In this document: in pieces, positions 1 to 64,000 of the stretch | Layout of the letters: every line of letters starts with the position of its first letter | Position numbering within the stretch: position 1 is the stretch's first letter | Origin: Verrucomicrobiota bacterium | GTDB lineage: Bacteria; Verrucomicrobiota; Verrucomicrobiia; Opitutales; Opitutaceae | NCBI GenBank assembly: GCA_016222805.1 | Contig: JACRQG010000007.1 | Coordinates: forward strand, 248,001 to 312,000 | DNA length: 64,000 bases | Direction: 5' to 3' | The notes under the pieces: model-generated | Seen by the model: the letters and a program-made list of their open reading frames with translations, nothing else | The model's database searches: none | Told to the model about the DNA's origin: nothing | Made by a program: the position numbers and the translations under genes

Positions 1-181
1 CGGCCGCAACAAACGGAGTGGTCGGCAGAGGGGCCCTTGAACGGTGCCGCCCGGAGCGGAGCTGCGGCGACAAAGGTGAGGGAGGCAAGCAAGGCGCCGC
101 CGGCCAGGGTGCGGCACCAAGGCGAGACTGCCGAGGAGGTGCGGGACGGAGGCGTCCCGCCACCGTGGCGGAAGGGTACAA
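1..181 (-). CDS. possible start of a secreted protein, truncated by window edge
   Basis: An open minus-strand frame begins at a TTG directly after a stop codon and runs off the left edge. It contains a hydrophobic stretch (LAGGALLASLTFVAAAPLRA) that looks like a signal peptide with an AxA-type cleavage site, followed by an acidic and polar start of a mature chain. There is no ATG, the start is uncertain and only about 60 residues are visible, so family and function cannot be assigned. It would follow the His-rich lipoprotein gene in the same direction. Confidence 0.25.
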   Translation of the reverse strand, partial: MYPSATVAGRLRPAPPRQSRLGAAPWPAAPCLPPSPLSPQLRSGRHRSRAPLPTTPFVAA

Positions 182-244
182 TCAACCGGCCGAGAGCGTG
201 ACGCCGATCCCGTTCGCGAGGAGGGGAAAGCAGGGCAGCCCGGT

Positions 245-745
245 TCACTTCGCAGCCTGTGTTGGCGCGGCGGCCGGGGCGGCCGGTCCGGCCTTGAAGG
301 CGAGGGGCCCGAACTTGGTGCCGCGGATTTCAATGCTGGCGACACTGCCCTGCACGCGATTGACCCCTTTGAGCCAGTCGGCCTGCGCCTCGAATTGGGA
401 GGTGTCGCCCACGGTTTCGCCGGTCGCGGGGTTGGCGACGGCCTTGAGGCTGAGGGCGCGCGGGCTGCCGCCCACATCAACGGTGGCCTCCAGCGCCGGG
501 GCCTTGACGCGCACGAAGTTCTCCGCGTGTCCGTCGAGCACCCAGGCGCTGAGCCGGCCGGTCGCCGGGTCGGTGAGCAGCTCCAGATTGTAGGCGTGCG
601 CGCCGATTTCCACGAGCGTGCCGCCATGCGGGGCGGTGTGGGCGTGGCCGCCACCCGCGGGCTTGTGATCGTGGTCGTGCTTGCCGCAGCCGGCGAGCAA
701 CGCGATCAGGAACCCGAGGGTGGAAAAGCGGAGAATTCGGCTCAT
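245..745 (-). CDS. His-rich lipoprotein, probably metal-associated
   Basis: The protein is 166 aa. The chosen ATG gives a classical lipoprotein signal with lipobox LLAGC, so the mature N-terminus would be Cys-20 or so, anchored in the cell envelope. Directly after it come clustered histidines (GKHDHDHKPAGGGHAHTAPH), a likely divalent metal binding segment. The following PHGGTLVEIG and LELLTDPATGRL stretches resemble small periplasmic proteins found beside heavy-metal RND pumps, and a shorter relative lies at 46981-47415 on the other side of the prophage. Before phage insertion the two genes were separated only by the M14 peptidase gene. The metal-handling role is inference from histidines and context. 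Confidence 0.7.
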   Translation of the reverse strand: MSRILRFSTLGFLIALLAGCGKHDHDHKPAGGGHAHTAPHGGTLVEIGAHAYNLELLTDPATGRLSAWVLDGHAENFVRVKAPALEATVDVGGSPRALSLKAVANPATGETVGDTSQFEAQADWLKGVNRVQGSVASIEIRGTKFGPLAFKAGPAAPAAAPTQAAK

Positions 746-816
746 GCCCGCACCATAACCGGAGTCGCCCGCAATTCCAGTGCAACCGCGGCCAAAGTGG
801 GGCCGCCTCCCAGAAA

Positions 817-1874
817 TCAAGGAGCGGTCGCGTAGAGCGCGTTGAAGAGCAGCCTGAAAGTGGCGTGGGTCTGGGCACGGAAAGTGATCTCGGGCGCAAA
901 GACAAGCAACCGGCCGGATCCGACCGGCGCCTCGAAGCCGACCACGCCATCTTTGAGGTAATGCTGCCCCCACGCCCAGCCGCTCCGCAGCGGCGCCTCG
1001 CCGCCAAACCAAGCCAGGGGCCGGAGACCGCGGGCGACCGCCTCGGGGGCGAGGCGGAAAACCTGGTTTTCGTCGAAGTAGACGTCGACCTCGGCCGGCA
1101 GCCCGCGGGTGGCACCGGCGGCCCGATCGAGCGCCACGCGCAGCACGCTGCCGGGGACGTAGAACTTGTCGTTCGGCAGGGCGCGTTCGCGGCGTTCGGC
1201 GCTGACCTCGACCAGCGCGCTGCGGACCGGGAGTTTGAGGTGGTAGGCCAGGTTGCCGCTGGTGCCGACTGTCACGATCGTGCCGCCGGCCTCGAGAAAC
1301 TCCCGCAGCGCCGGGACACTGCGTTCCGCGCTGAAGCGTCCCATCCGGCCGCGGAACTCCTCCGGCAGGTCCGCCGGAGCGGGATCGCGCGGCGCGTAGG
1401 CGTCGTCGAACGAGGAGTCGGATGCGCCGGCGCCGGGGCGCGGCACGGCTCCGGAAGGCAGAACGATGACGTCGTACCGATCGCGCAGTTTCCCGGCGTC
1501 AATCTGGGGCGGAAAGATCACTTCGAAGGCGAAGCCGTACTGTTCCAGCAGCCAGCGGGTCCAGCCGGACGGCATCGAGCCGCCGTAACGATCCCACAAC
1601 GCGACGCGCGCGGCGGAAACCCGTCGAGCCGTGTCGGGTGCATGGGCGGCTGCGGTTGCCGCCACACCGAGTTCGGCGGCGTGCCTGGTCAGCAGCGCCC
1701 CGGCGGCGGCGGGCACGAAGAAATCGCCCGTTTCCGGCACGACAGAGACCGCCGCGCCGGCTGTCAGCAGCCGGTTGACGAGCACGAAGCTGTCGTTGGT
1801 GTCGCGCCGGACGGTCCAGCCGGCGGAGGACGGCGGCACCGGGAGGGGCGGGGGGGCCTGCAGCTCGCCGTAGG
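817..1874 (-). pseudogene. M14-type metallopeptidase, C-terminal fragment cut off by the prophage
   Basis: This is the 3' part of a gene whose 5' part lies at 45145-46779. Reading in frame from the prophage junction it begins YGELQAPPPL and continues through the C-terminal domain of a large secreted M14 carboxypeptidase-like protein (RRDTNDSFVLVNRLL, DVIVLPSGAVPRPG). It holds none of the zinc ligands, which are in the N-terminal part. It has no start signal of its own; a GTG at 1839 could in principle initiate. Rejoining with the right-hand fragment gives FARLP-YGELQ without a frameshift. Confidence 0.85.
1871..1874. repeat. target-site duplication TAGG, left copy
   Basis: TAGG immediately precedes the left phage end and recurs at 45145-45148 immediately after the right end. 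Only four bases match: the fifth is G on the left outer side (GTAGG) against TAGGG on the right. Mu itself makes 5-bp duplications, so this is either a 4-bp duplication or a 5-bp one with a later change. Confidence 0.75.
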
Positions 1875-1920
1875 AGTAAGAGCGATTCCGGTTTGGGAGG
1901 GAATCTCAAAGGTTTGGGAG
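1875..1920 (+). other. prophage left end with transposase-binding-like sites
   Basis: The left end starts AGTAAG. The motif CCGGTTTGGGAG lies at 1888-1899 and AATCTCAAAGGTTTGGGAG at 1902-1920. Both recur inverted at the right end (45023-45034 and 44982-45000). The first GGGAG ends exactly 25 bp from the phage terminus at both ends. By analogy with the MuA att subsites these are the likely transposase binding sites. Confidence 0.75.
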
Positions 1921-1970
1921 TCTTTGCCGGTTTCCGGCCCTGACCCCCACCCCGGATTAAACGCCGTCAG

Positions 1971-2002
1971 AGCGGCCCGGAAAGGCCGTTTTTCGGGCCG
2001 CT
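1971..2002 (-). terminator. hairpin at the end of the late operon
   Basis: AGCGGCCCG (1971-1979) pairs with CGGGCCGCT (1994-2002). The stem includes the stop codon of the last late gene. It lies between the tail genes and the left phage end, where a terminator for leftward late transcription is expected. There is no clear U-tract, so function is inferred from position. Confidence 0.5.
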
Positions 2003-2372
2003 AAACGTCGGTCGCGTCCCAGAAGAGGTCGGACCCATGATCCGACACGATCTGCGCCCCGGCGACCGGCTCCCCCGTCTCGTGCCGGGCCTCCGAGATC
2101 TCTCTGGCGGCCGCATAGAGCTGAGCCAGCACGTCGTCCGCCGCCGCGGCCAGCGCCCCAGGCCCCAGATAGGTATCAAACTGAGCCCCGGTCAGCCTGA
2201 GCTTGGCCGCCATTGGCTGCAGCGGCTGCCCGGCGGCCGCCGTGGCGGCATCCTTGTAGAGGGCAAACAGCGCCGAGGCCTCCCTGGCGGCACGGTCCCA
2301 CCGAAAGGCCGCGATCCGAAAATAATCCCCGGCCACCCCCGTGGGCAGGGCGATGTTCTTTTGAAATGCCAT
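2001..2372 (-). CDS. small phage protein, last gene of tail module
   Basis: The protein is 123 aa, soluble, starting MAFQKNIALPTGVAGDYFRI. This N-terminus, a short beta-rich start followed by helical Ala-rich sequence, resembles small proteins encoded after the tail-tip gene in Mu-like siphoviruses, but I do not recognise a named family. It starts 2 bp after the stop of the tail hub gene, so it is probably translated from the same message. It may be a tail-tip accessory protein; the function is unknown. Confidence 0.7.
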   Translation of the reverse strand: MAFQKNIALPTGVAGDYFRIAAFRWDRAAREASALFALYKDAATAAAGQPLQPMAAKLRLTGAQFDTYLGPGALAAAADDVLAQLYAAAREISEARHETGEPVAGAQIVSDHGSDLFWDATDV

Positions 2373-2374
2373 GG

Positions 2375-5300
2375 TCAGTCGTACTCCAGGAATTCCCCCG
2401 TTACCTCCAGGCCGGAGAGCGCCGGGACATTGGTGCCGTCTGCCATCGTCACGCGCAGCTTGGCGTTGGTGGACGTCGAGTCGTCGATGTCGTAGCGGAT
2501 CAGCAGCCGGTCCCAATCCGCCGACTGCAGCCACCCGCTGTCGGGCCGCGTGCTAAAGCCATACCCGGATAGGCTGAAATCAACCGTCTCCTGCGCGGTT
2601 CCGCCCACCAGGTTAATGGTCGCGTAGATCGGCTGCCGCGCGACGACCTTCCTCGTACCAGATCCGATCGTGAGGCCGGTGGTGGAGATGGCGTTGCTGT
2701 TCTGCGAACTCATGCTGCCCGCAGCCTGGCCGAAAAGCGTGGCGTCCATAGCGGTGCCACCGCCCGCCCAGGCGCTGCGGTTTCCACTATGATCCACGGT
2801 TCGCACGCGAAAGTAGCCGGAGAATCCGCCGGTCCCGCTCACAATCATCGCTTCGGTTTCCAAGACGAAGAATTTGTCGGCCGCATCGGCGCTGGCATCT
2901 GAATCGGTCGCCGACACTGCCCACTCATAACCCCTGACATCCTTGTCCACTGGAGCCGCCCAATTCGCGCGGATCATAAAGGCTCGCGCCGATCCCTGGA
3001 AAACCTGCGGCCGGTTAAACGTCGAGTTGGCGCCGCCCACATAGGTCACGGCGGTGGGCGCACTCGGTGCCGCGGTCTTGGTCGGCGCCAGGTACGGCGA
3101 ACCGGTGCCCACGACCAGGGCGCTCGGCACCCCGCTGAAGGTGAAGGCCTCCAGGGCGAAGTCGTAGCTCGTGCCCGGCGTGAGATCATCCTGGCGGAGC
3201 GTGGTCGCCCCCGCGTTGAAGACCTGGCCGACATCCTCCCAGGCGCCACCGACGCCGGCCCGGCGGCGCTTGATCGTCTGGCCGACGGCGCGGGCCGGCA
3301 GCGCCGGTACGTTGAGGAGCACCCAGGCAAAGACCGTGCCGTCGTCCGCCAGGTAAGTGCCGCTGGTGTTGAGCGTGATGGCGCCGGGGTTGGCGGGCGG
3401 GGTGGCGTCGACCTCGCCTCCGCTCACCACGCCAGGCGTGGCAGTGACCGCGTTGGAGAAACCCGACTCCGGCTCATCCGTGGCGACCGCCTTCAGCCGG
3501 TAGCGGTATGGCACGCCGAGCACCACGCCGAGGTCGTAGAAACGCGTGCTGTCGACCTCGCCGATCTTGGCCTCGTCCACGAAGGCCGGCCCGGTGGCCC
3601 GGTAGATATGGTACTCGTTGACGAGGGCGGTGGTGACCGGCGACCAGCGGAGTTCCACGATCTTCCCCGTGCCGGTGCGTGCGGAGAGATCCGTGACCGC
3701 GTCGGGCGTGGGGTCGCGCAACGTCAGCGCCGTCGCGGCCGTGAGGTTGCCCTGCAGGGCGCCAGCGCCGGTCGGCCGGAGCTTGAACCACTTGGTGGCG
3801 ACGCCGGCGTTGTACACGCCGCCGGCCTCCACCTCGGCAAAGGAGGCGTGCGTGAGCACCACCAGGTCCGGACGGGGAAGGAGAAAGAACACCGCGCCGA
3901 TGGCGTGCGCGGCGGGAAGACTGCCCAGGCGGGCGCGGAGGAGGCTCATAGAGTAGTTGCCGCCGCCGAGCGGCGTGATCGTGCCCACGGAGAACCACTC
4001 GCCCGCGTGCCAGGCCAGGAGCTGGTCGTCGGACTGCTCCAGGGCGCTCTGGCTGCGCAGATCGGTGAACTCCCCGCCGGTCGCATTGACCGTCACGGTC
4101 ACGTCGGCGTAGCCGCTGGCGAGGTTGGTCTGCAGCACGGCCCCCACGGCGAAGCGCGTGAGACCGCTGGCGATGACCTGCCCCGGCCACACGTTGGAGG
4201 GCGAGAGATGCACCTCATACGCGGCGACGCTCTTGGTCGGCCGCTCCACCAAGCCCGTCACCAGGGTGTCGCCGGCGTCGCTGAGGTCGGGCGGAAGCTG
4301 GGCAAAGGCATAGCGGGCGAGATCCGCCGGTGGATCAATCGTGGGATCAACCCTCGGATCCAGCACCGGCTGGGCGGGCTGCGGATAGGTGCCGCGCTCG
4401 CGCCGGCACTTGAAGATCACCTTCACCGCGTCCTCCGAGCTGCGCTCGGTGATGCGCACGACCACCCGGCGGCCGCCGTTGCCCGCCAGGTTGAGCACGA
4501 AGCGATCGCCCGGCCGCAGCGGCGTGATGCCGTCGAGGTGCACCGCATACTGCCGCAGGAGCGGCACGGTATAGGTGGCATCGGGATTGGCGCGCAGTGC
4601 GGCGACCATCGTCGCGTAGGCCTTCAGCTGCTCGCGGGAGGTGAAGCCCGGCCGGTTCATCGTCTCGGGCTCGCGGCGGCCGCCGGTGAGGCGGCCGGCA
4701 AACGGCACCGGGGCGGCCTCGCTGGCCTCGGCGAGCGGAGGATTGGAGGTCCAGTCGAGCCCGGTCACGATCACCTGCGAGGGCAAGGCCTCCAGGTCGC
4801 CCGGATCCTCATCCACGTCGTCATCGGCGAGGTGATGCTCGCTGATCACGCGCAGGCCGGTCTCGTCGAGGGAGGAGCCGTCGTTAGGCTCCCAGTCGAG
4901 GTAGAGCTTGCCGTTGCGCTCCATCAGCCAGCCCCCGAAATGCGCGAGCACATCGGCCACGTGCTGATCGACCTCCTTCGGCTCCGCCGCGACGAGGGAC
5001 ATGAACAGATCCACTCCCTTCATGGTGGCCACGCCGTCGTCCATCATCCGCTGCATCTTCGCGGTCCAGTCGGCCTCGTCGAACATCGTGGCCGGCAGCC
5101 CGCGGCCGCCCCGCTTCAGCGTGAGGAGGTCCTTCACGATGCCAACCGGGTGGGTGCCGCGCGCGTCGTAACCGAAAGTGTAGGCCGCCGGGCTGCGGCG
5201 GTACACCTCCAGCTCGATCTTCGGCAGCGGCGGAGTCTGCCCGTCGGTTCGGCCCGCCTCCATGCCGTCGATGGCGATCGCTGCGATGCCCAGATCGTAG

Positions 5301-5752
5301 GGAAAGGTCTTCCCCACCATGTCCGGTGCATCCGTCGGGTTGATGAGACTCTGCAGGTGGGCCGTGCGGCTGCCTCCGTTCTCCAGGCCCCACCAGAGGC
5401 GTAGCCGCTCCGTGCGCTGCTCCCAGGTGAGGACCTCGTCGATGTATTCGCTGCCAGGGTAGTCCGCGCGGTGCTTCCCGATCGTGCAGTAGACCTTGTT
5501 GTTGACGATCAGGTTTACCACCTCGTCGATCGGCCCATAGCACAGCCAGCCGTAGATCGAAAACGCGGCGAACCGCGATCGCTCGGAGCCGTAGTAGCGC
5601 CAGTTGAGCACGGGTGTCACCCACTGCACGGCCACGCGGCCGCGCCCGAGGAGGAGCGGCACCGCCTGGCGCGGGCTCTGGGTGGCGGTGCGGCCGGGCG
5701 TGTTGTCGCCGGTGGCGACGCCGGTTTCGACCTTGGGCGCGAGGAAGCTCAT
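2375..5752 (-). CDS. central tail hub / tail-tip protein with fibronectin type III domains
   Basis: At 1125 aa this is a lambda-J-like central tail protein. The N-terminal half (RGRVAVQWVTPVLNWRYYG, then repeated beta-rich segments) matches the tip-attachment hub of siphoviruses. From about residue 680 come two or three fibronectin-III-like domains (VTDLSARTGTGKIVELRWSP; PANPGAITLN; SAPTAVTYVGG), which usually project from the tip and help receptor recognition. The start ATG overlaps the stop of the NlpC-like gene by 4 bp. The order NlpC-like then hub fits a tail-tip assembly cassette. The C-terminal 150 residues are less conserved and may contact the receptor. Confidence 0.85.
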   Translation of the reverse strand: MSFLAPKVETGVATGDNTPGRTATQSPRQAVPLLLGRGRVAVQWVTPVLNWRYYGSERSRFAAFSIYGWLCYGPIDEVVNLIVNNKVYCTIGKHRADYPGSEYIDEVLTWEQRTERLRLWWGLENGGSRTAHLQSLINPTDAPDMVGKTFPYDLGIAAIAIDGMEAGRTDGQTPPLPKIELEVYRRSPAAYTFGYDARGTHPVGIVKDLLTLKRGGRGLPATMFDEADWTAKMQRMMDDGVATMKGVDLFMSLVAAEPKEVDQHVADVLAHFGGWLMERNGKLYLDWEPNDGSSLDETGLRVISEHHLADDDVDEDPGDLEALPSQVIVTGLDWTSNPPLAEASEAAPVPFAGRLTGGRREPETMNRPGFTSREQLKAYATMVAALRANPDATYTVPLLRQYAVHLDGITPLRPGDRFVLNLAGNGGRRVVVRITERSSEDAVKVIFKCRRERGTYPQPAQPVLDPRVDPTIDPPADLARYAFAQLPPDLSDAGDTLVTGLVERPTKSVAAYEVHLSPSNVWPGQVIASGLTRFAVGAVLQTNLASGYADVTVTVNATGGEFTDLRSQSALEQSDDQLLAWHAGEWFSVGTITPLGGGNYSMSLLRARLGSLPAAHAIGAVFFLLPRPDLVVLTHASFAEVEAGGVYNAGVATKWFKLRPTGAGALQGNLTAATALTLRDPTPDAVTDLSARTGTGKIVELRWSPVTTALVNEYHIYRATGPAFVDEAKIGEVDSTRFYDLGVVLGVPYRYRLKAVATDEPESGFSNAVTATPGVVSGGEVDATPPANPGAITLNTSGTYLADDGTVFAWVLLNVPALPARAVGQTIKRRRAGVGGAWEDVGQVFNAGATTLRQDDLTPGTSYDFALEAFTFSGVPSALVVGTGSPYLAPTKTAAPSAPTAVTYVGGANSTFNRPQVFQGSARAFMIRANWAAPVDKDVRGYEWAVSATDSDASADAADKFFVLETEAMIVSGTGGFSGYFRVRTVDHSGNRSAWAGGGTAMDATLFGQAAGSMSSQNSNAISTTGLTIGSGTRKVVARQPIYATINLVGGTAQETVDFSLSGYGFSTRPDSGWLQSADWDRLLIRYDIDDSTSTNAKLRVTMADGTNVPALSGLEVTGEFLEYD

Positions 5753-6228
5753 GGCTCGTGGATCCGGTAGAAGCAGCGGATCGTCGCGCGGAGCCGGGCG
5801 TCGCGCGTGCTGTGCGCCACCACGCCGGCCGGGATGGCCACGTGGAGAATCTCGTGGCCGCACCAAAGCCCGAGGTGGTGCGCCGTGCGGGCAAATTCCA
5901 GCACGGCCAAATCGCCGATGGCGGGCGCCTCCGCCTCGTCGAGCCGGCAGATGCGGCTGCGCACCTCGGGGAGCTGCAGCCAGGCGAGGATGAGGCTCTC
6001 CGGGTGGTGCTCGTGCCAATGCCGCACCGCCTCGACCGGCAGCACCGGCAGCTCGATCGGCGGGCAGGCGCCGGTCGCCGTGTGCACGGCGGCCTGGAAG
6101 CGCTCGCAGCTCACGCCGCCCTGCGGGCCTTTGAGCGCGCAATTCTCGCGGAAGGGAGTGCCCAGCCAGGAGCGGGCCTCCTGCAGGAGTGCCGCGCGGC
6201 GCTCCTCACTTTGGTAGTAGGGCGTCAT
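5749..6228 (-). CDS. NlpC/P60-like tail assembly peptidase
   Basis: The protein is 159 aa. SWLGTPFRENCALKGPQGG followed by VSCERF supplies the nucleophile cysteine of an NlpC/P60 papain-like fold, and HHLGLW supplies the histidine. In long-tailed phages such proteins (lambda gpK type) sit at the tail tip and may cut peptidoglycan or aid tip assembly. The ATG overlaps the upstream stop by 4 bp and the stop overlaps the next ATG by 4 bp, so the three tip genes are translationally coupled. This is the only recognisable cell-wall hydrolase in the prophage. Confidence 0.82.
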   Translation of the reverse strand: MTPYYQSEERRAALLQEARSWLGTPFRENCALKGPQGGVSCERFQAAVHTATGACPPIELPVLPVEAVRHWHEHHPESLILAWLQLPEVRSRICRLDEAEAPAIGDLAVLEFARTAHHLGLWCGHEILHVAIPAGVVAHSTRDARLRATIRCFYRIHEP

Positions 6229-7970
6229 TTGCCGACCTTGGATTTCACGCCGCTGTCGACGCTCTCGATGTAGTCGGGTTTGTGCGGCGCCCCGAAAAAG
6301 CGCGCCTGGTTGGCGTAGCGGGCGCAGCCCCCGTAGTACTGCTGATCGCAGCCCGGATAGAGCGCGACCGCCGCCGCCACCGCCGAGGACCAGAGCGGCC
6401 GGTGCACCGTGAGGCGCTGCCCGCCGGCGATCGGCGCGGAGCGCAGCACGAAGCGCAGCTCCAGGTCGTCGCCGGCGCCAAACTCGGCAAAGCCCAGCGC
6501 GTAGGTGTCGGCCGCGGCCGCGGAGGCGCAGGTGATGTCGACCACCACGCCGTCGAGCGCGGCGATCGTGCCGGCGACCTTGAGCGCCTCGATGTCGATG
6601 CCGCAGAGTTCGTCGCCGAGCACGTTGTTGCAGCCCTGCTGGCAGTAGTACTGCGGCACGAGGAAGCGCAGCGCATCGCCGAAGAGCGCGGCCTTGGCAG
6701 TGAAGATCGGCCCCTTGCTCGGCGCGGCCTTGATTTCGCCGGAGAACACCAGCGCCGCGGTATCGGCCACGGCGGGATCGCATTCGCGGATTTCTAGGTT
6801 GAGGCGCCGCTCGCGGGCCAGGCGGCCGAAGGCCCTCAGCGGATTGCCCTCGAAATCGTACACCAGCAGCTCCCACTCGCTCTGGCCCGGTCGCAGCGTC
6901 TCCACGCTGCCCTTGTGCTCGACGATGCGCGGCAGGTAGTCGATGCCCGCGTGGGTGTACGCGGTGGCCCAATCCGTCCACGCCATCACGGTGGCCGAGC
7001 CCTCCCACCACACCTTGTAGAGAAAGGCCCGCGATGGCCGCGGCTGGCCCGGCTCGCCCTCGGCCAGCAGCAGATCCTGGGTGAAGGCCAGGCGGCTCCG
7101 CGCGACTTCCGGCGTGCTGTACTCCAGAGCGAAGGTCTCCTCGGCGAAGTGCGCCTGCATCGAGGGCACGGATTCCGGCGCGCCATCCCAGCCGGGCCGG
7201 TACTCCAGCGGCACGGTGAAGGCGCCGTGCGGCCCGCGCTTGCCCGCCCAGAAGGTGAGCGCGCGGCGCAGCTCGGCGCGGCCGCGGAAGGTGTACGAGG
7301 CGGCCTGGCCGCGCTTGGTGGCGCCCTCCAGCCCGGTGCGGGCGGTGAGGCGGCCGTGGCCGAGCCGGCGGCGGTTGAGCTGCCAGCGGCTGGTGTCGTC
7401 GGGCAGCGTCGACCAGTCGGCCTCGAAGTTCCACACGAGCTGCTCCAGGGCATGGATTTCGACGCGGCTCTCCCAGGGCGAATCCTCCTCGGCACGCAGT
7501 ACCACCTCGGCCAGGCCGCGCAGCTTCGGCGTGAATTTCGGGCGCTCCAGCAGGGAGCAGATGGCGAGCCCGACGGACTCCGGGTGCCCGTCCTCCTCGT
7601 CCAGGGCGTAGGCGCCGGTCGCGGTATCGAGGTTGATCCAGTGCTGCGATGCCCAGACACGTTCCGCCAGATAGTCGGCCGCGGGGAGTTTGTCGGGCCA
7701 GAGCGGCAGGGCGAGGCGCGTCTCCGGATCGAGGGCGAGCAGCGCGGCATGCAGTTGCGTGGCGGCCTCGGCGGAGAGCGTGTACAGGTAGTCGAGCGCG
7801 AGGCGCAGCTCGTGGTGGTCGGAGGCGCGGGCGGCGATGCCGGTGCGGCCTTCGGCCTCGTCGATCGCGAGCGCGGCCGTGAGACGCGGCCGCCGACGCC
7901 AGTTGATCTCGGGCAGGACGAGGAGGCAGTCCAGCCCGTCGATTTCCAGAGGTGGGAGCCAGGCGGGCAT
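6225..7970 (-). CDS. BR0599-family (TIGR02218-like) phage tail protein
   Basis: The protein is 581 aa. Its C-terminal third has the cysteine-rich pattern of the phage BR0599/DUF2163 family: QYYCQQGCNNVLGDELCGID, then TCAS, and finally PGCDQQYYGGCARYANQARF. These cysteines may bind a metal or form a structural core in the tail-tip complex. The N-terminal 300 residues look like a distal-tail-type domain (LPPLEIDGLDCLLVLPEINW), so this may be a fusion of a distal tail protein and the BR0599 domain, which are separate genes in many phages. It lies directly after the tape measure gene, the normal place for both. Confidence 0.8.
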   Translation of the reverse strand: MPAWLPPLEIDGLDCLLVLPEINWRRRPRLTAALAIDEAEGRTGIAARASDHHELRLALDYLYTLSAEAATQLHAALLALDPETRLALPLWPDKLPAADYLAERVWASQHWINLDTATGAYALDEEDGHPESVGLAICSLLERPKFTPKLRGLAEVVLRAEEDSPWESRVEIHALEQLVWNFEADWSTLPDDTSRWQLNRRRLGHGRLTARTGLEGATKRGQAASYTFRGRAELRRALTFWAGKRGPHGAFTVPLEYRPGWDGAPESVPSMQAHFAEETFALEYSTPEVARSRLAFTQDLLLAEGEPGQPRPSRAFLYKVWWEGSATVMAWTDWATAYTHAGIDYLPRIVEHKGSVETLRPGQSEWELLVYDFEGNPLRAFGRLARERRLNLEIRECDPAVADTAALVFSGEIKAAPSKGPIFTAKAALFGDALRFLVPQYYCQQGCNNVLGDELCGIDIEALKVAGTIAALDGVVVDITCASAAAADTYALGFAEFGAGDDLELRFVLRSAPIAGGQRLTVHRPLWSSAVAAAVALYPGCDQQYYGGCARYANQARFFGAPHKPDYIESVDSGVKSKVGK

Positions 7971-7972
7971 CG

Positions 7973-10972
7973 TCAGGCGGGACCGCGGCGGGTGATCTTG
8001 TCCCAGTTATCGCGCACGATCCGCACCACGTCGCCGGCGGCGCGGCTGCGGCGGTCGATTTGCCTGGCCTCCTGCTCGCTCCGCACATTCACGACCACGA
8101 TGCGGCCGGAGAAATCGCCCAGGAGCGTGCGCAGGTCATCCCGGCCGCTCTCGCCGGAGGAAAGCCCCCCAAAGCCACCAGACGGCGCGGGAGCGGCCAT
8201 GCCACGGGAGACGTTGCCAGACAGGGCGGCGAGTCCAGAAGCCACGCTGGGGTAGATGTAGCCGCCGGTATCAGGCACAAACAGCTCCGGCCGGCCGCCG
8301 TCGCCGACCACATACGCAGTGCCGGCCTCCGCCGGGCCGCCCTTCGCGCGAAAGCCGCCGATCTTCCCCACAAGGGAAAGACCACCGGCCAGAGCGGCCG
8401 CCATCGCTGCCGCCCCCAGGAACGGCCCCACGTAGGGGATAGACGCGAGCGCCTTGAACGCCTCGATGGCACCGTGATACACGCTGGCCAGCGCCTCCTT
8501 GACGGTGGCGCCGATCCGGATGGCGGCCCCGCCCGTGGTCGCAGTCGTCTTTGCGGTTTCTCCGGCGACGTGCGTGGTCACGCCGAGCGCGACTAGTGCG
8601 CGCTCGATCGTGGCGCGCCAGATCATCTTCGCCACCATGTCGGTGACCATGCGGAGAAACTGCTGGCCCACCTGCAGCGTGGCCTGGCCCCACGCCTGGG
8701 AGAACGTCATCGAGCCGGTGGCGAGATTGTAGAGCAGATCGCTGGTGCCTTGCAGGGCGCTGTTGAGCGTGCCCGAAACGGCCGCGGCCGCATTTTGCGC
8801 CGCCGTGCCCAGCGAATCCAAAAAACCGCCCTGGCCGGAGATGCCCTGCTCGATGCCCTGCCCGATCGTCTGCGGCTGCGCGGCCGTGATGCGCCCCTGC
8901 AGGCCGGCACGTTTGTCGGAGAGATCGCCGCGCTCGCGCCGCAGTTCGAGCAGCCGCGGGTCCGCGGGATCGAGGCGCGCCAGTTCCTCGTCGAGGAGGC
9001 GGATGCGCTCCGCCAGCTTGTCGTTTTGCTCCTGCAGAAGATCCAGGATGCGCCGGCTCTTCTCCTCCGCGGTCCGGTAGCGGTCTCCCTCGATCCGGGC
9101 GATCTCCTGATCGAGGTCCGCCAGGCTGCGGGTGAGATTCAGCTCCAGCGTGGCGCGCGCGCGCTCCCTGGCGATTAGCGCATCCTCCGCGAGCAGACGG
9201 CGGCGGATTTCGTCGCCGGCTTCCTTGCCGAGCTGCTGGATCGCCTCGATCTCCGCGATTTCGCGGCGATGCGCCGCGGCGCGAGCCCGGTCGCCGCGCG
9301 CTTCCGCCTCGATCGCCATGGTCTCCAGGTCGTAGAGCGCGCGCCGGCGCGCCAGCTCGGCGGCATCCTCGGCGGCCTTGTCGTCGGCCTTGCCGAAGTG
9401 CTGGGCGTTGAGGTCCGGGCGGCCGCCCGCGCTGCCGGGGCGGCCGGCGGGTTTGCGGCCCGCCCGGTAGGCGGCGTCGCCCTCGGCGAGGAACGCCATG
9501 TCGGCGGCGGCTGCCTCCGCTTCGGCCGCGCGGCCGGCCTTGATCGCCCGGAGCGCGGCCAGGCGCTGCTGCTCCAGTTCGCCGAGTTTGCGGGAGAGCG
9601 CATCGACCTCCGCTCGCGCGGCGGCCGTGTCGTAAAGTGACGCCTGGTTGATGCCGAGCTTCTCGGCCGTGCGGTTGTAGGCGGCCAGCAGGCCGTTGAG
9701 ACTCTCCTGCAGGGCGGCCTGCTTTTCACGAATGAAGAGCAGCAGCGACGTCATCCCCTGCTGCAGGGTGAAGCTCGTATTCACCCAGGCGCTTCGCAGC
9801 CAGGCCCAGGCGCCCCCGATCGTATCCTGGACGGCCTGCACCCAGAGCGCGGCCCAGTCGCGGACCTTCAGGCCGCTCACCTCCAGTTCGTTGATGATCG
9901 TGCCGAGCTGCCAGCCGGCCCACGCCGAGGCGGCGAGGCTGCCTGCGACTGCAGCCAATCTCCCGGCGCCGGCGAGAGAGGTGACGCCATCCTTCAGGAG
10001 CACCGCCCCGGTCTTTGCATAACCAAAGCGCCCGGCGATCGCGGCCAGAGAATTGCTGAGTTCGCCCAGGGCGCGCCCGCCCAGCGCCACGACTGCCAGA
10101 CGCAGGGGATTAAGCGCCAACGCCGCCAGCGTGCCGGCGCCCCCGAGCGCGCCCAGCGCCAGCACGAGCGGGCCGGCCGCCACCGCCATGTCGCCCAGGG
10201 AAGTGGCCACTGTGGCGATGTTGGCCGCATTGGTGGTGGCCCACGCGGCAAACCGCTCCAGCAGGGGAATGAGTGCCTGGAAAAAAGGCACCGCGGCCGT
10301 GTTGGCGACGCGGCCGAGATCCTCCGTGGCGTTGCTGTACCGCGCCTCCACGCCGCGCTGCGCGGGGTCAGGCACGGCCGAGCGCGCCTGGCCGGCGTAG
10401 CGCGCCAGGGCTTCACGCAGGGCGTCGACCTTGCCCTTGGTGGTGTCGAGCTTGATCTGGTAGCGGCCGAGCTCCTCGCTGTCGCCTGCGAGCGTGCGGC
10501 CGATCAACATCGCCGCAGACTCCGCCGACTGTCCGGTCGCCTGGGCAAAATCCAGCACGCTCTCCGTGAGACCTTCGGCCTGCTGCGCCGTGAGCCCGAA
10601 CGAAATTAGCAGGCGCTGCACGGTGTTGACCGACTCGTCGGTGAAGAGTGTCAGCCGCTGGAGCGCGCCGGCCTGGGCGTTGAGCGCCTCCAGCGCGCCG
10701 GTCTCGCCAGTGCGGCGCAGCCCCTGGATAAGCTGCGCCTGCACCTTGTCCGCCTCCCGCGCCTCCCGCGCATACTTCACCAACGCCGCCCCTCCGATTA
10801 CCGCGCCCACCTGGCTGAGAGCGCGCTGCAGCGCGGCCTCGCCGTTCTGGATCTTCAGGTTGTACGCCTGGATCTGCTCCATGCGGCTCCGATAGCCCGC
10901 GACGAAGCGATTCAGGCCGTCCATCAGCGGCTTGAAACTGAGGGTGACTTCGAGTCTGTTGGGTGTCGCCAT
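7973..10972 (-). CDS. tape measure protein
   Basis: At 999 aa this is the longest tail gene product after the hub. It has a helical N-terminus, a region like phage tail-length tape measures (residues ~100-200, LFTDESVNTVQRLLISFG and DFAQATGQSAESAAMLIGRT), hydrophobic segments near residues 245-290 and 850-890, and a long charged coiled-coil in the middle (EEKSRRILDLLQEQNDKLAE). A tape measure of this length predicts a tail of about 150 nm by the usual 1.5 Å per residue rule. It follows the frameshifted chaperone genes, the canonical order. Its ATG overlaps head to head with the ATG of a plus-strand gene at 10971. Confidence 0.92.
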   Translation of the reverse strand: MATPNRLEVTLSFKPLMDGLNRFVAGYRSRMEQIQAYNLKIQNGEAALQRALSQVGAVIGGAALVKYAREAREADKVQAQLIQGLRRTGETGALEALNAQAGALQRLTLFTDESVNTVQRLLISFGLTAQQAEGLTESVLDFAQATGQSAESAAMLIGRTLAGDSEELGRYQIKLDTTKGKVDALREALARYAGQARSAVPDPAQRGVEARYSNATEDLGRVANTAAVPFFQALIPLLERFAAWATTNAANIATVATSLGDMAVAAGPLVLALGALGGAGTLAALALNPLRLAVVALGGRALGELSNSLAAIAGRFGYAKTGAVLLKDGVTSLAGAGRLAAVAGSLAASAWAGWQLGTIINELEVSGLKVRDWAALWVQAVQDTIGGAWAWLRSAWVNTSFTLQQGMTSLLLFIREKQAALQESLNGLLAAYNRTAEKLGINQASLYDTAAARAEVDALSRKLGELEQQRLAALRAIKAGRAAEAEAAAADMAFLAEGDAAYRAGRKPAGRPGSAGGRPDLNAQHFGKADDKAAEDAAELARRRALYDLETMAIEAEARGDRARAAAHRREIAEIEAIQQLGKEAGDEIRRRLLAEDALIARERARATLELNLTRSLADLDQEIARIEGDRYRTAEEKSRRILDLLQEQNDKLAERIRLLDEELARLDPADPRLLELRRERGDLSDKRAGLQGRITAAQPQTIGQGIEQGISGQGGFLDSLGTAAQNAAAAVSGTLNSALQGTSDLLYNLATGSMTFSQAWGQATLQVGQQFLRMVTDMVAKMIWRATIERALVALGVTTHVAGETAKTTATTGGAAIRIGATVKEALASVYHGAIEAFKALASIPYVGPFLGAAAMAAALAGGLSLVGKIGGFRAKGGPAEAGTAYVVGDGGRPELFVPDTGGYIYPSVASGLAALSGNVSRGMAAPAPSGGFGGLSSGESGRDDLRTLLGDFSGRIVVVNVRSEQEARQIDRRSRAAGDVVRIVRDNWDKITRRGPA

Positions 10973-11162
10973 GGCTATGTTACTCGGCCTGCTGCTCGCG
11001 CCCCTCGCGCTCCTGTTTGCCTGGGGCTGCGGCGTGGTCGCCTGGTCGGTGTGGTCGGCGGGATTGACGGCCGGCTGGCACAGCGGCGCGGTGCCGGTAG
11101 TCCTCGGGTGCGTGGTGCTCGGTTTTCTCCTGCTGGGCCTGCCTCGAAAGAGCCGTCGCTAG
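10971..11162 (+). CDS. small two-segment membrane protein on the opposite strand
   Basis: The protein is 63 aa: MAMLLGLLLAPLALLFAWGC, a second hydrophobic segment (VPVVLGCVVLGFLLLGLPRK) and a basic tail RKSRR. It runs against all neighbouring late genes and fills the gap between tape measure and tail chaperone exactly: its ATG overlaps the tape measure ATG and its TAG overlaps the chaperone stop. Codon third positions are mostly G or C as in real genes here, and no minus-strand frame covers the gap. It could be a holin-like or superinfection protein. Function and expression are unproven. Confidence 0.5.
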   Translation: MAMLLGLLLAPLALLFAWGCGVVAWSVWSAGLTAGWHSGAVPVVLGCVVLGFLLLGLPRKSRR

Positions 11163-11736
11163 ACCAGCCGCGGACCCTGCCGCTTGAGGCGCTCCGCTGC
11201 CGTGCGCGTGAAGAGATCGAGCTGGCGCAGCGTGTAGCCCCGCGGGCGATGGCAGAGCACCGCCTCCGCCGGATGCCCCTGGGAGATCAGGAAGTCGCAG
11301 ATGGCGGCGTAGCGCTCGTCGTCGAGGTGGCCGGCATCACCCGCGCCAGTCTGCCGGCCGCCTTTTTTCCCAGCTCGATCAACCCATCCGAGAGGTTGAC
11401 CTCCAGGGCGGCATCCAGGAGCGCCAAGGTCTCCAGGGTGCCGTGCTGGCGCAGCCACTCCTCATCCTTGCCCGTGCTGCGCGTCAGCAGAAAGAGCGAC
11501 AGTTCCCCGGCGCCGGAGACCAGATCGGAGAGTTTCGGAAGAAGCTGGGCGAGGTCGATGCGGCCGGTGTCCGGTGACACCGCGTGCGCCAGGATCTCCT
11601 TTGCCTGGAGAGAAAGGCGACGGAGGAATTCGAGGGCATCCTGCCAGGGCAGGTCGCGCACGACGACCGGGCCGGTCGAGAGCGTGACGGTGATCTCCGG
11701 GCGGAGGATCGAAGGAGAGGGTGAAGCGGAGGACAT
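11159..11736 (-). CDS. tail assembly chaperone, -1 frameshift product (gpGT type)
   Basis: A -1 ribosomal slip at 11362-11371 joins the first chaperone frame (from 11736) to a second open frame that ends at 11159. After the slip the protein continues GGRQTGAGDAGHLDDERYAA and ends RLKRQGPRLV, adding about 65 residues. The second frame has no good start of its own, yet its codon use is that of a real gene. In lambda-type tails the long form bridges tape measure and tail tube protein during assembly. The gene is immediately upstream of the tape measure gene, as expected. Confidence 0.8.
11287..11736 (-). CDS. tail assembly chaperone, short form (gpG type)
   Basis: The protein is 149 aa from normal termination. 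It begins with a beta-rich segment (PEITVTLSTGPVVVRDLPW) and continues with helices (ALEFLRRLSLQAKEILAH). This matches the gp41/gpG-like chaperones that precede the tape measure in siphoviruses and Mu-like phages. The residues translated beyond the slippery site (AAGRLARVMPATSTTSATPP) are low complexity, as often seen in the short form. It acts in tail assembly and is not part of the finished virion. Confidence 0.8.
   Translation of the reverse strand: MSSASPSPSILRPEITVTLSTGPVVVRDLPWQDALEFLRRLSLQAKEILAHAVSPDTGRIDLAQLLPKLSDLVSGAGELSLFLLTRSTGKDEEWLRQHGTLETLALLDAALEVNLSDGLIELGKKAAGRLARVMPATSTTSATPPSATS
11362..11371 (-). promoter_or_regulatory. programmed -1 frameshift slippery site
   Basis: On the minus strand the codons CTG GGA AAA AAG contain two overlapping canonical heptamers, G GGA AAA and A AAA AAG, in the correct phase relative to the first chaperone frame. 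The A AAA AAG form is the most efficient -1 slippery sequence known in E. coli. Slipping here opens exactly the downstream frame to 11159. Confidence 0.85.
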
Positions 11737-11790
11737 GGGAGGCGGCGGAAAAAAGGAAAACGTGGGAAAGACGGAAAAGAGGGAGACGGT

Positions 11791-12252
11791 TTACGGGTTG
11801 GGCGCGGCCGGCGGCGCGGCGGAGGTGCCGCCGAGGCCGGCGAGCGTGCCGCGGAGCGCGGCGATGTAGGTGCCGAGCGCAGCGACGTGGACCTCCAGGG
11901 CGGCCACGCGCGCGGTGGCGGTGGCGAGCTGGGTGGTCTTCGTCTGCAGTTCCGTCGCGTTGGCGGTCACGAGCGCCTGGGCCTCCGCTGCCTTGGCGGC
12001 GATTTGTGCGGCGGCCTGGTCTTGCGCCGCCTTGACGGCGTCGGCGATATGCTTGCGGGCGGCCAGCGCCGCGTCGCGCACCGCGCCGTCGACCTGGGGC
12101 GCCAGGGTCGGGTTGTTGCGCGCGAAGTCCGCGATCTGCTGGTTGGTGTTCTGGCCGTCGAGGAAGACGTTGCCGTACAAATCGACGGAGACGACAGGCT
12201 CGGCGGCGACGAGCGCCGCGGCGAGGGCGAGGTAGGCGAGGATGGATTTCAT
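11791..12252 (-). CDS. exported coiled-coil phage protein
   Basis: The protein is 153 aa. It has an N-terminal hydrophobic signal-like segment (MKSILAYLALAAALVAAEPV), then an Ala-rich helix (AARKHIADAVKAAQDQAAAQ) and heptad-type sequence (TKTTQLATATARVAALEVHV) predicting a coiled coil, and a Pro-rich C-terminus. A signal sequence is unusual for a gene between tail fibre-like and tail chaperone genes, and the gene before it (12289-13458) also has one. The two may form an exported or virion-surface pair. No family was recognised. Confidence 0.6.
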   Translation of the reverse strand: MKSILAYLALAAALVAAEPVVSVDLYGNVFLDGQNTNQQIADFARNNPTLAPQVDGAVRDAALAARKHIADAVKAAQDQAAAQIAAKAAEAQALVTANATELQTKTTQLATATARVAALEVHVAALGTYIAALRGTLAGLGGTSAAPPAAPNP

Positions 12253-12288
12253 GGGAGGAGGTGTTCGAACAGTGGGCGTAATTGAGCG

Positions 12289-13458
12289 TCAGCGGGCGCG
12301 CCGGGCGCGGATCCTGCCGTACGCTTCGATGGTTCCAGCGGAAAAACCGCATTCGATCACCAGGTATACGGTGGTCGTACTCGAGACGGAGTAGCGGTGC
12401 ATGGGGATTGGAGTCTTGCTCGTGACGGAGGCGGACACAGTGTTCAGATGGATCTGGGTAAACTGGTGCTCGATGAGTCCTGCGCTGGTGGTCGATGATC
12501 CTCCGGCAATGTAGGACATGGTTGCACCGGTGCCGCCGATGCTCACCACCCCGTCCACATCCCAATCTCCCGCAGTGAGGGAGATGCTGGTGATGTTGGC
12601 TGCCGTCCCGGTGGTGAGGGTGATGCGGCTGGCGAAGGCGAGAGTGCTGGAGATGTACTCGCCAGGCCAACCGGTCGGCGCGTTGTCGTTGGAGGTGGTG
12701 CCGAGGATTCGGCTTCCTGCCGACGAAAACAGTGCGGAGCGAACGCCTCCGGTCGTGACTTCCAGTTGATCCGTGCCGGCGCGAGCGAGGCCAGTATTGG
12801 TGTCGGCGCTGAATGTCAGCGCAGGGGTGGAGGTAGATCCATCAGGCAGGTACAAGGGACCTGCAACCGAACTTGGGCTGGTACCGACAACGGTGAGGTT
12901 GCTAGCGACAGCCAGCGATCCGCCAACCACCGTGGCGCTGCCGAGCGGCTGCAATCGCAGTTCTTTTCCTGACAATCCGGCCTCTACAGCTTGCACGAAT
13001 CCCCGGTCATTGCCGGTGTCGAAACCGATATAGATCCGCTTTCCCGTCCCGATGATAGCCCCCACTCCGGCGAGGGAGTCTGCAGTCGTACTCCCAGTAA
13101 TGTTGATCGGTCCAGAGAATGCGTGAAGACCAGTTCCAAGGGCGGAAAAACCGCCTATTACCTGCACGTCGGTCGTATTCGCCGGCACGCTGAGGGCGAG
13201 CGCCCCGCTGCGGTTGAAGAGCGACACGTCGTTCGTGGAACCGTAGCCTTTCAGCCACGCACCCCAGGTGGTGCTGGCGCCCGATTCCATGCCGGCCGCG
13301 GCCAGCGCGTTGCCGCTCGCGACGTTGGCTGTCGTGATGAACTTGCCGCCGGCGGTGACGTTGCCGGTCACGATTGCCTGGTCGCCCTCCAGGATGACCT
13401 GCCCAGGGAGGAGCGAGGCCAGGGCCACCACCAGGAGAAGAAGAAGGAGCTTTTTCAT
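12289..13458 (-). CDS. signal-peptide-bearing fibre or adhesin-like protein
   Basis: The protein is 389 aa. It starts with MKKLLLLLLVVALASLLPGQ, a strong signal-like segment, followed by beta-rich, Ser/Thr/Gly-rich sequence without long helices (TGNVTAGGKFITTANVASGN). It contains pieces typical of phage fibre and endosialidase-like stalks (LTFSADTNTGLARAG, DVSLFNRSGALALSVP). This may be a tail fibre that has gained an export signal or a fibre-like cargo protein. Codon use is less GC-biased between 12300 and 13200 than in neighbours, suggesting separate acquisition. The start overlaps the preceding gene's stop by 4 bp. Confidence 0.6.
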   Translation of the reverse strand: MKKLLLLLLVVALASLLPGQVILEGDQAIVTGNVTAGGKFITTANVASGNALAAAGMESGASTTWGAWLKGYGSTNDVSLFNRSGALALSVPANTTDVQVIGGFSALGTGLHAFSGPINITGSTTADSLAGVGAIIGTGKRIYIGFDTGNDRGFVQAVEAGLSGKELRLQPLGSATVVGGSLAVASNLTVVGTSPSSVAGPLYLPDGSTSTPALTFSADTNTGLARAGTDQLEVTTGGVRSALFSSAGSRILGTTSNDNAPTGWPGEYISSTLAFASRITLTTGTAANITSISLTAGDWDVDGVVSIGGTGATMSYIAGGSSTTSAGLIEHQFTQIHLNTVSASVTSKTPIPMHRYSVSSTTTVYLVIECGFSAGTIEAYGRIRARRAR

Positions 13459-14207
13459 TGGAGCTGGACGATGGCCTTGACGTCGAGGTTGGTGCCGGGC
13501 TTGGCGCTGCCGACCTGCGTCGGCTTGAACTGCACGATGTCGCCGATGGCGAGGACGAGCGGCGCCCCGAAGATCGTCTCCTCGGATTTCTGGCCCGCGG
13601 TGAGCGTGGCGACCTTGGCCTGGGCGACTCCGCCCTTGACCAGGTCGACCAGCAGATTGGCCCCGGTGGGCGCATCCTGCGCATTGAGCTGCAGGCCGAG
13701 CAGGCTGCAGGGCGCCTTCACGCGCCAGAAGCCCTCGACCTGGTTGACTGCCACGCGGCCGCCGAACTGGCCGATCGGCTGCACGTAGTTCACCGGGCCG
13801 GTGGGCTGCGAGATGACGAGCTGCACGGGCGGCGCGCCGGCGCCGCTCCCACCCACCCCGTAGTTGACGAGGAAGTTGGCCGAGTCGGCGTTGGGGTTGC
13901 CGTAGCTCACCTTGGCGACGAGCGTGCCGCGCTCCAGGGAGGCGAGCCCTCCGGAGAGTGTATCCAGCGAGGCCTTGTAGCCGAGATCGCCCGGCGAAGC
14001 CGCCCAGACGTTGAAGGTGGCCAGGGCGTTGTTCAGGTCGCCCGGCGAGTATAGGCGCAGCGCGATGGGAGCGCCGCCGGCCAGCAGCGCCGCCACCCCG
14101 TTGGTGACGAACTGCAGGAAGGCGGCCGCGACGCCGCCGCGCGGGAGGTTGGGCGCCACGCCGGCCGGCACGAGCTGGCCCGTCGTGGTTTCCAGAATAA
14201 GATTCAT
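13455..14207 (-). CDS. probable virion protein of unknown role
   Basis: The protein is 250 aa. It is beta-rich with no signal or membrane segment, and has the feel of a structural protein (LYSPGDLNNALATFNVWAAS; YVQPIGQFGGRVAVNQVEGF). It sits between the tail tube gene and the fibre-like gene and overlaps the latter by 4 bp. It could be a second tail decoration protein or a fibre-attachment protein; no family was recognised. Confidence 0.55.
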   Translation of the reverse strand: MNLILETTTGQLVPAGVAPNLPRGGVAAAFLQFVTNGVAALLAGGAPIALRLYSPGDLNNALATFNVWAASPGDLGYKASLDTLSGGLASLERGTLVAKVSYGNPNADSANFLVNYGVGGSGAGAPPVQLVISQPTGPVNYVQPIGQFGGRVAVNQVEGFWRVKAPCSLLGLQLNAQDAPTGANLLVDLVKGGVAQAKVATLTAGQKSEETIFGAPLVLAIGDIVQFKPTQVGSAKPGTNLDVKAIVQLQ

Positions 14208-14236
14208 AGGGTGAAGATTGGAGTGGTGGTTGCGAC

Positions 14237-14286
14237 GGCGCCCCGCACGCGATGCGCAGCATCGCCCCGTGCAGGGCGAACCCTGC
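14237..14286 (-). repeat. double-hairpin element after the tail tube gene
   Basis: On the minus strand, directly after the TGA of the tail tube gene, GCAGGG-TTCG-CCCTGC forms a hairpin with a UUCG tetraloop, followed by GCGATGC-TGC-GCATCGC and the sequence GTGCGGGGCGCC. A near-identical element follows the major capsid gene at 22048-22103. Placement behind the two most abundant structural genes suggests mRNA 3'-end stabilisation or partial termination. Confidence 0.75.
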
Positions 14287-15093
14287 TCAGTTCCGGTGGA
14301 GGACGGTGCCCTCGTCGGCGGCGACCATGAGCTTGATGCTGCCCTCGCTCTGGGAGTCGTGCTTCACGCCGAAGTTCTTCCCGAGCGTGAGGGTGAAGGA
14401 AAAATCGTTGTGCTCCTTCACGATCCGGTTGGTGCGGTTCTGATCGTAGGTGATCAGCCGGGCATAGCCGCGCCAGATCTGGTTCTGCATCGGGCGCAGG
14501 CCCACCATGGCCTTGTCGCTCGCCGCATCGATGGTCGGCGCGCTGATGGTCGCCACCACGTTGGCGGCTGGGAGCGCCGCGGGATTGATGAAACGCACCT
14601 GGCCCTGCTCGAGGTCGACCTGGTAATCGACGCCCTCGACCTTGCCGGCGATGGCGAAGGCCGAAAGGAAGCGCACCCGCACGCCATTCTTGAGGATGTC
14701 GTAGTTGCGGTTGAGCACGGCCGGCGCCGGGCCGGTGAAGACCAGGGCATCGGCGGCCTGCGCGGCGATGGCGGCCTGCGCCAGGTCCTGCCCGGCGATG
14801 CCGGCGAGGAAGAAGCGCAGCTTGCGCGCGTCGGCGATTTCGCGCGTGGTCAGCTCGTACCCGAGCGTGAGCAGGCCCGGCGTCTCGTCGACCTGGCGCA
14901 TCACGCCGTAGAACGGCTTGAGCACGGGCTCCGTCTTTGACTCGCCCTGCACTTCGTAGCCGATGAATTCGCCCATGTCGTCGTAGCCCTGGGCGATGGC
15001 GGCCGCTTTGGAGGCGGCATCGATGGCGAGGAGGAGGCGCAGCGTGCCCTGGATATTGGCCCGCGTGTGGTGGAGGTTGCTGGTCAGTGGCAT
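14287..15093 (-). CDS. major tail (tube) protein
   Basis: The protein is 268 aa. It is a soluble beta-rich protein (QVDLEQGQVRFINPAALPAA; DFSFTLTLGKNFGVKHDSQS) in the size range and genome position of siphovirus tail tube proteins: after the tail terminator and before the chaperones and tape measure. The MPLTSNLHHTRANIQGTLRL start is preceded by a 43-bp gap from the previous gene. No sheath protein is present, which supports a non-contractile tail. Assignment rests on position and composition more than on a distinct motif. Confidence 0.65.
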   Translation of the reverse strand: MPLTSNLHHTRANIQGTLRLLLAIDAASKAAAIAQGYDDMGEFIGYEVQGESKTEPVLKPFYGVMRQVDETPGLLTLGYELTTREIADARKLRFFLAGIAGQDLAQAAIAAQAADALVFTGPAPAVLNRNYDILKNGVRVRFLSAFAIAGKVEGVDYQVDLEQGQVRFINPAALPAANVVATISAPTIDAASDKAMVGLRPMQNQIWRGYARLITYDQNRTNRIVKEHNDFSFTLTLGKNFGVKHDSQSEGSIKLMVAADEGTVLHRN

Positions 15094-15136
15094 GGTGACT
15101 GAGGGCTGATGGTTGGGTTACGGAAAAAGCAGGGAG

Positions 15137-15640
15137 CTAGATTTCGACGGTGGTGTAGGCGGTGACGTGATACGTCACGCACGCCTTCGCCGGGATGAGC
15201 CGGAAGGGCTGGCTCTCCGGGCACTCGAATTCGTTGAGGCCGGGCAGGTGCGCCCCGAGGTCGAGCCCATTGGGCTGCCGGTGCACGGCCTTCATGGCGC
15301 GGACCGCGGCCGCGAGCGCCGGGCGGTAGGCGACACCGGCCTGCTGCGCGGCCGTCTGGTTGATGAGCACCAACTCCTCGATCTGCGCAACCAGGCGCAC
15401 CCGCAGCGACAGCCCGTCGCCGGTGCTCTGGCCCTGATCGCCATCGGGCAGCACCACGACCACGGCGAGGCCGAGCTTGTTGAGCGCCGTCGTGATCTTG
15501 TTGTTCAGGTCGCCCAAGCGCTCGGTGACGACCGGGATCGCCGGCGCGCCCGCGAAGAACGGATCCTGCGCGATCAGCGCCGCAAACTGATCCGCGACGA
15601 TCAGCAGCCGGTCTTCGATTCTGGAGGCGTCGTAGGGCAT
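15137..15640 (-). CDS. tail terminator-like protein (Mu gp37 / DUF1834-like)
   Basis: The protein is 167 aa. IEDRLLIVADQFAALIAQDP followed by a mixed alpha/beta stretch and a beta-rich end (FRLIPAKACVTYHVTAYTTV) fits the small head-tail joining proteins between gpG and the tail tube in Mu-like phages. Its start is 2 bp downstream of the gpG-like stop, so the genes are almost certainly co-translated. The family call comes from gene order and size. Confidence 0.6.
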   Translation of the reverse strand: MPYDASRIEDRLLIVADQFAALIAQDPFFAGAPAIPVVTERLGDLNNKITTALNKLGLAVVVVLPDGDQGQSTGDGLSLRVRLVAQIEELVLINQTAAQQAGVAYRPALAAAVRAMKAVHRQPNGLDLGAHLPGLNEFECPESQPFRLIPAKACVTYHVTAYTTVEI

Positions 15641-15642
15641 GG

Positions 15643-16248
15643 TCAGGCGGTGCGGGCGATCAAAGTGCGCAAGTGGTCCTCGCCGGCCGTGAGCGCGGTC
15701 TCCTCCAGCTCCTCCTCCGGCGGCAGCACGGTGGGATCGGGCTGCTGGCGGACGCGCCGCACCAGCACGTAGAGCACTTCGCCAAGGCCGGCGGTCGATT
15801 CCTCGGCCGGGCGCGCCAGCAGGGCGCGGCCGCGCGCGAGCGGGATAAAGTCGAGATCCTCAAACTCGCGAGCGCGGTGCCCGTAGGCATCGGGATGCAC
15901 CGGTAGCGTGAGAAAATGGCGGCCGGAGCCGTTCTGCCCGGCCTCGATCTCGCCGCCGAAGTAGCGCTGCGCGATGCCCACGTGGTTGGTGTCGACCCGC
16001 ACGCCGTCGCCGCCCACGAGCTGCGGCTGCTGCACGCCACGCCGCACCTGGCCGTAGAAGTGCGTGCGCTGGCCCCCGAGCTGGTTGGGCCGCTCGCGGT
16101 CGAGTTTGGTGAAGTGCCGGCGCAGCGCGCCGGCGATCGCGCGACCCATCACCCGCCGGACATCCGGCCGCTGCACGCCCTGGGAGAGGCGCAGGAGCGG
16201 CGGGAACTTCCGCGGATCGTCGAAGGTGATGGTGGTGCCCAGGCTCAC
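15643..16248 (-). CDS. virion morphogenesis protein, Mu gpG-like
   Basis: The protein is 201 aa. GRAIAGALRRHFTKLDRERP followed by FYGQVRRGVQQPQLV and a later DLDFIPLARGRALLARP segment matches the phage virion-morphogenesis (Mu gpG, P2 gpS) family, which acts in tail or head-tail assembly. The GTG start overlaps the stop of the MuF-like gene (GTGA), and I chose it because it gives the conserved beginning SLGTTITFDDPRKFPPLL with no extension. Order MuF then gpG is as in Mu. Confidence 0.8.
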   Translation of the reverse strand: MSLGTTITFDDPRKFPPLLRLSQGVQRPDVRRVMGRAIAGALRRHFTKLDRERPNQLGGQRTHFYGQVRRGVQQPQLVGGDGVRVDTNHVGIAQRYFGGEIEAGQNGSGRHFLTLPVHPDAYGHRAREFEDLDFIPLARGRALLARPAEESTAGLGEVLYVLVRRVRQQPDPTVLPPEEELEETALTAGEDHLRTLIARTA

Positions 16249-17078
16249 GCGCCACCTCCCCAGATGAAGACGCCCTGGGCATCGAAGCGGCCGAGGCCCG
16301 TCTCCTCGAGGAGCTGGCGCAGGCGGCCGCTGCGCACTTCGGGCGAGGCCCGCAGGCCGGCGTTGAAGGGCCGATCCTGCGGGAAGATCTGCGTATCGCG
16401 CCCGATGATGCCCAGCTCCATCGCATCGGCGCGTGCCACATCCTCCACGCCCATACCGCTCCCGAAATCGAACGGCTCGTACTCCACGCCGAAGCGGTTG
16501 AGCTGCGCCCACAGCGGATGCCCCACCAGCGCCACCATGCGGCCGCTGGAGCTGGCGGTGGCGCCATCGGCGAGCGTCGCGGCGCGGGCGGCATCCCAGC
16601 GCGCCGGCCAGTCTGCCCGCGGCACTTCCCGCGCCTCGACCCGCACGAACTCGCGGGCGGGAAACGCATCGAGCAGATCGGGCTGCTGCCCCTGTTTCCA
16701 CCAGCCGTAGCCCTGCGCCTGCTGCACGCCGATCGAGAGCTGCAGGTTGATCCGCCGGTCGCTGGCGAGATCCTGCAGGCCGCCTCGCTCGCCCTCCGGC
16801 GCGAGGTAGCCGGTGCCGCGGAGGAAGTTCTTCACCGCCAGGCGCTGGGTCGCGAGATCGGTGGCGCCGGCGACGAGATCGTTGATGCCGCTGTCGATGA
16901 CATCCAGGTGCTGCACGCTGCGCACGCCGGCGGAGAAGCGCGCGCGCTCCAGGACGGCCGCGTGCCCATCGGCTACAAGCTGCTCGAACTCGCGGGTGCG
17001 CAGCCCCGTGGGAAGAAGGGTGCGCGCCTGGGCGGCGTCGACCGCCTGGCGAAATGGCAGCGCCCTGGGGAACTTCAT
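16245..17078 (-). CDS. minor head protein, MuF / gp30-like
   Basis: The protein is 277 aa. The C-terminal segment FGVEYEPFDFGSGMGVEDVA is the signature stretch of Mu-like MuF-family minor capsid proteins, preceded by NGRMVAL-like SSGRMVALVGHPLWAQL. These proteins are packaged in the head and help DNA ejection or capsid assembly. In Mu the gene follows the portal gene directly; here it is about 8 kb downstream, after the Dam methylase, with a 4-bp overlap to it. The usual N-terminal domain is short. Confidence 0.75.
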   Translation of the reverse strand: MKFPRALPFRQAVDAAQARTLLPTGLRTREFEQLVADGHAAVLERARFSAGVRSVQHLDVIDSGINDLVAGATDLATQRLAVKNFLRGTGYLAPEGERGGLQDLASDRRINLQLSIGVQQAQGYGWWKQGQQPDLLDAFPAREFVRVEAREVPRADWPARWDAARAATLADGATASSSGRMVALVGHPLWAQLNRFGVEYEPFDFGSGMGVEDVARADAMELGIIGRDTQIFPQDRPFNAGLRASPEVRSGRLRQLLEETGLGRFDAQGVFIWGGGA

Positions 17079-17911
17079 GCGCCCCTCGCCTTCCGCTGCC
17101 GGACGGGCGCCGGCCGTTCGCTGGAGATGATCACCTCGTGGTACTTCCGGCCCGTGGCGCCAGTGCGGTTGCCGATCCCATTGGCGCGCTCGATCGCCGT
17201 GATCTCGTAGTCGCGCATGAGCTCGCGCACCTGGGCGCAGTCCTGGAAGGTGAAGAGCCACTTGCCCTGGAGCGTGACGATGCGGTGGCAGAACCGCGTG
17301 AGCTCGTGCTCGCTCCAGCCGGCGTAGGCGGCGCCGCCGGCGTCGAGGTACGGCGGATCCAAAAAGAAAAATGCGGCCTCGCTGTCGTAGATTTCGAGGC
17401 ACTTCTCCCAGGGCAGCTCCTCGATGCAGACCTTGTCGAAGCGCCGGTTGAGGGCGCGGATTGCCAGCATCCGCTGGGCACGCGAACCGAGGGAGGCCGT
17501 CGGCGTCTTTCGCGAGGTGCCGAAATGCCGGCCCATGGCGCCGAAGGAGAGTTTGTTGCGGATGAACCAGCGGGCGGCGCGCTGGATCTCCGTCAGGCCC
17601 GGCTGCTGCAGGTAGTCGCGGAACTCGCGCCGCGAGTTCATCACCAGGTCCATTTCGTCCAGAACGGGATCGAGGTGAAACTTCACCTGGCGGTAGAAGG
17701 AGATCAGGTCGCCATCGAGATCGTTGATTACCTCGAGATCGCTCTCGGGTTTGCCAAGCAGCACGGCGCCGCCGCCGCCGAAAACTTCGCAGTACAGCGT
17801 GTGCTCCGGGATGAGCGGCAGGATGTACTTCAGCAGGCGCTGCTTTCCGCCAGGGCGACCGATCACCGGCCGCGCGCGGGGCAACTGCGGAGTTGGATCG
17901 AGATCGTCCAT
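17075..17911 (-). CDS. dam: DNA adenine methyltransferase, D12 class
   Basis: The protein is 278 aa from the ATG chosen because it overlaps the upstream stop as ATGA. It has the SAM-binding start (RPGGKQRLLKYILPLIPEHT), FGGGGAVLLGKPESDLEVIND, and the catalytic DPPY in FFFLDPPYLDAGG, the hallmarks of D12-class N6-adenine methylases (Dam family, GATC-type). It lies inside the head operon, coupled by 4-bp overlaps on both sides, so it is made late. It may protect phage DNA from restriction or mark progeny genomes. No cognate nuclease is nearby. Confidence 0.88.
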   Translation of the reverse strand: MDDLDPTPQLPRARPVIGRPGGKQRLLKYILPLIPEHTLYCEVFGGGGAVLLGKPESDLEVINDLDGDLISFYRQVKFHLDPVLDEMDLVMNSRREFRDYLQQPGLTEIQRAARWFIRNKLSFGAMGRHFGTSRKTPTASLGSRAQRMLAIRALNRRFDKVCIEELPWEKCLEIYDSEAAFFFLDPPYLDAGGAAYAGWSEHELTRFCHRIVTLQGKWLFTFQDCAQVRELMRDYEITAIERANGIGNRTGATGRKYHEVIISSERPAPVRQRKARGA

Positions 17912-18267
17912 CAGGGAGCGAAGAGCGCGTCCCACCGCGCGGCGGCGATGATGCCGAGCTGGTCTAGGGCGGCGCGAGCGGCGGGAAAATCGGGATCATC
18001 CTCGCGGATGGAGCCGGTCGCGGCCGCGCGGGTGACGAGGTAGTCGATCTGCCAGTTGGCCTGGCGGGCGGCGAAGAGCGCGGCGCGCTCGCCCGCGGAC
18101 AGGCGCTGCAGGATGATGTCCGTATCCTGCTGGTAGGGCTGCCGCGGCAGCCAACCCGCGGCACGCAGGGCGTTGAACTCGTCGACGGAGACAGTTTCCC
18201 AGCCTTCACCTGGAGGGCGCGACTCTGAGCCGGAAAACAAATTGGCGGTGCGGTGGATGTGGATCAT
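17911..18267 (-). CDS. small phage protein before the methylase
   Basis: The protein is 118 aa, helical, soluble, beginning MIHIHRTANLFSGSESRPPG and ending AARWDALFAP. It starts 5 bp after the stop of the glycine-rich fibre protein and overlaps the methylase start by 4 bp. The arrangement after a fibre-type gene suggests a fibre assembly chaperone, but I see no family signature. Confidence 0.6.
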   Translation of the reverse strand: MIHIHRTANLFSGSESRPPGEGWETVSVDEFNALRAAGWLPRQPYQQDTDIILQRLSAGERAALFAARQANWQIDYLVTRAAATGSIREDDPDFPAARAALDQLGIIAAARWDALFAP

Positions 18268-18272
18268 GGCGC

Positions 18273-20399
18273 TCAGTAGTTGGAAATCACGATCACGTAG
18301 CCATTCGCTCCCGCGCCTCCGGCGCCGCCCGTGGGAATACCGCCGCCACCGCCACCGCCACCGCCGGCCGGAAAACCGCCGGGACCGCCCACGCCGCCGG
18401 TGCCCGTGGGGTGGCCTGTGCCGCCTCCGCCGCCGCTGCCAGATGGAGTGGCAGCGACGGTGTAGCTGAGGCCTTGGGTACCGGAAGCGCCATCGGAAGC
18501 GCCGCCACCCGCGCCACCGCCGCCACCGGAGCGATTGTAGATGCCACTGGCTCCGCCCTGGGTGCCGGTGATCCGCGACCCCCCGGCGGTCACTCCACCG
18601 CCGACGCCACCGCCTGCGCCGCCAAAGAGAGCACAGCTCCCGACGCCTTGCGTCCCGGCGCCATCGGAGCCGGCGCCGCCCGCGCCGCCATGCTCGGCCG
18701 CGGATTGGCCGTTGTTCACGTTGCCGCGGGCACCACCACCTGCCACGGCCCACTGGATCACCGAGCTGTTGCCGGGATCTCCGCCCGCGACTACGCTGGT
18801 CCCGCTGCCGGTCGTTCCGGCGCTGCCGGTTCCGCCGCCACCTCCGCCGACCGTCGCTTCGCCGGTAGCGCCTCCTTTGCCGCCTCCGCCACCATAGGCT
18901 CGCACGTAGGCGCCGAAGGACGAGGCCCCGCCCGCGCCACCCGCGGACCCATTGGCTGCGCTGCCTCCGCTCCCGGAAGTGCCGCCGGTGCCGACGGTGA
19001 CGGTGACGAGGGACGGGAGATCTGCGGCCGAAAACGTCGCTGCGTTGCGGGCGCCGCCGCCACCACCGCCACCACCTTGCGCAGCCCCGGAGGCAGAGCC
19101 GCGCCCGCCGCCGCCACCACCACCGGCACCCCAAACGATCACATGCACCGATTTCGGCGTCCCAGCGGGCTTGGTCCAGGTACCACTACTCGTGAACGTT
19201 TGTACGTCGGATGCGGTCCCACCCCCGCCGCCCGCTGGCGCCAGTGCGGCGATGGCCTGGGCGACGCGCTGCGGAGTCCAGGAGCGGATTGAGGTGGAGG
19301 TGCCGGCCTCGGCTTCAGCCTGGGAGACGGCGGTCTGGACCGGTTCCTTCCCGTCCAGGGCGGTCTGGAGGCCGGTGGTATCCGAGACCGTGTGACTATG
19401 GGTCGTGGGAGTGCGCGCGTCTGAGAGGCGCGTGTCGCTGCCCTTCACCACCTCGCCGGCGGCGGCGTTGCCTGTGGCCGCGACGTTGAGCGGGGCCGCC
19501 GTGCCCAGCGTGGGCCGGCCGGTGAGCGACGCATAGGCGCCGTCAAAAAGCGTCGGCTTGCCGGTGAGATCTGCGTAGGCGCCGCTAAAGAGGGTGGGTT
19601 TGCCGCTCAGGTCGGCGTACGCGCCGGAAAAAGACGAGGTGCCGGCGCCGATGGCTGTGCGCGCGGCGGCCTGGTCCACGGCCGTCACGACGGCGCGCCC
19701 GGTCGCCGTGCTGTCGCTGATCGCCGTGGCCGGGTGCGTATGGGCGGAGGGCGTGCGCGCATCGCTGAGGCGCGTGTCGTCACCCTTCACAACTTCACTG
19801 GCGCCGGCGTTGCCCGCGGCTGCGACGTTCAGCGCGGCCGCCGTGCCCAGCGTGGGCCGACCGGTGAGCGACGCATAGGCGCCATCAAACAACGCCGGCT
19901 TGCCGGTGAGGTCCGCGTAGGCGCCGCTGAAGAGCGCGGGTTTGCCGCTCAGGTCGGCGTACGCGCCGGAAGTCGCGACCAGCGCCAAGGTCGGCGCGCC
20001 GGTGAGCGAGCTGTACTGCCCATCGAAGAGCGCGGGCTTGCCCGTGAGGTCCGCGTAGGCACCGCTGAAGAGCGTGGGCTTGCCGGTGATCTTCGCCCAG
20101 GCAAGGCCCGTCAGCCAGGCGGGGTCGGCGTAGGTGCCGCCGGTGGTGACGGCCGTGCCGTCGCTCAATGGCACCAGGGCGCTGGCGGCCAGGTTCTTCA
20201 GCGCCAGGCGCACGTCGGCCGGAGTGATCTCAGTCGCGCCTGTATCGGCAAAAAGCGTGTCGATCTCGGCGTTGAGCGCGCTGCGCGTCTTCGCCGTCTG
20301 GCCCGGACAGGAGACCACGAAATACACGAACCCCACGAAAAGAAGCCCGATGGCTTTCGTGGATTTGGTGTGTTTGGTGGGGATCGAGATCGGGCTCAT
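18273..20399 (-). CDS. repeat-rich tail-fibre-like protein with glycine-rich C-terminus
   Basis: The protein is 708 aa. Residues ~10-35 are hydrophobic (GLLFVGFVYFVVSCPGQ), like an export signal with a cysteine. Residues ~95-290 consist of a short repeat of the form FSGAYADLTGKP, present about eleven times, the beta-strand repeat seen in many phage fibres. HTH motifs (SAHTHPATAI, TTHSHTVSDT) may bind a metal. The last ~280 residues are extremely Gly-rich, like receptor-binding poly-glycine tips of T-even-type adhesins. The gene lies among head genes, an uncommon place for a fibre. The host-like N-terminus suggests recombination. Confidence 0.75.
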   Translation of the reverse strand: MSPISIPTKHTKSTKAIGLLFVGFVYFVVSCPGQTAKTRSALNAEIDTLFADTGATEITPADVRLALKNLAASALVPLSDGTAVTTGGTYADPAWLTGLAWAKITGKPTLFSGAYADLTGKPALFDGQYSSLTGAPTLALVATSGAYADLSGKPALFSGAYADLTGKPALFDGAYASLTGRPTLGTAAALNVAAAGNAGASEVVKGDDTRLSDARTPSAHTHPATAISDSTATGRAVVTAVDQAAARTAIGAGTSSFSGAYADLSGKPTLFSGAYADLTGKPTLFDGAYASLTGRPTLGTAAPLNVAATGNAAAGEVVKGSDTRLSDARTPTTHSHTVSDTTGLQTALDGKEPVQTAVSQAEAEAGTSTSIRSWTPQRVAQAIAALAPAGGGGGTASDVQTFTSSGTWTKPAGTPKSVHVIVWGAGGGGGGGRGSASGAAQGGGGGGGGARNAATFSAADLPSLVTVTVGTGGTSGSGGSAANGSAGGAGGASSFGAYVRAYGGGGGKGGATGEATVGGGGGGTGSAGTTGSGTSVVAGGDPGNSSVIQWAVAGGGARGNVNNGQSAAEHGGAGGAGSDGAGTQGVGSCALFGGAGGGVGGGVTAGGSRITGTQGGASGIYNRSGGGGGAGGGASDGASGTQGLSYTVAATPSGSGGGGGTGHPTGTGGVGGPGGFPAGGGGGGGGGIPTGGAGGAGANGYVIVISNY
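19495..19629. repeat. 135-bp direct repeat inside the fibre gene, copy 1
   Basis: This segment and 19837-19971 are the same length and nearly identical, encoding a block of three fibre repeats. Such duplications allow repeat-number change by recombination, altering fibre length. Confidence 0.8.
19837..19971. repeat. 135-bp direct repeat inside the fibre gene, copy 2
   Basis: Second copy of the block at 19495-19629, differing at scattered, mostly synonymous positions. Confidence 0.8.
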
Positions 20400-20587
20400 G
20401 AGCGTTTGCGGAAGCGGGAGTTGAAGCGCACCGAAAAGCCCCGTGGCCCCCCGGCGACCACCTGCGCGGTGGTGACGAGGGCGGCGGCCTGCAGGCGCGG
20501 GCCGAGCGCGAGCGGGCGCGCGGTGCGGCCCGCCCCGAGGGCGAGCGACCCGTGGTGGATCGAGGCGCTGAGGACGAGCGGCGTCAT
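20396..20587 (-). CDS. small basic phage protein
   Basis: The protein is 63 aa, ending in FSVRFNSRFRKRS, strongly basic. Its ATG overlaps the preceding stop by 4 bp and its stop overlaps the fibre ATG by 4 bp, so it is coupled on both sides. No family was recognised; it could be a small structural or nucleic-acid-binding protein. Confidence 0.55.
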   Translation of the reverse strand: MTPLVLSASIHHGSLALGAGRTARPLALGPRLQAAALVTTAQVVAGGPRGFSVRFNSRFRKRS

Positions 20588-20946
20588 GTGGCGACGAAGG
20601 CGATCTCCTCCTCGATCATGTCGATGAACACCGCGCCCGGCTCGACGGTGAAGCCGGCATCCGGCACGCGGAAGGTCCAGCGGAGCCGCAGCGGCGTGCC
20701 CTTGGTGAGCGCGGCGGAGACGGCGGAGGTGAGTTCGTACTCCACCTCGGCCACGCCGCCCGGCCCCTGGCGCAGCTCCGGATGGGTGCCGAGCGTGGCG
20801 CTGGCCTTTTCCAGGGCGCCCTGGAAGAGCTGCACCCGCAGGCTCGAGAGACTCGAGAGCGGCAGCGGCGTGACGCCGTCGGCCATGAGGAGGCTGCGGC
20901 GGACGAGGAGGTTTTCCCCGCGGAAGATCGTGGGCAGGGTGGCCAT
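20584..20946 (-). CDS. phage protein, probable head-tail junction module
   Basis: The protein is 120 aa, beta-rich (MATLPTIFRGENLLVRRSLL; GTPLRLRWTFRVPDAG), ending with an acidic helix (VFIDMIEEEIAFVAT). It follows the gp36-like gene by 3 bp. Size and place fit a neck or baseplate-type accessory protein; this is positional inference only. Confidence 0.55.
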   Translation of the reverse strand: MATLPTIFRGENLLVRRSLLMADGVTPLPLSSLSSLRVQLFQGALEKASATLGTHPELRQGPGGVAEVEYELTSAVSAALTKGTPLRLRWTFRVPDAGFTVEPGAVFIDMIEEEIAFVAT

Positions 20947-20949
20947 GGG

Positions 20950-21426
20950 TCAGATGCCGTCCTGGTCGGCGGCCGTCCAGCGGCGCTCCGGCGCGCTGAT
21001 GAGCGGCGCGGGCGTGGCGGCCTGCACCGTGGGGGCCGCCTCGGGATTGAGGGACGCCTCGACCGTGATGCGGCCCTCCGCAATGCGCTCCAGGTAGCGC
21101 ACATCCTGGCGCCACTCTTCGCGCTCCTGGTCGGTCAGCTCCAGGGCGCCGGCGACGTTGAGCCGGCTCTGGCCCTCGCGCAGCGCCATGCGCAGCGCGA
21201 GCGGCTTCAGGCTGGGAGGGATTTTTTCGGGATCGGCATCGAGCACGGTGCAGCCGCCGGCCGCGATCTCGGCGCGGATGCGCGTGACCACGCCGGCGAC
21301 GATGCCCGGCATGGGATCGGGCTGGCCCTCGCCGAGGGCGGCCGACTGCAGCGCGGCGACCAGGGCGGCGGCCTTGCCGACCGGCAGATCGGCGACGGTG
21401 AGAGTGGTCCAGGCGACGGCGGGCAT
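20950..21426 (-). CDS. head completion protein, Mu gp36-like (DUF1320)
   Basis: The protein is 158 aa. A leading beta segment (MPAVAWTTLTVADLPVGKAA) followed by helices with VTRIRAEIAAGGCTVLDADP and PPSLKPLALRMALREGQSRL is the pattern of DUF1320/gp36-type connector proteins, which assemble below the portal. The chosen ATG is 2 bp from the previous stop; longer in-frame starts overlap the previous gene. Confidence 0.65.
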   Translation of the reverse strand: MPAVAWTTLTVADLPVGKAAALVAALQSAALGEGQPDPMPGIVAGVVTRIRAEIAAGGCTVLDADPEKIPPSLKPLALRMALREGQSRLNVAGALELTDQEREEWRQDVRYLERIAEGRITVEASLNPEAAPTVQAATPAPLISAPERRWTAADQDGI

Positions 21427-21428
21427 GG

Positions 21429-21740
21429 TCAGGCGGCGTGGGCGAAGTGGCGCTCGCAATGCAGGCGCGCGGCGTCGAGCGAGTTGCAATCGACTGCGAC
21501 CTGCGTTCCGATGATGGCGCGGTGCGGCTGCACCCAGTCACCGAGGAGGTCGAAACGCCCCTCGCCGAAAGGCTCGACCACGGCGACACTTTCGCCATCG
21601 AGCGTCATGACCTGGGCTCCGTCGCTGCGTTCGCACCAGGCGAGACAGCGCGGGTCGCGATCGTCGCGAGCGGTGGCCGCATGGTGCGAGGGGAATGCGC
21701 GACGGTTGTCGCGCTTGTGCATGACGTGGGTGCGTTTCAT
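21429..21740 (-). CDS. hypothetical phage protein
   Basis: The protein is 103 aa with many His and Arg residues at its N-terminus (MKRTHVMHKRDNRRAFPSHH) and CLAWCE in the middle. The C-terminus (DCNSLDAARLHCERHFAHAA) also has Cys and His, so a metal-binding fold is possible. It lies between capsid and gp36-like genes; no family was recognised. Confidence 0.5.
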   Translation of the reverse strand: MKRTHVMHKRDNRRAFPSHHAATARDDRDPRCLAWCERSDGAQVMTLDGESVAVVEPFGEGRFDLLGDWVQPHRAIIGTQVAVDCNSLDAARLHCERHFAHAA

Positions 21741-21840
21741 TGGGCGGGCATGGTTCGTGGTGGCCTCCAAAGAGCGCCGCGAGATCGATGGACTTTCGTC
21801 CTACACCGCGGCGCTCGAGGAAATCACCCGCGAGCGCGGG

Positions 21841-22008
21841 TTACTTCTTCTCGGGTTTCGGCGGAGCTTCCTTCACTTCCTCGGCCTGCTTGAAGCGGAG
21901 CCAGGCGTCGGTGTGCGGGCCGCGGTCGAGTTCGACCACGGTGTCTTTCGGCAGGTTCTTGCCGCCGAAGATCACGCCGTCGGGAGAGGTGATTTTGAAT
22001 TTGGACAT
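21841..22008 (-). CDS. small phage protein between capsid and connector genes
   Basis: The protein is 55 aa: MSKFKITSPDGVIFGGKNLP, a middle segment DRGPHTDAWLRFKQ and a Lys/Pro/Glu-rich tail. Small proteins with such a start (a beta pair beginning KFKI or similar) often follow the capsid gene in Mu-like phages. Codon use and spacing support a real gene. Function is unknown. Confidence 0.55.
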   Translation of the reverse strand: MSKFKITSPDGVIFGGKNLPKDTVVELDRGPHTDAWLRFKQAEEVKEAPPKPEKK

Positions 22009-22047
22009 GGGCTGATGAGTTGGGAGCTATGGGTGGAGAGTTGAGAG

Positions 22048-22103
22048 CGGCGCCCCGCACCTCATGCGATGCGGAGCATCGCCGGGTGCAGGGCGAGCCC
22101 TGC
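22048..22103 (-). repeat. double-hairpin element after the major capsid gene
   Basis: On the minus strand, directly after the TGA of the capsid gene, GCAGGG-CTCG-CCCTGC is followed by GCGATGC-TCC-GCATCGC and then GTGCGGGGCGCC. The element closely matches 14237-14286; loops differ while stems are kept, which argues that RNA structure is selected. Confidence 0.75.
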
Positions 22104-23042
22104 TCAGGTGAGGACGTCGTCGAAGCGGTACGCCAGCTCGGCGCCGATCACGCGCTCGTCGGTGAAGTGCTTGATGCGATGGATGTCCGCATCGACGCTC
22201 GTGTCGCGGTAGGTCTCGACGGCCGAGCCCACCTCGGCGCCGCCGGCGATCTGGTTCCAGAGGAACGTGCGCGCGGCCGTGGGCGCCTGCAGATCCTGCG
22301 CGGGATTGCAGACGGCCAGGACGACGCTGTCGCCCCACAGATACGCGGGGTTGAGGACCTGACCCTCGGCTGCGGTGTTCTCGACTGCGCCGGCGATGAT
22401 GAGCTGGTCGACCTCGAACGCCTTGCGCACCTGATCCCGCGTGAGCGGGCCATCCGCGAACGGGTAGAGGCCCTTGATCTTCGGATGCTCGGTGAGCTTG
22501 TCGTAGACGGTCTGGCTCATGGCGAGCACGTTGGGCATCAGGCCGGAGTTGACCTGGATGACGCGCTTGGCCGCCTTCACATCGCCCACCGGATCGCTGG
22601 CGGCGTTGGCAAAGTCGTCCCACTTGACCGGCGCGTTGGCGTGCGGCACGCCGGCGGCGTCGTAGATGGCCTTCACCCGCACCTCGTGGTTGAAGAGGAT
22701 GATGAGACCGTTGCGCCGGATGGCGGCCTGGTCGGCGTCGAAGGCGACCGCGTACTTCTTGCGCTCCTCGTCGGCGACGGGGATTTCCGAGCCGTAGTTT
22801 TTGCACGCGAAGGTAGCATCCGACAGCTTCATGGAGCTGCGCACGTAGGGCGTGCCGGGCGCGCGCGCCGCGAGGCGCGGGATGTTGAGGAAGTTCTCGC
22901 GATCGAAGACGTAGTAGAAGGCCGCCTGCTCGCCGGAGCGGAAGAGCGGGGCGAGCGTGAGGCCGACGAAGCCGGCGGAGTCGACGTAGTATTTGTTCAA
23001 CGTCGACGAGAGGGCCGGATTGTGAGTGACAGAGGATTTCAT
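22104..23042 (-). CDS. major capsid protein
   Basis: The protein is 312 aa. The N-terminus (SSTLNKYYVDSAGFVGLTLA) and the segments RPLF-like LAPLFRSGEQAAFYYVFDRE and EIPVADEERKKYAVAFDADQ are typical of a family of ~310-aa HK97-fold capsid proteins in siphovirus and Mu-like prophages. It follows the protease/scaffold and decoration genes as expected and is followed by a stable double-hairpin element. There is no N-terminal delta domain, which fits a separate scaffold. Confidence 0.82.
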   Translation of the reverse strand: MKSSVTHNPALSSTLNKYYVDSAGFVGLTLAPLFRSGEQAAFYYVFDRENFLNIPRLAARAPGTPYVRSSMKLSDATFACKNYGSEIPVADEERKKYAVAFDADQAAIRRNGLIILFNHEVRVKAIYDAAGVPHANAPVKWDDFANAASDPVGDVKAAKRVIQVNSGLMPNVLAMSQTVYDKLTEHPKIKGLYPFADGPLTRDQVRKAFEVDQLIIAGAVENTAAEGQVLNPAYLWGDSVVLAVCNPAQDLQAPTAARTFLWNQIAGGAEVGSAVETYRDTSVDADIHRIKHFTDERVIGAELAYRFDDVLT

Positions 23043-23091
23043 CTATGAGTTGGAGATGAGGATTGAGCGTGGAGGGTGGACGGGCGCGGGC

Positions 23092-23622
23092 TCAGACCAT
23101 GAGCTTCTGGGCCTGGAGGATGGCCTTGACGGCATCGCGGAGGGCGGCGACCTCGGGGCCGGTCGCGCCGCCCGCGGTGAAGGCGAGCGCCGTGAGCCCG
23201 TCGGCACTGGGGACGAGCGGCTGCCCCTCGACGACATCGGCGACCTCGATCACATCGCCGGCGGCACCGTTGCCCTTGCCCTGGCGATCGAGCTTGAAGC
23301 CGAGGGAGCGACCACCGGCGGCGGCGGTGACCACACGCGCCGTGCCGGCGTGCGCGATCACCCGCGCGCCGGGCACGATCGCACCATTCTGCTTGATGCG
23401 CACCGTGCCGTTTTTGCCGAGGATGCGCGCGCGCACCTGGCCGTCGCCATCCTGGAGGCGGCCGACCATGACGTGCGTCGCGGGGGAGGTGCCGTCGTAA
23501 AGGACGGCCTTGCCGGTGGCGTCGAGGGAGAGGAGCAGGTCCTCCTTGCCGTCGAGTGCGCCTGCGACCGCTTCCGTGAGCGTATCGTAGTTCTGTTCGA
23601 GGACGGTGACTTTCTGAGACAT
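23092..23622 (-). CDS. capsid decoration or stabilisation protein
   Basis: The protein is 176 aa. The start MSQKVTVLEQNYDTLTEAVA is helical; the rest is beta-rich (PGARVIAHAGTARVVTAAAG; GDVIEVADVVEGQPLVPSAD), like capsid head-fibre or DUF2190-type decoration proteins found between scaffold and capsid genes. Start chosen at the first ATG after the upstream gene; the longer frame overlaps the protease gene. Confidence 0.6.
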   Translation of the reverse strand: MSQKVTVLEQNYDTLTEAVAGALDGKEDLLLSLDATGKAVLYDGTSPATHVMVGRLQDGDGQVRARILGKNGTVRIKQNGAIVPGARVIAHAGTARVVTAAAGGRSLGFKLDRQGKGNGAAGDVIEVADVVEGQPLVPSADGLTALAFTAGGATGPEVAALRDAVKAILQAQKLMV

Positions 23623-23659
23623 GGGTCGAAAGAGTTGAGGGTTGAGGTTGGGCGGGGAA

Positions 23660-24196
23660 TTACTCGCCGCCGTTCTGCATCGCGTCGCGGTAGGCGCCGT
23701 AGAGCGCCTGCTCCTCGCGCGCGACGGCCGCGATCGCATCGGCCTTGTCGAGCTTGCGGGCGACCATGACTTCGCCGACGCGGTTCATGAACGCATCGAC
23801 AGCGTCAGTGCCCTCCTCTTCGCCGCCCCCCTTGGCGGCGGCGGCCGCGCCCTTGCCGGCGCTGTGCACCGGGGCCTTCTTGCTGGCGGCGGGCTTCAGG
23901 CCCTTGAGCAGGGTGACCGTCCCGACGTAGTCCTCGGTAAGGCGGTTCTTCCATGCCTCCTTCGATTCCTCCGTGATGACGCCCTTGAATTCATCGAGCG
24001 TCTTCGTGACGGAATCGGTCAGGAGCGCGGCATGGCGGTTCTTCAGCGCGGTGTGGTCCGCGGCGAGCGTATCGAGCTGCGACTTGGTGGTGTCGTAGCT
24101 GGAGGCGCGGTTCTTGAACGCCTCGACGGCCGCGATGACGTGCTCATCGGTCGCGGTGGCGGCGAGGCCACAGATCAGGATCAGGCGATCTTTCAT
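23660..24196 (-). CDS. internal-start scaffold protein, Mu gpZ-like
   Basis: An in-frame ATG at 24196 (MKDRLILICGLAATATDEHV) marks the change from protease to helical scaffold sequence, as with gpI/gpZ of Mu. Translation from here would give a 178-aa scaffold rich in Lys and Ala. The upstream sequence AGCAGTCAC has no strong ribosome site, so the internal start is inferred from family behaviour. Confidence 0.5.
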   Translation of the reverse strand: MKDRLILICGLAATATDEHVIAAVEAFKNRASSYDTTKSQLDTLAADHTALKNRHAALLTDSVTKTLDEFKGVITEESKEAWKNRLTEDYVGTVTLLKGLKPAASKKAPVHSAGKGAAAAAKGGGEEEGTDAVDAFMNRVGEVMVARKLDKADAIAAVAREEQALYGAYRDAMQNGGE

Positions 24197-24769
24197 GTGA
24201 CTGCTGTTGGTCTTGGTTTCGGATGTGGCCTCGCGGCCGTGAAAGGTCTCCCCTGCGCGGTTCCAGAACGGCTTCAGGGCGTCGCCCATGTTGGGCATGT
24301 TGGTGAGGCCGGCGTCGTTGACCTCGATGGGGCGCACGCGCAGCTCGCCCAGTTTCTCCGTCTGCCGGGGGAACCAGACCGGCGAGAGAAACTTGTACTT
24401 CCGGTTTACGATCGCCGCCTGGCCGTCGGGCGTCCACTCGCCGCGCGCCCAGACGCCGTCCGGGCGCTTCTCCAGTTCATTCACCCAGGCGGCGGCAGCG
24501 CTGGAGCCGTTCTCCTGGTGTGCGAAGTGCTCGAAGCCGACGAGCATCTGGTAGGCGGGGTTCTTCGTGCGCCGATTTTGGAAGGCGCCGACGATCCGAT
24601 CGCAGGCGATATCGTCGACGACCTGCTGGTAGACGCGGACCTTGTCCCCCTCTTTCCGGGGAATGGGAAAGGTGCCCTTGGGGACCAGGTGAAACCAGTC
24701 CTTGGGGTCGAAGGACCCGGCGCGGTTGAGGAAGGGCGCGAGGAGATCGGTGGCGTTTTCGGTTTCCAT
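23660..24769 (-). CDS. head maturation protease with C-terminal scaffold, Mu gpI-like
   Basis: The protein is 369 aa. The N-terminal half (RIVGAFQNRRTKNPAYQMLV, VWARGEWTPDGQAAIVNRKY, KFLSPVWF) is the phage I-like protease (peptidase U35 type) sequence pattern. The C-terminal half is helical and Ala/Lys-rich and works as scaffold. An ATG at 24769 (METENATDL) is preferred to an upstream TTG. In Mu the gene also makes the scaffold gpZ from an internal start, and a candidate start is present here at 24196. It acts inside the prohead and is removed by self-cleavage. Confidence 0.82.
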   Translation of the reverse strand: METENATDLLAPFLNRAGSFDPKDWFHLVPKGTFPIPRKEGDKVRVYQQVVDDIACDRIVGAFQNRRTKNPAYQMLVGFEHFAHQENGSSAAAAWVNELEKRPDGVWARGEWTPDGQAAIVNRKYKFLSPVWFPRQTEKLGELRVRPIEVNDAGLTNMPNMGDALKPFWNRAGETFHGREATSETKTNSSHMKDRLILICGLAATATDEHVIAAVEAFKNRASSYDTTKSQLDTLAADHTALKNRHAALLTDSVTKTLDEFKGVITEESKEAWKNRLTEDYVGTVTLLKGLKPAASKKAPVHSAGKGAAAAAKGGGEEEGTDAVDAFMNRVGEVMVARKLDKADAIAAVAREEQALYGAYRDAMQNGGE

Positions 24770-24905
24770 GAAGGGGGTGTCGCGGGTGCGGTGGCTCAAA
24801 AACCCGTTTAATCCTGTTTAATAGGCCGGTTTCCGGGCCTCGGGCCGCCGATGCGGCACTTGATACCCACCGGGGCGACTTCGGGCCGCTGGCGCGAAAT
24901 GGGCC

Positions 24906-26510
24906 TCATGGCGTCTTTACCCCCTTTTTGGCCGCCTCGGCGTGGCTGACCGCGCCGCTCAGGAAGGCGGTGCCGATGATGTCGGTGAAGGCCTCCTCCA
25001 GGTAGGGCCGGCCGGTGAGCACCTGGCGCTCCAAGGCCGGGAGTTCGGCCTGCAGCGCCCGCAACTGGGGCTGCAGGGCCTCCAGGCCGGCGGCGAAGGC
25101 CGCATCGTCCTTTTCATCCAAGGCCGCCAGGCGGGCCAACTCGGCCCGGATGGGGGCCACGCGGGCGATCACGGGCTGCAGGGTAGCCCGGTCGGCCTCG
25201 GCAAGCAGGGCCTCGGCGGAGGCAAGGAAGCGGGCTTCGTTGCCGGCCGCCGCGAGTTGCGCTGCCGCGGCGCGATTCGCGAGAGCCGCAGCCGCCTCTC
25301 CTGCCTGGCCGGGATCGGCCGCGGGGCTCGGAGCTGGGGCGGGCTGCAGTTTGAGGCCAAACTTCTCCTCCAGTTGTTGAGCCTGCGCGACAAACCCGGC
25401 CTGGCGGAGCTTTACCAGGCGTTCCGCCAGGGCGCCCAAGTCCTCCGTATCCTGGGCCGCCAGCTCGAAATACGCCACGGGCGGCTGGCTGGGAAACTCC
25501 TGCCGGAGGAGGGGCTTGTCGTGCTGCGCCTGGAAGATCGCGGAAATCTCCATCGCCTCGGCGATGGCCAGGGCGTCGAAGCTCGCCTCGTGCGCATCGC
25601 TCTGCCCGTCGCTGCCCATGCCGGTCTGAGCCGTGAGCATGGTGAGCAGGCCGCTTGTGCCGGCCAGGATCAGGTCGGAATCCTCGGCCTTGATGAAGTT
25701 TTCGAACTGGACGCCGTCGAGATTGCCGAGATCGAGCGCCTCGATATCGGCCCCCGGCGGCAGTGCCCCGCGGCTGTTGCCGGTGACCTCCTTCACCAGG
25801 GCGAGCCATTCCTTCACCTTGTCCAGCGGGGTGTTTTCGCCTAGCTTGGCGAAGATCGAGGCGAGGGCGTAGTCTTCCTGGAACACCGTCCAGTTGCGCT
25901 TCGCCAGGCCGCGCCGAATGAAGCAGAGCAGCGCCACCTCGCACAACGCATCATCCACCTCGCGGATGATGAAGTTGGCCGGCTCGATCCCCGTCGCGGT
26001 CGTGAAATTCCCGCGCGCCTCCGCATCGTAGCGCCAGAGCCCGAAATCCTCCTGGTCGCGGCACCAGTGCCACTGCGGCACCGGCTGCAGGCGCGTGATC
26101 GGCGCCCGCTCGTCGCCATCCTCATAGTGCTTTTCCAGGTGCGAGAAGATGCGGAACTCCGCGAGCCCCATGAACTCGATCGCCTCCGGCAGGTTCTCGA
26201 TTCCCTCGTACCGCCCGCGGAGAAACTTCGCCTGGGCATCGGCCTGGGCGACCGTCATCCCGCGCGGCAGCGTCTCCGGCACCTTGATGGACCAGTCGAG
26301 CTTCTTGAGGGCGGCGAGGCGGCGGCGCTTCAGCGCCCGCAGCGCCGGGTGGCGTTTCTCCGCCATCCGGTTGAGCTTCTGCAGGCCGTCGTATTTTCCG
26401 CGCTCGGCCTCCTCCAGGAGCGCCACCACGCGCTGCACGTCGAGCCCGCGGAGCGGGTTGTACCACTCGCGCGCGCGATTCAATTCCCGGACATGGAGCG
26501 GTGGTCTCAT
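24906..26510 (-). CDS. portal protein, Mu gp29-like (DUF935)
   Basis: The protein is 534 aa from an ATG that overlaps the terminase stop by 4 bp. REWYNPLRGLDVQRVVALLE, the charged helix ALRALKRRRLAALKKLDWSI and the segment FIIREVDDALCEVALLCFIR are typical of DUF935 portal proteins. A long Ala/Gln/Glu-rich helix near the C-terminus (residues ~390-490) fits the portal barrel. The protein forms the dodecameric DNA channel to which terminase docks. Behind it lies a 106-bp non-coding stretch (24800-24905) before the protease gene, with a weak hairpin. Confidence 0.85.
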   Translation of the reverse strand: MRPPLHVRELNRAREWYNPLRGLDVQRVVALLEEAERGKYDGLQKLNRMAEKRHPALRALKRRRLAALKKLDWSIKVPETLPRGMTVAQADAQAKFLRGRYEGIENLPEAIEFMGLAEFRIFSHLEKHYEDGDERAPITRLQPVPQWHWCRDQEDFGLWRYDAEARGNFTTATGIEPANFIIREVDDALCEVALLCFIRRGLAKRNWTVFQEDYALASIFAKLGENTPLDKVKEWLALVKEVTGNSRGALPPGADIEALDLGNLDGVQFENFIKAEDSDLILAGTSGLLTMLTAQTGMGSDGQSDAHEASFDALAIAEAMEISAIFQAQHDKPLLRQEFPSQPPVAYFELAAQDTEDLGALAERLVKLRQAGFVAQAQQLEEKFGLKLQPAPAPSPAADPGQAGEAAAALANRAAAAQLAAAGNEARFLASAEALLAEADRATLQPVIARVAPIRAELARLAALDEKDDAAFAAGLEALQPQLRALQAELPALERQVLTGRPYLEEAFTDIIGTAFLSGAVSHAEAAKKGVKTP

Positions 26511-28078
26511 CCTTCGAGTGTCCCCCTCTCGCCCTGCCCGCGCGGCTTGCCCCAGGCCTGGATGTCTTCGCTCGCGCCCTGGTAGCCGGCGGTCTGCCCG
26601 GCCCGCGTGGCGAGCGCGCCGCCCCACCCGATGTCGCAGTGGGAGTATTCGAGGAGGTTGTTGGTGCCCTCGCTGAAGAGCCACTTCTTGCCGGTGTGCG
26701 TCTTGCGAAGCGCAAAAAAATCCATCGCGACATCCTGCCACTCCCGAGGGAAGCGCTTCTCCGCGGTGGCGAGCTGGTTCATGAGCGCGAAGCCCATCTC
26801 GTGCTTCTCGCTCGCGAAGTTGTGGCCCTCGAAGCGCCCCTGGAAGTGCTGCTCCAGCTCCCAGCAGATCTTCATGCCGAGGCCCGTCTTATCACCGGCG
26901 CCGCGGACCGCGGTGATGCGCCCCATGAAATGATGCGTGACGACGTCATGGAAATCCCAGTCGTCGGTGCGGAAGGTCAGCAGCGCGCGCAGCCAGGAGG
27001 CGGCCGCGTCCTTCTCGTCGACGTAGAGCGCCGCCAGGTCGCCTTCGCCACTGGCGGCGACGTCGTAGCCGAGATTGTGCCGCGCGGTCCGGGCGAAGAG
27101 CTGCGGAAACGCGCCGTCGAGGAAGCGCTCGATCTTGCGGCGGCGCTCCTCCCGGCCGGCGACCGTGAACTTCCCGAAGAGCTGCTCGATCTGCGACGCC
27201 TCCAGGTGCAAACGCTCGCCCTGGTAGGGGTGCATGCACAGCTCCATCTGTGACCAGTTGACGATGCAGGCCGTGCCACCCTTGGGGTTGCACATGTAGG
27301 CCTCCTGGTACGTCTCCTCAGTGCGGGCGCGGCGCCGGCAGTCCTCGATGAACCCCTCCCGCGTGAAGGCGGTGCCGCGCGTCTCGTTGATTTTCTCGAC
27401 CAGGCCCTGGCGCACGGCGTCCTCGATCGTCGTGAAGTGGTGCGACCAGCCGCCCTTGCCCTTCCGGGCGTCGAGACAGATCTGGTAGAAGAGCGTGTCG
27501 TTGCCCTTGTGGCTGCCCCACATCGACAGATCGTAGCCCCAGGTGACGCGCGCCTGGGCGATGTCGTACAGCTCCTGCGCCCGCTGGTGGCGGGGAAATT
27601 CGTCGAGACCGACATCGCCGCCGTAGACGAGCATCGCGTTGGGATTCGAGGTGAACGCGATGATGCGGCTGCCGTTGTCGAACTTGATGGTGCCGATCTT
27701 GATGTCCTGCGTGAAGCCGGTGTCCTTCCGGTCCTGGTCGAAGATCGGCACGCTCACGGTCTCCTCGCCGTGCGAGACGATCGACTTCGCGACCTTGAAC
27801 ACGTCGCAGAACTGCTTGCAGGCGCTCATATACTCGAGCGCGCTGGGCCAATCCTTCGTCGCGAAGAGATAATCGCGGCCCTTGTGCACGAGCCGCTTTC
27901 GCACGTTCTTGAAGCCGTCGGCCCAGGTGGCGCCGATGCGGAACGATTTCTCCCAGGCGGTCAGGCGCGACTCGTCCTCGATCCAGGAGAGCTGGTAGGG
28001 AAGGAAGTACCGCGAGACGGCACCGGCGGAGTCGATCGTGCTGGTGAGGATGGCGGCCATGAGGAGGAGCGGGGTCAT
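26507..28078 (-). CDS. large terminase subunit, Mu gp28-like
   Basis: The protein is 523 aa. It starts with LPYQLSWIEDESRLTAWEKS followed by FRIGATWADG, the atypical Walker A region of the gp28 group. MLVYGGDVGLDEF is the Walker B motif, and GYDVAASGEGDLAALYVDE is the first Asp cluster of the RNase-H-like nuclease. The enzyme packages DNA by cutting and pumping. Its ATG overlaps the small-subunit stop by 4 bp. Mu-like phages package by headful with host DNA at the ends, so flanking host DNA should appear in virions. Confidence 0.88.
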   Translation of the reverse strand: MTPLLLMAAILTSTIDSAGAVSRYFLPYQLSWIEDESRLTAWEKSFRIGATWADGFKNVRKRLVHKGRDYLFATKDWPSALEYMSACKQFCDVFKVAKSIVSHGEETVSVPIFDQDRKDTGFTQDIKIGTIKFDNGSRIIAFTSNPNAMLVYGGDVGLDEFPRHQRAQELYDIAQARVTWGYDLSMWGSHKGNDTLFYQICLDARKGKGGWSHHFTTIEDAVRQGLVEKINETRGTAFTREGFIEDCRRRARTEETYQEAYMCNPKGGTACIVNWSQMELCMHPYQGERLHLEASQIEQLFGKFTVAGREERRRKIERFLDGAFPQLFARTARHNLGYDVAASGEGDLAALYVDEKDAAASWLRALLTFRTDDWDFHDVVTHHFMGRITAVRGAGDKTGLGMKICWELEQHFQGRFEGHNFASEKHEMGFALMNQLATAEKRFPREWQDVAMDFFALRKTHTGKKWLFSEGTNNLLEYSHCDIGWGGALATRAGQTAGYQGASEDIQAWGKPRGQGERGTLEG

Positions 28079-28725
28079 TTCTTCGCCTTCGGCGTGATGC
28101 CCATGATGCGATCGATCTCGGCGACCGCGGCCGCGCGCACCTCGTCGGCCGAGGCGGGAGCGGCGGACTTCGCCCGGTCGATCTCGGCGACGACCTTCCG
28201 GCGCTGCTCCTCCCACTCGGTCTTCTCGCGCTGGAGCCGGCCGATCTGCTCGTCGCGTAGCGCGAGCTGGCGATCCGCCACCTCGATCTTCTTGGCGGCC
28301 ACCTGCAGATCCGACTCCAGGCGCCGGGCGTTGCGGTTGCTCGTGCGGATGCGCTCGACGGAGCGCGTCATCAGATCGGCCGTTTCGGGGTCGACCTGGT
28401 CGCCGAGCTGCAGCGCGGTCTTGAACAACTTTTTTTCCAGCACCTTCGCGGCCGCCTCATCCAGGCCGAGGCCGGCCTGCGCCACGCCGGCGAGGTGCGC
28501 AGCCATCTCGCGGTCGGCCTTCAGATCGGCCAGGAACTCGGCGAACGCGCCGTCGCGGAAGCTCTTCGCGGAATTCTCCGAGATGTACCCGATCTGCCAC
28601 TCCGCCGCCAGGCGCTGAATCGCCTTCAGGGTGGCACCCTTGCGGCCGCCCTGCAGTTGCGACACCGCCGTGCAGAAATCCCAGAACTGCTCCGGGGTGA
28701 GGCTGCTTTCGATCTTACTCGGCAT
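28075..28725 (-). CDS. small terminase subunit, Mu gp27-like (DUF3486)
   Basis: The protein is 216 aa. The N-terminal part (FWDFCTAVSQLQGGRKGATL and GYISENSAKSFRDGAFAEFL) and the central helical domain, followed by a long coiled coil (residues ~125-190), fit the DUF3486/gp27 small terminase family. It would recognise the phage end before packaging. It is the first gene after a strong hairpin (28747-28784) and is coupled to the large subunit gene. Confidence 0.75.
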   Translation of the reverse strand: MPSKIESSLTPEQFWDFCTAVSQLQGGRKGATLKAIQRLAAEWQIGYISENSAKSFRDGAFAEFLADLKADREMAAHLAGVAQAGLGLDEAAAKVLEKKLFKTALQLGDQVDPETADLMTRSVERIRTSNRNARRLESDLQVAAKKIEVADRQLALRDEQIGRLQREKTEWEEQRRKVVAEIDRAKSAAPASADEVRAAAVAEIDRIMGITPKAKK

Positions 28726-28746
28726 CGCGCAAAAGAGGAAAGATTG

Positions 28747-28784
28747 CTCCGGGGGCGGCGCCCGCTACGTCGCCGCCCCCGGAG
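28747..28784 (-). terminator. 14-bp perfect hairpin upstream of the terminase genes
   Basis: CTCCGGGGGCGGCG (28747-28760) pairs without mismatch with CGCCGCCCCCGGAG (28771-28784). On the minus strand it is followed by CAATCTTTCCTCTTTT, a T-rich stretch, so it could terminate or attenuate transcription between the lysis and packaging genes; on the plus strand it is followed by GTTTTATC. Confidence 0.6.
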
Positions 28785-28857
28785 GTTTTATCTAGTCCCG
28801 CATGAACGCCGGCGCCCGCCGGGCGCCGGAAGAGGAGGATGGTGCGGATCGGGGTCA

Positions 28858-29127
28858 TCAGAATCCGCGCGTGGCGAGGTAGTCGCGGCCCTCGGCCGTG
28901 ATGCGCCACTCCCGGTTTTCCGGGGAGACCGCCTTGCCGGCCTGGACGACCAGGCGCTTGTCTTCGAGGTAGCTCAGCTCGGCGGCCACGGCGCGCTCGT
29001 CGCTCGCGCGAAAACCCGCGAGCCGCGCGCCCAGGAGGAGCGTGGCGAGCGGCAGCTCGGTGCCCGCGACCTGGCGCAGCGCCTGCAGGAGGCACACGCG
29101 GAGTTGCTCGGTTTCGGCGGAGTTCAT
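28858..29127 (-). CDS. winged-helix phage protein (VpaChn25_0724-like)
   Basis: The protein is 89 aa. LRVCLLQALRQVAGTELPLA, then RASDERAVAAELSYLEDKRL and WRITAEGRDYLATRG form a winged-helix pattern (helix, helix, beta wing). Proteins of this size and pattern occur just before the small terminase gene in Mu-like phages; I match it to the VpaChn25_0724 type with moderate certainty. It may bind DNA or assist packaging. The ATG overlaps the upstream stop by 4 bp. Confidence 0.6.
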   Translation of the reverse strand: MNSAETEQLRVCLLQALRQVAGTELPLATLLLGARLAGFRASDERAVAAELSYLEDKRLVVQAGKAVSPENREWRITAEGRDYLATRGF

Positions 29128-29525
29128 TCGCGGCGGTTGGCCTGGTCGCGCATGAACTGCGTGATCGAGGTGGTGAGGGTGTGCATGCTCTGGTTCATCT
29201 GCTCGACGCGGCCGTCGATATTGGCGGTGAGCTTCGTGTTCTCCTCGATCTTGTCGTGGATCTTGGCGACGGAGGTACGGCGCTCCGTATCGAGTTTTTC
29301 GATCTCGCGACGCATGGCCGCGTGCTCCTTGTCGTTTTCCTCCTTGGTCGCATACAGGGTTGACGCCTCGACTTTGAGGGGCTGCTGGATCTCCCGCCGG
29401 CCGCCACGGCCGGTGAGGTGGCTGAACGCGACCACCACGGCCGTGAGGCCGCCCGCCAGCCAGAAGAGGATCTTGAGCCATTGTTCGAGGGCCACGGCGT
29501 CGATTTGCAGAAGGGGCGGCGTCAT
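29124..29525 (-). CDS. membrane-anchored coiled-coil phage protein
   Basis: The protein is 133 aa. One hydrophobic segment at residues ~15-38 (WLKILFWLAGGLTAVVVAFS) is followed by a long polar coiled coil (ATKEENDKEHAAMRREIEKL, IHDKIEENTKLTANIDGRVE). Such proteins occur in Mu-like lysis or pre-packaging modules. A pinholin or lysis-timing role is possible but unproven. It is coupled by 4-bp overlaps with both neighbours. Confidence 0.6.
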   Translation of the reverse strand: MTPPLLQIDAVALEQWLKILFWLAGGLTAVVVAFSHLTGRGGRREIQQPLKVEASTLYATKEENDKEHAAMRREIEKLDTERRTSVAKIHDKIEENTKLTANIDGRVEQMNQSMHTLTTSITQFMRDQANRRE

Positions 29526-29800
29526 TTCCGGTTGCGCTCCTGGGTGAGGGCGGCGGCGAGATTCAGGTTTTCCTGTTCGAGCTGCGCGAAGGCGGCCGGG
29601 CTGTGCCAGGTCTCGTCGGTCTGCGGCGCATACGCGCCGTCACGCGTCGGCACGGGCTGACCCGCCGCCAGGCGGAGCACCCGCGGCTGGTAGATTTGCC
29701 GCGATGCCGGCGGCGCGGAGGATACGCTGGCGCAGGAGGTCAGCCCGCAACTGGCCAGCGTCATCCCCGCGAGCGCGCAGCAGAGCGATTTCGGATTCAT
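29522..29800 (-). CDS. outer-membrane spanin lipoprotein, Rz1-like, nested
   Basis: The protein is 92 aa, starting inside the neighbouring gene in another frame. MNPKSLCCALAGMTLASCGL carries a lipobox (LASC), so the mature protein would be a lipoprotein attached to the outer membrane. It is Pro/Ala-rich (SSAPPASRQIYQPRVLRLAA), then helical (FAQLEQENLNLAAALTQERN). The Rz/Rz1 type of overlapping arrangement and the location in the lysis module support a spanin role in outer-membrane disruption. Confidence 0.65.
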   Translation of the reverse strand: MNPKSLCCALAGMTLASCGLTSCASVSSAPPASRQIYQPRVLRLAAGQPVPTRDGAYAPQTDETWHSPAAFAQLEQENLNLAAALTQERNRK

Positions 29801-29912
29801 CGGCGGCGATATCGGCTTCGATGCGGCGCTGCAGATCGTAGCGGGCGGTGATGGCGCGGATTTCGAGAAACGCAGCCAGGGCACGCGCGAGCGACGTAAG
29901 CAGCGCGAGCAT
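29640..29912 (-). CDS. inner-membrane spanin candidate, Rz-like
   Basis: The protein is 90 aa. A short hydrophobic N-terminus (LALLTSLARALAAFLEI) is followed by a charged helix (ARYDLQRRIEADIAADESEI, DDAGQLRADLLRQRILRAAG). The Rz1-like lipoprotein gene begins within it and extends past its end. The anchor is weaker than in typical Rz proteins, so the pairing is inferred from the gene overlap. Confidence 0.5.
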   Translation of the reverse strand: MLALLTSLARALAAFLEIRAITARYDLQRRIEADIAADESEIALLRARGDDAGQLRADLLRQRILRAAGIAANLPAAGAPPGGGSARADA

Positions 29913-29921
29913 GGGTCGCTC

Positions 29922-30350
29922 TCAGGCGTCGGCCTTGGGTTTGGCGGTGAACTGCGGGCCGAGCTTGATCGAGCCGAAGAAGTCGAGGCCCCAGGCAAAC
30001 GCCTTGAACGCGGCAGAGTGCTCGACCTTTTCGACAAACTCATCGTCGGCGGTGGTGGGCGTGGAGCGCACGTAGGCCTCGATCGCGCTGACGATCGGTT
30101 TGAAGACCAGGCGCAGGGCGCCCATCACCGCGGCCAGGGTGACGAACCACGGGTGCGAGCCGGCCAGCCCGGTGATGAACGAGGCGATGGCCCCGCCCTC
30201 GGCGGCGGCCGGCGCCGGGGCCACGACCGCCGGGATATCGGCCGGCACCGCCTGGGCATGAGCAGCCAGGGGCGCGCAGACGACGAAGAGGACGGCCAGC
30301 GCCGCAAAGTGCGACGCGAACAGCAGGGCGAGGAGCAGTTTGGATTTCAT
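29922..30350 (-). CDS. two-segment membrane protein of the lysis module, holin candidate
   Basis: The protein is 142 aa. It has a signal-like first segment (LLLALLFASHFAALAVLFVV), an Ala/Pro-rich linker, a second hydrophobic stretch (GSHPWFVTLAAVMGALRLVF) and a charged, helical C-terminus (DDEFVEKVEHSAAFKAFAWG). Location next to the spanins makes a holin-type function plausible. Confidence 0.55.
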   Translation of the reverse strand: MKSKLLLALLFASHFAALAVLFVVCAPLAAHAQAVPADIPAVVAPAPAAAEGGAIASFITGLAGSHPWFVTLAAVMGALRLVFKPIVSAIEAYVRSTPTTADDEFVEKVEHSAAFKAFAWGLDFFGSIKLGPQFTAKPKADA

Positions 30351-30368
30351 GGGTCGAAAAGAAACGGG

Positions 30369-30782
30369 TCAGAGGAGAGCGCCGGAGGGTTTGCCGACCG
30401 GGCGGCGCTCGTAGACGTTGCCGGGCTCGGCGGCCGGGGCGGTTTCGGGTGCGCGGGCGGCGGGCCGCTGGACGACGAGCGGGATTGGGCGCGGGCTCCA
30501 GGCGGGCGGGGCCTCGCCAGCGAGGGCGGCGTGGAGGCGCTCGCGCATCGCGGGATCGGTCGCGAGGGCGGCGAAGATTTCGACCCAGCGGGCCTCGGGG
30601 GCGCGCAGGCCGTGGAGGTGCGGCTCGTGCTCGGCATCGCCGACAACGACTGTGACCAGAGCCTCCAGGCCGACCACTTCGACGCGCTCGAAGTGAAAGA
30701 TCTCCGCGACCGGAAGAACGTCAGGGCGCGCCGGCGAGCGGGAGGCGGAACGATCTCGACTTTGGGTGGCGGGCGGTGGCAC
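30369..30782 (-). CDS. hypothetical phage protein at the start of the lysis module
   Basis: The protein is 137 aa. The centre (HFERVEVVGLEALVTVVVGD and LRAPEARWVEIFAALATDPA) seems folded, and the C-terminus is Pro/Ala-rich. It lacks lysozyme or amidase motifs, although an endolysin would be expected here. It begins about 9 bp from the terminator of the cargo gene and could be the first gene of the late message. Confidence 0.5.
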   Translation of the reverse strand: MPPPATQSRDRSASRSPARPDVLPVAEIFHFERVEVVGLEALVTVVVGDAEHEPHLHGLRAPEARWVEIFAALATDPAMRERLHAALAGEAPPAWSPRPIPLVVQRPAARAPETAPAAEPGNVYERRPVGKPSGALL

Positions 30783-30790
30783 AACCGCAG

Positions 30791-30832
30791 CCTAAACGAA
30801 AAGCCCGCGAAGCCGTGAGGCTTGCGCGGGCT
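30791..30832 (-). terminator. rho-independent terminator of the cargo gene
   Basis: On the minus strand AGCCCGCGCAAGCC-TCAC-GGCTTCGCGGGCT forms a 13-bp stem with one bulged base, followed by TTTTCGTTTAG. It lies 58 bp after the stop of the gene at 30890-31804 and would end its transcript before the lysis genes. Confidence 0.8.
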
Positions 30833-30889
30833 GCGTGGGCTGCGTGCCGACTATTTTTGCGCCTTGGCCGCTGTGAACCGGCCGGAGTG

Positions 30890-31804
30890 TCAGGGAATCC
30901 GGTAGACTTCGACCAGGATATCGCCTCCAGCGCCGGTATTCCGGATCGATACCGTCAAGGCGCCGGGAGGAACATCGACAACGATGGCTGCGTCTTTGCT
31001 GCCACGATCAAGCGGGAATGCGCCAGTGGCAATCACCGCCGCTTCGCAAGCCGCAGTGTTCTCTGCCGTTTCGTTCCAGTTATCCACCGTAATTGATGTC
31101 GTCGCGTTGATCGTAAGCCGCGGATCTGTACTTGAGCTGCCAACGCCGAACTTTGTCAGGCCTGGACCGACTGCTCGCACGAGTAGCTTCGAGGCTGCAG
31201 CGGGAGCACTGGTATCCGAGCCGCTGATTACGAAGCCGATCGTGACACTGCTTCCTGGCTGGAGCGGGACGATCGCGGACATGTTTACCGGATACAGCTT
31301 CACAGTCGCTGCGGGAGTTAGTGCCGGCGGAGGAAGCACACCGCCTGGTGCAACTACACTAAAATCTGCCAGAGCGAAGTTGAGCGTGTGGCGCGCCGCC
31401 AGACCGGTTGAAAGGTAGCCTTGGTGCGCAATCGTGCCGTCGCGCTTATAAATTGTGTACCCCGCGGAATGTGTGACTCGAAGCTCCTCGAGTTTGTATG
31501 CTCCAATTACACTGGTGGATTTCACTATCATCACCAGGTCCATCTTGTCGTAGCTACTGTCCCAGGCCGTGGAACTCTCAACAGAACTTGGAAGCCCACC
31601 GGAATACGTTGGGGAAAAGATCAATGGCTTCGGATCAGTGCCGTGCCGAAGGAGCACTTGAAACCGAAGAAGGGCCCCAGCCGATCCTCCGGTGGGCGAA
31701 ATCTGAGATAGGCTTTGGATTGTTGGCGGAACGTATGCGGCGACCTGCGCCATCCCCGTGCATGCCGCGAGCCCTAAGAGAAATGAAATGACGACGCCTT
31801 TCAT
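30890..31804 (-). CDS. secreted cargo (moron) protein with verrucomicrobial C-terminal repeat
   Basis: The protein is 304 aa. It has a signal peptide (MKGVVISFLLGLAACTGMAQ) and AGGAG ribosome site at good spacing. The second half holds KLLVRAVGPGLTKFGVGSSS, then DPRLTI, VDNWNE, GAFPLDRGSKDAAIVVDVPP and a closing VEVYRIP. This order is the repeat I know from large secreted proteins of Opitutus-type Verrucomicrobia (RAVGP...DPRL...N..W...GAF.L..GS.DAA). Its base composition is less GC-rich than neighbours and it has its own terminator, both marks of a moron. It would be expressed in the lysogen and exported or surface-bound; substrate unknown. Confidence 0.75.
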   Translation of the reverse strand: MKGVVISFLLGLAACTGMAQVAAYVPPTIQSLSQISPTGGSAGALLRFQVLLRHGTDPKPLIFSPTYSGGLPSSVESSTAWDSSYDKMDLVMIVKSTSVIGAYKLEELRVTHSAGYTIYKRDGTIAHQGYLSTGLAARHTLNFALADFSVVAPGGVLPPPALTPAATVKLYPVNMSAIVPLQPGSSVTIGFVISGSDTSAPAAASKLLVRAVGPGLTKFGVGSSSTDPRLTINATTSITVDNWNETAENTAACEAAVIATGAFPLDRGSKDAAIVVDVPPGALTVSIRNTGAGGDILVEVYRIP

Positions 31805-31843
31805 GGTACTTCACTCCTGGTTGAGCGCCTCGCGCGCCATGGT

Positions 31844-32155
31844 TTGCTGGCCTGCCTTGTGCCTCTGCGATTGCCGCGCTACCTCGCCGACTGCGAATCC
31901 ATTCGCCGACAGATTCGCGGCTGCAACGATCCCGCGGTGTTGAAGGCGATCGCCCTTTCGCTGCTCCGGGAGCGGGAGGCGGCACTCACCCACCGCGGCC
32001 AGGTGCCGTCGGAATCGCAGTTGCTGATGCTCATGCCGGAGCACCTCCTGCCCGGCCCCTCCTGCCTTCTCGCTGCATCTGGTCAATTGCCTCCTTCTTC
32101 CGACGCTCGTGATCAGCCGTCATCTGTAGAGACATTTCCTCCGCCCGCCGGTTGA
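31844..32155 (+). CDS. possible short plus-strand gene opposing the repressor
   Basis: An open frame with TTG start gives about 103 aa. LPRYLADCESIRRQIRGCND and LKAIALSLLREREAALTHRG look like a real helical protein and third codon positions are mainly G or C up to about 32050; beyond that the frame overlaps the 3' end of the repressor and looks non-coding. A minus-strand frame also spans this region. It may be a remnant gene. The start codon is uncertain. Confidence 0.3.
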   Translation: MLACLVPLRLPRYLADCESIRRQIRGCNDPAVLKAIALSLLREREAALTHRGQVPSESQLLMLMPEHLLPGPSCLLAASGQLPPSSDARDQPSSVETFPPPAG

Positions 32156-32540
32156 TCTCGTCGTGGTCGATCCAGTGACTCGGACGCAACCTGCGCAGCT
32201 CCTCCAGCAGCCACCCGAGACGGGACAAGTCCGATCCGGAGTCGCGCAGCAGTGCTTCGATCTGCTCCCGAATGTCACGCGCCAGCGTTTCTGCTGGGTC
32301 CAGGTCGTTCACCTCAACCCCGAATGCGAGGCGCTCCCGAGCAACCTCTAACGCTGTCGCCAACTTGGCAATCTGGTCCAGCGAGGGCTCGGATTCCCCT
32401 TTTTCCCATTCGCTGATCGAAGTGGCGGTCCTCGCTACGGCTTTTCCTAAATCCGCCTGGGTAAGATTGCGCTGACTCCGGAACCACCGCAGTCGTGCGC
32501 CGAAACTCTGCGGAGTATCCGAATTTTCTAGTTGATTCAT
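32031..32540 (-). CDS. Xre-type HTH repressor
   Basis: The protein is 169 aa from MNQLENSDTP. The N-terminal HTH (FGARLRWFRSQRNLTQADLG, AVARTATSISEWEKGESEPS) is a lambda-cI/Xre-type helix-turn-helix. The remaining helical part (DIREQIEALLRDSGSDLSRL) lacks the peptidase S24 domain, so RecA-stimulated self-cleavage is unlikely. An upstream ATG at 32582 would overlap the divergent gene; I prefer 32540 for the spacing to the palindrome. It probably keeps the lysogenic state by binding 32553-32567. Confidence 0.78.
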   Translation of the reverse strand: MNQLENSDTPQSFGARLRWFRSQRNLTQADLGKAVARTATSISEWEKGESEPSLDQIAKLATALEVARERLAFGVEVNDLDPAETLARDIREQIEALLRDSGSDLSRLGWLLEELRRLRPSHWIDHDEINRRAEEMSLQMTADHERRKKEAIDQMQREGRRGRAGGAPA

Positions 32541-32552
32541 TGCGGAAGTAGC

Positions 32553-32567
32553 GCAGAACTGTTCTGC
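32553..32567. promoter_or_regulatory. palindromic operator between repressor and early genes
   Basis: GCAGAAC-T-GTTCTGC is a perfect inverted repeat with 7-bp arms in the 30-bp gap between the divergent repressor and Ner-like genes. It is the best candidate for binding of either HTH protein. The core GAAC/GTTC recalls LexA-type boxes, so control by host LexA is an alternative. Confidence 0.65.
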
Positions 32568-32570
32568 ATA

Positions 32571-32780
32571 ATGAGGAATCACCGCAAACGAACGACGTCA
32601 ACCAAGGATTTTCCTCAGCTCGTCCGGGGCACGCTCATTCAGCGAGGTACAAATCTCGCGCATTGGGCACGCCACCACGGCTTCAATGTGAAGACGGTGT
32701 TCTCGGCCGTCTATGGACACCGCCACGGACGGAAGTCCCAGGAGATCCGTGCGAGACTCCAGAAAGAGCTGGCCGCATGA
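32571..32780 (+). CDS. Ner-like HTH regulator
   Basis: The protein is 69 aa: basic N-terminus, then LVRGTLIQRGTNLAHWARHH and GFNVKTVFSAVYGHRHGRKS, a helix-turn-helix resembling Mu Ner and phage-associated DNA-binding proteins. The first gene of the early operon, it would lower early and repressor transcription, as Ner does. No Shine-Dalgarno sequence is seen before the ATG. Confidence 0.7.
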   Translation: MRNHRKRTTSTKDFPQLVRGTLIQRGTNLAHWARHHGFNVKTVFSAVYGHRHGRKSQEIRARLQKELAA

Positions 32781-33037
32781 ATTCCGCCGATCGCATCACG
32801 GACTTCGTCCTCCGGCATGTCAGCTCCGAGAGCCGCGGTGAGCAGGCGCTGCTATTTCAGGCATTGGCCGACCTGACGGCCGATGAACAATTCTCCAGTC
32901 GCTTTGCCACGCTTGCTTCCATGCTTCAGGAAGTTGACAAGCGGCAGGCGGAACTCGCGCTCAATCTCGCCGCCTGTGATCAGAGCCAACAGCAACTGCT
33001 GCTGGACTTCCGGCGGAAGCACGGAGGTGCGGCGTGA
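32777..33037 (+). CDS. small helical early protein
   Basis: The protein is 86 aa, helical and acidic (MNSADRITDFVLRHVSSESR; FATLASMLQEVDKRQAELAL). The ATG overlaps the Ner-like stop as ATGA. Short coiled-coil proteins of this kind are common in early phage operons; no family was recognised. Confidence 0.6.
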   Translation: MNSADRITDFVLRHVSSESRGEQALLFQALADLTADEQFSSRFATLASMLQEVDKRQAELALNLAACDQSQQQLLLDFRRKHGGAA

Positions 33038-33213
33038 CCGTGTACGTCGACTTCTTCGCCAGACTGGCGATGTGCGTGGCGTTTGGCGCGGCCGCCGGGT
33101 TTGGGCTGACGGTCGGCGTCTACCTGGCGACGCGGGTATTTCCGATCGAAACGAGCGTGCGCGTGGCACCCCTCAAGGTCGTCCACCAACGCCCGCAAGA
33201 GGAGCAGCCGTGA
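33034..33213 (+). CDS. small single-span membrane protein, early region
   Basis: The protein is 59 aa from a GTG overlapping the previous stop (GTGA). It has one hydrophobic segment (FFARLAMCVAFGAAAGFGLT) and a Pro/Gln/Glu-rich tail. Early phage membrane peptides often act in exclusion of other phages, but nothing here proves it. Confidence 0.6.
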   Translation: MTVYVDFFARLAMCVAFGAAAGFGLTVGVYLATRVFPIETSVRVAPLKVVHQRPQEEQP

Positions 33214-33548
33214 AGCTCTCGCTCAACACCCTTCGCTCTCTTCGCGCCGCCGCCCAGGCAGCAGAGCGCGCAGCCGACCTCATGCAGGCGACGAATCACT
33301 TCTCGGCGATCGCGGTCGATGTCGCCGCGGCTTCGCTCCGCGCGGTTGAACAAGGGCTGGCGCTAGAGATTCAATTAGCCGCACGAGCTGCTCGGCGTGC
33401 TGCGTTTGCAGGCGGAGAATCTGCCGACGCGTCTCTTCGTGAGCCTGCTGCAGCACGTGATACTGCTGGTTCAGGAAAGTCAGCTCGCCGCGGAGTTCGG
33501 CGACCTGCGCATCGAGAGACGGGGATTCCTTCACGGAGTAAACGCTGA
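33210..33548 (+). CDS. early phage protein, 3' end doubtful
   Basis: A GTG overlapping the previous stop (GTGA) starts a frame of 112 aa. The first 50 residues (VKLSLNTLRSLRAAAQAAER; FSAIAVDVAAASLRAVEQGL) have normal codon use, but beyond about 33360 third positions lose the G/C bias and a minus-strand frame (33280-33573) takes on the pattern of a gene. Either the two overlap in antisense or a frameshift has occurred. Confidence 0.4.
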   Translation: MKLSLNTLRSLRAAAQAAERAADLMQATNHFSAIAVDVAAASLRAVEQGLALEIQLAARAARRAAFAGGESADASLREPAAARDTAGSGKSARRGVRRPAHRETGIPSRSKR

Positions 33549-33573
33549 GCCATGCCCGCCGCATTGTCAGCAC
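33280..33573 (-). CDS. possible antisense coiled-coil gene within the early operon
   Basis: The minus frame reads through QVAELRGELTFLNQQYHVLQ and EETRRQILRLQTQHAEQLVR, a convincing heptad pattern with strong G/C third positions, then ends in a basic Arg/Pro tail. If real it is transcribed against the early genes. The plus strand in this stretch is weak, so one of the two must be coding; which one is open. Confidence 0.35.
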   Translation of the reverse strand: MLTMRRAWLSVYSVKESPSLDAQVAELRGELTFLNQQYHVLQQAHEETRRQILRLQTQHAEQLVRLIESLAPALVQPRGAKPRRHRPRSPRSDSSPA

Positions 33574-33932
33574 GAACCCGCCAGGCCGCCGAGCAGGCCA
33601 CGCTCGCGCTGCCCTTCCGCGTGCCGCCCCAGGAGTGGTTCACGCTGCGGCAGGCGGGCGCGGTGCTGGGCCTGGCGGAGAGCACGGTCGAAAAGCTCTA
33701 CGACAAGGGCGAACTCACCGGCCACCGCCACAATGCCGGCCGGGGCGAGCGCGATCACAAGCGGGTGCCGCGCGCCGCCCTGATCGCCTACCTCATCCGC
33801 ACGGCCGACTACACCGACGAATCCTTCGCCGACCTGTATTGCGCCGCCCTGCCGCACCTCCCGGCCGCCACGCTCCTGCGCATCGCCCGCCAGGCCAACC
33901 GCCTCGCCATCGAGCAGCCCCTTTCCCGCTAA
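33552..33932 (+). CDS. helix-turn-helix (excisionase-type) DNA-binding protein
   Basis: The protein is 126 aa. EWFTLRQAGAVLGLAESTVE followed by KLYDKGELTGHRHNAGRGER and KRVPRAALIAYLIR is the MerR/excisionase-like HTH-17 fold with wing. The C-terminal part is helical. As there is no site-specific integrase, a regulatory role in the early operon is more likely than excision. Confidence 0.75.
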   Translation: MPAALSARTRQAAEQATLALPFRVPPQEWFTLRQAGAVLGLAESTVEKLYDKGELTGHRHNAGRGERDHKRVPRAALIAYLIRTADYTDESFADLYCAALPHLPAATLLRIARQANRLAIEQPLSR

Positions 33933-33936
33933 CCGT

Positions 33937-34290
33937 ATGTCACCCATGAATACCGCCACCCGCCGCTCGCGCCGCTGCCCGGAATGCTCTGGAGCCGGCA
34001 CCCAGGTCTATGGTCTGTTCGGCGACGTACAGCGCAGCACCTGCGCCAAGTGCCACGGGGCCGGCCACCTCGCGGTGAAGCCCCGCCGCCCGCGCCAGCC
34101 GCTCACCTTCTGCTTCAGCGAGTCTTCGCTCCGGATTGCCGTCGAGGAGCTGCAGAAGGCGATCCGGTGGCGCGATCTCTCGCGCGGCAACTGCTCGGAC
34201 CACGCGCGCCGGATGGCTCGCGCCGTGATGCGCCGGGCCGCGCTCAATTCGCGCATCAGCTACGCCGGCGGACTCATCCAGGCCAACTAG
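33937..34290 (+). CDS. zinc-ribbon early protein
   Basis: The protein is 117 aa. CPECSGAGTQVYG and STCAKCHGAGHLAV form a DnaJ-like CxxCxGxG pair, a small zinc ribbon, followed by a helical region (ESSLRIAVEELQKAIRWRDL). A second ATG at 33946 is an alternative start. Such proteins occur in phage early regions and may bind nucleic acid or a host protein. Confidence 0.65.
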   Translation: MSPMNTATRRSRRCPECSGAGTQVYGLFGDVQRSTCAKCHGAGHLAVKPRRPRQPLTFCFSESSLRIAVEELQKAIRWRDLSRGNCSDHARRMARAVMRRAALNSRISYAGGLIQAN

Positions 34291-34292
34291 CG

Positions 34293-34505
34293 ATGAAATC
34301 CTACGATCATCTCGTGGCCCGCGTGGCGGAGGAAAACGCCGACTTCGAGGCCTTCTACGCCGACATGTGCGCCCGCATTCCGGCCCTCAAGGGCCGTGCC
34401 GCGATCGAGGTGCCGCCGGCCGGTTTCAAACGCGCCCTGAAGACCGCCTATCTCGCCGGCGACTCCGATGCCATCGAGCGCCTCCTCCAATCCGATTCCG
34501 CATGA
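34293..34505 (+). CDS. small early protein
   Basis: The protein is 70 aa, starting MKSYDHLVARVAEENADFEA, helical with a charged centre. It lies 2 bp after the zinc-ribbon gene and overlaps the next gene by 4 bp. No family was recognised. Confidence 0.6.
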   Translation: MKSYDHLVARVAEENADFEAFYADMCARIPALKGRAAIEVPPAGFKRALKTAYLAGDSDAIERLLQSDSA

Positions 34506-35197
34506 GCAAGCATCTTCCTGCCATCCCCGATCAGGACCAACGCGTGGCTTCCGCCCTGCGTTTCCACGCGGCCGCGCACGCCTCTGCCGCGCAGATGGCG
34601 GTCGCCGCCGCCAAGTGCGGCCTGGAACTCAAGGCCATCAAGAAGGACGTGGGCCACGGCGCCTTCGAGGAGTTTTTCGCCAAGCATTTTGCCGGTCACG
34701 GGCTGTCTCTGCGCACGGCGCAAAAGTACATGGCCCTGGCCGACGGCCTGAAGGGCAAGGCCCTCAAAAACGAATCTGGTGCGTTTTTGAAGCTCCTCGA
34801 CGCTGCGCCCTCGACGCTCTCCGAGAAAGACCAGGCGACGCTCACCAAGGCCGTGGCCAAGGTGACGGACGGCCGGGCGCTCTCCGAGCTGTACCAGGAC
34901 TTCGGGATCGCCAAGAAGCCCCAGGGCTCCGGCGCGAAGGGCGGCAACACCCGGAAGGCGAAGGGCGAGGCCGCCGCGCCCGAGGAGGCGGCGGCGCCGG
35001 CCCCCGCGGCGAGCGAAATCCCCGCCGACGTCGACCCGCGCGCCTGGAAGCTGAACCAGCTCCTGGAGGAGGCGCTCCTGGACGGCTGGTGGAACGACTG
35101 CACCGCGGCCTTCCGCCGCACCCTGCACGGCAACCTGCTCGATGCGCAGCAGCGGGTATCCGCCACCCTCAGGAAAGAAGAAGGACCCACCTCATGA
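34502..35197 (+). CDS. early protein upstream of the transposase (DUF3102-like)
   Basis: The protein is 231 aa. The first half (AVAAAKCGLELKAIKKDVGH, FEEFFAKHFAGHGLSLRTAQ, KYMALADGLKG) resembles DUF3102-type phage proteins, which carry a winged HTH. A Lys/Ala/Pro-rich linker (residues ~140-175) precedes a helical end (NQLLEEALLDGWWNDCTAAF). It overlaps the transposase start by 4 bp and may assist or regulate transposition. Confidence 0.6.
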   Translation: MSKHLPAIPDQDQRVASALRFHAAAHASAAQMAVAAAKCGLELKAIKKDVGHGAFEEFFAKHFAGHGLSLRTAQKYMALADGLKGKALKNESGAFLKLLDAAPSTLSEKDQATLTKAVAKVTDGRALSELYQDFGIAKKPQGSGAKGGNTRKAKGEAAAPEEAAAPAPAASEIPADVDPRAWKLNQLLEEALLDGWWNDCTAAFRRTLHGNLLDAQQRVSATLRKEEGPTS

Positions 35198-37224
35198 TGA
35201 CGCTCTCGCTCAACGAAGGCTCGGCGGCCGAGGTGGCGCTCGCGGGCGCGAGCCCGGCCCTGCGCGCGATGCTGGCCAGTGAGGAGTACGGCCGGCTGCA
35301 CGACGACGAAAAGCCCCACCTCAAGGCCCGGCTCGCGATGATGGAGCGCATCGATGCCGCACCGAAGAAGCAGCCGGCGATCGAGGCCGAGGCGCTCCGG
35401 CAACATGCGGGAGAACGCTACAGCGAGGGCGCCATCCGGAAGGCGTATTATCAGAAATGGGCCGGGGGCGGCCGGCGCTGGCAGGATCTCATCAACCGGG
35501 CGCGCGTGCCCGACGAGGCGGCCGGCCTTGACCCGGCGATGGTCCTCAAGTGGCACCAGGTCTTCTTCCGCAAGAGCGGGCGCGGGCGGGCGGCGCACCG
35601 CGAGCTGCAGCGCCTCTGGCGGGCGGGCGACCATTTCCCCGGCTTCCCGGCGCAGGGGCGCACGAAGCACCTGCCGCCCCGGCTCTCGTACGCCAATCTG
35701 ATGCGCGGGAAATACAAGCCGACCGCCGTCGTGAAGCGGGTGGCGCGCATCGGTCTCGGCGCGGCGCACGACCTGCTGCCGGGCGTGCTCCAGACGCGGG
35801 TGGGGATGCGGCCGGGCTCGTTCCTGCTCTTCGACGACATCTGGCTCGACCTGTACTGCAGCGTGCCGAAGCAGTTTGGGATGCGGCGCGTGCTGCAGTT
35901 CCACGCCATGGAGCTGCTCTCGGGCGACCAGATCGGGCGCGGCATGAAGCCGGAGATCCTCGGCGACGACGGCAGGATGGAGCGGCTGAAAGAGCGCGAG
36001 ATGCTTTTCCTTTTCGCGCACGTGCTGGGCAACCGCGGCTACAACCCCGAGGGCTGCCTCTGCGTGATGGAGCTGGGCACGGCGACGGTGCCGGAGCGCA
36101 TTGTGCGACTGCTGCACGATTTCACGGGTGGCAAGCTGCGCGTCGAGAAGGGCTCGACGAAGGACCATCCGCTCGCGCAGGGCCTGTACGCCGGGCGCGC
36201 CAAGGGCAATTTCAAGATCAAGGCCGCCCTCGAATCGAGCGGCAATCTGATCCACAATGAGTCCGGCGACCGGTTGCTGCTGCCCGCGCAGAGCGGCAAT
36301 CTCGCCCGCCTGAACGAGCCGGAGGATCTGCACGGCCGCAAGCAGCACCTGGACCAGCTCCAGCGGGCGGCGCTCCTCGTGCCGCGCGAGATGCGCGACC
36401 TGGTGGTGCGCAACGTGACGCCGCCCTTCGCCCAGGTGGCGGAGCTGCTCGACCTCATCCAGGAGCGGATCAACCATTTCGAGGAGCACGCGCTCGAAGG
36501 CTGGGAGGCCTGCGGCTTCATGGCGCCGCTCTTCCGCCTCTCGCTCCAGGACGATTGGAAGCTGCAGACGGCGCTCCAGGAGTACCCGGCGCCGGTGCGG
36601 GCCGCGATCGAGGAATCGCTGCGCCAGGATCCGCGCCTGACGACCTGCCGGCGGATGAGCCGGCACGAGGTGTATGTGCAGCGCGTGCAGCCGCACCTGG
36701 TGACGCTGCCGCCGCACCTCATCCCGGAAATACTCGGCCAGGAGCTGGCGGAGGAGCGCCGGGTGGGCAAGGATGGCCGCTTCCACTTCGAGGACGCCAA
36801 CCTCGACGGCGCCGAGCACCACTACGAGGGAGTGGCGGTCGATGCCGAGGGGCGGGAAACCGCCCTCCAGGACGGCGAGACGTACGCCACCTTTGTCTCG
36901 ATGCTGGATCCGCACTGGATGCACGTCTGCGACGCGCGCGGCCGCTACCTCGGAAAGGCGCCGCGCACAATCGTGCCGACCCGCGGCGATGCCGAAGGCT
37001 ACGCCCGCGCCTGCGGCCAGCGCGCCAAGGCCGCGCGCGAGCGCCTGGTGCCCGTGCTGCGGGCCGCCGCCCCGCTGATGCGCCGCGATGCCGAAGCCGC
37101 CGAACAGGCGACCGATCTCCTGGCGCAGCTCGGCCAGGAGGCGCTCCAGGAGAAACGCACCCAGCGCCAGGACGCCACCGCGCTGCTCCTCGCCCGCCAG
37201 GGCGGCCACGACGACGAGGCCTGA
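35194..37224 (+). CDS. Mu-like DDE transposase (MuA type)
   Basis: The protein is 676 aa, the size of MuA (663). The N-terminal third is DNA-binding. The catalytic core starts near residue 210: FLLFDDIWLDLYCSV has the first Asp cluster, CVMELGTATVPERIVRLL replaces the usual DHGT-type block, and KGNFKIKAALESSGNLIHNE followed by LPAQSGN carries the Glu and the PGQTG-like stretch. A beta-barrel domain (FHFEDANLDGAEHHYEGVAV) follows. It would bind the end repeats, cut and join phage DNA for integration and replication. The motif variation marks a divergent branch. Confidence 0.88.
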   Translation: MMTLSLNEGSAAEVALAGASPALRAMLASEEYGRLHDDEKPHLKARLAMMERIDAAPKKQPAIEAEALRQHAGERYSEGAIRKAYYQKWAGGGRRWQDLINRARVPDEAAGLDPAMVLKWHQVFFRKSGRGRAAHRELQRLWRAGDHFPGFPAQGRTKHLPPRLSYANLMRGKYKPTAVVKRVARIGLGAAHDLLPGVLQTRVGMRPGSFLLFDDIWLDLYCSVPKQFGMRRVLQFHAMELLSGDQIGRGMKPEILGDDGRMERLKEREMLFLFAHVLGNRGYNPEGCLCVMELGTATVPERIVRLLHDFTGGKLRVEKGSTKDHPLAQGLYAGRAKGNFKIKAALESSGNLIHNESGDRLLLPAQSGNLARLNEPEDLHGRKQHLDQLQRAALLVPREMRDLVVRNVTPPFAQVAELLDLIQERINHFEEHALEGWEACGFMAPLFRLSLQDDWKLQTALQEYPAPVRAAIEESLRQDPRLTTCRRMSRHEVYVQRVQPHLVTLPPHLIPEILGQELAEERRVGKDGRFHFEDANLDGAEHHYEGVAVDAEGRETALQDGETYATFVSMLDPHWMHVCDARGRYLGKAPRTIVPTRGDAEGYARACGQRAKAARERLVPVLRAAAPLMRRDAEAAEQATDLLAQLGQEALQEKRTQRQDATALLLARQGGHDDEA

Positions 37225-37234
37225 ATCATTTAAC

Positions 37235-37272
37235 GGCCGCGCCGCGGTTTTACTACGAACCACGGCGCGGCC
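37235..37272. terminator. hairpin between transposase and ATPase genes
   Basis: GGCCGCGCCGCGGTT (37235-37249) pairs with AACCACGGCGCGGCC (37258-37272) with one mismatch. No U-tract follows. It could slow transcription or protect the transposase message end. Confidence 0.5.
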
Positions 37273-37281
37273 TGAACACCG

Positions 37282-37341
37282 CAACGACTGCTACCAGCAA
37301 CGTCCGCTACCAACGTCCGCTAACCAATAACAACCGCTACC
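37282..37341 (+). repeat. iterated CAACGTCCGCTACC motif
   Basis: Four imperfect direct copies of a 13-16-bp unit, of the form CAACGNCCGCTACC, lie directly before the ATPase start, the last one containing it. They could bind the transposase, the ATPase or a regulator, or be a translational element; there is no direct evidence. Confidence 0.5.
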
Positions 37342-38319
37342 ATGTCCGATCGAATCGACACCAAGAACCACGCCACGGTCAAGGCCCTCCTTGAATACCG
37401 CGACCGCCTGGCCCTCACCGATACCGTGCTCGCGCGGCGCTATATCGGAATTTCCAAGACGACCTGGAGCCAGCTCCAGAACGGCACCTACCCGGCGCAG
37501 GATCCCTCGGCGATGCTCGACAAGTGCGAGGCCGCCCTGCAACTGCTCTCCGACGAGATCGAGCGCGCGGAGGCCGGCGGCCACCGGGCCGCGATCGTCG
37601 AGCTGCCGCACGTGAAGGCGGCGATCAGCGGCATCAAGGGCTGCTACGGCGCCCCGCAGAACCGGCTGGTGATGTTTCTCGCGCCGAGCGGCGGCGGCAA
37701 GACCACCCTCGCGCGGAAGCTGCAGGAGGTGTACCGCGGCGCCTTCGTGGCCATCGAGGCGACCGAGACCTGGCGCGGCTCGTACTTCAACGCGGCCGCC
37801 GATGTGGCCGAGGCGCTGGGCATCACGGAGGCGTTCACCAATCCGCGCGCGGTGGAGAAGGCGGTCTTCGATGCGCTGACGACGACGCCGCGCATCATCG
37901 GCATCGACGAGGGCCACTACTGCGGGCCGCAGGCGCTGAACTTCGTGAAGGCGATCCTGAACAACACGCCGTCGCGCGTGGTGATCCTCTCGATCCCGCA
38001 GCTCTGGGCGCGGATGGAGGAGAAGGCCTTCGAGGAGGCGAAGCAGCTCCGCCGGCGCACGCACGCGAAAATCGTGGTCGAGCGGGTCGAGGCCAGCGAT
38101 GCGCGCCGCTTCCTCGCCGCGCGGCTGCCGGGCTACGACGCCAGGGCGGCCGATGAACGGGAGGTGGTGGGCGCCTGCGTGGCGGCCGCCAACGCCTTCG
38201 GGCTCTACGACACCCTGGAGCGCATCTGCGCCGAGGTGGGCAACGAGGCCGGCGGCAAGGATGCCTCCCTCGATGTCGTGACCGCGGCCATCAAACGCGT
38301 GGAGGCGCTGCGCTCGTGA
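37342..38319 (+). CDS. MuB-like transposition target ATPase
   Basis: The protein is 325 aa (Mu B is 312). The N-terminus has an HTH (YIGISKTTWSQLQNGTYPAQ) as in MuB. The AAA+ core has Walker A APSGGGKTTLARK and Walker B IIGIDEGHY, and a sensor-like segment (VVILSIPQLWARMEEKAFEE). It would coat target DNA and stimulate the transposase, providing target immunity. It lies directly after the transposase as in Mu, with repeats in between. Confidence 0.85.
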   Translation: MSDRIDTKNHATVKALLEYRDRLALTDTVLARRYIGISKTTWSQLQNGTYPAQDPSAMLDKCEAALQLLSDEIERAEAGGHRAAIVELPHVKAAISGIKGCYGAPQNRLVMFLAPSGGGKTTLARKLQEVYRGAFVAIEATETWRGSYFNAAADVAEALGITEAFTNPRAVEKAVFDALTTTPRIIGIDEGHYCGPQALNFVKAILNNTPSRVVILSIPQLWARMEEKAFEEAKQLRRRTHAKIVVERVEASDARRFLAARLPGYDARAADEREVVGACVAAANAFGLYDTLERICAEVGNEAGGKDASLDVVTAAIKRVEALRS

Positions 38320-38756
38320 AGACGAAGAGGGTCAACGCCATCAAACGCCTCGCCATCGACCTCGCCGAGCGGGCGCTGCTGCTGAAGCTCTTCCTGCCCT
38401 CGCGCCGCGATGCCTCGTGCGACGTGCCGTGCCTCACCGACGCCGTGGCCGGCCTCCGCCGCCAGGTGGGCAGGATCGAGGAGGAGCTCGCCCTGGAATT
38501 CCCCCGGAAACCGGGCGAGGACATCCTGTGGCGGAGTTTCGAGTTCGAGGTGCCGCCGGATGAGCACCCGGTGCTCGTCTCGCTCTACGGCCATCCGGAG
38601 GCCATTCCGGCGCGCTGGATCGATGCTCGCTGGCACTACCTCAACGGCGTCCAGCTCTGGGGCGAGGTCTACGCCTGGTCGCCGCTGCCGGCGGCCTGCC
38701 ACATCCAGCGCAAGCGCCTCCTCCTCCTGGCCGGTACGGAAAGGAGGGCGTCATGA
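38316..38756 (+). CDS. early protein with DUF551-like end
   Basis: The protein is 146 aa. The C-terminal half (EHPVLVSLYGHPEAIPARWI, WHYLNGVQLWGEVYAWSPLP) resembles DUF551-type phage proteins, which end in a W-x-PLP motif. The N-terminal half is helical and basic. The next gene has a similar end, suggesting relatives. Function is unknown. Confidence 0.6.
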   Translation: MKTKRVNAIKRLAIDLAERALLLKLFLPSRRDASCDVPCLTDAVAGLRRQVGRIEEELALEFPRKPGEDILWRSFEFEVPPDEHPVLVSLYGHPEAIPARWIDARWHYLNGVQLWGEVYAWSPLPAACHIQRKRLLLLAGTERRAS

Positions 38757-39241
38757 GCGCGACCAAAGTGAGCAAACTCCGCCTGGCCCTGTGGGACTTT
38801 GCCGCCGACATCGATATGAACGCTGAATTGACCAGCAGCCAGCGCGCCGACTGCAGCGAACTCGTACGCGTGCTCGCGCGCATCGTCGATGGTCGTTATA
38901 TCGGCTCCGCGTTTGGCGCGCCTGGCGATTGGGGATACGGCACACCGATCGGTGACGGGCTCCTCGCGTGGCTGAAAATGCAACAGGAGGCCGCCGCGCC
39001 GCGCCTGGGTGAACCCATCGCCGGCAAGGAATGCGAGACCATCGAGTGGCACTACCTGCCCGAGCTGCCGGATGATGAGATCCGCGTCCTCATTGCGCTT
39101 GAAAACGACGATTCCGACGAGCCGCTGTACGGATTCCACGCCGACGGTTTGTGGTACGACGATGCCCGCACAGTGATCAACCGCGTCTACGCCTGGGCGC
39201 ACGGCCCGGCCAATCCGGCGAAGAAGGGCGGTGCCTCGTGA
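38753..39241 (+). CDS. early protein, related to its upstream neighbour
   Basis: The protein is 162 aa. WHYLPELPDDEIRVLIALEN and LWYDDARTVINRVYAWAHGP parallel the WHYLNG...VYAWSPLP end of the preceding protein, so the two probably share a domain of DUF551 type. Start overlaps the previous stop by 4 bp. Function is unknown. Confidence 0.55.
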   Translation: MSATKVSKLRLALWDFAADIDMNAELTSSQRADCSELVRVLARIVDGRYIGSAFGAPGDWGYGTPIGDGLLAWLKMQQEAAAPRLGEPIAGKECETIEWHYLPELPDDEIRVLIALENDDSDEPLYGFHADGLWYDDARTVINRVYAWAHGPANPAKKGGAS

Positions 39242-39594
39242 GCGCTCTCTCCACACTCGGGGAGGTGGATCTCCGCCTGCTCAACCTGAAGGTGACGCTC
39301 CTCCAGATGGCGGAGCAGGGCTTGCCGGAAGGCGCGCGCAGCCTGGCCTCGGAAATCGCGGCTCAGACCATCCTGGCGCGGGCCGATCTCGGTGCGATCC
39401 GGATGGCGCTCCGGTCGCCGCTCCTGGAGGCGGCTGCCCGGCATCACGAGGTGATGGCCGTCCGCTTGGGCGAGGCGGCCCGGCTCGCCCGCATGGTGCC
39501 CGGCTGCCCCCTCCACGCCCAGACCGTGCAGCACGAGGCCCACGCGCGGGCGTTGCGCGTGCTGATTGGCGGCCCGGAAGGGAGGGAGCGATGA
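39238..39594 (+). CDS. helical early protein
   Basis: The protein is 118 aa from GTG overlapping the prior stop. It is all helical, with Ala/Leu/Arg-rich sequence (RSLASEIAAQTILARADLGA; RHHEVMAVRLGEAARLARMV) and a C-terminal Cys. No family was recognised. Confidence 0.55.
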   Translation: MSALSTLGEVDLRLLNLKVTLLQMAEQGLPEGARSLASEIAAQTILARADLGAIRMALRSPLLEAAARHHEVMAVRLGEAARLARMVPGCPLHAQTVQHEAHARALRVLIGGPEGRER

Positions 39595-39848
39595 GCGCCG
39601 TGATCAGTCTCTCGGCGCTCGATGCGGCCCTGGGCCGGATCACCTGGGACCTGCGGGAGGCCGAGCGTGCGCTCCGCGCCTACCGCGAGAGCCCGGCCGG
39701 CAGCGATGGCGCCCTGCTGTGCCTCGGCGGTGCGCGGACCGCGCTCCGCGACGCCGCCGCCTCCCTAGCGGCCGCCGACGCGCTGGCCGCGCGTCTGCGG
39801 GGCGCCCCGGTGCTGCGCCTCCGCCGCGTGAAGGGAGAGGCGCAATGA
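39591..39848 (+). CDS. small helical early protein
   Basis: The protein is 85 aa, helical (LSALDAALGRITWDLREAER; LRDAAASLAAADALAARLRG). Coupled to neighbours by 4-bp overlaps. No family was recognised. Confidence 0.5.
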   Translation: MSAVISLSALDAALGRITWDLREAERALRAYRESPAGSDGALLCLGGARTALRDAAASLAAADALAARLRGAPVLRLRRVKGEAQ

Positions 39849-40021
39849 AACACTTCCCCGCCACCCGCTGGCACCCGCCGCTCGCGGGCATCTCGCAGAC
39901 GCGCGCCCCGCGCGCCCTGCCGCTCTCCACTGCGGCGCTCTTTGGTGCCGTCCTGTACGCCGCGGGCTTTTTCACGGGAGCGATCCTTTTTGGGGAACTG
40001 CTGCTCACCCTCCACCGCTGA
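39845..40021 (+). CDS. small single-span membrane protein, early region
   Basis: The protein is 58 aa. The basic N-terminus is followed by one hydrophobic segment near the end (LFGAVLYAAGFFTGAILFGE), so it is probably anchored with its N-terminus inside. One of several short membrane peptides in the early operon. Confidence 0.55.
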   Translation: MKHFPATRWHPPLAGISQTRAPRALPLSTAALFGAVLYAAGFFTGAILFGELLLTLHR

Positions 40022-40025
40022 AGCC

Positions 40026-40352
40026 ATGGTCCCCAATCCCATCCCGCACGCGCCAGGCTGCCTGAGCATCCGGCTCGAACCGGGCCGGCGCTCCGCCCAG
40101 CCGGCCGCCACCGAGTACGTGCCGTTCAAATACGGGAAATTCATCCCGGTGCTCGGCACGGTCAGCACCGCCCACCCCGCCACGTACGGCCACGTGCTGT
40201 GGTTCGGCGGCCGGGCGTATGCCGCGACGCTGCTCTGCGACGTCCTCAACCACCGGCCGCAGTTCTCCGAGCTGGCGGCGCACTTCGACCTGCACCCGGA
40301 AATGTGGACGCCGGTGAAGGCGCCCGCCGCCCAACCACCGCCCGCGCCATGA
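40026..40352 (+). CDS. early protein of unknown function
   Basis: The protein is 108 aa, beta-rich in the centre (EYVPFKYGKFIPVLGTVSTA; LWFGGRAYAATLLCDVLNHR), with a Pro-rich end. It begins 4 bp after the previous stop. No family was recognised. Confidence 0.5.
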   Translation: MVPNPIPHAPGCLSIRLEPGRRSAQPAATEYVPFKYGKFIPVLGTVSTAHPATYGHVLWFGGRAYAATLLCDVLNHRPQFSELAAHFDLHPEMWTPVKAPAAQPPPAP

Positions 40353-40543
40353 ACGACTCCTTGATCGAACAACTCCAGCTTCAGATCGCACGCGATATCC
40401 GCCGGGCCAAGAGCTACCTGGCGCACGGCAGCGCCACCGACGCGCGCCGCCACGCGACCCGCGCCCAGAGTCTCCTCACCGTCCTCGCGCACGCCCGGCT
40501 CGTGCGCGTGGTCACTCAACTCCCAGCCGCCAGCCTGCCATGA
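40349..40543 (+). CDS. small helical early protein
   Basis: The protein is 64 aa, with an amphipathic helix pair (LIEQLQLQIARDIRRAKSYL; ARRHATRAQSLLTVLAHARL). Coupled to neighbours by 4-bp overlaps. No family was recognised. Confidence 0.5.
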   Translation: MNDSLIEQLQLQIARDIRRAKSYLAHGSATDARRHATRAQSLLTVLAHARLVRVVTQLPAASLP

Positions 40544-41085
40544 ATACGCCTGCCACCACTCCCTCTCTCGCGAGGGTCGATACCCTCGCGAAATCCTACG
40601 CCCTCGCGCGCCGCAAGGTCGCCGAAAACCTCGCTGATCTCGAAGGCGAAATCGCCGCACTCAAGCGGAGCCACCTCGGCCGCATCAAGGACGCGGCCGC
40701 CGTGGCGGCCGATCTCCAGGCGCGCCTGCGGAGCGCCGTGGAGAGCGCGCCGGAGCTTTTCGTGAAGCCGCGGACGTTTTCGCTCCACGGCATCAAAGTC
40801 GGCTACCAGAAGGGCAAGGGCCGCTTGGAGTGCGACGATACCGAGAAGGTCGTGGAACGCATCGCGAAGCACTTCCCGGAACTGCAGGAGACGGCCGTGC
40901 GAGTGAAGTGTGAGCTGGTGAAGGACGCGCTGATGAACCTCGACGCGGCCACGCTGAAGAAACTCGGCTGCACGATCGTGGACACGGGCGACCAGGTCAT
41001 CGTCAAGGCCGCCGACACCGAGACCGACAAACTCGTGGCCCGGCTCCTCGACGAGGGCGCCAAGGCGGTGGAGGACGCGGCGTGA
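40540..41085 (+). CDS. Gam-like host-nuclease inhibitor
   Basis: The protein is 181 aa. A charged coiled coil (residues ~20-60) is followed by a small globular part (FVKPRTFSLHGIKVGYQKGK) and a C-terminal ATLKKLGCTIVDTGDQVIVK block. The layout (coiled coil, then a beta hairpin KTF..G.VG(F/Y), then LK.LG...V) is that of the Mu Gam family, a Ku-like protein that binds DNA ends and blocks exonucleases. Position in the early operon after the transposition genes also fits. Sequence divergence keeps confidence moderate. Confidence 0.65.
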   Translation: MNTPATTPSLARVDTLAKSYALARRKVAENLADLEGEIAALKRSHLGRIKDAAAVAADLQARLRSAVESAPELFVKPRTFSLHGIKVGYQKGKGRLECDDTEKVVERIAKHFPELQETAVRVKCELVKDALMNLDAATLKKLGCTIVDTGDQVIVKAADTETDKLVARLLDEGAKAVEDAA

Positions 41086-41351
41086 GTGCCCACCGGGCAC
41101 CAGCGGCGCCGACGCGTCCCTTCAAGGGCGCGCCGGTGACCGCCGCCGACTGCGACGAGTGGTGGATCGCCCTCCGCCGGGAAATCCTCGTGCGGGAGGG
41201 CCAGGCCATCCGCCAGGGTGCCGGCCTCACGATCGAGGTGCAGTCAATCAACACCGGGCGGTTTCACCCGCTCACTCTGCCCAACGACGCCACCTCGTTC
41301 GCCACGCTTGCCGACCGCGACGCCATTCTGTGCCGCCTGCAACGCGGCTAG
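41082..41351 (+). CDS. small early protein
   Basis: The protein is 89 aa from a GTG overlapping the Gam-like stop. DCDEWWIALRREILVREGQA followed by a short beta region (LTIEVQSINTGRFHPLTL) suggests a compact fold. No family was recognised. Confidence 0.5.
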   Translation: MSAHRAPAAPTRPFKGAPVTAADCDEWWIALRREILVREGQAIRQGAGLTIEVQSINTGRFHPLTLPNDATSFATLADRDAILCRLQRG

Positions 41352-41367
41352 CCCGACCCATACCACC

Positions 41368-41865
41368 ATGACCCAATCCGAATTGCGCAACCTTCTCACC
41401 GCCGCCGGCCTCCCGGCCTTGCTCTGGCAGCTCCCCGACCTGACCTACGAGCCCTGCAGCGCCGATTTCGTCCGCAGCAACTACTCCGCCTGGCTGGAGG
41501 CGCGTCCCGACGAGCTCGTGATCTTCGCCGACGCTGGCGGAAAGCGCGTGCGCCAGCGGCCGCTGTGGCAGACCGATAGCAGCGACTGCGACAATCTAGC
41601 CATTGGCACGATGGCGTGGGCGCAGACCGGCAACGCGCGCAAAGCGAAGCTGACAGGCGTCGTGCGGGGCGGGCTCGCCTACGGCTTCCTCTTCTACCAG
41701 GCCGGCCCGGCGCGCCCCGAGAACTTCTCGGTCTCTGGCGGGCACTCGATCAACTGGTTCGTCGATTACGACAACTCCGTGAACTTTTTCGAGCCTGGCA
41801 TGGGTCAGCTCGTCGACCTCAACACCCAGGAAAGGAGTTCCTCATGGTTCGGTCTTGCTGCCTGA
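41368..41865 (+). CDS. probable papain-like cysteine protease (agglutinin C-terminal type)
   Basis: The protein is 165 aa. It shows DSSDCDNLAIGTMAWAQTG, then VRGGLAYGFLFYQ, GGHSINWFVDYDNSVNFFEP and GQLVDLN. The order Cys-Asp, GGH(S/A)xN and FxEP matches the Cys-His-Glu catalytic layout of the C-terminal protease domain of Marasmius agglutinin (MOA), which also occurs as stand-alone bacterial and phage proteins. It is intracellular (no signal). A host- or defence-directed protease is possible. Assignment rests on motif recall. Confidence 0.5.
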   Translation: MTQSELRNLLTAAGLPALLWQLPDLTYEPCSADFVRSNYSAWLEARPDELVIFADAGGKRVRQRPLWQTDSSDCDNLAIGTMAWAQTGNARKAKLTGVVRGGLAYGFLFYQAGPARPENFSVSGGHSINWFVDYDNSVNFFEPGMGQLVDLNTQERSSSWFGLAA

Positions 41866-42128
41866 AGCTCGCGACGGTGGGTTGCGTGGCGGGCTTTGTC
41901 CTCGTCGCACCGTTGTGCACGCTGGTTTTCGTCCTGGTGATGGCCTGCGTCGCCGTAATCGACCTGGGAGAGGCGCTGGTGAAGGCGCTGTGGGAACACT
42001 GGGAGGGCGCGGCCGTGGTCGTGGTGCTGGCGCTTCTCTTCGCGGGCTGCAGCGCCGTCCCGCGAGGCGACCCGCGCGACCCCGAGGTCTTCCGCCCGGT
42101 CAACCCGCAATACCCGTTGCCCCGATGA
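41844..42128 (+). CDS. early membrane protein with two hydrophobic segments
   Basis: The protein is 94 aa with ribosome site AAAGGAG and ATG inside the 3' end of the previous gene. Two hydrophobic segments (GCVAGFVLVAPLCTLVFVLV; GAAVVVVLALLFAGC) flank a short charged linker; the second ends in a Cys, so a lipobox-like feature is present but in the middle. The tail is Pro/Arg/Asp-rich. Function is unknown. Confidence 0.55.
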   Translation: MVRSCCLKLATVGCVAGFVLVAPLCTLVFVLVMACVAVIDLGEALVKALWEHWEGAAVVVVLALLFAGCSAVPRGDPRDPEVFRPVNPQYPLPR

Positions 42129-42445
42129 AAAAGTCCAAAGAGGAAAAGCCTCTCGCCCCGTCGTTTGTCGCGACGGGGTTCCTCGTCATGAAGGATGGCC
42201 AGCCCTGCACGATCGAGAACGTCTCCGGAAGACGAAAGGGCGGCGTGCTGCGGCCGCGCGGCAGCGAAGACGAGATGGTCGCGCACTTCCTGAAGCGCCG
42301 CGACGCCCGCCGGGCGATCGACCGGACGTCCGCCTGCGTAGCCGAGCTGCGTGGCTCGATGATCGAGGATTGGGCGCGCGCCAGGGTGCCGGCCCTCTTC
42401 GTCGCGGGGCACTTCACGATCCAGCCACTCGGGAGGCAGGCATGA
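42125..42445 (+). CDS. early protein of unknown function
   Basis: The protein is 106 aa, with a Lys/Glu-rich start and a central basic part (GRRKGGVLRPRGSEDEMVAH; KRRDARRAIDRTSACVAELR). It could bind nucleic acid. Coupled to both neighbours by 4-bp overlaps. Confidence 0.5.
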   Translation: MKKSKEEKPLAPSFVATGFLVMKDGQPCTIENVSGRRKGGVLRPRGSEDEMVAHFLKRRDARRAIDRTSACVAELRGSMIEDWARARVPALFVAGHFTIQPLGRQA

Positions 42446-43140
42446 GCGCGCCCGCGGAGATCATCGAGAAGATCAAGAAGCTGCTCCGTCTGGCGCGCTC
42501 CTCCAATCGCCACGAGGCCGAGCTGGCCCTCGCGCACGCGCTGGCGCTGGCGCGGGAGCACGCGATCGCGATCGACAGCCTCAACCCGGACGAGTCGGTC
42601 AGGGAGAAGCAAATCACGCACCGCGATACCGAGGCCGAAGCCAAGCTGACCTACGACAAGCGCTACGCGCTAGCGATTTGCCGGAGGTTCTTTCGCGTCA
42701 CGACGGTGGAGATCCAGTGCCTGCGGCCGGGCACGTTTTTCTCGCGGCTGGGGGTGCGGGTGATGTTCGTCGGCACGCGGTCCGACATCGAAATCGCGCT
42801 CTACGTCTACGGCTTCCTAGTGGGGCACTTCGCGCGGAGCTGGCGCAAGGTTCAACAGAGATTCCGCAACCGGCAGGCCTACGTGCATGGGATGTACATC
42901 GGCCTGACTGCCAAACTCGAGGAGCAGCGCGACCTCCTGCCGAAGGGCACGGAACTGGTTGTGGCCGGCCACGAGCAGTATATCCTGGCGACGGTCGGCC
43001 AGACCACCACGACCGCGATGGGCAAGCCCGACCATCGGGCGCGAGCGGCGGCCTGGGCGGGATTCCTGGAGGGGCAGAACACCGAAATCCACGGCGCGCT
43101 GCAGCCCGCGAGCGGCGAGTCGCTGGCGCTCACGCGATGA
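42442..43140 (+). CDS. DUF2786-domain protein
   Basis: The protein is 232 aa. The N-terminal IIEKIKKLLRLARSSNRHEA and ALALAREHAIAIDSLNP are the DUF2786 motif (KI..LL.LA.......EA..A...A..L). The following domain (LAICRRFFRVTTVEIQCLRP; VGTRSDIEIALYVYGFLVGH) is the partner domain commonly found with it in phages and mobile elements. Its role is unknown, perhaps in DNA metabolism. Confidence 0.75.
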   Translation: MSAPAEIIEKIKKLLRLARSSNRHEAELALAHALALAREHAIAIDSLNPDESVREKQITHRDTEAEAKLTYDKRYALAICRRFFRVTTVEIQCLRPGTFFSRLGVRVMFVGTRSDIEIALYVYGFLVGHFARSWRKVQQRFRNRQAYVHGMYIGLTAKLEEQRDLLPKGTELVVAGHEQYILATVGQTTTTAMGKPDHRARAAAWAGFLEGQNTEIHGALQPASGESLALTR

Positions 43141-43472
43141 AATCCAAGCGCGCCGCTCCGGTCTTCACGAACCTCGGCATGTATTTCGTCGATGCCGGGG
43201 TGGAGATCGTACTCGTCCAGGTGGAAGTGAACGTGCGCGGACTGTTGGCAGTCCATGCGCGGCGGCTGATCAAATCGAAACGCGGCGCCGCAAACCTCAG
43301 TCGTGGCACGGTGCGGATGTCGATCGCGTCGGCCGGTGACCAGGAGCGCGCCGCGCGCGCCCGCGAGACCGCCGAGGAATTGTCCGCGCTGCAGCACCAG
43401 GTCGCCGAACTGCAGCTCTCCCTCGCGCTCGCGACCAGCAAGGCGACCGCCCGCACGTGCCACCGCGCATGA
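43137..43472 (+). CDS. early protein of unknown function with helical end
   Basis: The protein is 111 aa. The N-terminal half is beta-rich (MYFVDAGVEIVLVQVEVNVR), the C-terminal half a coiled coil (AEELSALQHQVAELQLSLAL). It starts by a 4-bp overlap. No family was recognised. Confidence 0.5.
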   Translation: MKSKRAAPVFTNLGMYFVDAGVEIVLVQVEVNVRGLLAVHARRLIKSKRGAANLSRGTVRMSIASAGDQERAARARETAEELSALQHQVAELQLSLALATSKATARTCHRA

Positions 43473-44026
43473 CCCCCGCCGAACGCAGCGTTTACTTTGG
43501 CCAGCTCTGGCCGGAGGCCTGCCTAGCCAACGAGTGGCTGGTGAAGGACGAGGAGCGCCGCCGGGCCGTGACCGCCGAGTGCATGCGCCTGGTCCGCGGC
43601 CCGGACACCGATTCGACGAGTGCCCTTGGCCCGGACGAGGTCACCGCGCTCTTCACCTACCTGCGCCATCTTGCCGACCCATCCAGCCTGGACAAGTCGG
43701 CCCGGTGGGTGACCTGCCAGGAGGACTACCGCACCTTCAACCGTGCCCGCCAGGCCGACTACCACGAGCGCGCCCTCTACGGCGGGAAGAAGAACCGCCT
43801 CGACCGCGACCGCTTCGGCGGGGCGACCTCGGCCGCCGGCGGCCCGCTCGAAAGCCTCGACGCCGATGAGGTCCGCAAGCGGCACCTCACCATGGCGAGC
43901 CGCCACCAGAAGAAGCAGCGGGTGGATCGAAAGGTCGCGGCGATGATTGAGGTGCCAGTGCCGGCCAGCCCGCCGCCAGCCGCACCCACCCGGTGCCAGG
44001 CCCCCACCGTCGACGTGCCGTTCTGA
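43469..44026 (+). CDS. early protein of unknown function
   Basis: The protein is 185 aa. YFGQLWPEACLANEWLVKDE, LHALADPSS-like LRHLADPSSLDKSARWVTCQ and a Lys/Arg-rich region (MASRHQKKQRVDRKVAAMIE) suggest a nucleic-acid-related helical protein of a type found in phage replication regions. Pro/Ala-rich C-terminus. I do not recognise a family. Confidence 0.5.
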   Translation: MTPAERSVYFGQLWPEACLANEWLVKDEERRRAVTAECMRLVRGPDTDSTSALGPDEVTALFTYLRHLADPSSLDKSARWVTCQEDYRTFNRARQADYHERALYGGKKNRLDRDRFGGATSAAGGPLESLDADEVRKRHLTMASRHQKKQRVDRKVAAMIEVPVPASPPPAAPTRCQAPTVDVPF

Positions 44027-44039
44027 CCCGAACCAGTCC

Positions 44040-44399
44040 ATGGCGGAGGTGCAACTCGAACTCCCGGTTCCATCCGAGCCCAAGCCGAACGGCCCTTCGG
44101 CGACGGCCGACCAGGTAGCCACGGTTATTAACTTTCTGCGCGGTCGGGACTGGACCCTGCGTCGCGTTATCGAGGCCGAGACCGGCCTCTCCGACCGCAT
44201 CATCCGGGCCGCTGCGAAGGCCGGGCGCCCGCGCATCGTCAGCGCTCCAGGGAGCGCCGGCTACAAGCTCTGGGAGAACTGCACCACCGAGGAGCTGCAT
44301 CAGTGCATGGAGAGATTCCGCTCCCAGCGAGACGACATGGGTGAGACCTATCTCGTCATGCACCGCGCGTTCCACGGCGGCTACCGGGGCGGCGAATGA
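44040..44399 (+). CDS. winged-helix early protein
   Basis: The protein is 119 aa. ATVINFLRGRDWTLRRVIEA followed by TGLSDRIIRAAAKAGRPRIV and APGSAGYKLWENCTTEEL reads as a winged helix-turn-helix of the kind used in phage replication or regulation. It overlaps the next gene by 4 bp. Confidence 0.65.
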   Translation: MAEVQLELPVPSEPKPNGPSATADQVATVINFLRGRDWTLRRVIEAETGLSDRIIRAAAKAGRPRIVSAPGSAGYKLWENCTTEELHQCMERFRSQRDDMGETYLVMHRAFHGGYRGGE

Positions 44400-44926
44400 A
44401 CGTCTTCGGCAGCTTCCTTGATGATCGGCCCAGCCAACGGATGCCCCAGGCGCCCGAATCATTGGTTGCCGACCTCCTTGCCGAGCTGGGCCGGAGATTC
44501 TACCAGGGAAAGCCCGTAAAGGTATGGATGCAGGACCAGAAGCCCCTCCTGCTGGCGCTCACCTGGCCGGCCGGCTGGCTCCAGCAACGCGGCGTGAGCC
44601 TCCCGGTGGCCCGTTACGGCGAGATCTTGCGTGAGGTCATCTCCGGCATCGGAACCCACGGTGACCTCGCCAAAATCGAGCATTTTCCGAGCTACCTCCT
44701 GCACTGTGTCCGGCTCTGGTTTGTCCACCACGGCGAGGACCTGTACTACCGCCAGAAGAGCATCCGCGACGCCATCGACCTGGCCGTCCTGCAGCGGGGC
44801 TCGGCGCAGCCCGCCTCCGCACTGGATCCGATCGAGGCACTGGCAGCGGCGCACCGCGTGCTTGCCACCAGAAAACGCCCGGCGAAGACTCGCCCGGTCG
44901 ATTCCGGCCAAACCACGTTTTTTTGA
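44396..44926 (+). CDS. last early-region gene, unknown function
   Basis: The protein is 176 aa, helical and Trp-rich in the middle (KPLLLALTWPAGWLQQRGVS; HFPSYLLHCVRLWFVHHGED). The C-terminus is basic and ends PVDSGQTTFF, a pattern that recalls the short QxxLF-like beta-clamp binding motifs at protein ends. It lies about 220 bp from the right end of the prophage and could be a late-early regulator or replication protein. No family was recognised. Confidence 0.5.
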   Translation: MNVFGSFLDDRPSQRMPQAPESLVADLLAELGRRFYQGKPVKVWMQDQKPLLLALTWPAGWLQQRGVSLPVARYGEILREVISGIGTHGDLAKIEHFPSYLLHCVRLWFVHHGEDLYYRQKSIRDAIDLAVLQRGSAQPASALDPIEALAAAHRVLATRKRPAKTRPVDSGQTTFF

Positions 44927-44981
44927 CGGTTAAACTGGTCAATCGCCCCCCATAAAACCACCGCGATGGACCGAAAAAACC

Positions 44982-45144
44982 CTCCCAAACCTTTGAGATT
45001 TCCCGCCTGGAAGGGCCGGACTCTCCCAAACCGGCCGGCCGGGCGCCGACTCATGCAAACCGGCCCGACTCACCTCGGAAGCACAGCCTTCCCGAGCCCA
45101 GGTGAGGGTTTTGAGGGGACTCCCAATCCTCGATCAACGGATCT
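44982..45144 (-). other. prophage right end with transposase-binding-like sites
   Basis: Read inward on the minus strand, the end starts AGATCC. GATTGGGAG ends 25 bp from the terminus, CCGGTTTGGGAG lies at 45023-45034 and AATCTCAAAGGTTTGGGAG at 44982-45000. The last two repeat exactly, inverted, at the left end (1888-1899 and 1902-1920). The three right-end sites are spaced more widely than the two left-end ones, an asymmetry that is also known from Mu. The region 44927-45144 contains no gene. Confidence 0.75.
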
Positions 45145-45148
45145 TAGG
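45145..45148. repeat. target-site duplication TAGG, right copy
   Basis: Matches 1871-1874; the two copies flank the 43,270-bp prophage. Confidence 0.75.
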
Positions 45149-46085
45149 GGAGGCGGGCAAACGGCCCCTCGAAGGCGTCGAGCACGCGATCGAATTTCAC
45201 GCCCATGAGAAAGGCGAGCGTCCAGCCGGCGGAGTCGTAAGGGGCGACGGGCGGGCCGCCTTCGTACTTGAAGTCGTTGGGGTGATCCTGCGGCTCGAAC
45301 ATGTCGAGGACGTGCGGCCGGAACGCCTGGTCGGTCTTCACGACGTAGGAGCCGGCCGGGTACTTCTTGTCGCCCACGGTGAACTCCGCCGTGGCACGGT
45401 GCACGACGATGCCGGTTTTCAGCAGGGCGTTGACGAACTTCACCGCCGTCGGGAAGTCGGGCTGGTCGGCGGGCACGATGTACCCGCGGGCGTCGCGCAA
45501 TTCCGGTTTGCGCAGGACGGCTTCGAAGTACCGGGCGGGGATGCGGCGGTTGCCGGGCGCGGTCGTGCGTTCGGAGGCCTCGCCGGAGCCGGAGGCGTCG
45601 CCCCGGGCCGGGGGATTGTCCTTCTGGTGGGCGGCCTTGATGGCCTCGATCCGGCTGGGATAGTGCGTCCAGTGATCGCGGCTGCCCCGCTCGATGGCGT
45701 TGCGGCCCATGCGCCACATGCCGAAGAGGAGCGTGTCGCGATGGCGGGCCGCATAGTCGAGCACGGCGTAGTTCATCGACACCGAGTAGGCGATTGACTG
45801 CGCGTAGAGCCATTTCTGCGGGGTGACGGGAAAGGGCGTGGCGCCATTCGGCAGCAGGCGGTTGGGGACCAGCGGAACCTCCATCGGGGTCGGACTGCCA
45901 ATGGTCTCGGTCAGGATCCCGATCATGTTGTGAAAGTACGTCGTGGTCCGGAGCCCGCCGTTCCACCAGGTCGAATAGACGGAGCCGGCCAACCGCGTGT
46001 AGCCGGGCTTGCCCTCGAGGTTGAGGCGGTGGTTCATCGCGGCGCCGCCGGCGTACAGCGTTGTGATCATCACCGGGTCATACAC
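45145..46085 (-). pseudogene. M14-type metallopeptidase, middle fragment
   Basis: In frame, this part reads VYDPVMITTLYAGGAAMNHR, KPGYTRLAGSVYSTWWNGGL and RTTTYFHNMIGILTETIGSP, typical of the large secreted M14-family proteins, and ends at the phage junction with FEGPFARLP then a stop created by phage sequence. It is in a different frame from the N-terminal fragment (46078-46779), because of a small deletion near 46080. Together with 817-1874 it forms the rest of the gene. Confidence 0.82.
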
Positions 46086-46779
46086 GCGGTTGCGGCAACC
46101 ACTCGAGGTAGAGCTGCCGGTTCAGGTTGTTCGTCTCCCGCTGGGTCGACATGAAGAAGTCGCGGTTGTTGTCGTGCCCGATGTACTTCTGGTAAAGCCG
46201 CGGCAGCCGATCCATGACCCGGCGGGACGGCGTGGAGCGCCGCATGTACCAGTTGCTCACCAGTTCCTGGCCGTCGGGATTGGCATGGACAAAAAGGATG
46301 ATGGTCTGGTCGAGGATGCGCAGGGTTTCAGCGTCCTGGCGGCTCGCGAACTGCCACAGGGTCTCGATCAACTGATGGGTGCCGACCGTCTCGGTGGCGT
46401 GAAGTCCGCCGTCGATCCAGACGACCGCGCGTCCCTCTGCGGCGAGGGTGCGGGCCTGCTCCTCGGTGGTGACGTCCTCGGCGCGGGCGAGGCGCCGGGA
46501 GACGTCGCGGAGCCGTTCGAGCCGGGCGAGATTGGCCGGGGCGGAGCAGACGACCATCCACTGAGTGCGCCCTTCCTCGGTGAGGCCCATGTCGACGAGC
46601 CGGAGCCGGTCGGATTCGGCGGCGAGCTTTTTGAAGTAGGCTTCGGTCTGCGTGTAGGTGGCGAGGTGGTAGTCGTCACCGATGGCGAAGCCAAAATGGG
46701 CCTTGGGTGAAGTCAGCTCGGCGGCGGCGCACGCGCAGACAAGGGGTACCAGGGCGACAAGGGCGCGAAGGGAGATCAT
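46078..46779 (-). pseudogene. M14-type metallopeptidase, N-terminal fragment
   Basis: The start ATG gives a signal peptide (MISLRALVALVPLVCACAAA). The peptidase domain contains the first two zinc ligands in DGGLHATETVG (HxxE), then FVHANPDGQELVSNWYMRRS and GHDNNRDFFMSTQRETNNLN. The frame ends LYLEWLPQPRV and stop. Intact relatives continue here with a VYNHHQ-type stretch bearing the third zinc ligand and about 25 more residues; these are missing and the frame changes. The enzyme would be secreted and cut peptides; this copy cannot bind zinc properly. Confidence 0.82.
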
Positions 46780-46980
46780 GCGGCGGAGGCGCCGAAGTTG
46801 AGGAATCGTCTGCATGAGGGCGAGCGGATTGCCGGCCCACCGCGCGACCCGGGGGCACACGGGGAAGGTACCGCTCGGTTGCCTGGTGTGGGCGGGACGA
46901 CCTCGTCCCGCACCCTGAGTTTCCACACCCGCCTCACACGGGGCGAGGTCGCCCGGCCACACAAACCGAAGAAGGGAGCC

Positions 46981-47415
46981 TCAGTGCGTGCAGGTGCAGG
47001 CGTACTCGGCGAGTTTGCACTCGCCGCAGGGGGCGAGATTGAGGTCGATCCGGAAGTTCTGGGGGCGGGCTTCCGCGTTTTCGCGGATCTGCACGACCAC
47101 ACGATAGGTTTCTCCCGGAGAGGGGAGGGCGGCCGTGGAGACGAAACCGGTGGCGGTCCGGGTCAGGGCGAGGGGCGTCCGCCCGGATTTCGGTTCCGCC
47201 GTGACGGCGACCACCCGCGTTCCCGGTGCGACCGGCTGGCGTTGGGAATCGAGGAAGGTGATCTCGATGCGGCGCTCGGGAGTGACCAGGAACTCCGCGG
47301 CGAGCGGGCTCGACTCGAGCAGGCGTCCGCCCCGGGGACCGCCGGTGGACTTGTCGGCGCCGCACGCGAGGGCGGCGGAGAGAAGGAACAGGGGAAGGAG
47401 CAGGCAGTTTTTCAT
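46981..47415 (-). CDS. small Cys-rich periplasmic accessory protein of the metal efflux operon
   Basis: The protein is 144 aa with signal peptide MKNCLLLPLFLLSAALACG. The centre (ESSPLAAEFLVTPERRIEIT, FLDSQRQPVAPGTRVVAVTA) resembles the lipoprotein at 245-745. The C-terminus ends CGECKLAEYACTCTH, a cluster of cysteines with a His, suited to Cu, Zn or similar metals. The ATG overlaps the RND pump stop by 4 bp, so it belongs to the operon. It probably delivers or senses the metal in the periplasm. Confidence 0.65.
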   Translation of the reverse strand: MKNCLLLPLFLLSAALACGADKSTGGPRGGRLLESSPLAAEFLVTPERRIEITFLDSQRQPVAPGTRVVAVTAEPKSGRTPLALTRTATGFVSTAALPSPGETYRVVVQIRENAEARPQNFRIDLNLAPCGECKLAEYACTCTH

Positions 47416-50400
47416 AGGGAAACTCGGGTGGAAGGGGCGCGCCGCTCCGCGCGGGACTCGATCCAGTCGTAGAGCACCGGCAGCACGATGAGCGTGAGGA
47501 AGGTCGAGGTGACGATGCCGCCGATCACGACCGTCGCGATTGGGCGCTGCACCTCGGCACCGGCGCCGCTGGATACGGCCATCGGCACGAAACCGAGCGA
47601 CGCCACCAGCGCGGTCATCAGCTTGGGTCGCAGGCGGGTAAGGGTGCCTTCGACCACCGCGGTGCGCAGGGACCGGCCGCCGGCGCGCAGCTGGTTGATG
47701 AAGCTGATCAGCATGATGCCGTTCAGCACCGCGATGCCGGAAAGCGCGATGAAACCGACCGCGGCGGAGATGGTGAACGGCAGGCCGCGCAGCCACAGGG
47801 CGGCGACACCGCCGGTGGCGGCGAGGGGCACGGAGACGAAGATCAACGCGGCCTGGCGGGCGCGGCCGAAGCTGGCGTACGTGAGGGCGAAGATGAGCGC
47901 CAGGGTTGCCGGCACGACAAGCGCCAGGCGGGCCCGCGCCGCCTCGAGGTTCTCGAATTGCCCGCCGAACTCGAAGGTGTAGCCCGGGGGCAGGGGGAGC
48001 CCGGCGCGAAGGCGGGCGGTCGCCTCGGCCACAAAGCCGGCGGTGTCGCGCCCGCGCACGTTGATCAGGATGGTCACGCGCCGCCGCCCTCCCTCGCGCG
48101 TGATCGTGCCGACGCGATCGACGACATTGAGCTCGGCCAGGCGCCCGAGCGGCACCTGCACCCCGTCGTTCTCCTCGGTGCGGACGGGCAAATGGCGGAG
48201 CGCGGCGAGATCGACCCGGTGGGCTTCGGGAAGCCGGACCACGATGGGAAGGCGCCGGCCGCCCTCGATCAGGGCGCCGGCCTCCTCCCCGCCGAGGGCG
48301 GTGGCCACGACGCCGTTGATTTCGTCGGCGTGCAGATTGAGCCCCTGAAGGGCGTCGCGGCGCGCGGTGACCTCGAGCATGGGGAGCCGGCCAAGGGCGT
48401 CGAACTCGATGTCGCCGCCGCCCGCGACGGTGCGGAGAAGGGTGCGGGCCTCGCCGGCGAGCCGCTCGAGCTCCGCGAAGTCCTCGCCGAAGATCTTGAG
48501 GGAGAGGTCGGCGCGGGCGCCCGCCATGATTTCGTTGAATCGGAGCTGGACCGGCTGGGTGAAGAGGTAGGCCTGGCCGGGGATGGTGGCGGTGAGCTCG
48601 CGCCGGATGAGCTCGATCAACTCGGCCTTGGTGGCGGGGCGCCCGTCGATGCGGCGCCAGGTCTCCGGCGGATGGAGGAAGACGTAGGTGTCAGAGGTGT
48701 TCGGCCCCATGGGATCCATCGCGATTTCCGCGGTGCCCAGGCGGGCGAAAAGGTGGCGGATCTCGGGGAACTTCTCGCGCAACAGGCGTTCCGTGCGGCG
48801 CTGCAGATCGATGGAGGCCTCGAGGCCGACACTGTTGCCGCGGATCATCTGGATCGCGAGGGCGCCTTCATCGAGCTGGGGGATGAACTCGGCGCCGAGT
48901 CGGGTGAACAGCCACGCCGAACCGGCGAAAAGAAGCAGCGCGGCGGCGACCACCAGCACCCGGGCGCGCAGCGCGGCGGCCAGCAGCGGGGTGTAGGCCG
49001 CTTTGACCACTCGCACCAGCCAGCCGTCGTGCTCGTCGATGCGGCCCCTGAGCATCCAGGTGCACAGGACCGGCATGAGGGTGAGCGCGAGTGCCAGCGC
49101 GCCGCCGAGGGCGAGCATCACGGCGATGGCCATCGGGCGGAACATCTTCCCCTCGATCCCGGTGAGCGCGAGGATGGGGACGTAGACGAGGGTGATGATC
49201 AGGACGCCGAAGAACATGGGCCGGGCGACCTCGTGCGCCGCCGCCCGGACGACCGCGAGGCGGTCGGCTCCCGCCAACGGGCGCCCCTCCGCCTGCTGGC
49301 GCTCGCCGAGCCGCCGGAGGATGTTTTCCACCATCACGATGGCGCCATCGACGATCAGGCCGAAATCGATCGCGCCAAGGCTCATCAGGTTGGCGCTCAG
49401 GCGGCCCTGGGCCATGCCGGTGAGGAGAAAGAGAAACGCCAGCGGGATCGCGAGCGTGACAATCAGCGCCGCCCGCCAATGGCCCAGCAGTGCGAACAAC
49501 ACCGCCGCGACGAGGACGGCTCCCTCGAGCAGATTGTCGCGCACCGTGCGGATGGTTGCGTGCACGAGATCCGAACGATCATAGGCGACCCGGATCTCCA
49601 CGCCCGGGGGCAACTTTTCGCCGATGACGCGCAGCTGGGCAGTCACCGCCTGGGCGACCCGCCGGCTGTTCTCGCCGGCCAGCATGATGGCGGCGCCGGT
49701 CACGGTTTCCTCGCCATCCTCGGTCGAGGCCCCGGTGCGGGTCGCGGACCCGAGGGTCACCCGGGCGAGGTCGCCGACGAGCAGGGGCCGGGCGGCCCCG
49801 GGAAACTTGACGGGCAGCTGCGCGACCTCGGCGGCGGAGCGCACCCGGGTGTCGGACCGCACCACGATGGCTTCCCCACCCAGCTCGAGGACGCCTCCGC
49901 CCGCGTTTTCAGTGCTCTTGCGGACGATGGCGACCAGCTGGGCGAAGCTCACGCCGGCCTCGGCGAGCCGGGCCGGATCGGGTTCGACGACGATTTGCTT
50001 TTCGTGTCCGCCGATGGCGTTGACCTCCGCCAGGCCCGGGGTGGCGCGCAGCCGCGGCTTGATCTGGAAATCGTGGATGAGCCGGAGCTGGCGCAGTTGC
50101 TCGACCCGGTCGGCGGGCCGGTTCGCGGCGTCGGCCCGGTAACGCACCGTGTAGTAGACGATTTCGCCGAGCCCGGTGCTGATGGGAGCCAGGACGGGGC
50201 TGACCCCGGCGGGCAGGTGATCCCGCGCGACCGCCAGGCGCTCGGCGACGAGCTGGCGGAGCCGGTACAGGTCCACGCCGTCCTCGAAGGTCATCGTGAT
50301 CTGCGACAGCCCGAACTTCGACAACGAGCGCATCTCGACCATGCCGGGCAGGCCGGCGATCTCCGCCTCGATGGGCACCGTGACGAGGGTTTCGATTTCG

Positions 50401-50576
50401 TCCGGGGCGAGCGCGCGGACCGCGGTGTTGATCTGCACCTGCGGGCTGGTGATGTCCGGCACGGCGTCGATCGGCACACGGGCCGCGGACCAGATGCCAG
50501 CCGCCGCGAGGAGAAGGGCGGCGAAGGCGATCAAGGCGCGTCGCCGCAGAGAGAACTCAATCAGGCGTGCGAGCAT
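47412..50576 (-). CDS. czcA: heavy-metal efflux RND pump, CzcA/CusA family
   Basis: The protein is 1054 aa, the normal size. It has the HME-RND proton-relay helix (AIDFGLIVDGAIVMVENILR, with Asp-Asp-Glu), two large periplasmic loops and 12 predicted membrane helices. The start PDITSPQVQINTAVRALAPD is the N-terminal conserved block. The pump uses the proton gradient to drive divalent or monovalent metal ions out of the periplasm together with the fusion and outer-membrane proteins encoded upstream. Substrate (Zn/Co/Cd or Cu/Ag) cannot be decided. Gene overlaps the neighbours by 1 to 4 bp. Confidence 0.92.
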   Translation of the reverse strand: MLARLIEFSLRRRALIAFAALLLAAAGIWSAARVPIDAVPDITSPQVQINTAVRALAPDEIETLVTVPIEAEIAGLPGMVEMRSLSKFGLSQITMTFEDGVDLYRLRQLVAERLAVARDHLPAGVSPVLAPISTGLGEIVYYTVRYRADAANRPADRVEQLRQLRLIHDFQIKPRLRATPGLAEVNAIGGHEKQIVVEPDPARLAEAGVSFAQLVAIVRKSTENAGGGVLELGGEAIVVRSDTRVRSAAEVAQLPVKFPGAARPLLVGDLARVTLGSATRTGASTEDGEETVTGAAIMLAGENSRRVAQAVTAQLRVIGEKLPPGVEIRVAYDRSDLVHATIRTVRDNLLEGAVLVAAVLFALLGHWRAALIVTLAIPLAFLFLLTGMAQGRLSANLMSLGAIDFGLIVDGAIVMVENILRRLGERQQAEGRPLAGADRLAVVRAAAHEVARPMFFGVLIITLVYVPILALTGIEGKMFRPMAIAVMLALGGALALALTLMPVLCTWMLRGRIDEHDGWLVRVVKAAYTPLLAAALRARVLVVAAALLLFAGSAWLFTRLGAEFIPQLDEGALAIQMIRGNSVGLEASIDLQRRTERLLREKFPEIRHLFARLGTAEIAMDPMGPNTSDTYVFLHPPETWRRIDGRPATKAELIELIRRELTATIPGQAYLFTQPVQLRFNEIMAGARADLSLKIFGEDFAELERLAGEARTLLRTVAGGGDIEFDALGRLPMLEVTARRDALQGLNLHADEINGVVATALGGEEAGALIEGGRRLPIVVRLPEAHRVDLAALRHLPVRTEENDGVQVPLGRLAELNVVDRVGTITREGGRRRVTILINVRGRDTAGFVAEATARLRAGLPLPPGYTFEFGGQFENLEAARARLALVVPATLALIFALTYASFGRARQAALIFVSVPLAATGGVAALWLRGLPFTISAAVGFIALSGIAVLNGIMLISFINQLRAGGRSLRTAVVEGTLTRLRPKLMTALVASLGFVPMAVSSGAGAEVQRPIATVVIGGIVTSTFLTLIVLPVLYDWIESRAERRAPSTRVSL

Positions 50577-51079
50577 CAGTGGCCCTCGGTGCAGCTGACT
50601 CCGCCGTTGACCGCCTGGATTTCCGCGAGCCAGAGGGCGCGGACTCCCTGGACGACGACCGTGTCGCCGTCATACAGGCCGTCCTTCACCGCGAGCCAGG
50701 TGCCGTCGGATCCGGCGATCGTGATCGGCGTGCGGAGAAACCAGCCGCCGTTCGCGACAAAGACAAAGTCGCCCTTGGCCGTCCGCAGCCGGGCGGAATC
50801 GGGAATCACGGTGGCGCCGCGGATCGAGCCCAGATCCCGGGTGCCCACCTCGGCGGTTTGGAGACCGATGAAGGCGGCGGCCGCGGCGCTGAGCTGCAGG
50901 CCGCGGCCCGCCTTGTAGTGGGAGGCTGGTGGTGGTTCGGGTGCAGCGAGGACCGGCGAGGGATGGGCCGAAGAGCGGTGGCAGGCGGAAAGGAGCAGCG
51001 CGCCGAGGAGGGAGGCGAGGCACACGCCGGCAGCCACCGTTTTCCGGAAGGAGACTCGCGGGGAAGCGTGCGTCTTCAT
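50576..51079 (-). CDS. very short membrane-fusion-like protein of the RND efflux system
   Basis: The protein is 167 aa against ~350-500 in CzcB/CusB. It has a lipobox (LLLSAC), then a beta segment (LQLSAAAAAFIGLQTAEVGT, SIRGATVIPDSARLRTAKGD) and the membrane-proximal C-terminal block (FVFVANGGWFLRTPITIAGS, GLYDGDTVVVQGVRALWLAE). Lipoyl and alpha-hairpin domains are missing. It lies between the outer-membrane factor and pump genes, where the fusion protein belongs, so it might be a natural minimal adaptor or a deletion remnant. The frame is intact. Confidence 0.75.
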   Translation of the reverse strand: MKTHASPRVSFRKTVAAGVCLASLLGALLLSACHRSSAHPSPVLAAPEPPPASHYKAGRGLQLSAAAAAFIGLQTAEVGTRDLGSIRGATVIPDSARLRTAKGDFVFVANGGWFLRTPITIAGSDGTWLAVKDGLYDGDTVVVQGVRALWLAEIQAVNGGVSCTEGH

Positions 51080-52347
51080 GGTTCGGCGGTGACTGGTTCG
51101 AAATCCAGCCCGGTGAGGTGTTGCAGGTGCAGGCCGGACTCGAGGGCCGCGCGCTGCGAATCGAGCATGGCCTCGATCGCGTCGAGGTAGCGGTTTTGCA
51201 GTTCGACGTAGGTGCCGATGGGGACGGCGCCGAGACGGTAGTGGCGGTCGGCGGCGGCCGCGGCCTCGCGAAAGGCGTTGGCGGCACCGGGGGGCCAGCG
51301 CCGGATCTCCGCCAGGCGGGTGGAGAAGGCGTGCGCGGTGGTGAGGACGTCGCGCGTGAGTTCACGTTCCGCCGCGGCGAGGGCGGCCTCCGCCTGCCGG
51401 CGGCGGGCATCCGCCACCTCGATCGCGCCGCGGGTGCGAGGGCCGGCCGGCAGCGGCACGCTGAGCCCCACGCCCACCGTGGTTTCGCGATCACCTGCGG
51501 TTTCGCGGGAGGCAAAGGGCCGCACGGTGAGGGCGGGAGTGCGTTCCCGGCGGGCGAGCAACAAGGAAGTGTCCTGCTGGGCGAGTTCGAGGCGCCGGGT
51601 CTGGAACTCGAAGTTGCGCTCACGGGCGGAGGCGAGGAGTTCCGCGATGGGAGGGGCGTCGCGGAACGCGAGCGCCGGGCGCGAAAGCCGCAGCGGGGTA
51701 TCGGCCGGCAGGCCCCGCAGTTGATTCAGTTCCACCAGGGCGGCGTGCAGCGCGAGGTCGGCGTCGACCGCCCGCCGCTGGAGCACGAGTTCCGCGGCTT
51801 CGATGATGCGGGTCTCGAGCTGGGGGGTGAGTCCGGCGGGTTCGCGGGCCAGGAAGATCTCCTTGAGGGCCGAGAACCGGTCGGCGACCTCGCGGATGGC
51901 AGCGGCGCGCGCGTCGGCCGACGACAGTCCGAAGGCGAGGGTCTGCGCGCGGGCGGCCAGGGCGCGGCGGAAACGCGCGAGGCCGAGTTCCGCGAGTTCG
52001 ACCTGCTGGTTGGCGAGGGCCTTGCGCAACGCGGCCCTCCCCGGCCACTCGAAGGTCTGCGCGAGGGACAGGCTCCAGGTGGTGCCTTCACCGGCCAGGG
52101 CCCCGGAGACATCGCGGGAGCGCTTGCGGCCGATCTCGACGGACAACTCGGGGTCGGGTCGCGCGGCGGCGAACTTGCGGGCCGCCCGCACGGCGTCGAG
52201 TTCGGCGACGTACCAGGCGAGTTCCGGGTGCCCGGCGACGATGTCGGCGACCAGGGTGGCGGGTGAAACCGGAGCGGCGGCGGGTTCGGCCCCGGGAACC
52301 GGAACCGCAATGAGGAGGAAGATTGAGACGAAAAAAGGCGACTTCAT
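51076..52347 (-). CDS. czcC: outer-membrane efflux protein, TolC/CzcC family
   Basis: The protein is 423 aa with signal peptide (MKSPFFVSIFLLIAVPVPGA). Two repeats of long helices (ARPDPELSVEIG, TWSLSLAQTFEWPGRAALRK and RTPALTVRPFASRETAGDRE, TVGVGLSVPLPAGPRTRGAI) typical of outer-membrane factors form the trimeric channel. The last helices contain YRLGAVPIGTYVELQNRYLD. It is the exit duct of the metal efflux complex. The stop overlaps the next start by 4 bp. Confidence 0.9.
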   Translation of the reverse strand: MKSPFFVSIFLLIAVPVPGAEPAAAPVSPATLVADIVAGHPELAWYVAELDAVRAARKFAAARPDPELSVEIGRKRSRDVSGALAGEGTTWSLSLAQTFEWPGRAALRKALANQQVELAELGLARFRRALAARAQTLAFGLSSADARAAAIREVADRFSALKEIFLAREPAGLTPQLETRIIEAAELVLQRRAVDADLALHAALVELNQLRGLPADTPLRLSRPALAFRDAPPIAELLASARERNFEFQTRRLELAQQDTSLLLARRERTPALTVRPFASRETAGDRETTVGVGLSVPLPAGPRTRGAIEVADARRRQAEAALAAAERELTRDVLTTAHAFSTRLAEIRRWPPGAANAFREAAAAADRHYRLGAVPIGTYVELQNRYLDAIEAMLDSQRAALESGLHLQHLTGLDFEPVTAEP

Positions 52348-52458
52348 GACGGGCAGTCGGGCGGCGGCAGGCCGCAGGTTGGCGGACAGGATCCGGCGCC
52401 CTTGGGGCGCCGGCTGGACCAGGCGGGTTCCCACGGGAACCCGGGGGCATGAAGCAGC

Positions 52459-52845
52459 CTACGGAGCCTGCGGCGACAACGGCGCCGGGGCGAAGAGGCA
52501 GAGCGGATGAACCAAATCGGGCGGGGCGGCGGTGGCCGGCGCGACGCCCGATTTTTCCAACGGCGGGAGCGACGCACCCGGAGTGGCAGGGATCAAATCA
52601 CCCCAGCCCGCGCAGAGTCCGGGCGCCTTGAGCGTGACGGGGCTGGAGGTCGTAAACTCGCCTTCCACCACGTCGCAGGCATCATCGACGCAGCCATGAT
52701 CCGCGATCGGCACGGTCGGACCGGGTCCGGCTTGGCAGCATTCGAGATCGCTGAGGAATCCCGCCGCCTCCAGCCGGCAATGCAGCAAGGCCGGCAGCCA
52801 GCAGGCGAGCAGGACCAGGGTGGCAAGGCGGCGGACGGCGTTCAC
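52459..52845 (-). CDS. small Cys-rich secreted protein heading the efflux operon
   Basis: The protein is 128 aa with an N-terminal signal (LATLVLLACWLPALLHC). Cysteines in LECCQAG and HGCVDDACDVVEGEF suit metal binding. It is followed after about 110 bp by the TolC-like gene in the same direction. Small Cys-rich genes of this kind are seen ahead of heavy-metal RND operons and probably act as periplasmic sensors or metal chaperones. The role is inferred. Confidence 0.6.
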   Translation of the reverse strand: MNAVRRLATLVLLACWLPALLHCRLEAAGFLSDLECCQAGPGPTVPIADHGCVDDACDVVEGEFTTSSPVTLKAPGLCAGWGDLIPATPGASLPPLEKSGVAPATAAPPDLVHPLCLFAPAPLSPQAP

Positions 52846-52985
52846 GTGCGGCGAATGAGTCCGGCGCCAGGGGGATTGTCAACGCGCCGCGCGCCACGTC
52901 AGGACCCGCGCCGTGCCGCGACCGGGGGCCGACGATGTGACGGCCTGCTTGCGCGGACGGAGTCCGGAGCCCAGCATCCGTCACT

Positions 52986-54674
52986 GTGTTAAATTTTCGA
53001 CCACGTCTTCTGGAGTGCCTGAAGGACTATTCGCGTGAGCGATTCATGACCGATTTGCTCGCGGGGATTACGGTCGGCATCGTGGCGCTGCCGCTGGCGA
53101 TCGGCTTGGGCATCGCGTCCGGCGTAACTCCCGGGGCGGGCATCTACACCGCGATTATCGGCGGTTTCATCGTCTCGGCACTCGGCGGCTCCCGCGTCCA
53201 GATCGGCGGGCCGGCGGGGGCCTTCGTGGGCCTGGTCTACGCCATCATCGCCCAGTACGGGCTGCCGAATCTCCTCATCTGCACGGCCATGGCGGGGGTG
53301 TGCCTGTTCCTGCTGGGGGCGTTGCGGTTGGGCACCCTGATCAAGTACATTCCTCACCCCGTGACCACGGGTTTCACCTGCGGAATCGCGATCACGATCA
53401 TCCTTTCGCAGGTCAAGGACTTCCTCGGCATCGAGGGGCCGGCGTGGCCGGCGGAGTTCTTTCACAAGCTCGCCGCGCTGGGGCATGGCCTCGGCGGAAC
53501 CAGCTACGCCACGGTGGCGATCGGCGCCGGGGCCATCTTGATCATCAAGTTCTGGCCGGCGCGCTGGGCGCGCTTCGTGCCCGGTTCGATGGTCGCGATC
53601 GTCGCCGGCACGGTGATTGTGCAGCTCTTCCGGCTTCCGGTCGCGACGATCAGCAGCCGTTTCGGCGCGGACTCGTTTCCCAGCGGGCTGCCGACCTTCA
53701 CCGCACCACCGATCGACTGGCACAACCTCGGGGACCTGGTGCGCCCAGCCCTGGCGATCACGCTGCTCGGCGCGATCGAGTCGTTGTTGTCCGCGGTGGT
53801 GGCGGACGGCATGATCGACGACCGGCACGATTCGAACCAGGAACTGATGGCGCAGGGGGTGGCGAACTTCGTCGTGCCTTTCTTCGGCGGGATTCCGGTG
53901 ACGGGGGTGATTGCGCGGACGGCCACCAATGTGCGCGGCGGGGCGCGTACCCCGGTGGCGGGGATCACGCATGCGGTGGCACTCCTCCTGGTGGTGCTGC
54001 TGGCGGCGCCGCTCGCCGGATACATCCCGCTCACGGTGCTGTGCGGCGTGCTGATCATGGTCGCCCTGCGCATGGGCGACTGGGAGGAGTTCCGCATCCT
54101 GCACCGGCACACCAAGAGCGATGCGGCGGTGTTTGTGGTCACGTTTGTCCTGACGGTGATCTTCGATCTGACCGTGGCGGTCGAGGTGGGCATGATCCTG
54201 GCGGCGGGGCTCTTCATCAAGCGGGTGACCGACACGACCCACGTGACGGCGCTGGACGAGACGGGCGCTCCGGGGCAGGGGCACGAGCCGGTGCGCGATT
54301 TGCCGTCCGGCGTGCTGGTCTACCGCGTGTTCGGGGCGCTGCTCTTCGGCGCGGCCGACAAGCTGGACAGCGTCCTCCGCCGGGCCGGCAGCGACACGCG
54401 GGTCGTGATCCTGCATGTCGCCGCCGTGACTGCGCTCGACGCCACGGCGCTGAATGCCCTCGAGACCCTGCACGAGAAGCTGCGGCACCACAAGAAGCAC
54501 CTCATCCTCTGCGGGCCGCACACCCAGCCGTATGCGCTGATGGATCGGTCGGGCTTCCTCGATCGTGTGGGGGCCGACAACATCGCGGCCGATCTCGACT
54601 CGGCCGTCGCGCGGGCGCGGGATCTGGTGGCGATGCCGCGTCACACCCGCTCGCCGCTGCCCACCGCGGGTTGA
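52986..54674 (+). CDS. SulP-family anion transporter with STAS domain
   Basis: The protein is 562 aa from a GTG. It has the SulP start (DYSRERFMTDLLAGITVGIV, ALPLAIGLGIASGVTPGAGI, YTAIIGGFIVSALGGSRVQI) with the signature sequence ending GGPAGAF, 10-12 membrane helices, and the C-terminal STAS domain (VLVYRVFGALLFGAADKLDS; VVILHVAAVTALDATALNAL). SulP proteins carry sulfate, bicarbonate or other anions; which one is undetermined. It is transcribed divergently from the efflux operon. Confidence 0.9.
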   Translation: MLNFRPRLLECLKDYSRERFMTDLLAGITVGIVALPLAIGLGIASGVTPGAGIYTAIIGGFIVSALGGSRVQIGGPAGAFVGLVYAIIAQYGLPNLLICTAMAGVCLFLLGALRLGTLIKYIPHPVTTGFTCGIAITIILSQVKDFLGIEGPAWPAEFFHKLAALGHGLGGTSYATVAIGAGAILIIKFWPARWARFVPGSMVAIVAGTVIVQLFRLPVATISSRFGADSFPSGLPTFTAPPIDWHNLGDLVRPALAITLLGAIESLLSAVVADGMIDDRHDSNQELMAQGVANFVVPFFGGIPVTGVIARTATNVRGGARTPVAGITHAVALLLVVLLAAPLAGYIPLTVLCGVLIMVALRMGDWEEFRILHRHTKSDAAVFVVTFVLTVIFDLTVAVEVGMILAAGLFIKRVTDTTHVTALDETGAPGQGHEPVRDLPSGVLVYRVFGALLFGAADKLDSVLRRAGSDTRVVILHVAAVTALDATALNALETLHEKLRHHKKHLILCGPHTQPYALMDRSGFLDRVGADNIAADLDSAVARARDLVAMPRHTRSPLPTAG

Positions 54675-54690
54675 CGGGGTAGCGACCGGC

Positions 54691-56079
54691 TCAGGCCGGG
54701 CTGATTCCGAGCCCGGCCTGCACGGCCCGCGCCAGCCGCTGGCCGGCGGCGAGGCAGTTGGCGAGGGAGATGCCGTCGCGGCAGTTGCCGCCGAGGTACA
54801 CGCCCGGAGCCGCGGCCTCGACCGCCAGCATGATGTCCTTGAAGCGTTGATACCCGACGGTGTACTGCGGGATGGCCCGCGGCCAGCGCTGGATCCGGGT
54901 GAAGACCGGTTCCCCCCGGGCGCCGAGCAGGCGGCCGAGTTCCCCGCGGACGACGTCCAGGAGGGCGCTGTCGTCCAGCCGGGCGGCCTCCGGATCGCGC
55001 ATCCCGCCCACAAACGTGGTCAGGGCGACGTGGCCGGCGGGGGCGCGACCGGGAAAGAGCGTGCTGGAGAACAGCGTGCCCAGGATGCGGCCGCGCTCCA
55101 CCTCGGGCATCAGGGCGCCGAAACCGTCGAGGGCATGGGCCACCTGCTCCCGGCGGTAGCCGGTGAAGACCGAGGCGACCGGCGGGTGCAAGATCTCGCG
55201 CAGTTCGGGCAGACGCGACGCGGCTGGCACGCCGGCAATGGGGAGTTCCGCCAGGGCGTCCGCGGGCAGCGCGCAGACGACGGCGTCGCAGGCGAACTCG
55301 GCGGTCTGCCCGCCCTCCTCGACATCGAGAGCCCAGGCCGTCCCGGTGCGGCGTACCTGCCGGACGTGGGCCTGCAGGTGCACGGCCGGGCCGAGCCGGG
55401 CGCCGAGGGTGCTGGGAATCTCCCCGAGGCCCTCGGGAAAGGAGAAGATGCGACCCTTCGGGCCACCGCTCGTGTTGCGGCGTTTCAGAGCCCCGCGGAT
55501 CAGGGACCCGTGCTCCTGTTCCAGGGCGAACAGCTTGGGAAACGCGTGCGGCACGGACAGCAGGCGCGGGTTCCCGGCATAGACGCCGGCGACGAACGGG
55601 TTGATCGCGTAGTCGAGGAACTCCGGTCCCAGGCGCCGCACCACGAAATCCGCCACCGTTTCCTCGGCCTGCGGCGGGCTGGGGGCCCGCCACGGCTCGC
55701 CCAGCAGACGCAGCTTGGCGCCGAGTGAGAAGAGCGGCGTGCCGATGAAGCCGAGGGGCGAGGTGGGCATCGCGACCAGGCGTCCGCCGCGGACGATGTA
55801 CCGCTGCTTCGCCTCCGGGGCGGCATAGAGCCGGCGCGGCCCGAGGCCGGCGTCGTCGATGAAGGCTGCGACCTCGGCGGAGCCTTCCAGCAGGGAATTG
55901 GGACCGATCTCGTGCAGCCAGCCGTCCGTCCGGACCGCCCCGACGACGCCGCCCGGGCGGCTGGCGCGCTCGAACACGACCGGGTGCAACCCGGCCCGAT
56001 GCAGGTGCCACGCGGCCGTCAGGCCGGTGACCCCGCCGCCGACGATGGCGATGCGCGCGGAGGAAGGGGAGCGAATCAT
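54691..56079 (-). CDS. hemY: protoporphyrinogen / coproporphyrinogen oxidase (HemY type)
   Basis: The protein is 462 aa. It starts with the FAD-binding GxGxxG pattern (IAIVGGGVTGLTAAWHLHRA, VFERASRPGG) and contains PLGFIGTPLFSLGAKLRLLG and the C-terminal GGNCRDGISLANCLAAGQRL motif, all typical of HemY-type oxidases. It oxidises proto- or coproporphyrinogen in the last steps of heme synthesis at the membrane, using oxygen. Its location near CtaB and an oxidase subunit fits a respiratory role. The start at 56079 gives the expected N-terminus; an upstream ATG overlaps the tonB gene. Confidence 0.9.
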   Translation of the reverse strand: MIRSPSSARIAIVGGGVTGLTAAWHLHRAGLHPVVFERASRPGGVVGAVRTDGWLHEIGPNSLLEGSAEVAAFIDDAGLGPRRLYAAPEAKQRYIVRGGRLVAMPTSPLGFIGTPLFSLGAKLRLLGEPWRAPSPPQAEETVADFVVRRLGPEFLDYAINPFVAGVYAGNPRLLSVPHAFPKLFALEQEHGSLIRGALKRRNTSGGPKGRIFSFPEGLGEIPSTLGARLGPAVHLQAHVRQVRRTGTAWALDVEEGGQTAEFACDAVVCALPADALAELPIAGVPAASRLPELREILHPPVASVFTGYRREQVAHALDGFGALMPEVERGRILGTLFSSTLFPGRAPAGHVALTTFVGGMRDPEAARLDDSALLDVVRGELGRLLGARGEPVFTRIQRWPRAIPQYTVGYQRFKDIMLAVEAAAPGVYLGGNCRDGISLANCLAAGQRLARAVQAGLGISPA

Positions 56080-56089
56080 GCGCGACGTT

Positions 56090-56890
56090 CTATGCGCCGT
56101 CGTCGACGATTTTGAAGACAATTGGTACCTGCATCCGCGTATTGACCTTCCGGCCATTCCGGATCCCTGGGCGGAATTTCCACCGGGCCACCCCCGTGCA
56201 GGCGGCCTCGTCGAAGCCCGGATGGCTGCTTTCGATGACGAAGGGCTGGTGGACCCGGCCCTCGGTATCCACCACGAATTCCACGCGCACCCGGCCCTGG
56301 ATGGCCTCGCGCTTCAGGTTGAAGGGAAAAACCGGGGCCGGCTGCACGACGGGCTCCGGCGGCCGGTCGAGATCCGCGAGGTTGAAGATGGTTCCGATCC
56401 GCTGCCGCAGGTCGACACCCCGGCTGATGTGTTCGGGGATGATCCGGATCTTGGAATCCCGCAGGTCGGGACGCTCGATCAAGGTCGAGACGTCGAGCGC
56501 CTGCACGAAGTCGTCCGGGCGGGCGAGCGCGGGAAGGTCGGCCTGCATGGGCACCGGCGGGGCGAGATCAACGACCGGCTCGGAGGGATCGCGTGGAGTC
56601 GGATCTGGCTCCTCCTCGAGTTCCTTGAGTTGCGGCGGGAGGGCGATGGCGATCCACTCGGTGACCGCGGCGGTCCGCGGAGGCGGCGGGGCGCGCTTGA
56701 TTCCGAAGAGCACCGCCAGGTGCAGACCCGCGGAAATCACCATGGCGAGGGTCAGCATCGGACGCGAGCGGTGGAGGCAGACGTAGCGCCAGGAATCCCG
56801 GCGGACGGACAGGGGATCGCGAACTGGCTTCCGTATCCCCGCGGGAACCGGAAGAACCGATTCGGCATGAAGCGGGTAACCGTATGCCAT
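56090..56890 (-). CDS. tonB: TonB-type energy transducer
   Basis: The protein is 266 aa. One hydrophobic segment (LTLAMVISAGLHLAVLFGIK), a Pro-rich periplasmic linker (PRDPSEPVVDLAPPVPMQAD) and a C-terminal TonB domain (FNLKREAIQGRVRVEFVVDT, VIESSHPGFDEAACTGVARW, KFRPGIRNGRKVNTRMQVPI) are present. The first 44 residues are longer than usual and an ATG at 56758 (MLTLAMVIS) is an alternative start. It couples the proton-motive force to outer-membrane receptors. It ends 10 bp before the HemY-type start and may share an operon. Confidence 0.85.
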   Translation of the reverse strand: MAYGYPLHAESVLPVPAGIRKPVRDPLSVRRDSWRYVCLHRSRPMLTLAMVISAGLHLAVLFGIKRAPPPPRTAAVTEWIAIALPPQLKELEEEPDPTPRDPSEPVVDLAPPVPMQADLPALARPDDFVQALDVSTLIERPDLRDSKIRIIPEHISRGVDLRQRIGTIFNLADLDRPPEPVVQPAPVFPFNLKREAIQGRVRVEFVVDTEGRVHQPFVIESSHPGFDEAACTGVARWKFRPGIRNGRKVNTRMQVPIVFKIVDDGA

Positions 56891-57077
56891 GGGTTAATCT
56901 CCGCCCGGAAGGGCGAAGATACCTCGCATCGGTTGGCGGAGGCTGCGCATGGGTTGCAGGAGGGGGCGCTTGCGCAAGTCCCGACCAGAAAAAGCCAATC
57001 GGCGCGGAGCCGCGGAGGCGTTGTCTTCTGCTAGGGTCGCAGGCCCCGCAAACCAGCTTCCGCTGGCCCCTACCCGC

Positions 57078-57542
57078 ATGAAGACGGTACTTGCGCCGAT
57101 CGATTTTTCCGACGTCTCCGACCAGGTCGTGGCGGCAGCGGTCGAACTCGCTTGCGGCGTCGAGGGCCGGCTGGTCCTGCTGCACGTCACCCTGCCCCAG
57201 CCGCGCCTGGGTGGTGATGCGGCTCTCGCGGAGTCCGGGGCCGAGTTCGCGAGTCTGGCGGAGGGCGACGCGCACCGCCGCCTGCACCAACTGCAGGAGG
57301 AACTGCGGGCGCGCGGCGTGGCGGCACACGCGGTGCTCCGCACCGGGCCGCCGGGCGAGTGCATCACCCACCAGGCGGAGCGCCTGGCGGCGGATTACAT
57401 CGTGATGGGGTCTCACGGGCACACGGCGTTTTACGACCTCATCGTGGGCAGCACGACCACGCGCGTGCTGCAGGAGGCGCGATGCCGGGTGATGGTGGTC
57501 ACCCCTGGCTGCCGGTCCCGGCGTCACCGGAGCGGATCCTGA
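57078..57542 (+). CDS. universal stress protein (UspA family)
   Basis: The protein is 154 aa from MKTVLAPIDFSDVSDQVV. ATP-binding motif GSHGHTAFYDLIVGST (G-2x-G-9x-GS) is intact. The ATG is chosen because upstream in-frame sequence has no conserved residues. It probably acts in the cytoplasm under stress or low oxygen; neighbouring genes point to fermentation and respiration changes. Confidence 0.88.
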   Translation: MKTVLAPIDFSDVSDQVVAAAVELACGVEGRLVLLHVTLPQPRLGGDAALAESGAEFASLAEGDAHRRLHQLQEELRARGVAAHAVLRTGPPGECITHQAERLAADYIVMGSHGHTAFYDLIVGSTTTRVLQEARCRVMVVTPGCRSRRHRSGS

Positions 57543-57719
57543 GCCCTGCCCGTGGATTGGGCGCCCATTAGGTCCGGGCGTGGCCCGGAGGAATGGCCCT
57601 GGGTATGAGGCCGGTGAAAGGCCGGGCAAATAATGCATATCTCTTCGCAGTGAATGCGCAGGTTCCACTCTTTCTCCGCCCTCTGCGCCGGCGCACAATG
57701 GGACGGAATACCTACCGCC

Positions 57720-59018
57720 ATGCCCGAATCCTGGAAGTCCCGTGCAGTGTCGGCCGCTGAAGTGGTCTCCGCCATCCGGAGCAACACGAATATCTTCGTT
57801 CACGGGGCCTGCGCCACGCCGGCGCCCCTCCTGGAGGCGCTCTGCCTGCGGCAGGACCTGGAGGATGTGCGGTTGTACCACCTGCACACCTCTGGTCCGG
57901 CGCCGTTTGCCGCCCGCGGCCGGGAGAAGGAGTTTCGTTCGGTGTCGCTCTTCACCGGCGGCCCGCTGCGGGCCGCGGTGGGGGAAAACCGGGCCGACTT
58001 CGTGCCCATCTTTCTCTCGGACATCCCCGGCCTGTTCCTGTCCGGCAGCGTGCCGCTGGACGCCGCGGTGGTGCAGGTCTCGCCGCCGGACCGCCACGGG
58101 ATGTGTTCGCTCGGCACCTCGTGCGATGCGGCCAAGGCGGCCACCGAGATGGCGCGGGTCGTGATCGCGGAAATCAACGAGCAGATGCCGCGCACGCACG
58201 GCAACAACGTGCTGCCGTTCGACCGGATTCACGCCTTCATCGCCACGGACCGGGCCCTGTTCGAGCACCATCCGGAGCCGGAAACGGCCGTGGAGGCGCG
58301 GATCGGTGAGCTGGTGGCGGGTCTGGTCGAGGACGGCTCCACGCTGCAGATGGGCATCGGCGGCATCCCGGATGCGGTGCTGTCGCGGCTGCACCACAAG
58401 AAGGACCTCGGGATCCACACCGAGATGTTCTCGGATCGGATTGTGGATCTGGTCGAGTCGGGGGCGGTGACCAACCGGCTCAAGGCCGTTGGCGTGGGGC
58501 GGATCGTGACGAGCTTCATCAACGGCACGCGCCGGCTCTTCGATTTCGTCAACGACAACCCGCTGGTCGCCTTCTACCCGTGTGACTGGACGAACGACAC
58601 CGCGGTCATCCGCAAGAACCCCAAGGTCGTCGCGATCAACTCGGCCATCCAGGTCGACCTGTCCGGGCAGGTGTGCGCCGACTCGATCGGGCACCGGGTC
58701 TTCTCCGGCATCGGCGGGCAGATGGACTTCATCCGGGGCGCCGCGCTCTCGAAGGGGGGCAAGCCGGTGATTGCGCTGCCGTCGACGGCCGCGGGCGGGA
58801 AGATCTCCCGCCTGGTGGCGCAGCTCAACCCGGGGGCGGGGGTGGTGACCACGCGGGGTCATGTGCATTGGGTCGTCACCGAGTTTGGCGCGGTGAACCT
58901 GCATGGAAAATCGTTGCGGGAACGCGCCGAGATGCTCATCTCGATCGCGCACCCGGACTTTCGCGCCGAACTCCGCCGCGAGATTGCGTCGGTGCGGTAT
59001 TTCCCGGCCAAGACCTAG
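57720..59018 (+). CDS. acetyl-CoA hydrolase / 4-hydroxybutyrate CoA-transferase family enzyme
   Basis: The protein is 432 aa. LYHLHTSGPAPFAA, FVPIFLSDIPGLFLSG, GIGGIPDAVLSRLHHKKDLG, then the catalytic Glu in GIHTEMFSDRIVDLVESGAV and GIGGQMDFIRGAALSKGGKP are the standard blocks of the acetyl-CoA hydrolase/transferase family (Cat1/AbfT type). It transfers CoA between acyl groups such as acetate, propionate, succinate or 4-hydroxybutyrate. Substrate cannot be named from the sequence. Same direction as the stress protein gene, with a 177-bp gap. Confidence 0.9.
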   Translation: MPESWKSRAVSAAEVVSAIRSNTNIFVHGACATPAPLLEALCLRQDLEDVRLYHLHTSGPAPFAARGREKEFRSVSLFTGGPLRAAVGENRADFVPIFLSDIPGLFLSGSVPLDAAVVQVSPPDRHGMCSLGTSCDAAKAATEMARVVIAEINEQMPRTHGNNVLPFDRIHAFIATDRALFEHHPEPETAVEARIGELVAGLVEDGSTLQMGIGGIPDAVLSRLHHKKDLGIHTEMFSDRIVDLVESGAVTNRLKAVGVGRIVTSFINGTRRLFDFVNDNPLVAFYPCDWTNDTAVIRKNPKVVAINSAIQVDLSGQVCADSIGHRVFSGIGGQMDFIRGAALSKGGKPVIALPSTAAGGKISRLVAQLNPGAGVVTTRGHVHWVVTEFGAVNLHGKSLRERAEMLISIAHPDFRAELRREIASVRYFPAKT

Positions 59019-59171
59019 CCCGGTTGTTCATCGTGAAGATGCATCGCTCCCGAGAGAAACCCGCCCGTCCCTCCGGCGGGCCGGCGACGCCGCGGGCGTG
59101 CGCCGGCCGGGCGGGTGGCGGCTGCCTCCGGGGTCGCACGGGAGTCGCGGGCTGAGACGATTGTCCCACCG

Positions 59172-60125
59172 ATGTTCACGCCGACCGGCCATCCTCCCGC
59201 CAGCCCTCCGCCCGCCGTTCCCGGGAAGATCTCCGCGCAGCAGAGTCGGACGCTGGTCAACCAGCTGCGGCGATCCCAGATGTTTCGCGATTACGAGCAG
59301 GCGTTTCGGGAGACCACCGGGTTTCCGATCACCCTGCGGCCGGTCGAGGCCTTCGATCTGCCGCACCACGGGGATCCCAACGAGGCGCCGTTCTGCTCCC
59401 TGATGGCGCGATCGAACCACTCGTGCGCCGCCTGCCTCCAGTTGCAGCGGCGCGTCGAGGAGGAGGCGCGGCTGGAGCCGCGGACGCTGAAGTGCTTCGC
59501 CGGCATGTGCGATTCGGCGGTACCGGTGCGGGTGGGCGACAACCTCGTGGCGTTTCTCCAGACCGGGCAGATCATGCTGCACGCGCCGCGCCAGTCGGAA
59601 TTCACGCGGGCGACCCGCGAGCTCCTGAAGTTCGGCGCCGAGATCGACCTGAAGCAGGCGCAGGAGGCGTATTTCCAGACGCGCGTGGTGACAAAGAAGC
59701 ACTACGAGTCGATCCTGCGGCTGCTGGCGATCTTCGCCCAGCACCTCTCGGCGGTCAGCAACCAGCTCATGGTGCAGGGCGCGGCCGCCGAACCGCCGGC
59801 CATCGCCAAGGCCCGCGTGCTCATCGCCGAGCGGCATGCGGACGAGATCTCGCTCAGCGAGGTGGCCCAGGCGGTGAACATGAGCGCGTTTTATTTCTGC
59901 AAGAGCTTCAAGAAGGCGACCGGCATGACCTTTACCGACTACCTGGCACGGGTGCGGGTCGAGAAGGTGAAGAACCTGCTGCTCAACCCCCACAAGCGGG
60001 TCAGTGAGGCCGCCTACGAGGCCGGCTTCCAGTCGCTCTCGCAGTTCAACCGGGTCTTCCGCCGGGTGGCGGGCGAGTCGCCCTCGGTGTACCGGGAGCG
60101 CCTGCACGGGGCGGCGGCCCGGTAG
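59172..60125 (+). CDS. AraC-family regulator with PocR sensory domain
   Basis: The protein is 317 aa. The N-terminal two thirds has the PocR-type cysteine pattern (APFCSLMARSNHSCAACLQL, TLKCFAGMCDSAVPVRVGDN), which in PocR senses small molecules and may hold a metal. The C-terminal AraC double HTH is intact (ISLSEVAQAVNMSAFYFCKS, RVSEAAYEAGFQSLSQFNRV). It probably controls the adjacent CoA-transferase or the respiratory gene following it; targets unknown. Confidence 0.9.
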   Translation: MFTPTGHPPASPPPAVPGKISAQQSRTLVNQLRRSQMFRDYEQAFRETTGFPITLRPVEAFDLPHHGDPNEAPFCSLMARSNHSCAACLQLQRRVEEEARLEPRTLKCFAGMCDSAVPVRVGDNLVAFLQTGQIMLHAPRQSEFTRATRELLKFGAEIDLKQAQEAYFQTRVVTKKHYESILRLLAIFAQHLSAVSNQLMVQGAAAEPPAIAKARVLIAERHADEISLSEVAQAVNMSAFYFCKSFKKATGMTFTDYLARVRVEKVKNLLLNPHKRVSEAAYEAGFQSLSQFNRVFRRVAGESPSVYRERLHGAAAR

Positions 60126-60136
60126 GCGGCCGGGAC

Positions 60137-60150
60137 TTGACCGGGATCAA
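60137..60150. promoter_or_regulatory. FNR/CRP-family binding-like site
   Basis: TTGAC-CGGG-ATCAA differs in one base from the FNR consensus TTGAT-N4-ATCAA. It is 67 bp before the ATG of the CxxCH protein and shares the following AAGGCGG with the site at 62540, so both are probably bound by the same regulator. Confidence 0.65.
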
Positions 60151-60217
60151 GGCGGAAGGGTTGATGGATGTGGTACGCATGGACGTGCCGCCCACCCCTT
60201 TTCCCCGCCTTCCCCTG

Positions 60218-61573
60218 ATGTCCCCGCGATCCCCCTTTTCCGTCCGGCGCCTGGGCGCCGGGCTGCTTCCCGTTGTCTTGAGCCTGATCCTGCCGGCGGG
60301 GCGCGCCCAGGGAGTGCCGGAGTACGAAAAGCCGCCGGTGAGCTACTCGGAGACGGCCCCGGCGGACGGGATCGCGCGGCTGCAGCGGCGGCTCGCGGCC
60401 GGCGAGCTGGTCCTGCGCGGGAGCGAGCGCGAGGTCCTGGCGGCCCTGCTGCGGGAGCTGCGGGTGCCGGTGGCCAGCCAGGTGGTGGTGTTCTCGAAGA
60501 CCAGCCTGCAGCGGGGCCGGATCCGGCCGCAGCGGCCGCGGGTGCTCTATTTTTCGGATACGACCTATGTCGGCTGGGTGCCGGGCGGGCTGATCGAGCT
60601 CACGGCCGTCGACCCGCAGCTCGGGCCGGTGTTTTACGCCTTCGACCTGCCCGCGCTGGCGCACGGACCGGCGAAGATCGCGCGCGACGGGGAGTGCCTG
60701 AGCTGCCACGGCGGGAGTTTCGTGCGGGACGTGCCCGGGGTGTTCGTGCGCTCCGTGTTCCCGGCGGAGACGGGCGAGCCGCTCCTGCGCTTCGGCACCC
60801 AGGTGGTCGACGACCAGACCCCGTTCACCGACCGCTGGGGCGGGTGGTACGTCACCGGCTACCACGGCGCGACACCCCACCGCGGCAACGCCTTTGCCGC
60901 CGAGGTCGAGGGGCAACTGCGGTTCGAGCCCGCCACGGTCCGCCCGGATGAACTGTCGGCGTTCTTCGATCCCGGTCCCTACCTGGCCCCGACCAGCGAC
61001 GTGGTGGCGCTCCTCGTGCTCGAACACCAGACGGCGGTGCAGAACGCGCTGACGCGGGCGGCCTTCGCGGCCCGGAAGATGATCGCCTACCAGCGCGGAC
61101 TGCAGAAGCACTTCAAGGAGGCGGAGACCGACGAGCCCGTGTACGACAGCGTGAAGAGCGTCTTCCAGGGAGTGGTGCAGGACGTGGTCGACCGGCTGCT
61201 CCTGCGGAACGAGGCGCGGCTTCCGGAGGGCATCACCGGCGACCCGGCGTTCCGGGAGGCCTTCGCCGGCGGTTCGCACCGCACCGCCGGCGGTCGATCG
61301 TTGCGCGAGCTGGATCTCCAGGGCCGGCTGTTCGTCCACCGGTGCAGCTACCTGATTTACTCCGAGATGTTCGCGGCGCTGCCCGAGCCGCTGCTGGCCC
61401 GGATCTTCGCGCGGCTCCGCGCCGCCCTCGAGAGCACCGATCCGAAGGATCGTTACGCTTACCTGCCGGCGGAGGAGCGGCAGCGCGTCCTCGCGATCCT
61501 GCGCGAAACCCATCCGGAGGCCGCGCGGCGGTGGGGCGGGGCGGCGCCGGTCAGAAGACCAGACGGTCCATGA
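60218..61573 (+). CDS. secreted single-CxxCH (cytochrome c-like) protein
   Basis: The protein is 451 aa with signal peptide (LLPVVLSLILPAGRAQG). A single CLSCHGGSF motif is near residue 165, the only heme c site. The rest (SYLIYSEMFAALPEPLLARI, FARLRAALESTDPKDRYAYL, PAEERQRVLAILRETHP) is helical. A family of such proteins occurs in Verrucomicrobia and Proteobacteria beside unusual heme-copper oxidase genes; I do not know a characterised one. The start ATG gives the signal sequence directly; the longer frame begins inside the FNR site. It overlaps the ctaB stop tail to tail by 23 bp. Confidence 0.7.
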   Translation: MSPRSPFSVRRLGAGLLPVVLSLILPAGRAQGVPEYEKPPVSYSETAPADGIARLQRRLAAGELVLRGSEREVLAALLRELRVPVASQVVVFSKTSLQRGRIRPQRPRVLYFSDTTYVGWVPGGLIELTAVDPQLGPVFYAFDLPALAHGPAKIARDGECLSCHGGSFVRDVPGVFVRSVFPAETGEPLLRFGTQVVDDQTPFTDRWGGWYVTGYHGATPHRGNAFAAEVEGQLRFEPATVRPDELSAFFDPGPYLAPTSDVVALLVLEHQTAVQNALTRAAFAARKMIAYQRGLQKHFKEAETDEPVYDSVKSVFQGVVQDVVDRLLLRNEARLPEGITGDPAFREAFAGGSHRTAGGRSLRELDLQGRLFVHRCSYLIYSEMFAALPEPLLARIFARLRAALESTDPKDRYAYLPAEERQRVLAILRETHPEAARRWGGAAPVRRPDGP

Positions 61574-62486
61574 GCAGCGCGATCAGGATCACCGGCAGGT
61601 AGACAAGCGAGGCGCCGAAGAGCCGGCCCGCGGCCTCGTCGCGCGCGCCCGGGGCGCGGAGGAAGCGCGCCGCGGCGCGCCCGAACAGCAACCCGGCCGG
61701 CAGCGCGCCCGCCAGGTAGATCGGGCCGCCGGCCCCGAGCGGCACCGGGAGGAGCGAGGCCGCGAGCAGCGCCACCGTGTATCTAAAAGACCATGCCGCG
61801 GTGCGGGCGCCGGTCGGGTCGACCGCCGGCAGCAGGGCGAATCCGGCCGCGCGGTAGTCCCGGCGGTGCCGCCAGCCCAGGGCGAAGAAGTGCGGCAGCT
61901 GCCAGCACCAGAGCAGCGCGGCGAGGGCGACGGCCGGAGGCGACCAGGGGTCGCCGGCGGCGGCGCCACCCAGCAGGGCCGGCAACGCCCCGGAGACCGC
62001 CCCGACCTCGGTGGCCCAGCGCGTCCGCCGCTTCAGCGGCGTGTAGACGATCGTGTAGATCGCGATCGTGGCGGCGGCCAGGAGCGCGGCGGCGGCGTTG
62101 ACCCCGGCCGCGAGCACCGCCACGCCGCCGGTGCCGAGCAGCAGGCCCGCCGTCCGCGCGGCCTCCGCGGTGAGTTCGCCGCGGGGGAGGGGGCGGTCGC
62201 GGGTGCGCCGCATGCGGGCGTCGGGTGCACGCTCGAGCCACTGGTTGAGGGCGAGCGCGCCGGCGGCGGCGGCCGCGGTGCCGATCGCGAGGAACAGGAA
62301 CTCCGCGGGCCGCCAGCCGGGGCGGGCGGCGCCGTAGGCCGCGAGCGCGGTCAGCGTCGAGGCGGCGGCGAGGCGCGGCTTGACGAGGGCGAACCACGCG
62401 GCCGCGCGGAGGCGGGGCAGGGGAAGGGCGGGCGCCGGCGCCGCGGGGAGATGAACGAGCCCGGGGGGTGACGGTGGGGTGTCCAT
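61551..62486 (-). CDS. ctaB: heme O synthase (protoheme IX farnesyltransferase)
   Basis: The protein is 311 aa. ALALNQWLERAPDARMRRTR followed by DRPLP is the prenyl-diphosphate-binding loop of CtaB/CyoE, with seven to nine membrane helices after it (TIAIYTIVYTPLKRRTRWAT is the second conserved block). It makes heme O from heme B for terminal oxidases. It is divergent from the oxidase-like gene at 62601, and the FNR-like site is in the gap. Confidence 0.9.
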   Translation of the reverse strand: MDTPPSPPGLVHLPAAPAPALPLPRLRAAAWFALVKPRLAAASTLTALAAYGAARPGWRPAEFLFLAIGTAAAAAGALALNQWLERAPDARMRRTRDRPLPRGELTAEAARTAGLLLGTGGVAVLAAGVNAAAALLAAATIAIYTIVYTPLKRRTRWATEVGAVSGALPALLGGAAAGDPWSPPAVALAALLWCWQLPHFFALGWRHRRDYRAAGFALLPAVDPTGARTAAWSFRYTVALLAASLLPVPLGAGGPIYLAGALPAGLLFGRAAARFLRAPGARDEAAGRLFGASLVYLPVILIALLMDRLVF

Positions 62487-62539
62487 GCCGCGGTTATACG
62501 CCGCCGGCGGGGCGCGCGACAGCGTTTCCCCCGGAAGCC

Positions 62540-62553
62540 TTGACGTGGATCAA
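62540..62553. promoter_or_regulatory. FNR/CRP-family binding-like site in a divergent promoter
   Basis: TTGAC-GTGG-ATCAA is the same type as the site at 60137 and is followed by the same AAGGCGG. It lies 53 bp from the ctaB start and 47 bp from the oxidase-like start, so it could control both. Confidence 0.65.
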
Positions 62554-62600
62554 GGCGGTCGCAGCGGGAAGCGGCTAGAACCTCGCGCGCCCACTTCGCC

Positions 62601-64000
62601 ATGCCCGCCACCGCCTTCCTCCCGTCCCCGCCTGCCGCCGTCCGCTGCCCAGCCGCGACCGGGGCGGCGGCCGCGGGCGCGGAGGTGGCCGGCCCGGCCG
62701 CGCGCCGCTGGGTGGGACTGGCCGTCGGCAGCCTGGTGATCGCGGGTCTCCTGTCGCTCTTTGTAGTCATAGGTCGGATACCGGTGATCTCCCGGGCGAT
62801 CGCCGATCCGCTCTTCTTCAAGCGCTGCCTGGTGGTCCATGTCGACCTCGCGCTGGTGGTGTGGTTCTACGCGTTCCTGTCGGGCCTGGTGGCGCTGGGG
62901 CGCGCGCCGGGCGGCCGGCTGGCGCAGGCGGCCTTCGCCGGCGCGGTGGGCGGGGTCGGGGCCATGCTGGCGGGGGCGTTGATGCACGGGGCCGCGCCGG
63001 TGCTTGCGAACTACGTGCCGGTGATCGACCACCCCCTCTTTCTCGGCGGCCTGGCGGCGTTCTTCCTCGGCACCCTCTTCTTTCTGCTCGACGCCCTCGG
63101 GCGGCCGGCGGTGGCCGGGCCGGGGCGGCCCCCGGCCGACGCGGTCACCGGCTGGCAGGCCGCGGCCGTGGCCTATGTGCTGGCGGGCGCCACCTGGGTG
63201 GCGACCCGCGCCGCGCTCCCGGAGGGGCTGGAGACTTGGACCCGCTTCGAGTTCGCGGCGTGGGGCGCGGGCCATGTGCTGCAGGTCGCCAATGCCGCGG
63301 CGATGCTCGGGGTCTGGCTCTGGCTGCTGGAGCGCGCCGCGGGCCGGCCGGTGCTGTCGGCCCGGGCCGCCCGCGGGGTCTTCACGGTGCTGCTGGCCCC
63401 GCATTTCGCGATGCCGCTGCTGACCGCCCGCGGGGCCCTGCATCCGCTCTATCACGACGGGGCGACCCAGCTCATGCGCTGGGGCATCTTCCCGGTCGTC
63501 GCGGCGATGCTGATCCTCGGCGTGCGCCATCTCCGGCGCCCGGCCGGGCCGGCGCCCGCGGGGCTGGCCGCGCTGGCGCGGGCCGGTTTCGCCGCCAGCG
63601 CGGGCCTGACCGTCCTGGGCCTGGTCCTCGGTGCGTGTATCCGGAGTTCAACGACCCTCGTCCCGGCCCACTATCACGCCTCGCTCGGGGGGGTGACGGT
63701 GGCGTTCATGACCGCGGCCTACCTCGTGGCGGCGGCCATCCGCCCCGCGGGCGTGGGGCGACTGGCGGCGGCCGGCCGCCGTCAGCTGGTCTGGTTCGGC
63801 GCCGGCCAGTCGGTCTTCGCACTCGGGTTCGGCCTGGGTGGTCTCTACGGCTTGGGGCGGAAAGCGTATGCTGCGGAGCAGCAGGTGCGCTCCGCCGGAG
63901 AATACGCCGGGCTGGCCGTGATGGGGCTGGGCGGGCTGATCGCGACCGCCGCCGGGCTCTGGTTCCTTTTCCTGATCCTCCGCGAGATGCGCGGGTGGTG
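62601..64000 (+). CDS. heme-copper oxidase-like subunit I, runs off the right edge
   Basis: At least 466 aa, incomplete. VVHVDLALVVWFYAFLSGLV has a helix II-like His for the low-spin heme. WGAGHVLQVANAAAMLGVWL matches the helix VI region (WG..H). LVPAHYHASLGGVTVAFMTA has the HxH-type ligands for the two hemes. About twelve membrane helices are expected. A conventional HH pair of the copper site is not seen (APHFAMPLLTARG has a single His), so catalytic type is uncertain. With CtaB and the CxxCH protein it forms a respiratory cluster, possibly for oxygen or NO. Confidence 0.72.
   Translation, partial: MPATAFLPSPPAAVRCPAATGAAAAGAEVAGPAARRWVGLAVGSLVIAGLLSLFVVIGRIPVISRAIADPLFFKRCLVVHVDLALVVWFYAFLSGLVALGRAPGGRLAQAAFAGAVGGVGAMLAGALMHGAAPVLANYVPVIDHPLFLGGLAAFFLGTLFFLLDALGRPAVAGPGRPPADAVTGWQAAAVAYVLAGATWVATRAALPEGLETWTRFEFAAWGAGHVLQVANAAAMLGVWLWLLERAAGRPVLSARAARGVFTVLLAPHFAMPLLTARGALHPLYHDGATQLMRWGIFPVVAAMLILGVRHLRRPAGPAPAGLAALARAGFAASAGLTVLGLVLGACIRSSTTLVPAHYHASLGGVTVAFMTAAYLVAAAIRPAGVGRLAAAGRRQLVWFGAGQSVFALGFGLGGLYGLGRKAYAAEQQVRSAGEYAGLAVMGLGGLIATAAGLWFLFLILREMRGW

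Follow-up and report, generated by a model that had tools for sequence, protein, structure and literature searches.

What is the same double hairpin doing twice in one prophage, each time starting at the very base that follows the stop codon of a virion gene? The question is raised by a window of 64,000 nucleotides (the whole stretch of DNA that was analysed) from a bacterium of the Verrucomicrobiota. The preliminary description of that window proposed that the two elements, lying behind the major tail and major capsid genes, set the 3' ends of the two messages and raise the level of the two proteins. In other words, is this a device that a phage keeps for the products it needs most, or is it something that arrived from elsewhere and happens to sit there? 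We argue for the latter: elements 1 and 2 are likely to be copies of a REP/REPIN-like mobile palindromic repeat, not a classical REP, that is carried by phages and kept at gene ends.

Element 1 runs on the minus strand from 14289 to about 14238, and element 2, also on the minus strand, from 22106 to about 22050. Their parts, and the genes that precede them, are these:

22104..23042, minus strand: major capsid protein gene (phrog_1005, E 2.5e-49; PF03864)
22104..22106, minus strand: TGA stop codon of the major capsid gene; the next base is the first of hairpin P
22088..22103, minus strand: element 2 hairpin P, GCAGGG-CTCG-CCCTGC (helix 1 of the family covariation)
22066..22082, minus strand: element 2 hairpin R, GCGATGC-TCC-GCATCGC (helix 2 of the family covariation)
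22050..22061, minus strand: element 2 tail, GGTGCGGGGCGC, present in chromosomal mosaic elements too; could pair with the 3' half of P (long-stem alternative)
14287..15093, minus strand: probable major tail protein gene (from its position and from homologues in prophages L024 and L030 that weakly match phrog_807)
14287..14289, minus strand: TGA stop codon of the probable major tail gene; the next base is the first of hairpin P
14271..14286, minus strand: element 1 hairpin P, GCAGGG-TTCG-CCCTGC (sequence pattern)
14249..14265, minus strand: element 1 hairpin R, GCGATGC-TGC-GCATCGC (sequence pattern)
14238..14248, minus strand: element 1 tail, GTGCGGGGCGC (sequence)

The two elements do begin at stop codons, the TGA of 14287-15093 and that of 22104-23042, and they share one order: TGA, P (GCAGGG-YTCG-CCCTGC), AC, R (GCGATGC-NNN-GCATCGC) and the tail GTGCGGGGCGC, which is common to both. 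The stems GCAGGG/CCCTGC and GCGATGC/GCATCGC are kept in both copies and the loops differ (TTCG/CTCG and TGC/TCC), just as had been described. Either element retrieves the other (E 9.5e-13 with one copy as query against the 7.9-Mb host assembly), and no third copy was found in that assembly by sequence query, exact P, exact R or covariance model. As for the names given to the genes, the capsid assignment holds on its phrog_1005 match; the tail gene is only probably the major one, with no convincing family match found for the product of 14287-15093 itself, weak matches of two homologues (L024 and L030) to phrog_807, major tail protein (E 0.0083 and 0.055), and a predicted structure with a pLDDT of only 30.

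Where else does such a structure occur? A covariance model was built from nine copies (both from the window, one from a phage and six chromosomal), and in ten genomes of family f20 it matched, at E 0.01, 109, 94, 40, 38, 17, 11, 5, 1, 0 and 0 places; the high counts belong to G020 (109), G138 (94), G054 (40) and G039 (38), and G069 and G094 have none. At E 0.001 and with stricter filters, 15 of 233 genomes of the order were matched, namely the host (its two window copies only), eight genomes of f20 and six of f13, f16, f21 and f27; within that sample, no genome of the host's own family besides the host was matched. A looser pattern, P with any 4-base loop and one mismatch, falls in 22 of 387 genomes of the phylum, host included. 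Five of its matches are in G054 and five in G020, and all eight loci obtained of these ten have P, ACC and a second hairpin. Outside f20, many of the P-like places fall within long open frames, and of the six in genus g121 four have one identical sequence. The P pattern with an NTCG loop was found in the host only, among 384 genomes of the class. Elements 1 and 2 belong to a dispersed palindromic repeat family of the Verrucomicrobiota, consisting of P, the spacer ACC and R. This P-ACC-R unit is often one end of a longer mosaic or of an inverted pair: in 12 of 40 G020 stretches the model matches again in inverted orientation within about 80-265 bp (E below 0.003), and in a thirteenth it does so at E 0.07. 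Over 126 kb of G020 stretches the tail GGTGCGGGGCGC appears three times, always as part of a mosaic element, where composition predicts 0.11 occurrences and the reversed pattern has none.

Two other sets of candidate relatives were rejected. Exact P is present in 10 of 252 genomes, where it seemed to offer homologues in the host's own family, but its nine places in other genomes reach no more than 21.7 bits with the model; BLAST of element 2 at E 0.01 hit 15 further genomes of these 252, and the 17 loci concerned (leaving aside L064, which is element 1 itself) reach no more than 19.4 bits. In viral contigs, P with a 5-base loop gave at least 120 stretches; the 80 loci listed from these, all chosen for a P-like hairpin, were searched with the model, and their highest score, 25.9 bits, was taken as its chance level.

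Are P and R real helices? Both stems are invariant between the two window copies, so the evidence from covariation comes only from the wider family. In the nine-row alignment, five of the seven R pairs vary on both sides and the six P pairs are invariant. In an alignment of 74 distinct rows, whose numbers lean towards the model's structure because the rows were fitted to it and include partial and reverse-strand matches, 95.9% of cells are paired (82.6% in shuffles), 11 of 13 pairs show two-sided changes, among them all six of P, and cells with such changes number 105, against 24.2 in shuffles and at most 33 in slid controls; the count of pair types alone is no higher than in shuffles, 149 of 500 of which reach it. 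Taken over the family, covariation shows P and R to be conserved as stems. For the window copies themselves, the single-strand minimum-energy fold places one long stem, the 3' half of P paired with the tail, over the tandem hairpins (-30.5 vs. -22.2 kcal/mol for element 1 and -38.6 vs. -22.0 for element 2). The energies thus support the long stem, and covariation favours two separate hairpins.

The RNA at these sites is predicted to be stable: among 19 minus-strand gene ends of the cluster that were checked, the downstream 60 nt have their lowest energies at elements 1 and 2 (-34.9 and -43.3 kcal/mol), the next being -27.0. Classical intrinsic termination is unlikely, because neither window copy is followed by a U-tract; none of the 15 terminator-like sites found in 10000-29000 is at either element. 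A search of 10000-26000 against Rfam gave a single match, below the gathering score and away from both.

The position at gene ends is not peculiar to the prophage. We took 40 of the 109 G020 copies, among the better-scoring, and asked where P starts relative to the stop codon of an open frame of at least 90 codons, with a test window of -1 to +6. In 17 of the 40, P starts -1 to +2 nt from the stop codon (twelve TAG, three TAA and two TGA), whereas the test window catches 1.7% of all positions drawn at random and 4.1% of those drawn from intergenic DNA (binomial at 4.1%, 9e-14); the other 23 are away from such a stop codon. A second set consisted of 40 of 46 matches from at least 12 other genomes, six in overlapping loci (L122 and L129) having been dropped, and excluded four G020 copies already counted (L104, L111, L118 and L126) and the window's own two (L132 and L139). 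There, 13 of 40 adjoin stop codons (offset -1 or 0 in twelve, +4 in one; random control, for stop codons only, 1.8%), and five more start 0-1 nt after a tRNA end called by ARAGORN, a number that keeps both L115 and L116, two tRNA-Arg sites that are probably one ancestral site. Copies of the family strongly prefer exact gene 3' ends, that is, stop codons and, in a few cases, tRNA 3' ends. Three of 40 copies lie outside every 90-codon open frame, as do 2.6% of bases, a comparison that says little in GC-rich DNA.

At least one chromosomal site is common to two species, G020 and G138 (L172 and L125). The stop is kept there, as TAG in one and TGA in the other, and the outermost P pair is kept paired, as G-C and C-G. 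This compensated change beside a kept stop tells against a mobile reading in that it would also fit a functional 3' element inherited vertically.

Do phages other than this one carry the repeat? Among viral contigs, the P pattern with AC matched six and the R pattern five, and in each case only L033 has the architecture; the long-stem pattern found no stretch, and a second pattern search recovered L069. The L033 contig has TGA, P, ACCC and then GAGAAAC-TTC-GTTTCTC, a second hairpin whose stem is wholly different yet paired. In phage records, the L033 element is unmatched and element 2 gave three weak 25-base matches (E 0.6); a scan of viral contigs with one capsid protein sequence found no relative. 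L033 and L069 (whose gene labels are a reading of the translations only) both contain, between a portal-like and a protease-like gene, a unit flanked on each side by a P-ACC-R-like end. They differ at two junctions, in opposite directions. A copy separates a methyltransferase-like gene from the gene that follows it in L033 and is missing there in L069; the junction of a small gene with the portal-like gene is occupied in L069 and lacks a copy in L033. Occupied and empty versions of a site thus exist in close relatives. A possible 4-base GTGA repeat adjoins the copy at one L069 site only, and we reconstructed no insertion that leaves a clean target duplication. The repeat is thus present on several phages, and at different sites in related phages.

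We also looked behind the same genes in related prophages, which we retrieved with the capsid protein and compared gene by gene. Behind the capsid gene, the element is absent in L023 (66% identity) and L027 (49%). Behind the capsid stop of L025 (53%) stands another strong hairpin, which the model does not match and which has the string GCTCGCCCTGC in common with element 2; it could be a remote relative or a product of chance. In L028 (38%), searched by the model alone, nothing matches at E 0.1 across the whole 20.9-kb locus. Behind the tail gene, the element is absent in L030 and L024, which have other spacers there, and at the positional equivalent in L026. L030 is the closest prophage, its tail protein 73% identical; its spacer behind the tail gene is different, not a cleanly empty site, and its capsid junction is uninformative because the capsid gene is joined to the downstream gene. 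L030 probably holds a copy elsewhere, inside the portal gene, where one 30.7-bit model match falls in coding DNA that is very rich in GC and gives a poor alignment with the portal gene of the window. Because L025 and L026 make up a related prophage of G054, a genome rich in the repeat, phages of this type do occur in a repeat-rich lineage.

How, then, does the family compare with what is known? GTAG/CGTC REPs are found mostly downstream of coding regions and in some cases inside genes, their GTAG termini often supply a TAG stop codon, and Opitutus terrae, of the Verrucomicrobia, is rich in them (PMC3733652). They are short palindromes of high copy number, frequently paired as inverted dimers (PMC3733652). 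The P-ACC-R family is likewise short, palindromic, dispersed and mostly outside genes, yet 11 of 40 copies lie inside a crudely called ORF. Unlike REPs, it is a two-hairpin unit with an ACC spacer, is found on phages and in a few cases directly adjoins a tRNA 3' end. The stem is not preceded by a fixed GTAG or CGTC tag; the bases there vary, by eye, in 40 G020 and 40 other copies. PF01797, the Y1 transposase (RAYT), is in 9 of 13 genomes and absent from G020, G054 and G039, with 109, 40 and 38 matches; G138, with 94 model matches, has four PF01797 matches, and G094 has three and no copy of the repeat. RAYT involvement is not supported. That no transposase is tied to the family is an observation against a mobile reading.

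REPINs are REP doublets, treated as miniature mobile DNA (PMC3116915), and the inverted pairs of palindromic ends with a spacer resemble them; the P-ACC-R family differs in that no link to RAYT was found, in that spacing and internal modules vary and in that the window copies are single P-R ends. Rickettsia palindromic elements (RPE) are found in coding sequence too (as cited in PMC3733652), like the probable copy in the L030 portal gene, and unlike the many P-ACC-R copies at gene ends; this comparison is one of descriptions. The start-associated sequences of phages offer another parallel. SAS of cluster K mycobacteriophages lie before start codons. Like the elements here, SAS and ESAS are short and conserved, lie between genes and recur within a phage genome; the P-ACC-R unit is anchored at the stop codon and its family is mainly chromosomal. 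Literature searches, within what they returned, gave no description of the P-ACC-R family or of such repeats on these phages.

We come back to the device. The exact position at both stop codons, the strongest structures among the 19 gene ends and the other strong hairpin, with GCTCGCCCTGC, behind the capsid gene of the G054 prophage all speak for it. It is improbable nonetheless that the elements are a phage device serving these two genes, one that fixes where the mRNA ends and increases both proteins, for the element did not turn up at either gene in the related prophages that we examined, the same element stands behind unrelated genes of other phages and of chromosomes, and there is no U-tract. 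What survives of the message-end proposal is the exact placement, since many copies adjoin stop codons and tRNA 3' ends; what does not is the restriction to capsid and tail. Still less credit is due to a phage protein-binding or DNA-packaging site that is palindromic by chance, which we regard as very improbable: the element is palindromic and the host genome holds just two copies, but many chromosomal copies belong to the same family and related prophages lack it at these places.

The strongest rival would make the whole family a functional, non-mobile signal at RNA 3' ends, for termination, processing or protection, multiplied by recombination and borrowed by phages. It draws on how precisely copies adjoin stop codons and tRNA 3' ends, on the covariation and on the orthologous G020/G138 copy, with its G-C to C-G change in stem P and its stop of TAG in one and TGA in the other. 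We nevertheless think it unlikely, because crude ORF calls place 5 of 40 copies between divergent genes and 11 of 40 inside an ORF, because 23 of 40 are not at a stop codon, because match counts swing from 109 to 0 within one bacterial family and because sister phages differ in which sites are occupied. The mobile palindromic repeat remains the reading that we prefer. Its copies would move as non-autonomous mobile DNA and would be retained where the gene upstream stays intact; this phage may have acquired its element in another host lineage and then copied it within its own genome. In late phage mRNA, the hairpins would form directly after the two stop codons, where they may make 3'-5' decay slower or reinitiation rarer. 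Some general effect at mRNA 3' ends is possible, and any effect on capsid or tail mRNA would be a by-product of position, not a device for those genes.

REP-like repeats are usually treated as chromosomal and tied to a transposase of their own. The P-ACC-R family has neither the usual tag nor, in three of its four high-copy genomes, the usual transposase. We can imagine, as a tentative idea that is less likely than not, a new class of miniature mobile palindrome that enters precisely at gene 3' ends (stop codons and tRNA CCA ends) by a RAYT-independent route, perhaps one guided by RNA ends, with phages as its vectors between bacterial families. Near-base precision at two unrelated kinds of gene end, together with carriage by phages, makes the spread of such repeats between species, and their gathering at 3' ends, directly testable.

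Within the virion gene cluster of the window, the small gene that comes next after the capsid gene (21841-22009) likewise terminates with a hairpin, CCCGC-GCTC-GCGGG (21827-21840, minus strand), which begins right at its TAA stop; the sequence of that gene end has neither the spacer ACC nor hairpin R. Upstream of the terminase-side genes lies a G+C-rich, near-perfect hairpin of about 14 bp, CTCCGGGGGCGGCG...CGCCGCCCCCGGAG (28736-28795, minus strand), and a related prophage (L023) carries strong hairpins at 3166-3225 and 3286-3345, near the matching place.

Two further features of the cluster are these:
17075-17935, minus strand, DNA methyltransferase gene (phrog_56, E 2.3e-60)
19373-20127, internal repeats spaced 42 and 342 bases apart, part of the glycine-rich, fibre-like gene at 18273-20399

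The methyltransferase gene, set among the virion genes, is conserved in the related prophages L023 and L024. In the closest relative (L030, JACRKC010000131.1), the capsid gene, with 97% identity up to residue 234, continues directly at position 10701 into a downstream gene, through either a deletion or a misassembly.

Chromosomal copies of the P-ACC-R repeat occur immediately 3' of some tRNA genes in the dense tRNA arrays of L115 (272-2869; 17 tRNA genes in 3 kb), L116 and L109. In many stretches of the high-copy genome G020 (L170-L209), the P-R unit is followed by long mosaics of several more hairpin modules, among them ATGGCATTTTCAGGAGAAAATGCCATGG and GATGGGGC...GCCCCATC.
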